From: Bacteroidota bacterium
GTDB lineage: Bacteria; Bacteroidota; Bacteroidia; Chitinophagales; Saprospiraceae
Reading direction: 5' to 3'
Length of the DNA: 40,120 nt
Assembly (NCBI GenBank): GCA_029781095.1
Contig: JAKOXM010000166.1
Coordinates: 1-40,120, forward strand
Shown here: in pieces, positions 1 to 40,120 of the stretch
Position numbering within the stretch: the stretch's first letter is position 1
Layout: each line of letters starts with the position of its first letter
Notes under the pieces: model-generated
The model's database searches: none
What the model was told of the DNA's origin: nothing
Seen by the model: only the letters and a program-made list of their open reading frames with translations
Made by a program: the position numbers and the translations under genes

Positions 1-106
1 GGGCAATGACATTTCGCTGAAAGCGGGCAATCTGGTGAGTCAGGGCTGGAAAACGGCGCCGTTTGTTCCGAAATACGTCGTTTTAGGGTACAATCATCGG
101 TTTTGA
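1..106 (+). CDS. C-terminal fragment of a probable outer-membrane protein
   Basis: An open frame enters from the left edge at base 2 and runs 34 codons to a TGA at 104-106. The last residues, KYVVLGYNHRF, alternate polar and hydrophobic and end in phenylalanine. That is the usual look of the final strand of an outer-membrane beta-barrel. The family cannot be named from so short a tail, so the outer-membrane assignment is an inference. The gene ends just before the long hairpin at 130-220, which would serve as its terminator. Confidence 0.45.
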   Translation, partial: GNDISLKAGNLVSQGWKTAPFVPKYVVLGYNHRF

Positions 107-129
107 CCATCTTAAGTTGGAGTGCAAAT

Positions 130-220
130 AAAATACCACGACGACACGAGGAAGCACGACGCATAAAAATTTTATTACCAATCAATTACGTCGTGCCTCT
201 CCGTGTCGTCGTGGTGTTTT
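130..220. terminator. Long inverted repeat, likely bidirectional terminator
   Basis: Arms at 135-161 and 189-215 match at 24 of 27 positions (outer part ACCACGACGACACG). Allowing one G-T pair, flanking A and T runs extend them to 130-161 and 189-220. The 27-nt loop is AT rich. The element lies between the end of the plus-strand gene at 106 and the end of the minus-strand AraC gene at 230, where a shared terminator is expected. A T run follows the stem on the plus strand and a T-rich stretch follows it on the minus strand. The arms are longer than an ordinary terminator, so a dispersed repeat is also possible. Confidence 0.6.
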
Positions 221-229
221 TCCATTTTG

Positions 230-1393
230 TTATTGCGGCATGCCTGAATTCAAAAACGAGGAAGGCGACCGTCCGGTTGCCTTTCTGAAATAGCGGTTAA
301 ACGCCGACTTGGAATTAAAACCGCATTCCAGCGCAATGGCAAGCAGCGTATAATGGCTGTTTTTGGGATCGTCGGCCATTTTCAGAAAGGCTTCAACGCG
401 CATCGAATTCACGTAGTCGTAGAAGTTTTTGCCTTCTTTGTCATTGATGATCTGCGAAAGGTAGTTGGGGTGCGTGTCCAGGCGTGCTGCCAAATCGGTG
501 AGCGAGAGTTCGCTTTCACGGAACACCTGTCCGTCGGTCATCAGGCTCAGGAGCCGCCTGTGAAGCGCCTCCGCCGCTTCCTGGCTCAGACCCGATTTTT
601 CATATTTCTTTTTATCGGAGGAGGGGGCTGCCGTATTTTCCAAAGAATCAGCCTCCGGCGAAGATTCTGTTTTAATACCCGGAAATGAAAAACCGGGCAC
701 ATCGTAATGTTCCTGTGCCAATTGCAAGGCCGGGGGATTGGTAAAAATACCAGTCTGACGAATACCGAAATGCCCGATGAACAAGACAAACAACACCGCA
801 GCTCCGAAAACGAGCGGGTCATTGCCAAACAACACCGGTATCCAGACGATCGCCAGTCCGTAAATCAGGTATTGCATCCATTGCAGGTTGACATTTTCCT
901 CGTTGGAAAACAAATCGGTTATAACGCGGCGATGTTTTCTAAGCAAGCGGTGCGCGAGAATGGTGTATACTACGCCCGAAACATTGATCGCAATGTTGAC
1001 CAGGAACATAAAGGTTTCGTAGCCGGCTCCCTTATGTTGAAAAACCCAGATTTTCTGCTCCACAGGCAGCAGTGAAAACGGGATCATGTACAGGTAACAG
1101 CCTGAAATGGGCAGGAAATGGGCCCACCAACGCCCCGGCAAAGTGCCCCGGCATAGCGCGGCGGTGTACAGGAACAGCAGGGGCGGGTGCGCCAGCGGCA
1201 TTGGAACCGCAAGTCCAAGCAAGAAAGGCAGATCATAGATTCTTTGGGAGATGTACAAATAGTACAAACTCAAATGGCATCCGATCCAGAACATCCAAAA
1301 CGCCAGTACATAGTCGGCCGCGGTTTTGCCTTTTTTGCCGAGCAGCAGCAGACACAGGAAAAAAGAGATGATTATGCCGGTGATATAGAGCAT
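230..1393 (-). CDS. Membrane-anchored AraC-family transcriptional regulator
   Basis: The product is about 387 aa. The N-terminal half has about seven hydrophobic segments (residues 1-215). A polar, charged linker follows, then a C-terminal AraC-type double helix-turn-helix in roughly the last 100 residues, with the familiar pattern LAARLDTHPNYLSQIIN followed by ALECGFNSKSAFNRYF. Proteins of this 7TM-HTH_18 layout are common in Bacteroidota and are thought to sense a signal at the inner membrane and bind DNA with the tail. I chose the ATG at 1393 because the first transmembrane helix begins there; the frame stays open to 1474 with weaker starts. The gene is divergent from the pullulanase gene across about 110 bp and may regulate it, which is inference from position only. 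Confidence 0.85.
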   Translation of the reverse strand: MLYITGIIISFFLCLLLLGKKGKTAADYVLAFWMFWIGCHLSLYYLYISQRIYDLPFLLGLAVPMPLAHPPLLFLYTAALCRGTLPGRWWAHFLPISGCYLYMIPFSLLPVEQKIWVFQHKGAGYETFMFLVNIAINVSGVVYTILAHRLLRKHRRVITDLFSNEENVNLQWMQYLIYGLAIVWIPVLFGNDPLVFGAAVLFVLFIGHFGIRQTGIFTNPPALQLAQEHYDVPGFSFPGIKTESSPEADSLENTAAPSSDKKKYEKSGLSQEAAEALHRRLLSLMTDGQVFRESELSLTDLAARLDTHPNYLSQIINDKEGKNFYDYVNSMRVEAFLKMADDPKNSHYTLLAIALECGFNSKSAFNRYFRKATGRSPSSFLNSGMPQ

Positions 1394-1474
1394 TCTTGTT
1401 CGATCAAAGCGGTACAAAGATGTCTGATTATGCCGGCTTTGGGTTGTAAAATATCGCTGAATTTTACATTGCAC

Positions 1475-1482
1475 TACCTTTG
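1475..1482 (+). promoter_or_regulatory. Bacteroidota-type -7 element (TACCTTTG)
   Basis: TACCTTTG matches the TAnnTTTG -7 consensus of the Bacteroidota primary sigma factor and lies 21 nt before the ATG at 1504. I could not find a good -33 TTTG at the expected distance of about 19-20 nt. It would drive the pullulanase gene with a very short leader. Confidence 0.35.
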
Positions 1483-1503
1483 TCGCTCAAAATCCTCCAT
1501 ATC

Positions 1504-3516
1504 ATGTCCAGCAAACTACTTCTGCTTTCCATACTACTGTTCTTTATCACCCTCTACGCCTGCCGCAGCCTTGCCCCGGTATCTGCCGGCGTCTTTGACA
1601 GTTATCCGGAATATACCGGCGCCGACCTCGGAATGACCTACGGCCCGCAGCGCACGGTATTCAAACTCTGGGCGCCATCAGCCACCGCCGTGCGTCTGCA
1701 CCTGTACGCCGGCGGCGAAAGCCCTGCACCCGAAAGCACGGTGCTGCTGGAAAAAACCGCCTCCGGAGTGTGGAAAACCACGTTGGAAGGCGACCGGAAA
1801 GGCAAATTTTACACGGTGCAAGTACAATACAGGGGCAAATGGCTCGCCGAAACCCCCGACCCCTATGTCAAGGCAGTGGGTACCAACGGTCGCCGCGGGC
1901 AAATCATCGACCTCGCCGCCACCAACCCGCCCGGCTGGGTACAGGACAGGCGTCCGGAACAAAAAAACTTTACCGACATCATTTTATACGAATTACATGT
2001 GCGCGATGCCTCCATCGCTCCCAATTCGGGCATTCACAACAAGGGAAAATTCCTGGGTTTGACCGAAACAGGCACCAGGAGTCCCGATGGCCTCGCCACC
2101 GGGCTGGATCACCTGAAAGAACTGGGTATCACACACGTTCACCTGCTGCCGGTGTTCGATTTTCGCTCCATCGACGAGCGCCCCTCGGCTGAAAAACGCT
2201 ATAACTGGGGCTATGACCCCGAACATTACAATACCCCCGAAGGCTCGTATTCCACCGATCCCGCCGATGGCGCCGTGCGCATCCGCGAGTTCAAACAACT
2301 GGTGCAAGCCATGCATTCCGCCGGCATCCGGGTGGTGATGGACGTGGTGTACAACCATACCGGGGGGCCCAACGATCAATCGGTGTTCAACCGCATCGTG
2401 CCGGGTTACTACTACCGCCAAAAACCGGACGGCTCCTGGTCCGACGCTTCGGCCTGCGGCAATGAAACCGCCTCCGAGCGGCCCATGGTGCGGCGTTTTA
2501 TGCTCGAATCACTGAAATACTGGGTGCGGGAATATCATATTGACGGGTTTCGTTTCGACCTGATGGGTATCCACGACATCACGACCATGAACCGCATCAG
2601 CGCCGAGCTGCATGCCATCGATCCCACTATTTTTCTCTACGGAGAGGGCTGGACTGCGGGCAGCAGTCCGCTGCCCGATTCCCTGCGGGCGCTCAAATCG
2701 AACACGATGAAACTGGATCGCGTCGCTGCCTTCAGCGACGACATGCGCGACGCCATCAAGGGCCACGTGTTCCACCCCGGGCAAAAAGGCTTCATCAGCG
2801 GTAATCCTGACCTGAAGGAAAGTCTGAAATTCGGCATCGTCGCGTCTGTACAGCACCCGCAGATCAGGTACGACGAAGTCAACTATTCCAAAGCGCCCTG
2901 GGCGCGGGAGCCCTACCAAACCATTACCTACGCAGAATGTCACGATAATCATACCCTTTGGGATCGCCTGGCTATTTCCGCTCCCGAGGTCAGCGAGGCC
3001 GAACACATCCGGATGCAAAAACTCGCCGGCGCCATAGTGCTCACGTCTCAGGGCGTGCCTTTTCTGCATGCCGGCGTCGAAATGTTGCGCAGCAAACAAG
3101 GCGTGGAAAATTCGTTCGAATCGCCTGACAGCATCAACCAGATCGACTGGAGCCGGAAAGCGCGCTATGCCGACGTGTTCGATTATTTCAAAAAACTGAT
3201 CCGGTTGCGAAAAGATCACCCGGCATTCCGGATGGCTTCATCGGAGCAAATTCGCCAACATCTGCGCTTTATTGATACGGAAGACCCCAATTTTGTCGCC
3301 TTCCGATTGAGCGAACACCCCAACGGGGATACCTGGCGCGACATCCTGGTTTTGTACAACGGCAGTGGCATTCTTCAGGATTTCACCCTGCCCGACGGGA
3401 AATGGACGGTGGTACTCGATGCGCAGGATATCAACGAAGCCGGGCTCCGTACCATGCGGAGCAATTCCTTGCAGGTGGCCCCGATCAGCGCAATGGTGCT
3501 GGTTCGGGAAGAATAA
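1504..3516 (+). CDS. pulA: Type I pullulanase lipoprotein (GH13)
   Basis: This is a 670-aa debranching enzyme that cleaves alpha-1,6 links in pullulan, glycogen or starch. The N-terminus is a lipoprotein signal with lipobox LYAC (Cys20). A CBM48-like beta domain follows (about 40-140), then the GH13 barrel. Visible motifs are YNWGYDP (233-239, typical of pullulanases), DVVYNH (280-285), GFRFD with nucleophile Asp352, YGEGW with acid/base Glu381, and HDN with Asp481. Length fits type I pullulanase. The start is the ATG at 1504, eight codons inside the open frame, because the signal peptide begins there. Lipidation implies periplasmic or surface exposure, so it probably acts on imported or external glucans. 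It ends 3 bp before the convergent MFS gene ends. Confidence 0.93.
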   Translation: MSSKLLLLSILLFFITLYACRSLAPVSAGVFDSYPEYTGADLGMTYGPQRTVFKLWAPSATAVRLHLYAGGESPAPESTVLLEKTASGVWKTTLEGDRKGKFYTVQVQYRGKWLAETPDPYVKAVGTNGRRGQIIDLAATNPPGWVQDRRPEQKNFTDIILYELHVRDASIAPNSGIHNKGKFLGLTETGTRSPDGLATGLDHLKELGITHVHLLPVFDFRSIDERPSAEKRYNWGYDPEHYNTPEGSYSTDPADGAVRIREFKQLVQAMHSAGIRVVMDVVYNHTGGPNDQSVFNRIVPGYYYRQKPDGSWSDASACGNETASERPMVRRFMLESLKYWVREYHIDGFRFDLMGIHDITTMNRISAELHAIDPTIFLYGEGWTAGSSPLPDSLRALKSNTMKLDRVAAFSDDMRDAIKGHVFHPGQKGFISGNPDLKESLKFGIVASVQHPQIRYDEVNYSKAPWAREPYQTITYAECHDNHTLWDRLAISAPEVSEAEHIRMQKLAGAIVLTSQGVPFLHAGVEMLRSKQGVENSFESPDSINQIDWSRKARYADVFDYFKKLIRLRKDHPAFRMASSEQIRQHLRFIDTEDPNFVAFRLSEHPNGDTWRDILVLYNGSGILQDFTLPDGKWTVVLDAQDINEAGLRTMRSNSLQVAPISAMVLVREE

Positions 3517-3519
3517 TTG

Positions 3520-4833
3520 TCAGGCCGTCCCGGGCTTTTGTCGCTGGAGCCTGAACAACAAGACCAAACTGATCGCAAACCAGATTACCAGTGACATGAT
3601 CGAATAGCGCATGCTGCCGGTAAGGTTATCCATATATCCCCAGATGACAAGACCGCACATCATGGCCACTTTTTCGCACACGTCGTAAAAACTGAAGTAG
3701 CCGGCGTTGTTGTCCGTTTTGGGTATGAGTTTGGAATATGTGGAGCGCGAAAGAGATTGAATACCCCCCATTACCAACCCGATAAAAACGCCTGCAATAT
3801 AAAAGTGGAGCGGTGTATTGATGAAAATACTTCCCGCGCAGATACCGATCCAGGTAATCACCGCTACGGTCAGGCTGCGCAGATTGCCCGTTTTTTTGGA
3901 TATCCAGGCAAACAGGTAGGCACCGCCAATACCAACATACTCCAGCAAGAGAATGGTGATAATGAGTTGCGTGACACCCAGGTGGATTTCTTTCTCACCG
4001 AAAGATGCTGCCATGAACAACACCGTCTGCACGCCCATGATATAAAAAAAGAAACTCAACAGGAACGTGCGCAGGAAGCGTTCCCGCTTCAGCCGGTTCC
4101 ATATTTTGGCCAGTTCCCTGAATCCGTTGAGCAGATATTTCCCTTCGGGCGTCTTTTTGGAAATGCGATTGGGAAGACGGGAAAAAGTGATCTGGGCAAA
4201 ACCCAGCCACCATATTCCGGTCATTAAAAAAGCCAGGCGCGGCATAAAGGTGCTGTCCGTGACACCCAGTTTTTTCTGATTCATGATCAGGGCGAGGTTA
4301 ACAAGCAGGAGTATCGTGGAGCCAAAATAACCGTAGGAAAATCCCCTCGCACTTACCTTGTCCTGGAAGTCTTCCGTGGCAATAACCGGCAGATAAGCAT
4401 TGTAAAACACGATACTGCCGGAATAACCGATGGTGGAAAGAAGTACGCCCGCAAGTCCCAGATACAATTGGTCGCGGCCTTCAAAACCGAAAAGCAGCAA
4501 ACAGCCCAGTACACCCATGTAGCAAAACATCCGCATGAACCATTTCTGGTTTCCGGTATAGTCCGATATGGAAGACAACAATGGTGAAAGAAGCGCGACG
4601 ATACCGAAGGCGATCCCCATATTGATGGAATACAAGGCCGTATTCTCTATCGGGAATCCGAAAATCTCGACGACACCGGAGCCGTTCAACCTCGTAACCT
4701 GGTTGTAGTAGGCAGGAAAAATGGCTGAAGTGATCACCAGAATGTAGACTGAATTGGCCCAGTCGTACATAACCCAGGCAAATATGGTTTTTTTGTCGTT
4801 TCTGGGGATGAGCACTTCAGCCTGTTGATTCAT
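3520..4833 (-). CDS. MFS transporter, UMF1/Atg22-like family
   Basis: A 437-aa polytopic protein with about 12 hydrophobic helices. The N-terminal stretch WVMYDWANSVY and the later GLVMGGIQSLSRSTYSKLIP are hallmarks of the UMF1 (Atg22-like) MFS group. Members are annotated as MFS or vacuole-effluxer-like proteins, and bacterial substrates are unknown; amino acids or small metabolites are possible. The ATG at 4833 opens a short cytosolic tail before the first helix. A weakly supported link to the neighbouring pullulanase would make it a sugar exporter or importer, but it is on the opposite strand and convergent. Confidence 0.85.
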   Translation of the reverse strand: MNQQAEVLIPRNDKKTIFAWVMYDWANSVYILVITSAIFPAYYNQVTRLNGSGVVEIFGFPIENTALYSINMGIAFGIVALLSPLLSSISDYTGNQKWFMRMFCYMGVLGCLLLFGFEGRDQLYLGLAGVLLSTIGYSGSIVFYNAYLPVIATEDFQDKVSARGFSYGYFGSTILLLVNLALIMNQKKLGVTDSTFMPRLAFLMTGIWWLGFAQITFSRLPNRISKKTPEGKYLLNGFRELAKIWNRLKRERFLRTFLLSFFFYIMGVQTVLFMAASFGEKEIHLGVTQLIITILLLEYVGIGGAYLFAWISKKTGNLRSLTVAVITWIGICAGSIFINTPLHFYIAGVFIGLVMGGIQSLSRSTYSKLIPKTDNNAGYFSFYDVCEKVAMMCGLVIWGYMDNLTGSMRYSIMSLVIWFAISLVLLFRLQRQKPGTA

Positions 4834-4860
4834 TTATTTCAAGTCGGGGGTTTGGTTTGA

Positions 4861-5499
4861 TCAGTTTCGAATGCGCCGCAGGCCACCGAAGTAGTATTGC
4901 AGGCCCATGGAAAGGGCAAACTGGTTCGTGCGCGTAATCGTGGACGTCGTCACACCGCCGTTGTTCGTGTCGAATTTGCTGCGGGCGTAGTTGTATTTAA
5001 AAATTGCCTCTATACCGAAACCACCTTTGGAATACACCGTAATGCCCGGGCCTACACCCACTGCGAAAATATTGGTACTGATGCTTTCTTTGGTTTCGCC
5101 AACTGTTTGGTCATCCTTCGAGTTGCCGAATCCGAAATTGGTCACTGCAAAAAGCGCAACGTTGTCGCCGGCAGGGAAGTAGTACCGCATGAAGGGTCCG
5201 AACAGCAAATCACTGTCTTCCTTTTTATCTCCATTGGGCAATACCACGGTATTGATGGTATAGTCGGCGCCGATGCCAAGGGCAAAATAGTCCAGAACAA
5301 AATAGCCGATACTTGGTGCAATGTTGATTTGTTTTGGCGAAAGTCCTTTTTCCTCTGCACTGCCGCTGGTTACTTTGGAGTTGGCGGTCGAAAAGCCGAC
5401 CGTCGTACCGATCATGAAATTGCCTTTGTCCAGTATTTGAGCGGAAGCAACCACATGTATCAGAATGATGAACAGGGGAAGCAATACAATTTTTTTCAT
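4861..5499 (-). CDS. Small outer-membrane beta-barrel protein
   Basis: A 212-aa protein with a clear signal peptide (cleavage after VASAQ). Alternating-residue strands follow, rich in Gly, Tyr and Phe, such as FAVGVGPGITVYSKGGFGIEAIFKYNY (read here as a pattern, not an exact motif) and a closing LQYYFGG strand. This is the layout of the outer-membrane beta-barrel porin-family proteins common in Bacteroidota. The specific role is unknown. It lies 27 bp upstream of the MFS gene on the same strand and could be co-transcribed with it. The roughly 200 bp beyond its start (5500-5706) hold no convincing ORF. Confidence 0.75.
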   Translation of the reverse strand: MKKIVLLPLFIILIHVVASAQILDKGNFMIGTTVGFSTANSKVTSGSAEEKGLSPKQINIAPSIGYFVLDYFALGIGADYTINTVVLPNGDKKEDSDLLFGPFMRYYFPAGDNVALFAVTNFGFGNSKDDQTVGETKESISTNIFAVGVGPGITVYSKGGFGIEAIFKYNYARSKFDTNNGGVTTSTITRTNQFALSMGLQYYFGGLRRIRN

Positions 5500-5706
5500 G
5501 ATATGGATGGGTTAATTGATCGGAAAGGCAAGCGCCATGGCCCGCCATTTGTTTGATATTCCCGATAAAACAGTCTCGGAAAAATGCATGAAACACGTTC
5601 ACCGGTTCATTCCAAAGATCAGGGAATGCCTTCGAGAAGTGCGATGAGTAATGTCAGGACAGCGGGCAATTGTCATCAAAAACAACCATGATGCAGGCCA
5701 GCGTGG

Positions 5707-8310
5707 TCACTGACTCCGGGCTTGCCTGATCCTGAAAAACAATTTCTCCAGTTCTACGGCCCAGAATGCGACGGACGACAAGGCCAGTGCCGCCAGTAAT
5801 TCGTTCAAAGACAGGGGCGCCGTTTTAAAAACCGGGTTGAGGGCAGGAATATAAATGGTTGCCATCTGCAACACGCAGGTCAGCAGCACTGCACCGAGCA
5901 ACGGAAGGTTGGAAAACAATCCCTGCCGGAAGAGTGATTCCGTTTCGGAACGGATGGCGAGCACATGGCCCATCTGGCTGAAACTCAGCACGGTGAACAC
6001 CATCGTTTGCCAATGCGTATCTTCCATGCGGATTGCCACGGCCTGCGTGCCGATGGTCACGGCGCCGATAAGGATACCCACCCAGATGATGTGCCTGCCG
6101 AGGCCGCCGGCAAAAATACTCTCGCCGGGGGGGCGCGGCGGGCGCTTCATGATCCCTTTTTCGGCCGGCTCTGCGGCGAGCGCGATGCCGGGCAGGCCAT
6201 CGGAAACAAGATTGATCCACAGTATATGGATGGGCAGAAGCGGTATGGGCAGACCGAAAAAAGGCGCCAGCAGGATGGTCCATATTTCGCCTGAATTGCC
6301 CGTCAGGATGTAGCGGATAAATTTTCGGATGTTGTCGTAAATCCGCCGCCCCTGCCTGACTGATTTTACGATCGTTGCAAAATTGTCGTCGAGCAGGATC
6401 ATATCGGCGGCTTCTTTCGATACATCCGTGCCGGTGATGCCCATCGCTATGCCGATGTCGGCCCGTTTCAGGGAAGGCGCGTCGTTCACACCGTCGCCGG
6501 TCATGGCTACAAAATGTCCCTTGCTTTGGAGAGCCTTTACGATATTCAGTTTTTGTTCCGGCGAAACACGGGCGTAGACCCTGATATGTTCCACCTTCTC
6601 TTCAAACTCGCGCAATGACATGGCAGCGAGATCGGCGCCGCTCACGACCAGGTCGCCGGGTGATTCGATAATCCCGATTTTTTGGGCGATATTTTTTGCC
6701 GTGAGCAAATGATCGCCCGTGATCATAACCGGCCGGATGCCCGCTACTTTACATTCATGTACCGCCTGCTTCGCTTCCTGCCGCGGCGGATCCATCAATC
6801 CGGCGATCCCGACGATGACAAGGTCCCGTTCCATGGTCGCCGGTGTTATTTCTACCGGCAATTCGGCGAACGTTTTCATGGCGAACCCCAGGACGCGCAA
6901 ACCCGTTGCCGCCATGGCGTCGCCCTGTCGCGTCCATTGCTCTTTTTCGGGCCGGCCGAGTTCGGCTGTGATTTCGAGCAACCCGTCGAAGGCGCCTTTT
7001 GTGAAAGCAACATAGGATGACCCGTTCCGGTGAATGGTCGTCATCCTTTTCCTTCCGGAATCAAAGGGGATTTCAGCGACCCTCGGATATTGTATTTCAA
7101 GTTCTTTTTTTGACAGCAAATGGTCTCTTGCGGTCAGCGACAATGCGATTTCTGTCGGATCGCCGAAGGCATTACCGTCGTTTCCTTCCGAAACGTCGTT
7201 GCACAAGGCCATGGCTTTGAGCAGCCACAATACATTTCCGTTCTCGCGATAATGCTGCAGATCATGGGCGGATATCACGGTGTTTTCGGCAAACACCTCC
7301 TGCACCTTCATTTTATTGATGGTGAGCGTCCCGGTTTTGTCGGAGCAGATGTAATTGACCGATCCCAGGGTTTCCACTGCGGGCAGGTTTCTCACGAGGG
7401 CTTTCCGCCTCACCATACGTTTCGCCCCAAGCGCCAGCGCAATCGTAATGACGGCGGGCAGGGCCTCCGGAATAGCCGCTACCGCCAGCGAAATCGCGGT
7501 AAGCAGCATTAGCCAGGGCTCCACTCCGCGGAGGTAACCGAAACCGAATACTATGACGCAGATCAGGAGGATGATGTACGACAGGTTTTTCCCGAATGCC
7601 GCAAGGCGTTTTTGCAGCGGCGTTCGGGTGTCATCCTCCTGCAACAGTCTGGCGATGTTGCCCAATTCCGTGTTCATGCCCGTGGCCACGACAATGCCAT
7701 TGGCTCTTCCATAGGTAATGTACGTCCCTTTATATGCCATATTCCGGCGGTCGCCCAACGGAATATCCGCGCCTGAAAGCAGTTCGCTGTGTTTTTCCGT
7801 CACAACCGACTCGCCTGTAAGCGATGATTCATCTACCTGCAGGTTATGGACTTCAAAGAGGCGGATGTCGGCCGGCACCACGTTGCCTGCTTCCAGCACA
7901 GCCACGTCACCGGGCACCAGAAGAGCCGAGGGAATTTGTTCCGGATGACCGTCGCGGATAACGGTGGCGTTTGGCGCAGCCATCTGACGCAGGGCATCGA
8001 TGGCTTTTTCTGCGCGAAATTCCTGTACAAAACCGATGATCGCATTAGCGAACACAATTGCAAGGATAACTATGGTATCGGTGATTTCGCCGATCAGCCC
8101 CGAGATAACGGCGGCGGCCATCAGCACCAGGATCATAAAATCGGCAAACTGATCCAGAAACAATCTCCAGAGCGGCTTTTTCTTTTTTTCTTCCAGCACA
8201 TTCGGCCCGTACCGCGCGAGGTGTTCTTCGGCATGAGCGGAAGTGATGCCCCGCGCCGAGGTACCCAACAGTTCATCGATCTTTTTGACGGGAAGGAGGT
8301 GCCAGTTCAT
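5707..8310 (-). CDS. Ca2+-type cation-transporting P-type ATPase (P2A)
   Basis: An 867-aa pump with all P-type landmarks: actuator TGES (165-168), phosphorylation motif DKTGT (Asp324) and hinge TGDGVND (604-610), plus about ten membrane helices. The ion-site residues of SERCA-type calcium pumps appear conserved. M4 reads PEALP (Glu282), M5 has Asn672 and Glu675 in GNSGE, and M6 has Asn700 and Asp704 in NLVSD. That argues for Ca2+ export rather than Mg2+ or K+, though PEALP replaces the commoner PEGLP. The ATG at 8310 begins the cation-ATPase N domain. It follows a small ORF and an OsmC gene on the same strand, suggesting a stress-linked transcription unit. Related pumps (CtpF in mycobacteria) belong to hypoxia regulons. 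Confidence 0.9.
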   Translation of the reverse strand: MNWHLLPVKKIDELLGTSARGITSAHAEEHLARYGPNVLEEKKKKPLWRLFLDQFADFMILVLMAAAVISGLIGEITDTIVILAIVFANAIIGFVQEFRAEKAIDALRQMAAPNATVIRDGHPEQIPSALLVPGDVAVLEAGNVVPADIRLFEVHNLQVDESSLTGESVVTEKHSELLSGADIPLGDRRNMAYKGTYITYGRANGIVVATGMNTELGNIARLLQEDDTRTPLQKRLAAFGKNLSYIILLICVIVFGFGYLRGVEPWLMLLTAISLAVAAIPEALPAVITIALALGAKRMVRRKALVRNLPAVETLGSVNYICSDKTGTLTINKMKVQEVFAENTVISAHDLQHYRENGNVLWLLKAMALCNDVSEGNDGNAFGDPTEIALSLTARDHLLSKKELEIQYPRVAEIPFDSGRKRMTTIHRNGSSYVAFTKGAFDGLLEITAELGRPEKEQWTRQGDAMAATGLRVLGFAMKTFAELPVEITPATMERDLVIVGIAGLMDPPRQEAKQAVHECKVAGIRPVMITGDHLLTAKNIAQKIGIIESPGDLVVSGADLAAMSLREFEEKVEHIRVYARVSPEQKLNIVKALQSKGHFVAMTGDGVNDAPSLKRADIGIAMGITGTDVSKEAADMILLDDNFATIVKSVRQGRRIYDNIRKFIRYILTGNSGEIWTILLAPFFGLPIPLLPIHILWINLVSDGLPGIALAAEPAEKGIMKRPPRPPGESIFAGGLGRHIIWVGILIGAVTIGTQAVAIRMEDTHWQTMVFTVLSFSQMGHVLAIRSETESLFRQGLFSNLPLLGAVLLTCVLQMATIYIPALNPVFKTAPLSLNELLAALALSSVAFWAVELEKLFFRIRQARSQ

Positions 8311-8325
8311 GGAGGGGAAATTACT

Positions 8326-8484
8326 CTACTTGTACTGCTTTGCTTCAATTTCCGGTAATTTCTTTTTATATTCTTCAGAGTCCCAAGTGATTCCCCATTT
8401 TGCAACATAATCCTGAAGTTTTCCGAGCCCGAACTCTTCGTGCCGCTTGTCAACATTGTCCGGATCATTGAATCGTATTATCAC
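8326..8484 (-). CDS. Small ORF, 52 aa, unrecognised
   Basis: A frame of 52 codons starts at a GTG directly preceded by an in-frame TGA and ends in TAG 15 bp before the Ca2+ ATPase start. The predicted peptide is highly charged, beginning MIIRFNDPDNVDKRHEEFG, with an aromatic middle (DYVAKWGITW) and a lysine-rich end. Its composition and G/C-ending codons look protein-like rather than random. It fills most of the gap between the OsmC gene (ending 8509) and the ATPase (starting 8310), same strand. I do not recognise the family. It could be a genuine small protein or the tail of a decayed gene. Confidence 0.5.
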   Translation of the reverse strand: MIIRFNDPDNVDKRHEEFGLGKLQDYVAKWGITWDSEEYKKKLPEIEAKQYK

Positions 8485-8508
8485 TCAAAGTCTGAAACGC
8501 CCCGGACT

Positions 8509-8907
8509 CTATTGCATCAGGGCAACTTTTACACCCGCCCTCAAGGTGTTCTGTATTTCAGATACCTGATCCGTATGTTTTATCAATTCTGCCAATGCCT
8601 CGTCAGAAGCGTCACCGGTTATTTCAGCCCGGTAGATAATGTTATAAGCCGGTTCTCCTTCGGCAGCAAACTCTGCCGAAGCTTCCACCCGGACCTGCGT
8701 TATGCTTATGTTCCGTTTCCGGGCTTCCCGGTAAATGTCGTTGCAAAAACACGTTGCCAGGGCGAGGCACAAAAACTCTCCGCCGTTTACCGCCGAGCCT
8801 GCACCGGCCGTTTTGGCAGGAATGTCAAGTCCGCGCAGCATATCATTCGTTTGGACCGTGACAAAATGTTTATCAACGGCATTGTCAACTCTTGCTGTAA
8901 TTTTCAT
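8509..8907 (-). CDS. OsmC/Ohr-family protein
   Basis: A 132-aa protein of the OsmC fold, a family of thiol-dependent peroxide reductases and related proteins. The central helix carries the conserved arrangement GGEFLCLALATCFCNDI (Cys47, Cys53 and Cys55), where classical members place one reactive Cys; the second Cys usually found about 65 residues later is absent. A true hydroperoxidase activity is therefore uncertain, and it resembles the OsmC-like branch of unknown substrate. The ATG at 8907 is chosen over an upstream GTG at 8916. The gene is downstream of a perfect hairpin and upstream of the small ORF and Ca2+ pump on the same strand. Confidence 0.8.
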   Translation of the reverse strand: MKITARVDNAVDKHFVTVQTNDMLRGLDIPAKTAGAGSAVNGGEFLCLALATCFCNDIYREARKRNISITQVRVEASAEFAAEGEPAYNIIYRAEITGDASDEALAELIKHTDQVSEIQNTLRAGVKVALMQ

Positions 8908-8934
8908 CAGGAGCACATTTTTTAGTCGGGTTCA

Positions 8935-8995
8935 TTGTACAGCGAAACACCAGTTTCGCATAAAAAGCGGGCGAAACTGGTGTTTCGCTGTACAA
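8935..8995. repeat. Perfect 25-bp inverted repeat
   Basis: Arms at 8935-8959 and 8971-8995 are perfect reverse complements (core TGTACAGCGAAACACCAG) around an 11-nt AT-rich loop. It lies just after the stop of the second P-type ATPase gene and before the OsmC start, both on the minus strand, so it may terminate or attenuate the upstream transcript. No immediate T run follows the stem on that strand. Such long perfect palindromes can also be REP-like dispersed elements. Confidence 0.75.
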
Positions 8996-9009
8996 GTACA
9001 AGTATATGA

Positions 9010-11463
9010 TCAACGCTTCCTTACCCCCTTCCAGATTTCAAACCAGCCCACGGAAACAAACGCCGTCAGCAAGCACCAGCCTGCTTCGGGCAGGGTCAGC
9101 GGTCCGAGCCGGAACATGTCACGCACCCAGGGTACCAGTATGATGGCTGCGGCAATCGCCACCGAAACCCCGATGATCCACCAGAGCAGGTTGTTGCGGT
9201 AAAATATGGTCCTTGCAATGGTGTACTCGAAGGAGCGGTTGGCCAGCGTCAGGAAAATATTGGCCGCCAGCATGGTGAAAAAGACAAACGTGCGGGTGGT
9301 TACCTCGTCTTTGCCCTGGGCGATGGCGTAATGATACATCGCAAAGATGCCGGCAGTGATGGCAAGCCCTTGCACGAGGCTCAGCGACAATTCCGGCCAC
9401 GAAAAAAGGTTGGTTGAGGTACTGCGCGACGGCCGGTGCAGTACGTTTGCTTCGGCCGGTTCGTTTTCGAAAGCCACCGCGCAGGTGGGATCCATGATCA
9501 GTTCGAGAAAAATAACGTGAATCGGCATCAGCATGTGCAGGTACTGCCAGCCGAACAGGAGGGGCAGCAGCACGACCAGCACGATCGGCAGATGGATGGA
9601 TATGACATACCGAATGGCTTTGCGGAGATTGCTGTAGATGCGGCGACCGGTTTTGACGGCCTTTACCATGTGGTCGAGATCGTCGTCGAGCAGTACCATG
9701 GAAGCGGCTGCTTTGGCGATTTCCGTGCCGCGGCGACCCATGGCAACGCCTACCTGTGCAGCTTTGAGGGCCGGGCCGTCGTTCACACCGTCGCCGGTCA
9801 TGGCCACTACTTCTCCGTTTGCTTTCAGGGCTTCCACCACACGCAGTTTGGCATCGGGGAACATACGAGCGAACACGGTCGTTCGGACGGCCGTTTGTTG
9901 CAGCTCGGCCGTCGTCATCACCATGACTTGCTCGCCGGTCACGGCAGGCATATCGATGCGAATACCGCTTTCCCGCGCAATATTGATCGCCGTTTCGGGG
10001 TAGTCGCCGGTGATCATTTTTACCTCGATATGCGCATCATAAAAATGCCCCATCACACGCCTGATATTGGGTTTGGGTGGATCGTACAGCGCGATAAGGC
10101 CTTCAAAGACCCAGGGGTAATCGTCCTGGCTTACGGGGTAAGGTCCTTCACCCCAGCTTGCGCCGGCCACGCCCAGCACGCGATAACCCTTGCCGGCCAT
10201 CGCCATCGTGAGGGCCATTACTGCTTCCAGTTCACGCGCAGGCAGTCTGCATACGCGCACGATGCGCTCGACGGCTCCTTTGGTAGCAATAATGCGTTCA
10301 CCGGCAGCATTTTGGTATACGTGCGTCATCATCGGCGGCACACCCGACAGCGGGTATTCGTGTACCATGTCGAATTCCGTTCGGCGATCCGCGGCGGTTT
10401 CTTTTTTATAGGTTTCATGGATCGCTTTTTCCATGGCGTCGAAGGGGATCGGCTCGCTGGCCCACATCGCGTATTCTAGCGTACGGCCCTTGCCTGCAAA
10501 ATCGTTCACCTCGGCAACGGACATCCTGTTTTCCGTGATAGTACCCGTCTTGTCGAGGCAGATCACGGTGGCTGCACCGAGGCTTTCCACCGTTTTGGGT
10601 TGCTTTACCAAAACCTGCTGGCGCGTCATGCGATAGGCGCCGAGCGCCATGAAAGTCGTAAAAGCCACGGGTATTTCTTCGGGCACCAAAGCCAGGGCGA
10701 AGGCCAGCGAATAGAGTAACGCACTCAGAAAAGCGCCTGCATAGACATAATTAATGGTGAATACGACCAGAAAGGCTACCAGACCTGCAATCAGCATTTG
10801 TTTCACGAAACGATTGATCTGCAGTTGCAGCGGCGTCGGCTCCGATTCGATGGATTCGATGGATTTGCCCAGTTTGCCGAATTCCGTTTTCATACCCACC
10901 GATTGCACCCGCGCCACCCCGAGGCCGGAAGCCACGGTAGTGCCCTGATACAGCCGGTTTTCGTTTTCAGCAAGACTTTTGTTCACAGGCAGCGATTCGC
11001 CGGTCAGGATGGCTTCGTCAACACTCAGATCGCTTTGTTGCAGCAACACCCCGTCGGCAGGAATGCGTTCGCCTTCGGCAATGGCGATCAGATCGTCGAC
11101 CACAATATCTTCCACCGGAATGTCGAGGTGTTCGCCGCCCCGGATAACGACGGCACGGGGCCGGGAAAATTGCCGAAGTGCAGCCAGCGCCCTTTCGCTG
11201 CGAAATTCCTGCACGATCTCGATGAGAACGACAAAAACCACGGCGCCTACCATCAGCCAGGCCTCCGATTGATCGCCGATGGCGAAATAAAGACCGCATG
11301 TCAGCAGCAGTAAAATAAAAATCGGCTCGGTTATCACCTCCTTCAGCATGTGCGCCAGTTGCCGTTTGGGGCGCAGGTAAAGCTGGTTACGCCCGTATCG
11401 GGCTCGGCGCTCCGTCACTTCTTCAGGAGAAAGGCCCCTGTGGTGGTTGTTTTGTTGTGGCAA
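9010..11463 (-). CDS. Divergent P-type ATPase, ion substrate uncertain
   Basis: An 817-aa P-type pump with TGES (154-157), DKTGT (Asp304), TGDGVND and about ten helices. The ion-site helices differ from SERCA. M4 reads PEEIP (261-265), M5 lacks the Asn-x-x-Glu pair, and M6 reads ELIMDPTCAVAF instead of NLVTDG. I therefore leave the substrate open, although it is in the broad P2 group. No ATG precedes the N-domain; the start appears to be the TTG at 11463, supported by a -7-like element about 21 nt upstream and an in-frame stop two codons before. It follows the RIC-type gene on the same strand with a 34-bp gap. Confidence 0.85.
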   Translation of the reverse strand: MPQQNNHHRGLSPEEVTERRARYGRNQLYLRPKRQLAHMLKEVITEPIFILLLLTCGLYFAIGDQSEAWLMVGAVVFVVLIEIVQEFRSERALAALRQFSRPRAVVIRGGEHLDIPVEDIVVDDLIAIAEGERIPADGVLLQQSDLSVDEAILTGESLPVNKSLAENENRLYQGTTVASGLGVARVQSVGMKTEFGKLGKSIESIESEPTPLQLQINRFVKQMLIAGLVAFLVVFTINYVYAGAFLSALLYSLAFALALVPEEIPVAFTTFMALGAYRMTRQQVLVKQPKTVESLGAATVICLDKTGTITENRMSVAEVNDFAGKGRTLEYAMWASEPIPFDAMEKAIHETYKKETAADRRTEFDMVHEYPLSGVPPMMTHVYQNAAGERIIATKGAVERIVRVCRLPARELEAVMALTMAMAGKGYRVLGVAGASWGEGPYPVSQDDYPWVFEGLIALYDPPKPNIRRVMGHFYDAHIEVKMITGDYPETAINIARESGIRIDMPAVTGEQVMVMTTAELQQTAVRTTVFARMFPDAKLRVVEALKANGEVVAMTGDGVNDGPALKAAQVGVAMGRRGTEIAKAAASMVLLDDDLDHMVKAVKTGRRIYSNLRKAIRYVISIHLPIVLVVLLPLLFGWQYLHMLMPIHVIFLELIMDPTCAVAFENEPAEANVLHRPSRSTSTNLFSWPELSLSLVQGLAITAGIFAMYHYAIAQGKDEVTTRTFVFFTMLAANIFLTLANRSFEYTIARTIFYRNNLLWWIIGVSVAIAAAIILVPWVRDMFRLGPLTLPEAGWCLLTAFVSVGWFEIWKGVRKR

Positions 11464-11483
11464 TCTTCAGGTATTTTTACATG

Positions 11484-11491
11484 CAAAGATA
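11484..11491 (-). promoter_or_regulatory. Bacteroidota-type -7 element (TATCTTTG on minus strand)
   Basis: Read on the minus strand, TATCTTTG matches TAnnTTTG exactly and lies about 21 nt before the TTG start of the second P-type ATPase. The same spacing is seen at the pullulanase gene. No clear -33 TTTG is found at the proper distance. It supports the unusual TTG start and a promoter separate from the RIC gene. Confidence 0.35.
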
Positions 11492-11497
11492 AAATCC

Positions 11498-12253
11498 CTA
11501 CCCAAACCAGATCGTCGTGTAGCCTTTTCGCTCGAGCAATTTTTCTTCCAGGGCCATGGCGCGCGGGAAAAGAATGTTTTTTTCCAAATGGATGTGCAGA
11601 TGCATGTCGGCGTCAAATTCCTTCAGCAATGCGTACCAGGCGCTTTGGTCTGCCGAAGCTTTTGCAGGAACGCGGTATTGGTTGGTCAGCCGCCGAATCT
11701 CCTGAAGCACCTCCACGGCTTGTGTATGCTGGTGTTCAATCTCCCGGATCGGGCTCTCCACCCTTCCGAATTCAGGCGCCGTAAAGGATACATTTTCATT
11801 GAGAGCGGATTCCAGGCCGAGAATGTAAGGGAAGACAAGGCGCTCCTCCTCTTCGAGGTGCCCGGTAATTTCGTCCGCCAGCGCCTGCGACAACCGGTGT
11901 ATTTCCTGGATTCCAACCCGGCTTAATCCATGTTCGCGCGCCACCTTTTCACCCAGTCTGATCAATTCCGGCAGGGTTTCCCGGATATACGTATGATGGG
12001 CGTGCACGATAAATTCGATCAAAAACCCGGTGTCCCATTCTACGTAATTCCAGTGCGGATCCTGGTGCCCGGGTTTGGCGTTCAGGTCCTTCAGCGACTT
12101 TTCGAGGGCCTCTTTCTCGAGATGCTGTTCCTCGCAGACCTCAAGAAGCGTTTTATCGCCCTCGTTACAGAAATCAATTCCGAAAGTTTCCAGAACACCC
12201 GCAGCGCGATAATCTGCGGTAACGATTTCGCCGATGGTAGATTTAGTTTTCAT
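11498..12253 (-). CDS. RIC/ScdA-type di-iron protein (iron-sulfur repair)
   Basis: About 251 aa. The N-terminal ScdA-like domain (about 1-60, with TADYRAAGVLETFGIDFC) is followed by a hemerythrin-like helical domain. His/Glu ligands appear in HAHHTYIRE, ITGHLEEEE, EIEHQH and DMHLHIHLEKNILFP. The family (ScdA, YtfE, NorA, RIC) repairs iron-sulfur clusters damaged by nitric oxide or peroxide and acts in the cytosol. The N-terminal domain often has a Cys pair (DFCCGG); here only one Cys is present, DFCNEG. The ATG at 12253 is preferred to an upstream GTG at 12316. The gene is divergent from the metal-binding lipoprotein gene across 337 bp. Confidence 0.88.
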   Translation of the reverse strand: MKTKSTIGEIVTADYRAAGVLETFGIDFCNEGDKTLLEVCEEQHLEKEALEKSLKDLNAKPGHQDPHWNYVEWDTGFLIEFIVHAHHTYIRETLPELIRLGEKVAREHGLSRVGIQEIHRLSQALADEITGHLEEEERLVFPYILGLESALNENVSFTAPEFGRVESPIREIEHQHTQAVEVLQEIRRLTNQYRVPAKASADQSAWYALLKEFDADMHLHIHLEKNILFPRAMALEEKLLERKGYTTIWFG

Positions 12254-12590
12254 GGTAAGGACGTGATTATTGGCTATAAAACCGGTTGGGAGATGATTAC
12301 AAAGTTCGGTTTTCACGGGGTTCGGTCAAATGATCATGGCACAAAAAAGCCATGACATTGATCATGCCCGTGTTTTCATTCCACGGCACTAATTATTCAA
12401 CGTAATAAGGTCAACCTCTCTTGTGATAAATGTCATTTTATTTGGATGAATATGTGTATCACTTTGCATGACATCCTGAGAGTTATTTGAGCTGTTCCGC
12501 CGGGTGGGAAAAGATGCCTTTTTGATCCCGGTAATTGACTCAAACAGACGCTTGATAAAACAACAGACGCTTGATAAAACAACAGACGCA
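12254..12590. promoter_or_regulatory. Divergent intergenic region with palindromes and repeats
   Basis: This 337-bp gap between divergent genes holds no convincing coding frame. It contains a 7-bp hairpin TCATGGC/GCCATGA (12334-12340 and 12349-12355) with the octamer TGATCATG repeated at 12331-12338 and 12359-12366. It also contains TGTGA-N6-TCATT at 12422-12437, an 8 of 10 match to the CRP half-site pair. A 19-bp tandem repeat lies next to the plus-strand gene. The region is AT rich as expected of a promoter. A CRP/FNR-family regulator is plausible given the RIC gene but is inference. Confidence 0.4.
12543..12589 (+). repeat. 19-bp tandem repeat, about 2.5 copies
   Basis: The unit AACAGACGCTTGATAAAAC occurs at 12543-12561 and 12562-12580, and its first nine bases recur at 12581-12589. 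The array abuts the ATG of the metal-binding lipoprotein at 12591, so it lies in the promoter or leader. Copy-number change would shift spacing or add ribosome-proximal sequence. Confidence 0.85.
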
Positions 12591-12980
12591 ATGAAACACC
12601 TGATATTTTTAGTTCTCCTGGCAACAGGCGCCTCTTTTTTGGTACCGGGGTGCGCATCTAAAAAAGATCTGGCGCAGACCTCGTACACGTGCCCGATGCA
12701 CCCTGAAATAAGCGGCAGGAAAGGCGACACGTGTTCGAAATGTGGTATGGCCCTCACAGCATCAAAAGAGGCGACGGGCAAATACTATTGTGCGATGCAC
12801 CCCGAGTGTAAAGGAAGCTTGGGCGATAAATGCCCTAAATGCGGCATGAAGCTTACGACAGATCAAAAAGCGGCGGGGATGGCGAGTTGCCCCATGCACG
12901 CCGACTGCAAGGGCAAGATGGGTGACAAGTGCCCGAAATGCGGCATGAAAATGAAAGAAAGAGAGGGCGCAAATCAATGA
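12591..12980 (+). CDS. Lipoprotein with three heavy-metal-binding motifs
   Basis: A 129-aa lipoprotein with lipobox VPGC (Cys21). Three tandem units follow, each of the form C-[PA]-M-H-[PA] then about 10 residues then C-x2-C-G-M: Cys34/48/51, Cys67/81/84 and Cys100/114/117. This is the heavy-metal-binding (HMBD, YHS-like) signature found in copper efflux proteins and periplasmic metal scavengers. It probably binds Cu or another soft metal on the outer side of a membrane. The ATG at 12591 is chosen because the signal peptide starts there; the open frame extends 29 codons upstream through the tandem repeat. Unit similarity suggests internal duplication. Confidence 0.82.
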   Translation: MKHLIFLVLLATGASFLVPGCASKKDLAQTSYTCPMHPEISGRKGDTCSKCGMALTASKEATGKYYCAMHPECKGSLGDKCPKCGMKLTTDQKAAGMASCPMHADCKGKMGDKCPKCGMKMKEREGANQ

Positions 12981-13026
12981 GAAAAACATTTAAAAATTTG
13001 ACAACCAATAAAATACAAACAATTAT

Positions 13027-13674
13027 ATGGAACAAATATTGAATTCAATGCCATGTATCGGCGATCGGGCTCCTGACTTTGACGCCGTGACCACCAGGGG
13101 TAAAATCAAGTTCTCTGATTTCAACAAAGGCAGCTGGGTGATCCTTTTCTCGCACCCGGCCGATTTCACACCCGTCTGCACAACCGAACTTACCGGTTTT
13201 GCCAGCGAAACGAATTTCTTTAATAGCTACAATACCAAGCTCATGGGGCTGAGCATCGACAGCATCCACTCGCATATTGCATGGGTGAACAACGTTCGGG
13301 AAAAAATGGGCGTGCTGATGGATTTCCCCATTATCGCCGATATCGATATGAAAGTTGCGAAACTGTACGGCATGCTGCAACCAAATGCAAGTGAAACCGC
13401 AGCTGTCAGAGCCGTGTTTTTTATCGACCCCACCGGTATAATACGCCTTATCATGTACTACCCCCTCAACGTCGGGCGCAACATGGATGAGATCAAACGG
13501 GTATTGGTAGCGCTTCAGACCGCCGACGAATACAAGGTCGCCCTTCCGCTCAACTGGAAAAAAGGCGAAAAGGTGATCGTTCCGCCGCCCAAAACCCTGT
13601 CCGAACTCGAGGAGCGCCTGGCCAGCCCGTACGAAATGGTCGATTTTTACCTGGCCAAAAAGGAATTGGTGTAA
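13027..13674 (+). CDS. 1-Cys peroxiredoxin (Prx6-like)
   Basis: A 215-aa thiol peroxidase that reduces H2O2 and organic peroxides. The active-site motif HPADFTPVCTTE places the peroxidatic Cys at 51. The C-terminal extension, including LPLNWKKGEKVIVPPP, matches the 1-cysPrx_C domain of the Prx6 subfamily. No resolving Cys is evident near the C-terminus, consistent with the 1-Cys type. It is 46 bp downstream of the metal-binding lipoprotein gene on the same strand and may share its transcript. Together with OsmC and RIC it suggests an oxidative or nitrosative stress block. Confidence 0.92.
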   Translation: MEQILNSMPCIGDRAPDFDAVTTRGKIKFSDFNKGSWVILFSHPADFTPVCTTELTGFASETNFFNSYNTKLMGLSIDSIHSHIAWVNNVREKMGVLMDFPIIADIDMKVAKLYGMLQPNASETAAVRAVFFIDPTGIIRLIMYYPLNVGRNMDEIKRVLVALQTADEYKVALPLNWKKGEKVIVPPPKTLSELEERLASPYEMVDFYLAKKELV

Positions 13675-13743
13675 AACCCCGGCACTGGCCTGTTCAGGCA
13701 CGATTCGGCATTTAAGGTAACAACCAATTGTTAAATGCAGTGG

Positions 13744-13786
13744 GGGCACACGTGAAACCTAACACCTTTCAACTGTGTGCCCTTTT
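13744..13786 (+). terminator. Rho-independent terminator after the peroxiredoxin gene
   Basis: GGGCACAC (13744-13751) and GTGTGCCC (13775-13782) form a perfect 8-bp stem, with further pairing inside (GTGAAA against TTTCAAC with a bulge). TTTT follows at 13783-13786. A weaker 8-bp hairpin, GCATTTAA/TTAAATGC, lies just upstream at 13708-13738. Together they separate the peroxiredoxin gene from the PEP synthase gene. Confidence 0.6.
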
Positions 13787-13819
13787 GCATTCCTGCAAAC
13801 CGCACAACCCTCCACCGTC

Positions 13820-16318
13820 ATGCAACACATCCGCTTTTTCAGAGACCTTACCATTGAAGATGTTCCTTCTGTCGGTGGCAAAAATGCTTCGCTGGGAGAG
13901 ATGTTCAGCCGCCTCACACCGGAAGGCATACAAGTACCGGACGGTTTTGCCGTCACGGCGGCAGCCTACTGGCATTTTATCGACGCCAATGGCCTCAGGG
14001 ACAAACTCAGGGGCTTGCTGGAAAAACTCGACCGCCTGCAGTTCGCCAACCTGAAAGAAACCGGCGCACAGGCGCGTTCGCTGCTGCTTGAAGCCACATT
14101 GCCTCCCGATCTCGCAGAAGCCATCCGGCAGGCATATCGCCAATTGGCGGGCAATGACCGGGATGTCTCTTTTGCCGTGCGCAGCAGCGCAACAGCGGAA
14201 GACCTTCCAAATGCCAGTTTCGCCGGTCAGCATGAATCCTACCTGAACGTGCAGGGCGAAGAGGCGGTGTTAAAGGCCGTGCAGCGCTGTTTTGCCTCGC
14301 TGTTTACCGACCGCGCCATCAAATACCGGGAAGACAACGGATTCGATCACATGAAAGTCGGCCTTTCGGCAGGCGTTCAGCGAATGGTCCGGTCCGATCT
14401 CGCATGTTCGGGTATTGCATTCACCATCGAACCGGATTCCGGATTCCGCGACATTATCCTGATATCCGGCGTACATGGTCTGGGCGAAAACATCGTGCAG
14501 GGCGCCGTCATACCCGACGAATTTTACGTGTTCAAACCCACCCTGCGCGCCGGAAAAAACCCCGTTGTGATGAAAAAACTGGGGGAGAAAGCCAAAACGA
14601 TGGTCTACGCTGCCGAAGGAAGCACCGAAAATACCATCAACCTGGAAACGCCGCCCGAAAAACGCCGCCGGTTTGTGCTATCGGACAAGGAGGTGCACAC
14701 ACTGGCCGAGTGGTCGTTGCGCATCGAAGAACACTATGGCAAGCCTATGGATGTGGAATGGGCAAAAGACGGGCAATCAGGCGAGTTGTTTATCGTGCAG
14801 GCGCGCCCCGAAACCGTCGTGAGCCGGCGGAATCCTTACCAGTTGACAGAATATAAACTCACCGACAAGGGCAAGGTGCTGGCTAAAGGCCAGGCGGTCG
14901 GCAACAAGATCACTTCCGGTGTGGCCCGGGTGTTGAATTCGCCCTCGGATTCTGACAAGATTCAGCCCGGCGAAATCCTCGTGACGGACATCACCAGCCC
15001 CGACTGGGACCCCATACTGAAAAAAGCGGGCGCTATCGTGACCAACAAAGGCGGGCGCACCAGCCACGCATCCATCGTGGCCCGCGAACTGGGCGTGGTG
15101 GCTGTCGTCGGCACAGGCAATGCGACACAGGCCGTCAGCAACGGGCAGACGATTACCGTTTCCTGTGCCGAAAGCGAAGTCGGCAAAGTGTACGACGGCG
15201 CCCTGCACTGGACCGAGCGCGCCCTGGATCTGTCCGGCATCCGGATGCCGCGCACGGCCCCCATGCTGATCGTTGCCGACCCCGACAAGGCCTACAAACT
15301 CTCTTTTTATCCCAACCAGGGCGTGGGCCTGATGCGCCTCGAATTCGTCATCAACAACGCCATCCGAGTACACCCCATGGCGCTCGCCCGTTTCGATACC
15401 GTTTCGGACGAGGCCGTGCGGACCGAGATTGAAAAAATTACCGCGGGCTACGACGATAAAAAACAATTTTTTGTGGAGCGGCTTGCGGAAGCGGTGGCGA
15501 CCATCGCCTGCGCTTTTTACCCAAAGGACGTCATCGTGCGCATGAGCGATTTCAAAACGAATGAATACGCACACCTCGTCGGCGGCCAGGCCTTCGAGCC
15601 GCTGGAAGAAAACCCCATGCTCGGGTTCCGCGGCGCTTCGCGCTACTACGACGACCGCTACCGCGACGGCTTTCTGCTCGAATGTGCGGCCATGAAAAAA
15701 GTACGCGACGAGATGGGCCTGACCAATGTCAAACTGATGATCCCGTTCTGCCGTACGGTGGAAGAAGGCCGGAAAGTAGTGTCGCTTATGGCCGAAAACG
15801 GCCTGCAACGCGGCGTAAACGGTCTTGAAATCTACGTCATGGCAGAAATTCCGAGCAATGTTATACTCGCAGAAGAGTTCGCCAAAGTATTCGACGGATT
15901 TTCCATCGGGTCCAATGACCTCACGCAACTCACGCTTGGCGTCGACCGCGATTCCGATCTGATCAGGCATTTGTTTGACGAAAACAACGACGCGGTCAAA
16001 TACATGATCGCGACGGTCATCCAGAAAGCAAGGGCCGCCGGCGTCAAGATCGGCTTGTGCGGCCAGGCGCCCAGCGATTACCCGGCCTTCGCTCAATTCC
16101 TCGTGGAATGCGGTATCGGGAGCATCTCTTTCAACCCCGACGCACTGCTGCATGGCATCGAAAACATCAATCTGGCCGAGTCCGAAAATGTAAAGGATGG
16201 AATGACGGGTAATGACGAAATAAATCCGGCAGTCCGTGACAACACCTTCGTAAAACCCGCGCCAATCACCAACCGGCAATGGAAGGAGGGCGACAACGAG
16301 CCCGTTTTTTTCAAATGA
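13820..16318 (+). CDS. ppsA: Phosphoenolpyruvate synthase
   Basis: An 832-aa enzyme converting pyruvate and ATP to PEP, AMP and phosphate, the gluconeogenic entry from pyruvate. The order is ATP-grasp nucleotide domain (about 1-350, with VGGKNASLGEM and FAVRSSATAEDLPNASFAG), phosphohistidine domain with GGRTSHAS (His416), and the PEP/pyruvate TIM barrel ending in GLCGQAPSD with the catalytic Cys. It is a little longer than the roughly 790-aa E. coli enzyme because of a polar tail of about 45 residues after the barrel. The ATG at 13820 is chosen because conserved sequence (FFRDLTIEDVPSVGGKN) starts immediately. In several bacteria ppsA is co-regulated with USP and CBS genes under low oxygen, which fits the wider window. 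Confidence 0.94.
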   Translation: MQHIRFFRDLTIEDVPSVGGKNASLGEMFSRLTPEGIQVPDGFAVTAAAYWHFIDANGLRDKLRGLLEKLDRLQFANLKETGAQARSLLLEATLPPDLAEAIRQAYRQLAGNDRDVSFAVRSSATAEDLPNASFAGQHESYLNVQGEEAVLKAVQRCFASLFTDRAIKYREDNGFDHMKVGLSAGVQRMVRSDLACSGIAFTIEPDSGFRDIILISGVHGLGENIVQGAVIPDEFYVFKPTLRAGKNPVVMKKLGEKAKTMVYAAEGSTENTINLETPPEKRRRFVLSDKEVHTLAEWSLRIEEHYGKPMDVEWAKDGQSGELFIVQARPETVVSRRNPYQLTEYKLTDKGKVLAKGQAVGNKITSGVARVLNSPSDSDKIQPGEILVTDITSPDWDPILKKAGAIVTNKGGRTSHASIVARELGVVAVVGTGNATQAVSNGQTITVSCAESEVGKVYDGALHWTERALDLSGIRMPRTAPMLIVADPDKAYKLSFYPNQGVGLMRLEFVINNAIRVHPMALARFDTVSDEAVRTEIEKITAGYDDKKQFFVERLAEAVATIACAFYPKDVIVRMSDFKTNEYAHLVGGQAFEPLEENPMLGFRGASRYYDDRYRDGFLLECAAMKKVRDEMGLTNVKLMIPFCRTVEEGRKVVSLMAENGLQRGVNGLEIYVMAEIPSNVILAEEFAKVFDGFSIGSNDLTQLTLGVDRDSDLIRHLFDENNDAVKYMIATVIQKARAAGVKIGLCGQAPSDYPAFAQFLVECGIGSISFNPDALLHGIENINLAESENVKDGMTGNDEINPAVRDNTFVKPAPITNRQWKEGDNEPVFFK

Positions 16319-16354
16319 TCAGCAGTTTTTAAAGATAAAAATGAAAAATTCGAC

Positions 16355-16945
16355 ATGCCGACGGTATCAGAAATTCTATCCGGCTTAAGCAATCTCGCCA
16401 ATACCTACACCCGCATTTCATTGATATGGCACCTCCTTTTCTGGTGCCTGATCCTGTTGCTGCTGTGGGGCTGGAAGCCCTCCAATCGGCAGCTGGCGAT
16501 ATTCAGCACATTCCCGCTGTTCTCAGCAAGCGTGTTGGCATGGATGTCCGGCAACCCGTTCAACGGATCGGTTTTCCTGTTTTTTGCAATATTGCTTTTC
16601 ATTTTTGCCTTCAGGGCAGATTCCGCGCCCGTTTCAGCGGCCAGGGAATGGTCCTTTGCCGTTGGTGGCCTTTTGTTGGTTTTTGGTCTGACATACCCCC
16701 ATTTTCTGGAATCAGGCACATTCCTTCGGTATTTGTACGCCGCTCCAACCGGCGTGATTCCCTGTCCGACCTTATCGGCTGTTACTGGACTGGCGTTGAT
16801 CTTTCAGGGTTATGGCTCGCGCAAATGGTCGCTTTCACTTTCCATTATAGGGCTATTTTACGGCATCTTCGGAGCCTTTCGATTAGGGGTAACCATGGAT
16901 GTCGTTTTGATAGCCGGCGCTCTGGCGCTGGCACTAAAACGGTAA
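16355..16945 (+). CDS. Small polytopic membrane protein, DUF6064-like
   Basis: A 196-aa protein with about six hydrophobic helices and little else. The stretch YLYAAPTGVIPCPT followed by LSAVTGL resembles the GxPCPT motif of the DUF6064 membrane family; this link rests on memory of the motif and is moderate. No enzymatic residues are evident. It starts 36 bp after ppsA and ends 4 bp before the next membrane-protein gene, so the three may form one operon. Confidence 0.6.
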   Translation: MPTVSEILSGLSNLANTYTRISLIWHLLFWCLILLLLWGWKPSNRQLAIFSTFPLFSASVLAWMSGNPFNGSVFLFFAILLFIFAFRADSAPVSAAREWSFAVGGLLLVFGLTYPHFLESGTFLRYLYAAPTGVIPCPTLSAVTGLALIFQGYGSRKWSLSLSIIGLFYGIFGAFRLGVTMDVVLIAGALALALKR

Positions 16946-16949
16946 AATC

Positions 16950-17426
16950 ATGCGCATCCTGATTCTGTTATTTTTATCGCTCCTTTTCTCAGGCATTGCC
17001 GGCGCAACGGTACCCCTGCCCGCCCGTTCCGCCGGGGAATACAGCGCCGCCTTTCATTCGGCTGGCGGCCGGGCAAGCGTCAAACATGGTTTTTTGGGGC
17101 GTTTTGCTGAAAAACTGTTGAGAAAACGTTTGAATAAATTGCTGAAAACCACGGCATACCCGGATGGGCACACCGGAAACGGGGCGTCCATTGCCGGATT
17201 TATCCTTGGTCTGGCCGGCGCGGTCGGTTGGGCGATTTCTCCCTACCTCGGCTTTTATGTCTCCATTCCTTTTGGCCTGGCCGGCCTGCTGTTAAGCATT
17301 CTAGGCCTGGTATGGGGGCGGTCGTGGGACGACAACGGATTGATCCGCGGCCTCGCAATCGCAGGTATTGTTTTGAACACTTTGCTGCTTGGCGCCATGC
17401 TGGTTGCGTTGGGTATCGGAACTTAA
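16950..17426 (+). CDS. Membrane protein with DUF4190-like hydrophobic core
   Basis: A 158-aa protein with an N-terminal signal-like segment ending in IAGA, a basic, polar stretch to about residue 65, and then two or three glycine-rich helices. The pattern ASIAGFILGLAGAV and GLVWGRSWDD followed by GLAIAGIVLN is typical of the DUF4190 family, often found in small Bacteroidota membrane proteins. Function is unknown. It follows the DUF6064-like gene with a 4-bp gap and is likely co-translated. Confidence 0.6.
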   Translation: MRILILLFLSLLFSGIAGATVPLPARSAGEYSAAFHSAGGRASVKHGFLGRFAEKLLRKRLNKLLKTTAYPDGHTGNGASIAGFILGLAGAVGWAISPYLGFYVSIPFGLAGLLLSILGLVWGRSWDDNGLIRGLAIAGIVLNTLLLGAMLVALGIGT

Positions 17427-17486
17427 CGATCGTATTGTACAATTTTTTCAAAAATCGGGAATACAAGTAGTGTGCAAATCATGAAC

Positions 17487-17516
17487 TTGACATAGGTTTA
17501 CCCCGAATTTTATAGT
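17487..17516 (+). promoter_or_regulatory. Sigma70-like promoter candidate for fhs
   Basis: TTGACA at 17487-17492 and TATAGT at 17511-17516, separated by 18 bp, resemble an enterobacterial promoter. The expected start would leave only a few bases of leader before the ATG at 17530. Bacteroidota promoters usually look different (TTTG and TAnnTTTG), so this may be chance. Confidence 0.25.
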
Positions 17517-17529
17517 ACAGCCTTAACCA

Positions 17530-19203
17530 ATGTATTTATCAGATCTTGAAATTGCCCAACGGGCAATAATCCGCCCTATCCAGGAAATCGCCGCCAAACT
17601 TTCCATCGATCAAAACGATCTCGAACTCTACGGAAAATACAAGGCAAAGCTCCCGCTGAAACTCATCGACGAGCAAAAAATCGCGAAAAGCAACCTGATC
17701 CTCGTAACAGCGATCAACCCGACGCCTGCAGGCGAGGGGAAAACGACCGTTTCCATCGGACTATCCGACGGACTCAACAAAATCGGAAAAAAATCCATCG
17801 TAGTACTTCGCGAACCCTCGCTCGGCCCCGTATTCGGAATGAAAGGCGGCGCGGCAGGCGGCGGCTATTCGCAGGTAATCCCGATGGTGGATATCAACCT
17901 GCATTTCACCGGCGACTTCGCAGCCATTGAAAAAGCCAACAACCTGCTGTCGGCGCTCATCGACAACAACATCCAGAACACGCGGAACAGCCTGAACATC
18001 GACCCCCGCACCGTGGTGTGGAAACGCGTGATGGACATGAACGACCGGGCCCTGCGCCATATCATCATCGGTGTCGGAGGCAGCGCCAACGGTATTCTGC
18101 GGGAAGACGGATTCAACATAACCCCCGCATCGGAAGTGATGGCAATTCTTTGTCTGTCAAAGGATTTTGACGATCTGAAGACCCGCCTCGGCAATATCTT
18201 TGTCGGCTTTACTTTCGATAAAAAACCTGTATTTGCCCGCGATTTGAAAGCCCAGGGCGCGATGGCGCTTCTGCTGAAAGACGCTATCCAGCCCAACCTT
18301 GTGCAGACGCTCGAAGGCAATCCGGCCATCCTGCACGGCGGCCCGTTTGCCAACATAGCCCAGGGTACCAACTCCATCATCGCAACCAAAACCGGACTTT
18401 CCCTGGCCGATTATGTAGTGACGGAAGCGGGCTTCGGCGCCGACCTCGGCGCCGAGAAATTTCTCGATATCAAATGTCCGTACGGCGGCCTGAAACCCAA
18501 AGCGATTGTGCTGGTGGCAACGATTCGCGCATTGCGGCACCATGGCGGCGCAAAAAAGGATGAATACAACACGCCCAACCATGGCTTTGTGGAAAAAGGG
18601 TTCGAGAACCTCGAAAAACACATCGAAAACTGCAAAAAATTCGGTTTTACGCCTGTAGTAGCCCTGAACAAATTTCCGACCGATTCCCCGGAAGAATGTG
18701 CTTTCGTGCAGGAAAAATGCGCCGCCATGGGTGTAAAGGCCGTGGTTGCCGACGGCTGGGCCAACGGCGGAAACGGCACCACAGACCTTGCACAGGCAGT
18801 TGTGGACGTGATCGGCAGCGGCCAAAACGCATACAGGCAGTTATACGACTGGAGCCTGCCCATTGAGGACAAGATCAAAACCATCGCAACCGAGATATAC
18901 GGCGCCGATTCCGTGGAATACGCAGCCAAGGCAAAAACACAGTTAAAAACCATCAAAACGCTCGGGTTTGACAACCTGCCGGTGTGCATCGCCAAAACGC
19001 AGAAATCGTTTTCGGACAACGAGACCAGGGTTGGGCGGCCACGGGGTTTCAGCATTACCGTGCGGGAATTCGAATTTGCTGCCGGCGCCGGTTTTGTCAT
19101 CCCCATCGTAGGTGACATCATGCGCATGCCGGGCCTGCCCGTCGTGCCCGCTTCTGAAGGTATGGATATCGACAATGAAGGTAATGTGACAGGCTTATCG
19201 TGA
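17530..19203 (+). CDS. fhs: Formate--tetrahydrofolate ligase
   Basis: A 557-aa ATP-dependent ligase joining formate to tetrahydrofolate to give 10-formyl-THF, feeding purine, Met and serine synthesis. The P-loop TPAGEGKTT is at 65-73, followed by REPSLGPVFGMKGGAAGGGY, the family hallmark. NLHFTGD and the C-terminal VGDIMRMPGLP are also conserved. Length matches the family. The ATG at 17530 begins the conserved N-terminal helix. Downstream, after two intergenic repeats, lie genes for an NAD-linked formate dehydrogenase, making formate the probable shared metabolite. Confidence 0.95.
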   Translation: MYLSDLEIAQRAIIRPIQEIAAKLSIDQNDLELYGKYKAKLPLKLIDEQKIAKSNLILVTAINPTPAGEGKTTVSIGLSDGLNKIGKKSIVVLREPSLGPVFGMKGGAAGGGYSQVIPMVDINLHFTGDFAAIEKANNLLSALIDNNIQNTRNSLNIDPRTVVWKRVMDMNDRALRHIIIGVGGSANGILREDGFNITPASEVMAILCLSKDFDDLKTRLGNIFVGFTFDKKPVFARDLKAQGAMALLLKDAIQPNLVQTLEGNPAILHGGPFANIAQGTNSIIATKTGLSLADYVVTEAGFGADLGAEKFLDIKCPYGGLKPKAIVLVATIRALRHHGGAKKDEYNTPNHGFVEKGFENLEKHIENCKKFGFTPVVALNKFPTDSPEECAFVQEKCAAMGVKAVVADGWANGGNGTTDLAQAVVDVIGSGQNAYRQLYDWSLPIEDKIKTIATEIYGADSVEYAAKAKTQLKTIKTLGFDNLPVCIAKTQKSFSDNETRVGRPRGFSITVREFEFAAGAGFVIPIVGDIMRMPGLPVVPASEGMDIDNEGNVTGLS

Positions 19204-19246
19204 TGAGCGTGTACATGCATTGTTCAGGAATTCCGAACAGGGAATT

Positions 19247-19309
19247 TTTCCCGCAGATCTCGCAGATATCTCGGAAAAAATCTGCGAAATCCGCGGTATC
19301 TGCGGGAAA
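19247..19309. repeat. Intergenic hairpin repeat, copy 1
   Basis: The element starts TTTCCCGCAGATCTCGCAG and ends ATCTGCGGGAAA, so its ends are inverted repeats, and it is full of GCAGAT/ATCTGCG units. It is preceded by GAACAGG like copy 2. Such GCAGAT-rich elements are widespread intergenic repeats in Bacteroidota. Its position after fhs would allow it to act as a transcript end or stability hairpin. Confidence 0.8.
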
Positions 19310-19379
19310 TTCAACCAGGAATTGCCCCATCAAAACATGAAGCATTTTCAGGGCGGCACATACTCGTGCGAACAGGATG

Positions 19380-19451
19380 TTTCCCGCAGATCTCGCAAAT
19401 CTGGCAGATATCTCGGAAAAAATCTGCGTAATCTGCGATATCTGCGGGAAA
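19380..19451. repeat. Intergenic hairpin repeat, copy 2
   Basis: This is a second, slightly longer copy of the element at 19247. It has the same TTTCCCGCAGATCTCGCA start, an internal GATATCTCGGAAAAAATCTG core, and the same TCTGCGGGAAA end. The extra length is one additional internal unit. The copies are 70 bp apart in the same orientation and both follow GAACAGG, suggesting duplication or repeated insertion into one site. The rest of the 19204-19583 gap holds only these copies and the promoter candidate. Confidence 0.8.
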
Positions 19452-19478
19452 CAACTCCTCAATCGAAATGCATCATTT

Positions 19479-19510
19479 TTTGCATAAGCCTGCATTCTCT
19501 TGTACCTTAG
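19479..19510 (+). promoter_or_regulatory. Bacteroidota-type promoter for the formate dehydrogenase genes
   Basis: TTTG at 19479-19482, a 20-nt spacer, then TACCTTAG at 19503-19510 fit the TTTG-N19/20-TAnnTTTG consensus with one mismatch. A start near 19517 would give a leader of about 65 nt before the ATG at 19584. It lies just beyond repeat copy 2. Confidence 0.45.
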
Positions 19511-19583
19511 CGGAGCCTTAATCACCGCTTTGAACCGACACTGCCACCACAGAAGCCCTTGTGTCAATTGCCAATCAGAGATT

Positions 19584-21248
19584 ATGTCTAAAAATTTAAG
19601 CGAACTGTCCGGCCGCAAAGGCCTTGCCGACAACCTATTCGAGGACCTGGGTATTGCCGCACGACAAACGGGTACGCCTTCCAGGGAAGAAATGGAGCGG
19701 CTGACCGAGGAATTTCTGGTAGGCAAGGCGAACGTATACGGTTCGGTTTCCTTTTATGATTTTCTCAAACCCGAAAACCAGGGCAAAAAGGTATATCTCT
19801 GCAATGGTAGCGCCTGCCTGACCGCAGGCACACAGCATGCGCTGGAAGCCAAAATGGCAAATCATTTTACAGCATCCGAGATCGGTACGATGTGCTGCCT
19901 CGGACGCTGCCACGAAAACAGCGCGTTCTACTACGAAGGAAAAAACTATTCCGGCGACGCCATTGGACAAATTGACGAGATAAAACGCACAAAAACCGCT
20001 GTTTCAGATCATTATCATATTGCAGCACAAGGAACTGCCGTGCTGACGGCCCCTTACCCCGACGTATCAACATACTATGCTGTTTTAAAAGACTGTCTGG
20101 GCAAGACCCGCGAGGATCTGTTGTCCGAATTGAAAGATTCGGGCCTGCGGGGCAGGGGCGGCGCCGGTTTTCCGATCGCTTTCAAACTGGAATCCTGCAA
20201 ACAAAGTCCGGGCGACACCAAATTCATCGTCTGCAACGCCGACGAGGGTGATCCCGGCGCCTATTCCGACCGCTACGTCATGGAACATCGCCCGCATGCC
20301 CTGCTGATGGGCATGATGATCGCAGGGTATATCTGCGGCTCTTCCCGGGGCGTTCTTTACATCCGGGGCGAATATCCCGAGTCGGTTGACATCATCCATA
20401 AGGCCGTAGCAGAGTTGCGCAACGCCGGGTGGCTGGGTGAAAACATCGGAGGATATGGGTTTTCGTTCGATTTCAAGGTCATAGAAGCACAGGGCGCCTA
20501 CATCTGCGGCGAAGAAACAGCCTTGTTGTCGTCTATCGAGGGCCAGCGCCCGGAGGTGCGGGTACGCCCGCCCTACCCTACCCAGCAGGGTCTGTTCAAC
20601 AAACCAACTGTAGTCAATAACGTGGAAACGCTCGCCAATCTGCCTTATGTCATGCAGCACGGCGGAAAGGCGTTCGCGGCCATCGGCACCCAAAAATCGA
20701 CCGGTACCAAACTCCTTTCCCTCGACGGGCATTTCAACAGGCCGGGCATTTACGAGGTAGATATGGGTACGCCGCTGTCAACCGTGATCTACGACCTTGG
20801 CGGCGGATTTCGCAAACCGGTGAAAGCCATGCACATCGGCGGTCCTTTGGGCGGCCTCGTGCCGGTCGATAAAATTGATTCCCTTACCGTCGACTTCGAT
20901 TCTTTTGCGAAAGAAGGCTTTTTGCTCGGCCACGCTTCCATAGTCTGTATCCCGGAAGATTTTCCCATTGTACAATATCTGGAACACCTGTTTGAATTCA
21001 CGGCGCACGAGAGTTGCGGCAAATGTTTTCCCTGCCGGCTCGGCTCGACGCGCGGATATGAAATGCTCCACAAAGCCCGCACGGATGCCTATTTCAAAGT
21101 AGACAGGTCGCTGATGGACGACCTGCTGGAAACACTGGAGATCGGCTCGCTTTGCGCCCTTGGCGGCGGACTTCCGCTTCCGGTAAAAAATGCCCTGAAA
21201 TATTTTGAAACGGAACTTGCGCCCTATTTTCAAGATAATGCCTCCTGA
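19584..21248 (+). CDS. NAD-dependent formate dehydrogenase diaphorase subunit (NuoE-NuoF fusion)
   Basis: A 554-aa protein that passes electrons from the dehydrogenase to NAD+. The N-terminal thioredoxin-like domain has a NuoE-type 2Fe-2S site, Cys73/78 and Cys105/109 (CNGSAC and CCLGRC). The rest is NuoF-like, with FMN/NADH motif GLRGRGGAGFP near 185-195 and the 4Fe-4S motif SCGKCFPC (Cys478, 481, 484) plus a later Cys in SLCALGG. The ATG at 19584 is chosen because conserved sequence starts soon after; the open frame upstream runs into promoter DNA. It is 52 bp upstream of the catalytic subunit gene, which shows it serves formate dehydrogenase rather than complex I. Confidence 0.9.
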   Translation: MSKNLSELSGRKGLADNLFEDLGIAARQTGTPSREEMERLTEEFLVGKANVYGSVSFYDFLKPENQGKKVYLCNGSACLTAGTQHALEAKMANHFTASEIGTMCCLGRCHENSAFYYEGKNYSGDAIGQIDEIKRTKTAVSDHYHIAAQGTAVLTAPYPDVSTYYAVLKDCLGKTREDLLSELKDSGLRGRGGAGFPIAFKLESCKQSPGDTKFIVCNADEGDPGAYSDRYVMEHRPHALLMGMMIAGYICGSSRGVLYIRGEYPESVDIIHKAVAELRNAGWLGENIGGYGFSFDFKVIEAQGAYICGEETALLSSIEGQRPEVRVRPPYPTQQGLFNKPTVVNNVETLANLPYVMQHGGKAFAAIGTQKSTGTKLLSLDGHFNRPGIYEVDMGTPLSTVIYDLGGGFRKPVKAMHIGGPLGGLVPVDKIDSLTVDFDSFAKEGFLLGHASIVCIPEDFPIVQYLEHLFEFTAHESCGKCFPCRLGSTRGYEMLHKARTDAYFKVDRSLMDDLLETLEIGSLCALGGGLPLPVKNALKYFETELAPYFQDNAS

Positions 21249-21300
21249 AAAAAACCTCAATATCGAAATGACGATCACGGCGAATCTAAAATAACGCATC

Positions 21301-24105
21301 ATGAGCACGAATCCTAACATCAGTGATAAATCTTCGCCGGTACAACCCGGAGGGCCTGTTGCCTTTATCAATGACAAACCGTACGCCATCGAGCCCGGCG
21401 ATACGATCCTGAAATTCGTCCGGCGGCACCTCGGCAACCAGCTCGTGCCCACGCTCTGCGATGCACCCAATCTCGAGCCCTTCGGGTCCTGCCGGGTATG
21501 CAGCGTGGATGTGGCGCTGGTACAAAACGGCCCCGCCAAAACCCAGGCATCGTGCCATACGCCCGTCATCGCCAACTCGTACATATATACGGACAGTCCG
21601 CGCATCAAAAAACTGCGCAAAAACATCATCGAACTGGTACTGACCGACCACCCGCTGGATTGCCTCACCTGTGAGGTCAACAACAACTGCGAATTGCAGA
21701 CTGTCGCTGCCCGGGTCGGTATCCGCGATGTGCGATACCCGGAAGGCAAAAATCACCTCGACCGGAAAAAAGACCTGAGTCACCCCTACATGACCTCCGA
21801 TTTCTCCAAATGTATCAACTGTTTCCGCTGCGTGCGCGCCTGCGACGAGGTGCAGGGCCAGTTGGTGCTGAGCATGGCAGGACGCGGCTTCGACAGCCAT
21901 ATCGTGAAAGGCTTTGAAAATACCTTTTTCGAATCCGATTGTGTCAGTTGCGGCGCCTGCGCACAGGCCTGCCCGACTTCCGCCATTTCGGACGTTTTTG
22001 AATCGAAATCCGTGGCAGTCGACAAAAAAGTGCGGACCGTTTGCACCTACTGCGGCGTCGGCTGCAACCTTGAAGTAGCCGTCGTGAATGACAAGGTAAA
22101 ATCTATCCAGGCGCCTTACAGCGCGGAAGTGAACCAGGGACATACCTGTTTGAAAGGCCGTTTTGCTTTTTCGTTCTATGATCACCCCGACCGCATCCGC
22201 ACCCCGTTGATCCGCCGCAACGGCACGCTGGAACCCGCAACCTGGGAAGAGGCCTATGACTTTATTGCCGAAAAACTGGTCGCAATCCGCGCAAAACACG
22301 GCCCGGACGCTATCGCAGGGATATCTTCGGCTCGCTGCACCAACGAGGAGAATTACCTGATGCAGAAATTCATCCGGGCAGTCATCGGCACCAACAACAT
22401 CGATTGCTGCGCAAGGGTGTGCCACTCCCCCACCGCACTGGGTATGCAGCGGGCCTTCGGCACCGGCGCAGCCACCAATTCGATCGAAGACCTCAAATAT
22501 ACGGATTGCATCATGGTCATCGGCGCCAACCCGACCGATGCGCACCCGGTTACAGGCGCCAAGTTGAAGCAACACGCCATGAGCGGCAAAACGACCATCG
22601 TGATCGATCCGCGCCGCACCGAACTGGCGCGCTACGCGACCTATCACCTCCCGTTGCGCCCGGGTACCAACGTGGCCCTGCTCAACATGATGTTGTACTA
22701 CATCATGACGGAAAATCTCGAAGACACGGCCTTTATCGAAAGCAGGACCGAAGGATACGAAAGTCTCCGCGACCAGATACTGAAACTGGACCTCGACGAA
22801 ATGGAAAAGGTGACCGGCGTCGACCGGGAACTGGTGCGCGCGGCAGCCATTGCCTACGCCTCGGCGCCCAACGCCATGTCGTTCCACGGACTGGGCGTAA
22901 CCGAACATACACAGGGCAGTTACACCGTGATGCTCATTTCCGACCTTGCCATGATCACCGGAAATATCGGCCGCCGCGGTGTCGGCGTCAACCCGCTCCG
23001 TGGCCAGAACAACGTGCAGGGCGCCGCCGACATGGGCTGCCAGCCGCACCAGGGCGCGGGCTACCTCGACGCCTACGATCCGGAGATCAACAAAAAGTAC
23101 GAAGCGTTTTACAACGTCAAAATTCCGCTCGGTAAAGGGTACAAAATACCCGAGATGTTCGACGCTTCCATCAACGGCAACCTGAAAGCATTGTGGCTCA
23201 TGGGTGAAGACGTAGTGCAGACAGACCCCAACACCAACAAGGTGATCGCCGCCATGGAAAACCTCGAACTCCTCGTGGTGCAGGAACTGTTTATGACAGA
23301 AACAGCCAGATACGCCACGGTCATTCTGCCCGGTGCATCTTTCCTCGAAAAAAGCGGTACCTACACCAACGGCGAACGGCGAATCCAGCGCGTGCAAAAA
23401 GTCGTGGAACCCCTGCCCGGCACCAAAAGCGACGGCCAGATCATTGTGGACATCATGAACCGCATGGGTTACCCGCAACCCGACTACGACCCCAATACCA
23501 TGCTCGAAGAAATATCCCGGATCGTGCCCTTCTTTGCCGGTGTGCGCTGGAACGAGCTCGGCGACAACGGCAAGCAATGGCCCGTACTGCCGGATGGAAC
23601 GGACACGGAAATACTTCATACAGAGACCTTTAAGCGCGGAAAGGGAAAGTTTCACCACTTCGATTTCAAGGAAAGCAAAGAGATCGAAAAAAACGGCGCG
23701 GAATATCCGTACATCATCACCACCAATCGCGAACTGGAGCATTACAACGCCGGCACCATGACCCGCCGCACACGGAATGTACAAATACTGACCGAAGATA
23801 CCCTTATGATAAACCCGGAGGACGCTGCCCGGCATTTCATTGAAGACGGCGACATGGTATGCGTTACTTCCCCGCGCGGAAAAGTGGATATCAAGGCCAA
23901 AATTACGGACGAAGTACGGCCAGGCGTGCTGAGCACCACCTTCCACTTCCCCGAAGTCATGCTGAACGTGATCACTTCAGACGAACACGACACCGAAGCC
24001 ATGTGCCCCGAGTACAAGGTCGTGGCGGTGAATATCAGGAAGAGCAAAGGGAAGTTCAAATCAGTGCCGAAAGAAGCCGTTGTACGTGCCGAAGAGATGG
24101 ATTAA
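21301..24105 (+). CDS. NAD-dependent formate dehydrogenase catalytic subunit
   Basis: A 934-aa molybdopterin enzyme oxidising formate to CO2. A NuoG-like N-terminus carries a 2Fe-2S site (Cys53, 64, 67, 85), a His-Cys 4Fe-4S site (His117, Cys121, 124, 130) and two ferredoxin clusters (Cys171/174/177/181 and 214/217/220/224). Then the bis-MGD domain begins with a 4Fe-4S site (Cys248, 251, 255, 283). The metal ligand is Cys374, in ARVCHSP, where selenoenzymes have selenocysteine; no in-frame TGA is present. The layout matches FdsA/FdhA cytoplasmic enzymes, pairing with the diaphorase gene upstream. No separate FdsD-type or accessory gene is seen nearby. Confidence 0.93.
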   Translation: MSTNPNISDKSSPVQPGGPVAFINDKPYAIEPGDTILKFVRRHLGNQLVPTLCDAPNLEPFGSCRVCSVDVALVQNGPAKTQASCHTPVIANSYIYTDSPRIKKLRKNIIELVLTDHPLDCLTCEVNNNCELQTVAARVGIRDVRYPEGKNHLDRKKDLSHPYMTSDFSKCINCFRCVRACDEVQGQLVLSMAGRGFDSHIVKGFENTFFESDCVSCGACAQACPTSAISDVFESKSVAVDKKVRTVCTYCGVGCNLEVAVVNDKVKSIQAPYSAEVNQGHTCLKGRFAFSFYDHPDRIRTPLIRRNGTLEPATWEEAYDFIAEKLVAIRAKHGPDAIAGISSARCTNEENYLMQKFIRAVIGTNNIDCCARVCHSPTALGMQRAFGTGAATNSIEDLKYTDCIMVIGANPTDAHPVTGAKLKQHAMSGKTTIVIDPRRTELARYATYHLPLRPGTNVALLNMMLYYIMTENLEDTAFIESRTEGYESLRDQILKLDLDEMEKVTGVDRELVRAAAIAYASAPNAMSFHGLGVTEHTQGSYTVMLISDLAMITGNIGRRGVGVNPLRGQNNVQGAADMGCQPHQGAGYLDAYDPEINKKYEAFYNVKIPLGKGYKIPEMFDASINGNLKALWLMGEDVVQTDPNTNKVIAAMENLELLVVQELFMTETARYATVILPGASFLEKSGTYTNGERRIQRVQKVVEPLPGTKSDGQIIVDIMNRMGYPQPDYDPNTMLEEISRIVPFFAGVRWNELGDNGKQWPVLPDGTDTEILHTETFKRGKGKFHHFDFKESKEIEKNGAEYPYIITTNRELEHYNAGTMTRRTRNVQILTEDTLMINPEDAARHFIEDGDMVCVTSPRGKVDIKAKITDEVRPGVLSTTFHFPEVMLNVITSDEHDTEAMCPEYKVVAVNIRKSKGKFKSVPKEAVVRAEEMD

Positions 24106-24140
24106 GCAGGCATTTTTCGCACCACAATGCCTCTTTTCCC

Positions 24141-24773
24141 ATGCAAAACGCCCGGCTTTCCCGTCTTTTTGGCTTGACACCGCTGGTCGGTATTTGCCTG
24201 TTCGTAGTGTTGTATGCGATAGCGGCCATCATATATCCGGGAGGTTCGAATACGGACAGGAATCAAAAAGGATTTAGCCTGTTCAGCAACTACTGGTGCG
24301 ACCTCCTGAATGACGTTGCTAAAAACGGCGACTACAACACGTCGAGACCCTTCGCGCTGGCCGCCATGATTCTGTTGTGCACCAGTCTCGCTTTCTTCTG
24401 GTATTTTCTTCCCTTGTTCATCTACACTGAACGGGAAAATCAAAAAATCATCCAGTTTTCGGGCGTCTCTTCAATGGTCACCGCAATATTTGTTTTTACA
24501 AAATACCACGACCTGATCATTAATGTTGCCGGATTTTTCGGGGCCATCGCATTTCTCGGTGCGTTTATAGGACTTTTGAAATCCAGGTGGTACCGATTGA
24601 CGGCAATGGGGATATTTTGCCTGGCCCTGTGCCTGACCAATTACTTTATTTACCGGACGCGGCAGTACGTCTCGGTCCTGCCCATCCTGCAAAAAGCCAC
24701 CTTCCTGCTGTGCCTGGGCTGGTTTTTTTTGATGGATATCCAGATATACCGGAGGCTGGAGGTAAACAAGTGA
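24141..24773 (+). CDS. Polytopic membrane protein, DUF998-like
   Basis: A 210-aa protein with about six hydrophobic helices. The loop after the first helix, YPGGSNTDRNQKGFSLFSNYWCDLL, resembles the region following helix 1 of DUF998 proteins, whose function is unknown; the match is by eye. The ATG at 24141 is chosen because the first helix begins within 15 residues; the frame upstream overlaps the formate dehydrogenase gene. It starts 35 bp after that gene and ends 20 bp before the convergent TolC gene, so it may be a passenger of the formate operon. Confidence 0.65.
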   Translation: MQNARLSRLFGLTPLVGICLFVVLYAIAAIIYPGGSNTDRNQKGFSLFSNYWCDLLNDVAKNGDYNTSRPFALAAMILLCTSLAFFWYFLPLFIYTERENQKIIQFSGVSSMVTAIFVFTKYHDLIINVAGFFGAIAFLGAFIGLLKSRWYRLTAMGIFCLALCLTNYFIYRTRQYVSVLPILQKATFLLCLGWFFLMDIQIYRRLEVNK

Positions 24774-24793
24774 GCCGGGCGTTGCGGATTCCC

Positions 24794-26161
24794 TTATTTC
24801 ACCTCTCCCCGCGCAAGCCGCATGCCCAGATCGCCCAGCAGCAGGTTATACGCGGTTTGCAGCCAGGCGTACTGTTTTTCCTGCAGCGTTGTTTCCGCAT
24901 CGATGACGCCCGACGCCAGTCCGCCGCCGCCCGAATATTTTTCCCGTGCGAGGTCGAGATTCGTCTGTGCAAGCGCAATGTCGTTTTGCCGGATCGGCAG
25001 TTGCCGCTGTGCGAGCGCATATGCCGAGCGCGCAGACTCGAACTCCAGCCGCAATTGCTGGCGCAGATCGTCGAGCCGGGCGACATTTTGTTGCTGTTTC
25101 AGGGTTAGCGGAAGGATGTGCTTTTTCAACTCCCAGCGTTCGGAAAGCGGGAGGGTCAGTTTTATAAATGCGTTGCCGTTCGAGTACCAGGAATTTGCGC
25201 CAAACAGCGGCGTTTTGTCGGAAAAATTGTTCAAGCCCAAAAACGCTCCCGCACTCAGGCCCGGGCGGAGACGCGATTTTTCGGTGGCGGTTTTCAGGCT
25301 TTGCAGTTGGTTGTCGAGTGTGATTTTTTGTAAATCCGGTCGGTTTTGTTCAGCAAGGCTGAGATCGAATTGATCATTTTCAAGACTTTCCACCCGTTTC
25401 AATATATCCCCCAGACTTTCTCCGGGTCTGAGTCCGTCGGGGTTTTCATAAGGCAGGCCCATACGAAAGAGGAGGTTTTTCCGGGCCAGGTCGCGGTTTT
25501 GCTCCGCCTGTTCGAGTCGCAACTGCGCATCGCTCAGTTGCATACGGGCCGAATTGACATCCGATGGAAGACCGGCGCCCCCCGACAGAAGTTGTTCGGC
25601 ATCTGTTAGAAATGCCCGGGCGCGTTCCAGGTTGGCTTCGAGGTAACGAATTTCCTCTTCAGCCAACAGCAGAGCGTAGTAGGCCCGGGACGCTTCCGCC
25701 GAAATATCGGCCTCTGCCTCTGCCCGGTCGTTGGCCGTGAGGCTGTTCTGAAATGCCTGTTCGCGCAACCGGGGCTTCAGCGTCGGGTCGTACAAATTTA
25801 CATTCGCCGTCAGGCCCACTGCCGCCTGCCACCAGGTGCCGAATCGAATGGTACGCGTCTCGTCGGTCGGGTTCTGCAGGTTAAATTGCCCGACCGGTAT
25901 GACGCTGGCAGGCAGGAATGGATTGACCTGGGCCTCGGCAGTCGCACTGAGTTTTACGCCTCTGCCGAGTTTTGTTTCGGCCAGACGGGAGGCGATAATC
26001 TGCTCCTCGGTCGTATACGTCTTGAGTATGGGTTTGTTCCCGCGTGCGAGCGCAAGAGCGCTGTCGAGGGTCAGGTTTTGCAGGTTTTGCGCCGTATTTT
26101 TTGCCGGGCAAAAAAAGCAGGCCATGCCGCTGACCAGGATGATTTTGAAAGTGTGATTCAT
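24794..26161 (-). CDS. TolC-family outer-membrane efflux protein
   Basis: A 455-aa protein with a signal peptide ending near KNTAQ. Two OEP domains follow, rich in long helices with repeats such as LRLEQAEQNRDLARKNLL and LALAQTNLDLAREKYSGG, as in TolC trimers that span the outer membrane and periplasm. It is the last gene of an exporter set, 42 bp after the permease gene, and would supply the outer-membrane channel. Substrate is unknown. The stop lies 20 bp from the convergent plus-strand gene. Confidence 0.88.
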   Translation of the reverse strand: MNHTFKIILVSGMACFFCPAKNTAQNLQNLTLDSALALARGNKPILKTYTTEEQIIASRLAETKLGRGVKLSATAEAQVNPFLPASVIPVGQFNLQNPTDETRTIRFGTWWQAAVGLTANVNLYDPTLKPRLREQAFQNSLTANDRAEAEADISAEASRAYYALLLAEEEIRYLEANLERARAFLTDAEQLLSGGAGLPSDVNSARMQLSDAQLRLEQAEQNRDLARKNLLFRMGLPYENPDGLRPGESLGDILKRVESLENDQFDLSLAEQNRPDLQKITLDNQLQSLKTATEKSRLRPGLSAGAFLGLNNFSDKTPLFGANSWYSNGNAFIKLTLPLSERWELKKHILPLTLKQQQNVARLDDLRQQLRLEFESARSAYALAQRQLPIRQNDIALAQTNLDLAREKYSGGGGLASGVIDAETTLQEKQYAWLQTAYNLLLGDLGMRLARGEVK

Positions 26162-26203
26162 CGTCTGAAACCTGATTTTAAAAAATAGAAACTAACAAAC
26201 CGT

Positions 26204-27334
26204 CTATCCTCTGAACACCGCCGCCGGTTCCAGGCTTGTGATACGTCGCAAGGCAAAAACAGCCCCGAACAATGCAATGAACAGGGTAACCCCGAAAATG
26301 GCCAGTTTGACCGCCCATGAAAAATTGAAAATCAGCCCGGTGCTGCGAACACCGAGACGGAACCCCTCCAGCAAGGCATAGGCAATGACGAAGCCCGTTA
26401 TGGCAAAAATGGCAGCCTGGGCAAGGATCAGTCTGCGGATGTAACTGTTATTGGCCCCGATCGCCTTGAGCGTGCCGTAGTCGCGGATGCGATCGAGCGC
26501 TGAAGAATACATCGTGAGGCCGATGATAAAAAAACCGGAGATAATGGCGAAAACGACCAGGGTACCGGTACTCACGCCAATGCCTGTGGAACCGAGCACG
26601 TAATTGACCGTCGATCTGGAAAGATCCTGACGCGTCCAGGCGCGAATACCGAAGATGTGCCGGTTAATCTCGTCGCGCACGCTACCGGGAATATATCCGG
26701 GCAATATCCGAACGATCACCGCCGAAATTTCAGTTTCATTGCCGTTGCCGAAGTAGCGGGCGCGTTCGAGGGTGGTGTACATCGTATTGCCCCCGAATCC
26801 GCGGAGGTTGTTGGTCTGAGCTCCGATGACGGCGCGCTTGCCGTTGATCTCGAACTGCAGCCCGATTTCCGGAGACATGTCGTACACCGAAGCATCGTAA
26901 AAATCAGCCGAAACGGCAGCCTCGGATGCCAGCCCGGTCAGCGATCCCTCTAATAATTTATCAGGGCGGGGCCCGGCAGCGAAAGCCGGGGCTTCGGAGC
27001 CGATGAGGGTAACCGGTACCGATTTGCCGTTGGGGAACACTGCAGAGCCGTTGGTGAGCACCATTCCGTACGCAGAGGCTACGCCTTCGATGCTGCGGAC
27101 CTCCCGGATGATACGGACGTCAATTTTACCAAGCGAGTTGGCGTCTCTTGTTTTGGCATCCACCACCCATATATCGCCATCTGAATTGTCGACGAGCGTC
27201 GACATCAGTCCGGTCAGGAAAGTAGCGATGCCAACCTGCTGCCCGATCAGAAAGGTGCTGATGACTATACCAATAACGACACCTATGCTTTTGGCTTTGT
27301 CGTACCGAATAAAACGAAACGCAGTTCTCAGCAT
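26204..27334 (-). CDS. ABC transporter permease, FtsX/MacB-like (DevC type)
   Basis: A 376-aa permease with one N-terminal helix (SIGVVIGIVISTFLIGQQ), a large periplasmic domain of about 200 residues (DGDIWVVDAKTRDANS onward) and three C-terminal helices. This is the FtsX/MacB topology, closest in layout to DevC. The ATG at 27334 starts the conserved MLRTAFRFIRYDKAKS; the open frame upstream to 27406 lies in the spacer. Sequence ends ITSLEPAAVFRG, typical of the family. It works with the ATPase, HlyD and TolC genes on the same strand. Confidence 0.87.
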   Translation of the reverse strand: MLRTAFRFIRYDKAKSIGVVIGIVISTFLIGQQVGIATFLTGLMSTLVDNSDGDIWVVDAKTRDANSLGKIDVRIIREVRSIEGVASAYGMVLTNGSAVFPNGKSVPVTLIGSEAPAFAAGPRPDKLLEGSLTGLASEAAVSADFYDASVYDMSPEIGLQFEINGKRAVIGAQTNNLRGFGGNTMYTTLERARYFGNGNETEISAVIVRILPGYIPGSVRDEINRHIFGIRAWTRQDLSRSTVNYVLGSTGIGVSTGTLVVFAIISGFFIIGLTMYSSALDRIRDYGTLKAIGANNSYIRRLILAQAAIFAITGFVIAYALLEGFRLGVRSTGLIFNFSWAVKLAIFGVTLFIALFGAVFALRRITSLEPAAVFRG

Positions 27335-27387
27335 ATTTTCGCAGTGATGAGTGATGAATGATGAGCGCTCTTTTTGTATACCAACGG

Positions 27388-28332
27388 CTAAAGGCTTATG
27401 ACACACTCAACCCGGGCGTTCAGGAGCAGGTTTTTGGGATCACGGAGCAAAATTTTCAACTCCCGCACCCGGCGATCTTCCTGTTCACCGGCGGTTTCTG
27501 CAAAAAGCGACTTTTTTTTCAGCAAGGGAGCGGCATACACGACTTCGCCTTCGGCCAGGACCGCATCGGTGCCGATGGCGCGGATGACGGCTTTTTGCCC
27601 CGGCATCACGCGGCCGGCGAGCAGTTCGTCTACCTCACAACGGACGATGGTGCGGCCGTCGGGAGCCAGTTCGGCAAAAGTGGCTGCTGGCGACAAGGCA
27701 TTGCCCGGCTGCGTGGAGACACTCAGGATTTGTCCGCTGGCGGGGGCTTTCACCGTTTTCAGGGCGAGTTCGCGTTCCGCAACGAGGAGGTCGTTGCGGA
27801 ACTCTCCAAGTCGGGTTCTGCTCACCTGTGCAGCGGCTTTCAAACGGGCGACCGCCGCCTGCTGGTTTTGCACTTCAAACTGCGCATTGTCGCGATTTTG
27901 CTCCGTTTCCACGTTTTTAGCGAATAGCGATTGGCTGCGTTGCAAGGCTTTTTGCAGGGTTTCGAGCCGGGTTTCGGCTTCTGCGACGGCTTGTTCGTCG
28001 GCGGCAACCTGGGCTTGCTGTGTGGCGGTGCGGGCACGGATTTGTGGAATTCTGGCCGCTTCCACGCTTTTCTCGAGTTCCAGCAGAATAGCGCCGGCTT
28101 TCACCCGGTCGCCTTCCCGGATGTAGAGTCGCGACACGACGCCTCCGTCGCTGCTGGCGAGCCTGATGATGTCTTGCTCGGGCTCCACCCTGCCAATACC
28201 GATGATTTCGTGCACATCCTTCGGTGCGCCCTCGTAAGTTACAGGGGCCTGAACAGGCTTGCCGGCGCCCTCATTTCCTTCGCAGGAGGCAAATAAGATT
28301 GAAACGGGAAAAAGCAGCAGAAAATATTTCAT
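27388..28332 (-). CDS. HlyD-family periplasmic adaptor lipoprotein (DevB type)
   Basis: A 314-aa adaptor with a lipoprotein signal, LLLFPVSILFASC (Cys17). It has the usual order of half lipoyl motif (IREGDRVKAGAILLELE), a long coiled coil rich in Ala, Gln and Glu (about 95-190), a second half motif (VKAPASGQILSVSTQPG) and a beta-barrel end. It bridges permease and TolC. The ATG at 28332 is chosen because the signal begins there; the upstream open frame overlaps the ATPase gene. The gap to the ATPase gene is 20 bp and to the permease gene 53 bp. Confidence 0.87.
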   Translation of the reverse strand: MKYFLLLFPVSILFASCEGNEGAGKPVQAPVTYEGAPKDVHEIIGIGRVEPEQDIIRLASSDGGVVSRLYIREGDRVKAGAILLELEKSVEAARIPQIRARTATQQAQVAADEQAVAEAETRLETLQKALQRSQSLFAKNVETEQNRDNAQFEVQNQQAAVARLKAAAQVSRTRLGEFRNDLLVAERELALKTVKAPASGQILSVSTQPGNALSPAATFAELAPDGRTIVRCEVDELLAGRVMPGQKAVIRAIGTDAVLAEGEVVYAAPLLKKKSLFAETAGEQEDRRVRELKILLRDPKNLLLNARVECVISL

Positions 28333-28352
28333 AGTTTTTTTGATTGTCAAAA

Positions 28353-29063
28353 TCAATGAAACTCCCCATCGGGCGGAGTGTCGCTCGTGCGCCCCTCGTC
28401 GACGTAGACGATCCGATCGGCAAAGGGTCGCAGGCGCATATCGTGCGTCACAACAGCCAGCGCGATGCCCTGAGCGGCGAGTGACTTGAGTTCGTTCATC
28501 ACCACCCCGGCGGAGTGCTGATCGAGTGAGGCAGTCGGCTCGTCGCAAAGCATCATGGGCGGGTTGGTCACAAGAGCCCGGGCGACGGCGATGCGTTGCT
28601 GCTGTCCCCCGGAAAGGCTTTTGGGTAATTGTCCGCTGCGATCGCTCATGCCCACTTTTTCAATGGCCGCGTGCGCGCGACGGCGCGCTTCAGCCTTTTT
28701 TATGCCTTGCAACTGGAGCGGCAACATGACATTTTGCTCCGCAGTCAGCGGCTGGATCAGGTTAAAACTTTGAAAGATAAAGCCGATGTTGTTCAGGCGC
28801 AAGGAGGCCAGCCGACGCTGATTGAGATTCCTGACCGATTCACCGCGGATAATAACCTCGCCTTCCGTAGGATAAATCACACATCCGAGCAATGACAGCA
28901 GGGTTGTTTTGCCGCTTCCGGAAGGACCGATGATGAGTGTCAGTTCGCCCTTGCGCAGATCGAAGTCGGTAGGCTGCAGGGCGGTAATAATCTGGTCGCC
29001 GGTTTTGTATTCCTTGGATGCGCCGCGAAGCTGAGCAACGATTTCAGTAGGCATAAACAACAT
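28353..29063 (-). CDS. ABC transporter ATP-binding protein (LolD/MacB/DevA type)
   Basis: A 236-aa ATPase with Walker A GPSGSGKTT (46-54), signature LSGGQQQR (150-157), Walker B MLCDEPT (Asp174, Glu175) and switch His207. The family pairs with FtsX-like permeases to drive export of lipids, lipoproteins, peptides or drugs. Two ATG codons, 29063 and 29054, are possible. It is the first exporter gene and lies about 20-30 bp after the DUF5995 gene. Confidence 0.92.
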   Translation of the reverse strand: MLFMPTEIVAQLRGASKEYKTGDQIITALQPTDFDLRKGELTLIIGPSGSGKTTLLSLLGCVIYPTEGEVIIRGESVRNLNQRRLASLRLNNIGFIFQSFNLIQPLTAEQNVMLPLQLQGIKKAEARRRAHAAIEKVGMSDRSGQLPKSLSGGQQQRIAVARALVTNPPMMLCDEPTASLDQHSAGVVMNELKSLAAQGIALAVVTHDMRLRPFADRIVYVDEGRTSDTPPDGEFH

Positions 29064-29082
29064 AAATCATTTGAAAATCAAC

Positions 29083-29784
29083 TTATTGCATCATTTGTAC
29101 AAAAGCCAGTTCTTCTCCGGTTTCCAATACTTTTTTCTCCCGTGACTGCCTGATGGCCTCCTGCTGTGCAGGACTGTCGGCAGACAACAAGTCCATGGTA
29201 ATGTGCCAGACATCCGCGCGCCAGGCCGTGATGAGCTTTGAGAGCAGCCATTCGTCCACCCTTCCCATGAGCCGGTCTACCAGTGCCATGAACGGCGAAC
29301 GCGGTTCTATCACGATATCCTGCACACTGTCGATGGTTTCTCCGATGATCTGGTTGACCGTTTCGTGATCCGCTTTCCGTATTTGCCGGTCCGTTTCTGT
29401 CATAGAAGCCCATTCCCTTTGCAATCCATCGTAGAGAGCCAGGGGCAGGTCGTAGTTGATGTGCGCATTGACGCCCAAAAGCAAGTGCTGCACCACATGC
29501 AATGATTTTTCCTGTGCCGCAATGTGTACCTGCCGCCAAACCGCAGGCGTTCGGGGGTCGTGGTTTTCATACAATTCCAGCGCTTCAAAATAATAGGAAG
29601 CAAAATCCTGCATGAGGCGTTCGACCCAGGGGCCGTCGGCAAAACGCCGGTCGGCGATAGCCTTTATCATGTTGCGGCTCATCAAACCGTAACACCGCTG
29701 AAAAATATAGCGCTGGTCGCCACATTTTTCCCAGTTGTCGGCCTGGGTGAACATTCGCGTGAGTAGAATATCTGTTTTGCGCAT
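29083..29784 (-). CDS. DUF5995-family protein
   Basis: A 233-aa soluble, helical protein. The central stretch HVVQHLLLGVNAHINYDLPLAL is the signature of DUF5995, whose function is not established; the conserved His and Asn residues suggest a metal or small-molecule site. The ATG at 29784 is chosen over a TTG at 29793. The gene precedes the exporter genes on the same strand with about 20 bp between, so it is probably in that operon and could make or modify the exported molecule. That role is inference. Confidence 0.75.
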   Translation of the reverse strand: MRKTDILLTRMFTQADNWEKCGDQRYIFQRCYGLMSRNMIKAIADRRFADGPWVERLMQDFASYYFEALELYENHDPRTPAVWRQVHIAAQEKSLHVVQHLLLGVNAHINYDLPLALYDGLQREWASMTETDRQIRKADHETVNQIIGETIDSVQDIVIEPRSPFMALVDRLMGRVDEWLLSKLITAWRADVWHITMDLLSADSPAQQEAIRQSREKKVLETGEELAFVQMMQ

Positions 29785-29803
29785 AGGCAACAAGTATGGA
29801 TAA

Positions 29804-29964
29804 GAGCCTATCCGGAAATCTCACCTGGCCTGCAAGACCTGCCCTTGAAAATCAGCCGGCGTTAAATTTTCGGCCCGTAGGCGCCCGGCTACGAACCTCA
29901 AATTTGTCTGGGCTGATTTCCAAATTCAGCCCTTTCGGCTCATGCGAGGTTTCCGGATAGGCTC
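29804..29964. mobile_element. MITE-like element, 161 bp, IS5-type ends, TAA target duplication
   Basis: The 15-bp ends GAGCCTATCCGGAAA and its perfect reverse complement TTTCCGGATAGGCTC bound a 161-bp sequence with no transposase. Both sides carry TAA (29801-29803 and 29965-29967), which looks like a 3-bp target duplication. TNA duplications with GAGCCT-type ends are characteristic of the IS1031 branch of IS5. It sits between the USP gene end and the DUF5995 start, so it may carry or block transcription. Family placement is inferred from end sequence and duplication length. Confidence 0.72.
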
Positions 29965-30032
29965 TAACTGTCGCCGAAATATAAACCCCTTTATCGTTTG
30001 CCGGCAGAAAAAGTTTCCGTGTCTCCACCCGG

Positions 30033-30872
30033 TCAATCGCTGCCGCTTGTTTTCCGGTATACCAGCAACGGTACATTTGTCATAAATGAAAACGCCTCGG
30101 ACATGCTCGCGGCGAACATCCGGTCAAACCAGTTCTTGTTGGTATGGGTAAAAAATACAACAACAGCAGGTTTTATCTTTTCGATCAACCTGTTCATCTG
30201 AATGGCAAAATTTCCATCCAGCCGATCCAGATACACCTGATCCAGGCAATCGAATTGCCGTTGCCACAAAGCAGCAAGCGTTTTCGGGTCGGGCTTTAAT
30301 TCGTTCAGGTAATAGAAATGCGCGAGGTCAGTCCGTACCCCCATCGATCCGGTCAGCCGGCATACGATCTGCATTTCCGTTTCGAGGTTCTCGATGTCGG
30401 AAGCGTACAGCACCTTTTTTATTTGCCGGATACGGTAGGTGTGCGGAACAACCAGTACCGGCAGCGGCGATTTGTGCAGAAGGCTGCTGGTGTGGGTCCC
30501 CAGAATTTTGCCCAGCCCGCCTGCGCCGCGAGTGCTGATACAGATAAAACCGGCTTCAAGCCGGCGTGCATGCTCCAGTATGGCTTTGCCGGGGTTCAAA
30601 TCCTCCACGACGACACAGCGGTAGGCGCCCGGGCTTGTTTTCAAAGATCTATAGACGCCGGCGACAAATTTTTCCAGTTTTCGCAAATGGTCCGCTGTCT
30701 GTCGCTGCAACGGATTTTCGATGCGCTCCCGTTGCACTGCCGTCGGTATCAAAGCCTGAAAACAGTGGAAAAATATCAATTCGGCGTTCATTTGGGCAGC
30801 CAACCGGACCGCGAAACGCAAACCTGCCTTCGAAGGTGTGGAAAAATCGGTTGTGACGAGTATCTTTTGCAT
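30033..30872 (-). CDS. Tandem universal stress protein
   Basis: A 279-aa protein made of two USP domains (about 1-145 and 150-279). The first starts KILVTTDFSTPSKAGLRFA and has the ATP-binding pattern STRGAGGLGKILGTHTSSLL, followed by PLPVLVVP. The second lacks a clear G-x2-G-x9-G(S/T) loop and keeps an altered version (THTNKNWFDRMFAASMSEAF). Tandem USPs with one degenerate half are common in Bacteroidota. They bind ATP or AMP and aid survival in hypoxia, starvation or stress. The gene lies 36 bp after the polymer-forming protein gene on the same strand. Confidence 0.9.
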   Translation of the reverse strand: MQKILVTTDFSTPSKAGLRFAVRLAAQMNAELIFFHCFQALIPTAVQRERIENPLQRQTADHLRKLEKFVAGVYRSLKTSPGAYRCVVVEDLNPGKAILEHARRLEAGFICISTRGAGGLGKILGTHTSSLLHKSPLPVLVVPHTYRIRQIKKVLYASDIENLETEMQIVCRLTGSMGVRTDLAHFYYLNELKPDPKTLAALWQRQFDCLDQVYLDRLDGNFAIQMNRLIEKIKPAVVVFFTHTNKNWFDRMFAASMSEAFSFMTNVPLLVYRKTSGSD

Positions 30873-30908
30873 GGCTGAATATTTTATACCGGCCTTGTTG
30901 TGCCGGAA

Positions 30909-32105
30909 TTACGAGGGCTGTGCTGTCTTGCGCCGGAAAATTCCGCTGCTATCCAGGATAGCTCCGAACGCGGTACATACAACGGCTATTTTGACAATCC
31001 AGCCGACAAAGGGGACAAATCCCAGCAATTTCAGCAGTATGAACAACCCAAGGGCTCCAAATACGAGTTTAAGCGGAGACCAGTTATAATGCCGCGTCTG
31101 ATCCACCCAGTGTGCGCCGACCAATGCTGTGATGACATTCGCAAGGGCCAGAAACAATATGTAAAAGCCCAGTGCGATCAGGCCGACCGGAATGCCGACA
31201 ATGGTGATGAATAACATGACAACACCGATCGGAACGACGGCGAAATAGAGAAATCCGATCCCCAGGGCACGAAACGGCTCCGCCTGCGCCGTGTTGGCGG
31301 CCTGCCGGAATGCTCCTCTAAAAAGCCATTGACCCAGCCATATCAGGATGAACGCGGCCGCCAGGTATCCGATGGCTGCCAGGAATGATGCAAAGCCCAG
31401 AAACCTGAAATCCGGCCGCTCGAAGCGTTGCTTCAGCGATTCATCGAAGGTCGCCTTGGCATCGTTTCGCAGAGCCCTGCCAAAATCGACCTCGCCTTCA
31501 TCCGCCCAATAGCGGACATTGCCGTGCAGGGCGGCTTTTTCGCCGGTTTCAATATGTTTGGCAACGATCGTGGAGATGCCGCCGACGGTTCCGTTGAGAG
31601 TCAGGTCTCCGCCGTTGAATTCAAGGTCTTTACCCAGGGCGCCGTTCAGGATGAGTGTACCAGCGGCGGATTGGAGCCCCCCGCCAATCGAGCTGTTGAT
31701 GGTGGCGGTGCCGCCTGCCAAAGCCACGTCGCCATCGATATCGGCGCCCGATTCAACGGTAATGGTACCGCCTGTGCTCAGCAGATCGCCCGCAATATGG
31801 CCGGATACAACGAGATTGCCGCCTGCCGCCCGCACGTCGTCGAGCACGGCGCCATGCAGGTAAACATTACCCCCGGCCACAACGACATCGCCGGTAACGG
31901 TGTCGTTCACTGTTATGGTACCGCCGGCGCACCAGAGATCACCATGTACGGGTGCATCGATGTACACCGTACCGCCGAACACGTATATGTCTTCGTTGAC
32001 CGTTTGGGAAATCCGGACCTTATCGCCTTTTTCGATACGGAGCCCGTAGGCGGGAATGGCGAACGTCAGGGCTAAAAACCAGCTGAGTGGAATGAATATT
32101 TTCAT
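30909..32105 (-). CDS. Polymer-forming (bactofilin-like) beta-repeat membrane protein
   Basis: A 398-aa protein with a signal peptide (ending PAYG). A right-handed beta-helix type repeat region follows (about 35-195), with recurring V-x-G-D-[LVA] and A-G-G-x-[VI] steps such as GDLWCAGGTITVN and GDVVVAGGNVYLH. A charged linker follows, then about four hydrophobic helices (about 240-380). The repeats resemble bactofilin-type polymer-forming proteins, but the signal peptide and C-terminal helices put the repeats outside the cytoplasm with a membrane anchor. Function unknown; a periplasmic scaffold is plausible. It is upstream of the USP gene and divergent from the CxxCH lipoprotein gene. Confidence 0.72.
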   Translation of the reverse strand: MKIFIPLSWFLALTFAIPAYGLRIEKGDKVRISQTVNEDIYVFGGTVYIDAPVHGDLWCAGGTITVNDTVTGDVVVAGGNVYLHGAVLDDVRAAGGNLVVSGHIAGDLLSTGGTITVESGADIDGDVALAGGTATINSSIGGGLQSAAGTLILNGALGKDLEFNGGDLTLNGTVGGISTIVAKHIETGEKAALHGNVRYWADEGEVDFGRALRNDAKATFDESLKQRFERPDFRFLGFASFLAAIGYLAAAFILIWLGQWLFRGAFRQAANTAQAEPFRALGIGFLYFAVVPIGVVMLFITIVGIPVGLIALGFYILFLALANVITALVGAHWVDQTRHYNWSPLKLVFGALGLFILLKLLGFVPFVGWIVKIAVVCTAFGAILDSSGIFRRKTAQPS

Positions 32106-32232
32106 GGCTTTGAATTAAGTTTTTACAAAATTGCACACTCAAATTATCCAATAAAATGATTTTAATCGGGTTTAGACATGATATTTCCCTTCTATCAATT
32201 TGACATGTCCGGGTACTTAAAATAACTCAACT

Positions 32233-32733
32233 ATGAAAAAGAGCCTCGTTTTTCTCGCACTGGCAGCTTTTCTCGCGATGAGTGCATGCGGCGGCAACCA
32301 GACTGCCGAAGTGAAAGCGCTTCAAAGCCGTGTTGCCGATCTGGAAAAACAACTCGCGGATACGTACAAGCCGGGATTCGGCGAGTTTATGTCGGGCATT
32401 CAGGTGCACCACGCCAAACTTTGGTTCGCGGGCCTGAATCAGAACTGGGACCTCGCCGATTTTGAAGTACACGAGATCATGGAGGCGCTCGAAAACATCC
32501 AAAAATACCAGACAGAAAGAAAAGAGACTGCTTTGATACCCTCGCTTGATCCCGCGTTGAAAACAATGAACGACGCCATTCAAAAGCAGGATCTGGCCGC
32601 TTTCAAATCGAGTTACGAGTTGCTGACCACTGCATGCAACAACTGCCACCGCGACGTGCACTATGAATTCAACCAGGTAAAAACGCCGGACCAACCGCCT
32701 TTCAGCAATCAGGCATTTCAGATCCGGAAGTAA
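32233..32733 (+). CDS. Lipoprotein with a single haem-c motif (CxxCH)
   Basis: A 166-aa lipoprotein: lipobox MSAC (Cys19), a short coiled coil (about 25-42), then a helical domain ending in ACNNCH (Cys135, Cys138, His139), a c-type haem attachment motif. Helical composition and the motif near the C-terminus recall four-helix cytochrome c' proteins, which bind NO, CO or O2, but that resemblance is inferred. It could also be a small electron carrier. It is divergent from the polymer-forming gene across 127 bp and precedes the S2P gene. Confidence 0.62.
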   Translation: MKKSLVFLALAAFLAMSACGGNQTAEVKALQSRVADLEKQLADTYKPGFGEFMSGIQVHHAKLWFAGLNQNWDLADFEVHEIMEALENIQKYQTERKETALIPSLDPALKTMNDAIQKQDLAAFKSSYELLTTACNNCHRDVHYEFNQVKTPDQPPFSNQAFQIRK

Positions 32734-32768
32734 CCGGCGCCTTTGGCAATTCCGGCCGGGCGTTTTTT
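32734..32768 (+). terminator. Probable terminator after the CxxCH lipoprotein gene
   Basis: A GC-rich hairpin formed by CGCC (32738-32741) with GGCG (32759-32762), and inner GGC/GCC pairing, is followed by TTTTTT (32763-32768). It immediately follows the stop codon, suggesting the S2P gene has its own promoter downstream. Confidence 0.42.
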
Positions 32769-32810
32769 GCAGGCGCGTTATCAAACAGGTTTCAGGGAAA
32801 TAAAAACCGC

Positions 32811-32830
32811 CGGTTGATGAAACTCAACCG
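32811..32830. promoter_or_regulatory. FNR/CRP-type palindrome upstream of the S2P gene
   Basis: CGGTTGA and TCAACCG are perfect inverted 7-mers around six bases (TGAAAC). The core TTGAT-N4-CTCAA matches the FNR box TTGAT-N4-ATCAA at 9 of 10 positions. It lies about 108 bp before the ATG of the S2P gene in a non-coding gap. Binding by a Bacteroidota CRP/FNR regulator is inferred. Confidence 0.5.
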
Positions 32831-32927
32831 TAGGCATGACCTCTATTGCGGCATAAGGCAACGATATCCCCTGAACTTTGTTCCAGTTTGGACATAGCAA
32901 TCCATTTGCTGTTAAAACGGTTATACC

Positions 32928-34019
32928 ATGAAAAATGCGCTCTATCTCGGCAAAGTGTCGGGCATCCGGATATTCGTTCACTGGACATTTCTGATCCTGA
33001 TCGGCTGGATCGTTTTCAGCAACCTCAACCGGGGCCTCGGTGGCACTGAAATCCTGTGGTCGGTCGCATTCATCCTGACGATTTTCGGCTGTGTGACGCT
33101 GCACGAACTGGGTCACGCGCTTGCCGCAAAAAGATTCAACATTGTAACGCGCGACATCACGCTGCTGCCCATCGGCGGTGTGGCGCAGATGGAGTCCATA
33201 CCCGAAAAACCCAAAGAGGAACTGATCGTAGCCATCGCGGGGCCCGCTGTCAACCTGGTCATTTTTGTGCTGCTTTTTTTCGCGCTTCCCGGCCCTCAAT
33301 CGGCAGGCGGAGCGATGGATATCCAGCACATTGGCCCCGGCAATTTCATGTACGCGCTCATGGTCGTCAATATGTGGCTGGCCCTGTTCAACCTCATCCC
33401 TGCATTTCCGATGGATGGCGGACGCGTTTTTCGCGCCCTTCTGGCTTTCCGGATGGAGCGCACCCGCGCCACGCGCATCGCCGCAGGGCTGGGACAAATA
33501 CTGGCCATGGGGTTTATCTTTCTGGGGCTTTTTTACAATCCCTTCCTCGTTTTTATCGGGCTTTTTATTTTTCTCGGCGCACAATCGGAAGCCGAGCAAA
33601 CCCAGACCAAGTCATTGCTGAAAGGCTACACCGTGCATGACGCGTTGCTGGAGGAGATTCCGGAGATGGCGCCGGAGACCAGCATCCGCGCAGCGGCCGA
33701 ACACCTGCTGCACACCCAAAACAAATATTTTCTGGTTAAAAACGACGGCAAACCGGCAGGCACGCTCGGACGCGACGAGATTATCAGAGCCATCGGAAGC
33801 ATGGATGATAATGCGCCCGTGCAACAGGCCATGCGCGCCGAAGTGATGTACCTGACGGTGGATATGCCGATTGAAGAGGCCTGGAACAAGATGCAGCGGG
33901 AAAAGCAGTCGTTTGCACTGGTCGGTTCTGAAGATGAAGTGTTTGGCGCCCTCGATACGGATAACATTGCCGAATTCGTCATGATCCGGTCGGCGGAGCA
34001 GAGCAAAAAGTCAAAATAA
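32928..34019 (+). CDS. Site-2 protease with two CBS domains (Rip3-like)
   Basis: A 363-aa integral membrane metalloprotease. Zinc ligands are HELGH (His59, Glu60, His63) and Asp163 in PMDGG, both within hydrophobic helices. After about six helices, two CBS domains occupy roughly 225-360. CBS domains bind adenosyl nucleotides, so proteolysis may be energy-sensing. This layout is that of Rip3 (Rv2625c), a member of the mycobacterial DosR dormancy regulon. Substrate unknown; S2Ps often cleave anti-sigma factors. It starts with ATG 32928 and is followed after 22 bp by a phosphoribosyltransferase gene. Confidence 0.9.
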   Translation: MKNALYLGKVSGIRIFVHWTFLILIGWIVFSNLNRGLGGTEILWSVAFILTIFGCVTLHELGHALAAKRFNIVTRDITLLPIGGVAQMESIPEKPKEELIVAIAGPAVNLVIFVLLFFALPGPQSAGGAMDIQHIGPGNFMYALMVVNMWLALFNLIPAFPMDGGRVFRALLAFRMERTRATRIAAGLGQILAMGFIFLGLFYNPFLVFIGLFIFLGAQSEAEQTQTKSLLKGYTVHDALLEEIPEMAPETSIRAAAEHLLHTQNKYFLVKNDGKPAGTLGRDEIIRAIGSMDDNAPVQQAMRAEVMYLTVDMPIEEAWNKMQREKQSFALVGSEDEVFGALDTDNIAEFVMIRSAEQSKKSK

Positions 34020-34041
34020 TGGCTTCAAAATCGAACATGCC

Positions 34042-34713
34042 ATGTTTAAAGACAGATACGACGCCGGCATGCAACTCGCAAATTTGCTCCGGCATTATAA
34101 AAACCGCGACGGCGTGGTGCTGGCGGTTCCGCGCGGCGGTGTGGAAACCGGGTATATAGTCGCCAGGGAACTCGGTCTCCCGCTCGAGATCGTTTTGTCC
34201 AAAAAAATCGGTCACCCCGATCACCCCGAATTCGCTATCGGGGCAGTCAGCCTAGAAGGGCGGGTGCTCACCCCGCGCGCCGATGTCTCCCCCGAATACA
34301 TCGAAGAAGAGACCGAACGTCTGCGTGAAATGCTGCGCGAACGGTACAGGATGTATTACGGCGATCGCAAACCGGTCGGACTGGAGGACAAAATCGTAAT
34401 CGTTGTGGACGACGGCATTGCCACAGGCAACACCCTGCTGTCGACGGTTGAACTCATCCGGCACCGGCGGCCGCGCCGCGTGGTGGTAGCCGTACCGGTG
34501 GCGCCGCCCGATGCACTTCGCAACATCCGCGATGCCCGTGGCGTCGACGAGGTCGTTTGTGTGCTCAGTCCGCGCGATTTTTACGCTGTCGGGCAGTTTT
34601 ATGAAAATTTCGACCAGGTGGAAGACGCGGAAGTAAAGCGGTTGCTGGAAGAAGTATGGCGTTCCGGGGCAGGCGGAGAAAAGCCTGTCACCGCACAAAA
34701 AGCACCGAATTGA
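34042..34713 (+). CDS. Phosphoribosyltransferase-family protein
   Basis: A 223-aa protein with the PRPP-binding loop VIVVDDGIATGNT (119-131) and an N-terminal AVPRGGVETGYIVARELG segment, typical of stand-alone PRTases such as mycobacterial Rv0571c and the PRT half of Rv2030c. Substrate is unknown, and related proteins are not part of the normal nucleotide salvage set. It follows the S2P-CBS gene with a 22-bp gap, so the two are co-transcribed. The last 26 bp overlap the end of the convergent CBM48 gene. Confidence 0.87.
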   Translation: MFKDRYDAGMQLANLLRHYKNRDGVVLAVPRGGVETGYIVARELGLPLEIVLSKKIGHPDHPEFAIGAVSLEGRVLTPRADVSPEYIEEETERLREMLRERYRMYYGDRKPVGLEDKIVIVVDDGIATGNTLLSTVELIRHRRPRRVVVAVPVAPPDALRNIRDARGVDEVVCVLSPRDFYAVGQFYENFDQVEDAEVKRLLEEVWRSGAGGEKPVTAQKAPN

Positions 34714-35647
34714 CATTCCCTTTCCGGTCCGTTTCGACGCGCGGGTTGGCCGGATCCGTCATCCAGTTGCCATCCACGATAAACTTGTAGAGTTGTTTGC
34801 CGCCCGTCAGGGGCACGGTGACCGCCCAGCCGGTTTCCGTGCGGTGCATTTTCAGGGCATGCTGGTCCCAGTTGTTAAAACTGCCCGCAAGAAACACTTC
34901 TCCCGCGCCGTCGAAGCCGTCGAGTTCGAAGCGCACCGGTTTGGCGACGTTCAGCACCGAATTGTAGGTGTCGTATTGATTTACCCTTTTTTCCGGATTG
35001 GCGGGGTCCTCCATCCAGTTGCCGTCGACGATAAATTTGTATTCATACGTGCCTGGCAGGAGCATCAGTTGCAATTCCCAGCCATCGCCGCTTCGCTTCA
35101 TATGAAGGGCATTTTCGTCCCAGTTGTTAAACGTTCCTGAGAGGATGACCTGCTTGCTTTCTGCGTAGCCTTCCAGTCTGAACACGGCATTGCCTGAATC
35201 GACGGGTACGGGCGCGGGTGCGTTCGGGTTCTTGATGTCTTTCCACCCGATAAGTCCCTGTTTTTTCAAGGCCGACTCGGGGCTGGCCCAATACGTTCCG
35301 TTGATCAGAAATTTGAATTGCCAGTTGGGCGCGTCCTTAAAATCTTTCAGATGCTTGCGCAGACGGTAGCGGTATTCATCCACGCGTTGCATTTTCCAGC
35401 CTTCTTTTGACCAGTTGTTGAACGTGCCCGTGACTGCTACTTCCAGTATGCCGAGGTCGGCAAAATCCACCGCCGTCGTATCGGAAGCGCGGGTAGCCTT
35501 CTCATAGACTCGCCGGTCGAATTCAAATACGACATCGTTGCCGTCGAAATAATAGGAGCCGTATTTACTTTTAGAGGTATCGATCTGCGCCGCAGCCACG
35601 AAAGCCGCGAACACAAAAAGGATACTTGCGGAGTATTTTATTGACAT
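34688..35647 (-). CDS. Secreted protein with three glycogen-binding (CBM48-like) domains
   Basis: A 319-aa protein with a signal peptide (ends FVAAAQ) and three AMPK/isoamylase-N type carbohydrate-binding domains. Each has a G-[TS]-F-N-N-W turn and later a YKFI-V-D-G-x-W type strand: GTFNNWSKEG, GTFNNWDENA and GSFNNWDQHA. No catalytic domain is present. Domains two and three are closest, pointing to internal duplication. It may bind glycogen or other alpha-glucan in the periplasm or outside, possibly with the pullulanase at 1504, though the genes are far apart. ATG 35647 is chosen over 35659 because the signal peptide fits better. Its 3' end overlaps the PRTase gene. Confidence 0.85.
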   Translation of the reverse strand: MSIKYSASILFVFAAFVAAAQIDTSKSKYGSYYFDGNDVVFEFDRRVYEKATRASDTTAVDFADLGILEVAVTGTFNNWSKEGWKMQRVDEYRYRLRKHLKDFKDAPNWQFKFLINGTYWASPESALKKQGLIGWKDIKNPNAPAPVPVDSGNAVFRLEGYAESKQVILSGTFNNWDENALHMKRSGDGWELQLMLLPGTYEYKFIVDGNWMEDPANPEKRVNQYDTYNSVLNVAKPVRFELDGFDGAGEVFLAGSFNNWDQHALKMHRTETGWAVTVPLTGGKQLYKFIVDGNWMTDPANPRVETDRKGNVNSVLFVR

Positions 35648-35674
35648 TTTTTTTTCCATTTAAACCAACGGGAA

Positions 35675-36646
35675 TCAGGGTCTTAAAGCCTCATAAAACG
35701 TGATACGCCGTCGTTTGTAATTGATGCTCACCGGGCGCTGCGACAAAAACTCGTACCCTAGAATACCATCGAGTTGCGTCTCGTAGCTTGCGTTTATTTC
35801 GCGCAGATTGGTCAACAAGGTAGCCATGGGCCTTAGTGTAAATGTGTCGACGCGCCCGTTTTGCAGGTTCCCGCTTAATACTTCTATACTCGTTTGTCCG
35901 GCGCCATTGAGTTTTACGCGGCGAAGTATTTCAAAATTACTTTTTAAAAAGCGTTTGCCGGCGTTGTTGCTCAACAAATTTTGCTCGGCCCCAGAGTCCA
36001 GCCCGAACCACTTGCCTTGTTTGGGGCCGAATTCAAGCCAAACCTCCGCTATATGCCCTGATATTTTTATGGCCGAACTGCCAAGCGGCTTGTACTCCCA
36101 GGCCGGGATCATCTCCAGGGGTTTTCCGCCGGCGTCTGTGCGGACCAGCAGTAAAACCGACGACCCGTAATCGAACAATACTTCATAATCGCGAAACACG
36201 GAATAGCCGATCAGCCCGACCAGGTCCGTTTTTTTCGCGCGTTCGATATGCGAAAGGTCGATCAGTTCCGCCGTGATGTTTACCGCCAGCAGGTTGTCGA
36301 GTTGAAGCGAATCCACCCTCACCGAACCCATCACCCGGACCTTCCCGGTAACGCCTCCCCCGTCGGTCGCGGCCAGCGGCGAGCGGTTACCGAAATGCCG
36401 GGCGTTGAGCAAAAGGCCCGCTGCGCCGGTGTCGAAGAAAAAATTGCCCTCCACCGAGTCTATCCGGGCCCGGACGGTAATCAGGGTGCCTGTAAGGGTA
36501 AAAGGTATCCGGATGATATTGGGCTCATACAACTGAGCGTCCGTTAAGGTCAGGTCCCATGAAGGGGTTGCAAGTGCGGAGCAGCCGGCGGAGCATAAAA
36601 GCACTGCCGAAAGCCCCCGAAGGCAGGAGCGAAGAGTTGTTTTCAT
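35675..36646 (-). CDS. Retropepsin-like aspartyl protease
   Basis: A 323-aa exported protein. The N-terminus has a hydrophobic signal with a Cys (LCSAGC) that may be lipidated. Two aspartyl-protease lobes are seen: FFDTGAAGLLL (Asp72) and GLDSGAEQNLL (Asp about 232), each followed by beta-rich sequence, and an ending RPVSINYKRRRITFYEALR. Bacteroidota often have such two-lobed retropepsin-like proteins of unknown substrate. The ATG at 36646 is chosen because the signal starts there. It lies 27 bp upstream of the CBM48 gene on the same strand, so the two may be one operon. Confidence 0.8.
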   Translation of the reverse strand: MKTTLRSCLRGLSAVLLCSAGCSALATPSWDLTLTDAQLYEPNIIRIPFTLTGTLITVRARIDSVEGNFFFDTGAAGLLLNARHFGNRSPLAATDGGGVTGKVRVMGSVRVDSLQLDNLLAVNITAELIDLSHIERAKKTDLVGLIGYSVFRDYEVLFDYGSSVLLLVRTDAGGKPLEMIPAWEYKPLGSSAIKISGHIAEVWLEFGPKQGKWFGLDSGAEQNLLSNNAGKRFLKSNFEILRRVKLNGAGQTSIEVLSGNLQNGRVDTFTLRPMATLLTNLREINASYETQLDGILGYEFLSQRPVSINYKRRRITFYEALRP

Positions 36647-36743
36647 AGACTTGCCAGATAAACGTCTGCACCCCGCATCTGATTGGCTGCCTTTGAAAAT
36701 AAATACGGCTCCATGTTCCAAGTGGAAAAATAACGCACGCAAG

Positions 36744-36759
36744 TGACCGTAGCGGGTCA
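36744..36759. promoter_or_regulatory. Palindrome TGACC-N6-GGTCA
   Basis: A perfect 5-bp inverted repeat with a six-base centre (GTAGCG) lies in the 191-bp gap between the divergent retropepsin and CBS genes. Its spacing resembles CRP/FNR-family sites but the sequence does not match a known consensus, so the binder is unknown. Confidence 0.35.
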
Positions 36760-36777
36760 TTTCAATTACCCCTGCTG

Positions 36778-36791
36778 TTGATTTTTATCAT
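36778..36791 (+). promoter_or_regulatory. FNR-type box upstream of the CBS gene (TTGATTTTTATCAT)
   Basis: TTGAT-TTTT-ATCAT matches the FNR box TTGAT-N4-ATCAA at 9 of 10 positions. Its centre is about 53 bp before the ATG at 36838. If it were a class II activation site at -41.5, transcription would begin about 12 nt before the start codon, consistent with a short leader and the strong AAGGAG Shine-Dalgarno just before ATG. Confidence 0.5.
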
Positions 36792-36837
36792 TCTCAAGCT
36801 GCGGCCGGAACGGTCAGATTTGTGGAAAATAAGGAGT

Positions 36838-37260
36838 ATGAAAAACGAACCTATCTCTACCCTGATGTCGCAGCATGTTGTGACGGTTGATATCCACGAG
36901 CATATTGAAAAAGCGCAAACCCTGATGCAGATGCATAAAATAAGACACCTTCCGGTATTGCACAAAGGCAAACTGGTGGGCATTCTCAGCTTGACGGATT
37001 TGATGCGCCTGAGTTTTTCAGACAACTTCGGCGATATGGAATCGGATGCGGACGTCGCTATTTTCGAAATGCTCGGCATCCGCCATGTTATGAAATCGAA
37101 ACCCGAAACGATTTCCCCGACTCATACCGTCCGGGAAGTTGCCGAAATACTGTCTCACCGTGAATTTCATGCGCTTCCGGTGGTGGAAAATGATGTAGTG
37201 GTCGGCATGGTCACCACGACCGACCTCATCCGCTATTTTTTGAGCAAGATGGATATTTGA
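36838..37260 (+). CDS. Two-CBS-domain protein (Hrp1-like)
   Basis: A 140-aa protein consisting of two CBS domains (about 1-58 and 82-138), with motifs HKIRHLPVLHKGKLVGILS and REFHALPVVENDVVVGMVTTTDL. CBS pairs bind AMP, ATP or related ligands. The layout equals Hrp1 (Rv2626c), which is strongly induced in hypoxia, next to Rip3 in mycobacteria. The ATG at 36838 is preceded by AAGGAG at 6-7 bp, an unusually good ribosome site here, so the upstream open frame from 36778 is rejected. It is convergent with the patatin gene. Confidence 0.88.
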   Translation: MKNEPISTLMSQHVVTVDIHEHIEKAQTLMQMHKIRHLPVLHKGKLVGILSLTDLMRLSFSDNFGDMESDADVAIFEMLGIRHVMKSKPETISPTHTVREVAEILSHREFHALPVVENDVVVGMVTTTDLIRYFLSKMDI

Positions 37261-37296
37261 TGGGGGCCGTTCGGCAAAGATGATGGCAGAGGGCCA

Positions 37297-38064
37297 TCAG
37301 GGGTCTATAAATATTTGATCTTTAAGTATTTGTGTCGTATAAGTATAACCGGTTTGATAAATTTCAGACAACTTGTGTACGTCAAATATTCCGAATCTGT
37401 GGAGGGCCGGCGGCTCGATATAGAGCAGGCATCCTTCAGCCGACTTTTTTACCGTGTGCATAAAACTCAGGTGCAGCGTGCGATCCAGCGTTTGCGCCAT
37501 TCCGCTTTTCTCGTCGAAAGGCGGAATGGCGTTGACGTGTACGGCGATGACCTCGTGTTTGCGCCCCTCAAAAGGCTCCGCCGGAAGGTTATTTGACAGT
37601 CCGCCGTCTACAAAAGGAGTATCGTTTATCATCATGGGTAAAAACAGAACAGGTATCGAACTGGCGGCGAGAACGGCATCCACGATATCGCCTGTTTTAA
37701 AAATATGCTGGTTGCCGTCGATAAAATTGGTAGCCGCCACGTAGAAAGGTACCGGCAAATCCTCCAGGCGCCGGTGGCGGAGATTTTTTCGCATAAAATC
37801 ACCGAGATTCTTCAGGGAAATGAACCCGGACCGGAAATCATCCCACTGCACCAGCATGCTCAGGCCGATCTTTTTAAGCATCAGTTCCCTGATCTCTTCC
37901 GCACTGAAACCGTCTGCCACAAAAGCGCCGATGATAGACCCCGCGCTGGTGGCGGCAATTTCGGCGGGATAAACTCCCGCCTCTTCCATGGCTTTGAGAA
38001 CGCCCACATGGGCAAAACCGCGGGCGCCGCCGCCCGACAAAACGAAAGGTTTTTGTATCATCAT
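37297..38064 (-). CDS. Patatin-like phospholipase (RssA-like)
   Basis: A 255-aa enzyme that hydrolyses acyl esters of phospholipids or related lipids. The oxyanion hole is GGGARGFAHVGVL near residues 9-21, the serine elbow ATSAGSIIGA carries the nucleophile, and the catalytic Asp lies in VDGGLSNNLP. The serine motif is ATSAG rather than GTSAG, a tolerated change. There is no signal peptide, so it is probably cytosolic or membrane-associated. Two adjacent ATG codons at 38064 and 38061 are possible; an upstream TTG is rejected. The gene ends 36 bp from the convergent CBS gene. Confidence 0.9.
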   Translation of the reverse strand: MMIQKPFVLSGGGARGFAHVGVLKAMEEAGVYPAEIAATSAGSIIGAFVADGFSAEEIRELMLKKIGLSMLVQWDDFRSGFISLKNLGDFMRKNLRHRRLEDLPVPFYVAATNFIDGNQHIFKTGDIVDAVLAASSIPVLFLPMMINDTPFVDGGLSNNLPAEPFEGRKHEVIAVHVNAIPPFDEKSGMAQTLDRTLHLSFMHTVKKSAEGCLLYIEPPALHRFGIFDVHKLSEIYQTGYTYTTQILKDQIFIDP

Positions 38065-38122
38065 TTTTGCGTTTATCAAGAATATGCCGGGCAACGGCGC
38101 CAGGGTGAAGAGGTTCGATTTA

Positions 38123-38265
38123 CAGCGATTCCCGGTTTGTAAGAATATGCTCGTTTTTGAGGTGTTGTCTGCGAGGCAGGAGCAGGCGACATCTCAAAAA
38201 TGATTCGGAATGTCACCTGTTTCGTGCCTCAAAAGATTTCACTTCTTACAAACCGAGAACGGCTG
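38123..38265. repeat. Nested inverted-repeat element, possible structured RNA or MITE
   Basis: Outer arms at 38123-38145 and 38243-38265 match at 20 of 23 positions (core CGGTTTGTAAGAA is perfect). Inside, 38154-38171 and 38183-38200 form an 18-bp arm pair with three positions that become G-U pairs in RNA, around an 11-nt loop. The element fills most of the gap between the patatin gene start and the DUF6544-type gene end. No target duplication is evident. Confidence 0.6.
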
Positions 38266-38285
38266 CCCGACTTATGAACGGACGC

Positions 38286-39380
38286 TCATTGCTCGTCGTA
38301 TGACACGTCTTCGATCTCGAGTTTATACCACGTAAAATCGCCCGTTTTCAGTTTCCACGACACCTCCGAAGCAACCGGCATGCGAATGTCGCTGCGTTCT
38401 TCGAATTTTGTATTCTCGATATGCCATTTTTCCAAAGTAGCGCCTCCTTTCCGGTCATAATACCGGTCGGCATCAAAACTCTGCATATCGCCGTCGTTTG
38501 TAAAACGGAATATACCGGAGGCCGTCATTCCGCCGTAGGTCATAGTCGCCTTCGCCGAATGCGCATCGATCTCTTCCCAGGTGATATATTGGCTCAGTGC
38601 AGCCGAAGGAAACCAGATAATTTCGGCGAGATACCGCAACATGCTGCCCTGGTCGGTTTCCATCCCCTTTGCATCGGCAACGGGAAAAAGTGAAAGCAAT
38701 TTGATCAACATATGCCCTTTGCCGTCCTGATATCTGTCCCGCCCTGCAAGGTGGATCATGGGGGCTGCCTGCACATCGGCGATCCAGATAAAACCGGGCT
38801 GATTCGCATTGAAATACTGCTCGGCCGTCACCGGCATCCATTTGCCTTCAGGCGTGGTGCGCATCAAGCCTGTTTGCTGCAAATGAACGGTCCGGATCAT
38901 GGGTTTGCCGAGCATATTCGATCGCTCCAGCCATTGCTGTACTACCGGCGGCAGCGATGCTGTGTTTTCTTTGTTAACAAGAGTCTTTTCTCCCTTTTTT
39001 ATTGTAAAAAATGATTTCAATTCGCTGTTTATCAGGTTTTTAAACTGCCAGTCGCCAAATGCAATAACTATGACCGACAATGCGATGATATTGGCAATTG
39101 TGCCGAATTTCGCATCATGCCATTGCATAAAAACAAGGATTTGGGAGATCACGACGGCAGGGGCGGCAAACATCCACCACACGTCCTTGTGGAAAAGAAA
39201 AAGTGCGGCAGATACGACGAAAAGCAGCGCAGCAAGCAGCCAAAATACGCCCGAAGCCCTGGAGACGGGCTGTGTCAGCTGGCTAATATCTGCCAGCTGG
39301 AATGCCTTTAAAAAACCAAGCAAGTGAATGAGCCCGTGAACGAGCAGTATAAAAGCGAAAAGGAAGCGCATCGTATTCAT
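38286..39380 (-). CDS. Membrane protein with C-terminal DUF6544/DUF6920-type domain
   Basis: A 364-aa protein. Four hydrophobic helices lie in the first 130 residues. Then comes a soluble domain with ADVQAAPMIHLAGRDRYQDGKG, SLFPVADAKG, YLAEIIWFPSAALS and the closing TWYKLEIEDVSY, which together resemble the DUF6544/DUF6920 family of unknown function. The ATG at 39380 overlaps the upstream gene stop by ATGA, indicating translational coupling; a much longer upstream open frame is therefore rejected. It is last in a three-gene minus-strand set. Confidence 0.7.
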   Translation of the reverse strand: MNTMRFLFAFILLVHGLIHLLGFLKAFQLADISQLTQPVSRASGVFWLLAALLFVVSAALFLFHKDVWWMFAAPAVVISQILVFMQWHDAKFGTIANIIALSVIVIAFGDWQFKNLINSELKSFFTIKKGEKTLVNKENTASLPPVVQQWLERSNMLGKPMIRTVHLQQTGLMRTTPEGKWMPVTAEQYFNANQPGFIWIADVQAAPMIHLAGRDRYQDGKGHMLIKLLSLFPVADAKGMETDQGSMLRYLAEIIWFPSAALSQYITWEEIDAHSAKATMTYGGMTASGIFRFTNDGDMQSFDADRYYDRKGGATLEKWHIENTKFEERSDIRMPVASEVSWKLKTGDFTWYKLEIEDVSYDEQ

Positions 39381-39826
39381 GTTTTTGAAATCAGATAATA
39401 CCGCATGATTGCGGGCCATAAAGTCAGGATCAGGATCAGCAATCCTCCGGCAAGAAAAAAAGGCTGGAGCCAGAAGGAAGGTATAACGAACATCTGAACG
39501 TTCATCCAGATCAATACCATCAGACCCGTGAACAGGGAATACGTCCATGCCCAATGGCGATCGGGGTAAATATTAAGCCAGCCCGCCCACTGCCAACCGG
39601 GCCTGCCGAGCAGGCCTATACATGTAAACAATGGAAAAACGCCCAGTAGAACAAAGAGGATCAGGCCGGGCAAAAAATAGCCTCGGAAAGGCGTGTCGTC
39701 CACCCATTCGGCCTTCATGCCGAATGCAAGGGGGTCGTTCATCAACATCCACCCGCCATATAATGCATTGATTCCGAGCAGGATGTGAAGCAGCAGAAGC
39801 GGGAACAATGCGAGGGGCCTTTTCAT
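39377..39826 (-). CDS. Small polytopic membrane protein
   Basis: A 149-aa protein with four hydrophobic helices and short loops, including GGWMLMNDPLAFGM and NIYPDRHWAWTYS. I do not recognise a family. It starts 6 bp after the upstream gene stop and overlaps the next gene by 4 bp (ATGA), so it is coupled with both. Role unknown, presumably with the two neighbours in the inner membrane. Confidence 0.72.
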   Translation of the reverse strand: MKRPLALFPLLLLHILLGINALYGGWMLMNDPLAFGMKAEWVDDTPFRGYFLPGLILFVLLGVFPLFTCIGLLGRPGWQWAGWLNIYPDRHWAWTYSLFTGLMVLIWMNVQMFVIPSFWLQPFFLAGGLLILILTLWPAIMRYYLISKT

Positions 39827-39832
39827 GTTTTT

Positions 39833-40120
39833 TTAAGAAGTTGCCGTAGTTTTTTCCCACAGCCAGCGGTCGCTGCCCTGCCGGTACAGGAGCCAAAGTC
39901 CCCATCCGGCGATCAGTGAAAACGGGAAGGCGGCTCCCAGCCCCAGCGGCGCTATGCAGAGCAGAAACACCACCCCGCCCAGGCAACCATAGCGAAAAAA
40001 CCAGCCTTTCAAAAGCATGGATATGGCGATCAGTCCCTGACCCGTCGCGATCAGTAACACCATGGGTGCGATGTGTTGCCCGAACCAGCCGTTGATGAAG
40101 TTCCTGTACACGGGAACGGC
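39833..40120 (-). CDS. Partial polytopic membrane protein (start outside window)
   Basis: An open frame enters from the right edge and ends in TAA at 39833, giving at least 95 residues with three hydrophobic helices (HIAPMVLLIATGQGLIAI and later LGGVVFLLCIAPLGL). The first visible possible start, a GTG at 40111, lies inside what looks like continuing coding sequence, so the true start is probably beyond 40120. Family unrecognised. It leads the downstream two-gene set. Confidence 0.65.
   Translation of the reverse strand, partial: AVPVYRNFINGWFGQHIAPMVLLIATGQGLIAISMLLKGWFFRYGCLGGVVFLLCIAPLGLGAAFPFSLIAGWGLWLLYRQGSDRWLWEKTTATS

Follow-up and report, generated by a model that had tools for sequence, protein, structure and literature searches.

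The gene cluster at 30.0-37.3 kb raises the question of whether its stress and protease genes belong to a joint low-oxygen regulon, and which regulator would control it. The window (the whole stretch of DNA analysed, 40,120 nt) is the entire contig C581. A sequence-only reading had named in the cluster a tandem universal stress protein, an S2P protease with CBS domains, a phosphoribosyltransferase and a two-CBS protein. Pfam bears out these families, as well as those at 5.7-16.3 kb (P-type cation ATPases, OsmC, RIC with ScdA_N and hemerythrin domains, peroxiredoxin and PEP synthase); the P-type cation ATPases number two (at 5707-8310 and at 9010-11463), where one, of Ca2+ type, had been named. 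The genes of the cluster are:

30033-30872 (-), universal stress protein (USP), tandem type with divergent second half; Pfam PF00582, E 1.3e-21
30909-32105 (-), bactofilin-like repeat protein containing membrane segments, leading gene of the probable USP operon
32233-32733 (+), cytochrome c'-like lipoprotein; Pfam PF01322, sub-threshold
32928-34019 (+), site-2 protease (S2P), M50, with HELGH and PMDGG motifs and a C-terminal CBS domain; Pfam PF02163 (Peptidase_M50), E 1.8e-24, and PF00571 (CBS), E 6.8e-9
34042-34713 (+), stand-alone phosphoribosyltransferase (PRT); Pfam PF00156, E 1e-18
35675-36646 (-), retroviral-type aspartyl protease with a putative start codon; Pfam PF13650
36838-37260 (+), two-CBS-domain protein (CBS2), 140 aa; Pfam PF00571, E 3.6e-29

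The tandem structure of the USP is confirmed for its first half, whereas the second half has no Pfam match; the latter is considered divergent because relatives nevertheless align over up to residues 1-277. The USP gene lies 36 bp downstream of the bactofilin-like gene, whose product has no Pfam match itself; a relative (locus L321) has a sub-threshold Bactofilin match (E 0.0036). The PRT gene begins 22 bp past the S2P gene; PRT relatives at E 1e-30 were found in 30 of 395 phylum genomes, and a DLH-type hydrolase adjoins PRT in 15 of 31 loci. The most probable start of the two-CBS gene is ATG 36838 rather than TTG 36778, and the palindrome at 36778 is thus located in its promoter.

Both palindromes named earlier exist, CGGTTGA-N6-TCAACCG (core box 32815-32826) and TTGATTTTTATCAT (core box 36779-36790), and there is a third box at 32157-32168. 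Together with their putative -7 elements, the boxes are:

32157-32168 (-), regulator box CGATTAAAATCA, 1 mismatch, 57 bp 5' of the bactofilin-USP operon
32815-32826 (+), regulator box TGATGAAACTCA, 1 mismatch, 107 bp 5' of the S2P gene
32873-32880 (+), -7 element GAACTTTG of S2P, 52 bp from the first box centre
36779-36790 (+), regulator box TGATTTTTATCA, exact TGAT-N4-ATCA, centre 53 bp 5' of the CBS gene
36815-36822 (+), -7 element CAGATTTG, consensus TAnnTTTG, 30 bp from the centre of box 36779

The -7 element of the bactofilin-USP operon (CAATTTTG) is spaced 29 bp from box 32157. A degenerate second box, TGACCTCTATTG (3 mismatches, 32837-32848), follows box 32815 at 22 bp, and the 52-bp box-to-element distance of S2P is close to the paired-box distance of 51. 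It should be noted that a box alone is weak evidence, because 12 of the first 15 boxes listed in this genome fall inside genes; this genome contains a single exact pair of boxes, which plays no part in a promoter. Taken as single boxes, 32157 was matched in 11% of shuffled regions, 32815 in 7% and 36779 in 0.4%, so that solely the last is unusual. An exact box was present within 250 bp upstream of 10 of 42 related CBS genes. None of 30 S2P orthologues had an exact box; one S2P case was noticed (G101), in which HSP20 and S2P are in a likely common operon behind a scoring promoter.

At the loci of relatives where REC-CRP (the regulator described below) is near USP, CBS and kinase genes, TGAT-N4-ATCA boxes are present, often paired at a distance of 22 bp. 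They have the core of the FixK/FNR-type site TTGAT-N4-ATCAA, with no preference for its outer T and A in 113 sites. In 25 of 84 promoters, compared to a background of 1.0, the -7 element TAnnTTTG lies 29 bp past the centre of the box, and this position suggests the geometry of an activator. We scored promoters with a composite model of a box and a -7 element spaced by 28-30 or 51-52 bp, trained on 24 promoters from other genomes only. The 1-bp tolerance was introduced after the CBS2 element had been seen at 30 bp, and shuffles and controls were given the identical tolerance.

The composite scores were 25.9 for CBS2, the highest among 126 own-genome entries (some promoters were entered twice), 21.2 for bactofilin-USP and 16.2 for S2P-PRT, the last being dependent on the tolerated 52-bp distance. 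Among 1200 shuffled upstream regions (99% at 9.6, maximum 15.1), none attained any of the three scores, and neither did any of 200 permuted models; of 547 real control promoters, 4 scored at least 16 and none at least 20. Under the strict 29-bp spacing, which bactofilin-USP alone of the three satisfies (CBS2 and S2P require the 1-bp tolerance), bactofilin-USP ranked first in the whole window (23.0), CBS2 scored just 5.9 and S2P was outside the top 14. From the ranks of the three promoters in the composite model, the region is probably composed of three operons of one regulon. The joint control of the USP, S2P-PRT and CBS units proposed earlier is thus predicted by the scores, with bactofilin-USP and CBS as the firmest members and S2P-PRT as the least firm.

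Two further candidate members share boxes with these units: the cytochrome c'-like gene, divergent from the bactofilin-USP operon (10.5), and the aspartyl protease gene, divergent from the CBS gene (19.0 toward the protease). Scanning this genome also placed boxes with 0-2 mismatches and a -7 element before USP genes on contigs C743, C801 and C616 (composite scores 21.1, 19.8 and 16.5). The ATPases, OsmC, peroxiredoxin and ppsA, placed in the same regulon by the sequence-only reading, show no boxes of their own (-6.2 to -0.1), and the RIC promoter scored 7.2, a value matched or exceeded by 3% of shuffles. One box of this region ranked second in the strict scan of the window (17.3), between the divergent genes for RIC and for a heavy-metal-binding-domain lipoprotein:

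12424-12435 (+), regulator box TGATAAATGTCA, 1 mismatch, with a -7 element TCACTTTG at 29 bp
12591-12980 (+), Cys-rich lipoprotein with three heavy-metal-binding (HMBD) stretches; Pfam PF19335, E 5e-21

Its composite score would be 16.8 if the lipoprotein started at GTG 12504; measured from ATG 12591, the more probable start, the box is some 161 bp off, which is beyond the scored range. The hypoxia idea is right in kind and too wide in scope.

Control by a CRP/FNR-type protein had been suggested, and this genome carries on contig C81 a gene for REC-CRP, in which a receiver domain is joined to a DNA-binding domain of the CRP type (Response_reg, cNMP_binding, HTH_Crp_2); the gene is itself behind an exact box (composite score 22.5). 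REC-CRP was found in 146 of 199 family genomes. Its neighbourhoods in relatives contained a FixL-type heme-PAS kinase in 35 of 40 cases, USP in 23 and CBS in 18, compared to none of 40 control neighbourhoods for each; USP, CBS and regulator genes thus recur together in the family. The 7-kb block as such is not conserved, since tblastn showed no USP, PRT or CBS2 neighbour at 40 family S2P genes. In a motif-first test, 6 of 35 genes downstream of paired boxes encoded USP and 4 encoded CBS proteins. Paired boxes were present in 69 of 146 genomes with REC-CRP versus 8 of 53 without a strong REC-CRP match (P 3e-5, kinship uncorrected).

The low-oxygen link found support in relatives. The PAS domain of one relative's kinase matches Bradyrhizobium japonicum FixL at E 5e-33, five kinases scanned by Pfam were all PAS-type, and the heme-pocket residues (proximal His and distal Arg) are kept in 35 of 41 kinase sequences. 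Of 15 readable genomes, 7 carry boxes 5' of the cbb3 CcoNO genes, in 5 cases at no more than about 260 bp, whereas this genome and 7 other readable ones have no exact box at the cbb3 gene. Boxes were also found at relatives' genes for ATPases with an ATPase-cat_bd domain and at radical-SAM genes, which are possibly hemN. On C81 the ORFs show no kinase adjoining REC-CRP, and two genus mates have none there either.

We consider it likely that the cluster represents three operons (bactofilin-like plus USP, S2P plus PRT, and two-CBS) of one low-oxygen survival regulon with REC-CRP as the activator. REC-CRP is the most likely activator; in most sampled relatives its gene is near one for a FixL-type heme-PAS histidine kinase. 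A drop in oxygen would cause the kinase, or a presumed partner in this genus, to phosphorylate REC-CRP, which would then bind TGAT-N4-ATCA boxes, frequently paired at a distance of 22 bp. From boxes centred near -41 relative to the -7 element TAnnTTTG, it would recruit RNA polymerase to genes for USP, CBS and small heat-shock proteins; in several relatives the cbb3 oxidase genes would be among its targets.

If the cluster were a chance neighbourhood of common stress genes with boxes as AT-rich accidents, the absence of a conserved block at the 40 S2P genes, the occurrence of one-mismatch single boxes in 7-12% of shuffled upstream regions and the exclusion of CBS2 and S2P under strict spacing would be expected. 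However, once the -7 element is counted, none of 1200 shuffles attains the observed scores, control promoters do so in 0 of 547 cases (CBS2 and bactofilin-USP) to 4 of 547 (S2P), and the earlier reading had already named these genes together with two palindromes out of the three; we regard this explanation as very improbable. A real regulon whose signal is not low oxygen but general stress, stationary phase or nitric oxide is less unlikely, although still doubtful. In other bacteria, USP and CBS proteins respond to many stresses; RIC, of a family that repairs damage from nitrosative stress, is beside a weakly scoring box (7.2), and this genus has neither an adjacent heme kinase nor, in this genome, an exact box at cbb3. 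The FixL-type pocket residues in 35 of 41 kinases and the relatives' boxes at cbb3 oxidase, ATPase-cat_bd ATPase and radical-SAM genes argue for oxygen.

It is to a similar degree unlikely that the same regulon is read by another, one-component CRP/FNR protein, with REC-CRP merely a target or helper. The box TGAT-N4-ATCA is the core of FNR/FixK sites. A site of this form has been described for Anr (PMC9104464), at a cytochrome bd promoter of H111, a strain that does not have the lxa locus (see below). This genome has 10 CRP-family (PF13545) matches, two of which (L016 and L018) have recognition helices similar to that of REC-CRP with the same E..xR pattern; moreover, a CRP-family gene adjoins S2P in two control loci (L081 and L088), and paired boxes also occur in 8 of the 53 genomes that have no strong match to REC-CRP. 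Conversely, box density is 90 per Mb around REC-CRP genes compared to 46 in control loci, the REC-CRP gene itself bears a box, its co-occurrence with paired boxes has a P of 3e-5 (kinship uncorrected), and an FNR-type N-terminal three-cysteine cluster was seen by eye in none of the 10 own CRP-family proteins (script-called starts).

The FixL-FixJ-FixK2 system of Bradyrhizobium resembles this arrangement in its heme-PAS kinase, whose His and Arg recur in the kinases of relatives, and in a CRP-type site with the core TGAT-N4-ATCA. It differs in phylum, in promoter type (-7 TAnnTTTG here) and in having a separate FixJ (receiver plus LuxR domain), which drives fixK; here the receiver and CRP domains form a single protein and, because the FixJ and FixK parts are fused, one transcription step fewer would be needed. 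Among the proteins reported as microoxia-induced in the available text on Bradyrhizobium are PEP synthase, USPs, CBS proteins, cbb3 subunits and the FixI ATPase (PMC6515984).

The DosR regulon shares with the window the USP, CBS, S2P, PRT and P-type ATPase families (the ATPases here being without their own box), and the pairing of a heme kinase (in relatives) with a response regulator. Rv0571c is a PRTase, Rv1997 is CtpF, Rv2623 is a USP, Rv2625c is Rip3 and Rv2626c is Hrp1. The DNA-binding domain of DosR is of the LuxR type, whereas that of REC-CRP is CRP-type rather than LuxR/NarL-type; the heme sensor is PAS in relatives and GAF in DosS/DosT, and the operators differ. DosR-type operators (GGGACT-WW-AGTCCC) are not enriched in the window (3 matches with 3 mismatches each, versus 3.33 expected). 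In the portions consulted, the regulon lists contain Rv0571c, Rv1997, Rv2031c (HspX), Rv2623, Rv2625c and Rv2626c, with Rv2625c said to be without a DosR site (PMC2275270, PMC4082495). The lxa locus of Burkholderia cenocepacia is similarly a USP-rich set tied to low oxygen: its 50-gene cluster, raised when oxygen is low, includes six USPs and a heat-shock protein; it is a single locus in a proteobacterium, and REC-CRP is not mentioned in the available portion of that report (PMC6127331). Saprospiraceae of an anammox reactor likewise combine Bacteroidota CRP/FNR proteins with changing oxygen; MalR-like carbon sensing was predicted there, the available text contains neither "universal stress" nor "TTGAT", and REC-CRP is not mentioned in the portions consulted (PMC8510549).

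For the large Bacteroidota family, we lean toward low-oxygen survival through a shortened Fix cascade, in which a heme-PAS kinase would phosphorylate one receiver-CRP protein. This protein would itself directly activate class-II-type promoters that have paired boxes and the Bacteroidota -7 element, at USP, CBS, HSP20, cbb3 and protease genes. If true, this would be a third, independently wired counterpart to the DosR and FixK regulons, and similar sets of survival proteins (USP, CBS, S2P, PRTase and small heat-shock protein) would be wired to oxygen sensing by different regulators across phyla. To our knowledge, the survival switch of aerobic Bacteroidota on oxygen exhaustion is poorly described; the analysis puts a name to the regulator, points to a sensor whose heme pocket can be tested, and supplies an operator at a fixed distance from the promoter as well as a list of targets. 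The three units of the window appear to have a common promoter switch which, in relatives, adjoins an oxygen-sensing kind of kinase and regulator, and the cluster seems to belong to a programme for survival at low oxygen with wiring unlike that of the tuberculosis bacterium.

The source genome comprises 5.96 Mb in 830 contigs (95% complete, 6.6% contamination), and the window is the entire contig C581. The gene families that the sequence-only reading had named in it agree with Pfam, with some corrections. The region proposed as a survival island contains the following genes:

Within 30.0-37.3 kb, minus strand: a pair formed by a bactofilin-like gene and then a universal stress protein (USP) gene, separated by 36 bp
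Within 30.0-37.3 kb: a cytochrome c'-like lipoprotein gene
Within 30.0-37.3 kb, plus strand: a pair formed by a site-2 protease gene with a CBS domain (S2P) and then a phosphoribosyltransferase (PRT) gene, separated by 22 bp
Within 30.0-37.3 kb, minus strand: a CBM48-repeat gene and an aspartyl protease gene
Within 30.0-37.3 kb: a two-CBS gene (CBS2)

The protein encoded at 34688-35659 looks secreted and carries repeated AMPK1_CBM/CBM48 glycogen-binding modules, with no catalytic domain found by Pfam. Elsewhere in the window, a formate-tetrahydrofolate ligase gene is followed by NuoF-like and NuoG/molybdopterin formate-dehydrogenase-like genes (17530-24105), a probable NAD-linked formate oxidation module. 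The genes for RIC, a P-type cation ATPase, OsmC and another P-type cation ATPase (5707-12316) lie on the same strand with gaps of 34, 93 and 198 bp, and may therefore be partly co-transcribed.

When the strict FNR box TTGAT-N4-ATCAA was searched for ahead of S2P orthologues, no site proved to be conserved; this form masked the actual motif, in which the outer bases are free. In 20 loci totaling 364 kb that were selected for USP, CBS or PRT content, the shorter box TGAT-N4-ATCA has 59 occurrences, ranking third of 256 palindromes of like shape (median 6), compared to 32 occurrences in 691 kb of S2P neighborhoods. In the same 20 loci, neighboring boxes stand 22-24 bp apart ten times. A motif-first search found the paired pattern in 77 of 199 family genomes versus 2 for the reversed pattern. 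It should be noted that the reversed pattern contains TAG and is thus a weak control; we relied instead on other palindromes, control loci, shuffles and permuted models. The motif-first search returned 30 loci, in which 27 of 31 paired-box sites lie outside called genes, and the 35 genes downstream of paired boxes include 6 USP genes, 4 CBS genes, 2 ATPases with an ATPase-cat_bd domain, 2 histidine kinases, 2 cyclases, 1 COX1 and 1 HSP20. An exact box lies within 250 bp upstream of 10 of 42 CBS genes similar to the CBS2 of the window, and of none of 30 S2P genes. The cbb3 component FixO is present in 16 of 20 chosen genomes. Among the 15 genomes with readable upstream sequence, the fused CcoNO gene is preceded by an exact box in 7, at up to about 260 bp in G085, G170, G058, G100 and G168 and at ~350-375 bp in G055 and G016; the other 8, including the source genome and both genus mates, have none.

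We oriented 84 promoter-proximal boxes, those of the source genome included, to the downstream gene and searched for TAnnTTTG with at most one mismatch, the -7 element known for Bacteroidota. The element is found exactly 29 bp from the box center in 25 of 84 cases, against a shuffled background of 1.0. Another 14 cases have it at 51 bp, i.e., 29 + 22 (background 1.1); 4 cases are at 52 bp, and the other distances listed have at most 3 each. The 29-bp spacing is the position expected for an activator that overlaps the -35 region.

Box and element were then combined in a composite model. The strict version, built from 24 promoters, none of them from the source genome, with the -7 element at 29 bp, was used to scan the whole window and ranked the bactofilin-USP promoter first (23.0) and a site at 12429 second (17.3); in 20 shuffled windows the mean maximum was 8.4 and the highest value 16.6. 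Under this model, CBS2 scored 5.9 and S2P was outside the top 14. A tolerant version accepted distances of 28-30 and 51-52 bp but penalized those that were off by one. This tolerance was introduced after the CBS2 element had been seen at 30 bp, and shuffles and controls were treated alike. The tolerant scores were 25.9 for CBS2, 21.2 for bactofilin-USP and 16.2 for S2P-PRT. In the S2P-PRT promoter, the -7 element is at 52 bp, and the sequence shows a second, degenerate box exactly 22 bp downstream. The scores of aspartyl protease (19.0) and cytochrome c' (10.5) come from the CBS2 box in the opposite orientation and from the bactofilin box, respectively, and the HMBD lipoprotein scored 16.8. 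Among 1200 shuffled upstream regions, the 99% level was 9.6 and the maximum 15.1; among 547 real control promoters, 4 reached at least 16 and none 20. None of 200 permuted-column models reached the three target scores. The top control promoter belongs to an HSP20 gene directly before an S2P orthologue in G101, a related genome, where the two genes form one likely operon (L080 1483-3075; composite score 18.9).

These results suggest that the three operons of the region probably belong to one regulon under a CRP-type regulator. We hold this reading with good confidence, lowered because the strict 29-bp model misses CBS2 and S2P. The idea of a survival island thus stands in a narrower form than claimed. 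Its extension to the stress genes at 5.7-16.3 kb finds no support, except for the box that lies between the genes for RIC and the HMBD lipoprotein. The tolerant score of RIC (7.2) is not significant and was reached by 25 of 200 permuted-column models; all remaining window promoters scored at most 5.7, with both ATPases, OsmC, Prx and ppsA between -6.2 and -0.1. The ATPase gene at 9010-11463 follows RIC after 34 bp, with OsmC next, and therefore the RIC promoter could serve both.

Outside the window, the box alone proves little in the source genome, as 12 of the first 15 sites listed fall inside genes. Its only exact box pair (L228 372-405, contig C455) was rejected as a promoter: it is flanked by the ends of two genes, one for a cytochrome c and a convergent one for a DHFR-like protein (names taken from translations), and no gene starts behind it. 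The highest composite scores outside the window were 22.5, for a gene encoding a receiver domain fused to a CRP-type DNA-binding domain (REC-CRP), and 22.4, for a 620-residue protein without a Pfam match (L229 7172-9034, contig C801), among the strongest predicted promoters in the stretches scored. USP hits fell on nine contigs, and upstream sequence was read for C743, C801 and C616, whose USP promoters are also among the top ones (composite scores 21.1, 19.8 and 16.5), and for the window and C81, where the USP stands behind a CBS gene; C268, C805, C646 and C657 were left out.

Contig C81 of the source genome carries genes for a two-CBS protein and a USP that has a thioredoxin-like domain, with the 346-residue REC-CRP (Response_reg, cNMP_binding, HTH_Crp_2) encoded divergently. 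In both genus mates the USP-CBS-REC-CRP order is the same, an argument for assigning C81 to the genus of the source genome. A class III nucleotide cyclase-like protein with membrane segments adjoins REC-CRP on C81 (L143 9865-11238). At E 1e-60 or better, REC-CRP was found in 146 of 199 family genomes. We compared 40 REC-CRP neighborhoods, those of the two genus mates and 38 from about the first two thirds of the ranked list, to 40 control S2P neighborhoods at the same threshold. The former contain a histidine kinase in 35 cases, USP in 23 and CBS in 18, and less often a CcoI-type ATPase (4), HemN-like (3), HSP20 (3), CcoNO (2), Prx (2) and a Ca-type ATPase (1); the controls contain no kinase, USP or separate CBS gene, and have a CRP-family gene in 2 cases, HSP20 in 1 and Prx in 1. 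CRP-family genes with weak REC-CRP matches lie close to S2P orthologues in G020 (L081 9487-10131) and G001 (L088 8740-9387). All 40 REC-CRP proteins have the receiver motif, and at least 37 have the recognition helix motif GTAKE[ST]xxR, for which one gave no match.

In relatives, the regulator is accompanied by a kinase of a predicted oxygen-sensing type. The PAS domain of the G093 kinase matches B. japonicum FixL at E 5e-33, with SRHD and IIGIGR common to both. In structure entry 1y28, alanine occupies the position at which G093 and the other FixL chain carry arginine, a residue that we take to be Arg220. We aligned 41 kinase sequences: 36 came from the 40 loci, two of these being pieces of one split gene, and five were additional. 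Histidine and arginine are both kept in one PAS domain in 35; the G018 and G024 kinases have methionine in place of arginine, one kinase has neither residue, and three gave no alignment. No kinase adjoins REC-CRP on C81, as read from ORFs, or in the two genus mates.

Conserved clustering of the 7-kb block was not borne out in the family. S2P relatives were found in 171 of 199 family genomes; however, tblastn of 30 window proteins against 40 family S2P neighborhoods and 4 further loci found no USP, PRT or CBS2 neighbor, USP was also absent by profile search, and S2P was thus rejected as the core of a conserved island. A Cytophagales MAG supplied the closest S2P (57%) in the named collection; the 3.5-kb contig of that S2P (L064), read from translations, has none of the partner genes. 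PRT is rare: some match was found in 5 of 54 genomes, near full-length in 3 (the source genome included), and a match at E 1e-30 in 30 of 395 phylum genomes. In 31 narrow PRT loci, the neighbors include a DLH-type hydrolase (15), USP (3), a P-type ATPase (1) and S2P with ppsA (1). Eight wider loci, of 29 other PRT genomes, were picked knowing the narrow ones and serve as illustration, not as a count: G299 (L317) has four USP genes, PRT, DLH, a P-type ATPase and six boxes within 13 kb, and G277 (L315) has DLH, ppsA, S2P and PRT consecutively. From the narrow and wide PRT loci and the empty S2P neighborhoods, it follows that the component genes co-occur repeatedly within the phylum, though the family does not have them as this block. 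The G277 S2P is split into two overlapping reading frames (L315 4832-5931), the first matching Peptidase_M50 and the second labeled only by similarity to the window S2P. In G514, of a different family, a relative of the bactofilin-like protein (L321 269-1435) lies ~3-6 kb from DLH, PRT and USP; the bactofilin-USP link may therefore be old.

The literature drawn on comprises PMC8510549, PMC9104464, PMC6515984, PMC2275270, PMC6127331 and PMC4082495. Our search, with subscription literature mostly outside it, found no printed description of a receiver-CRP regulator of USP/CBS genes in Bacteroidota. The proposed likeness to the DosR regulon extends to gene content and to a shared logic, in which a putative heme kinase acts on a response regulator, but not to the regulator family or the site. 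In this organism, REC-CRP would bind the boxes, receive phosphate from a kinase and mediate a response to oxygen.
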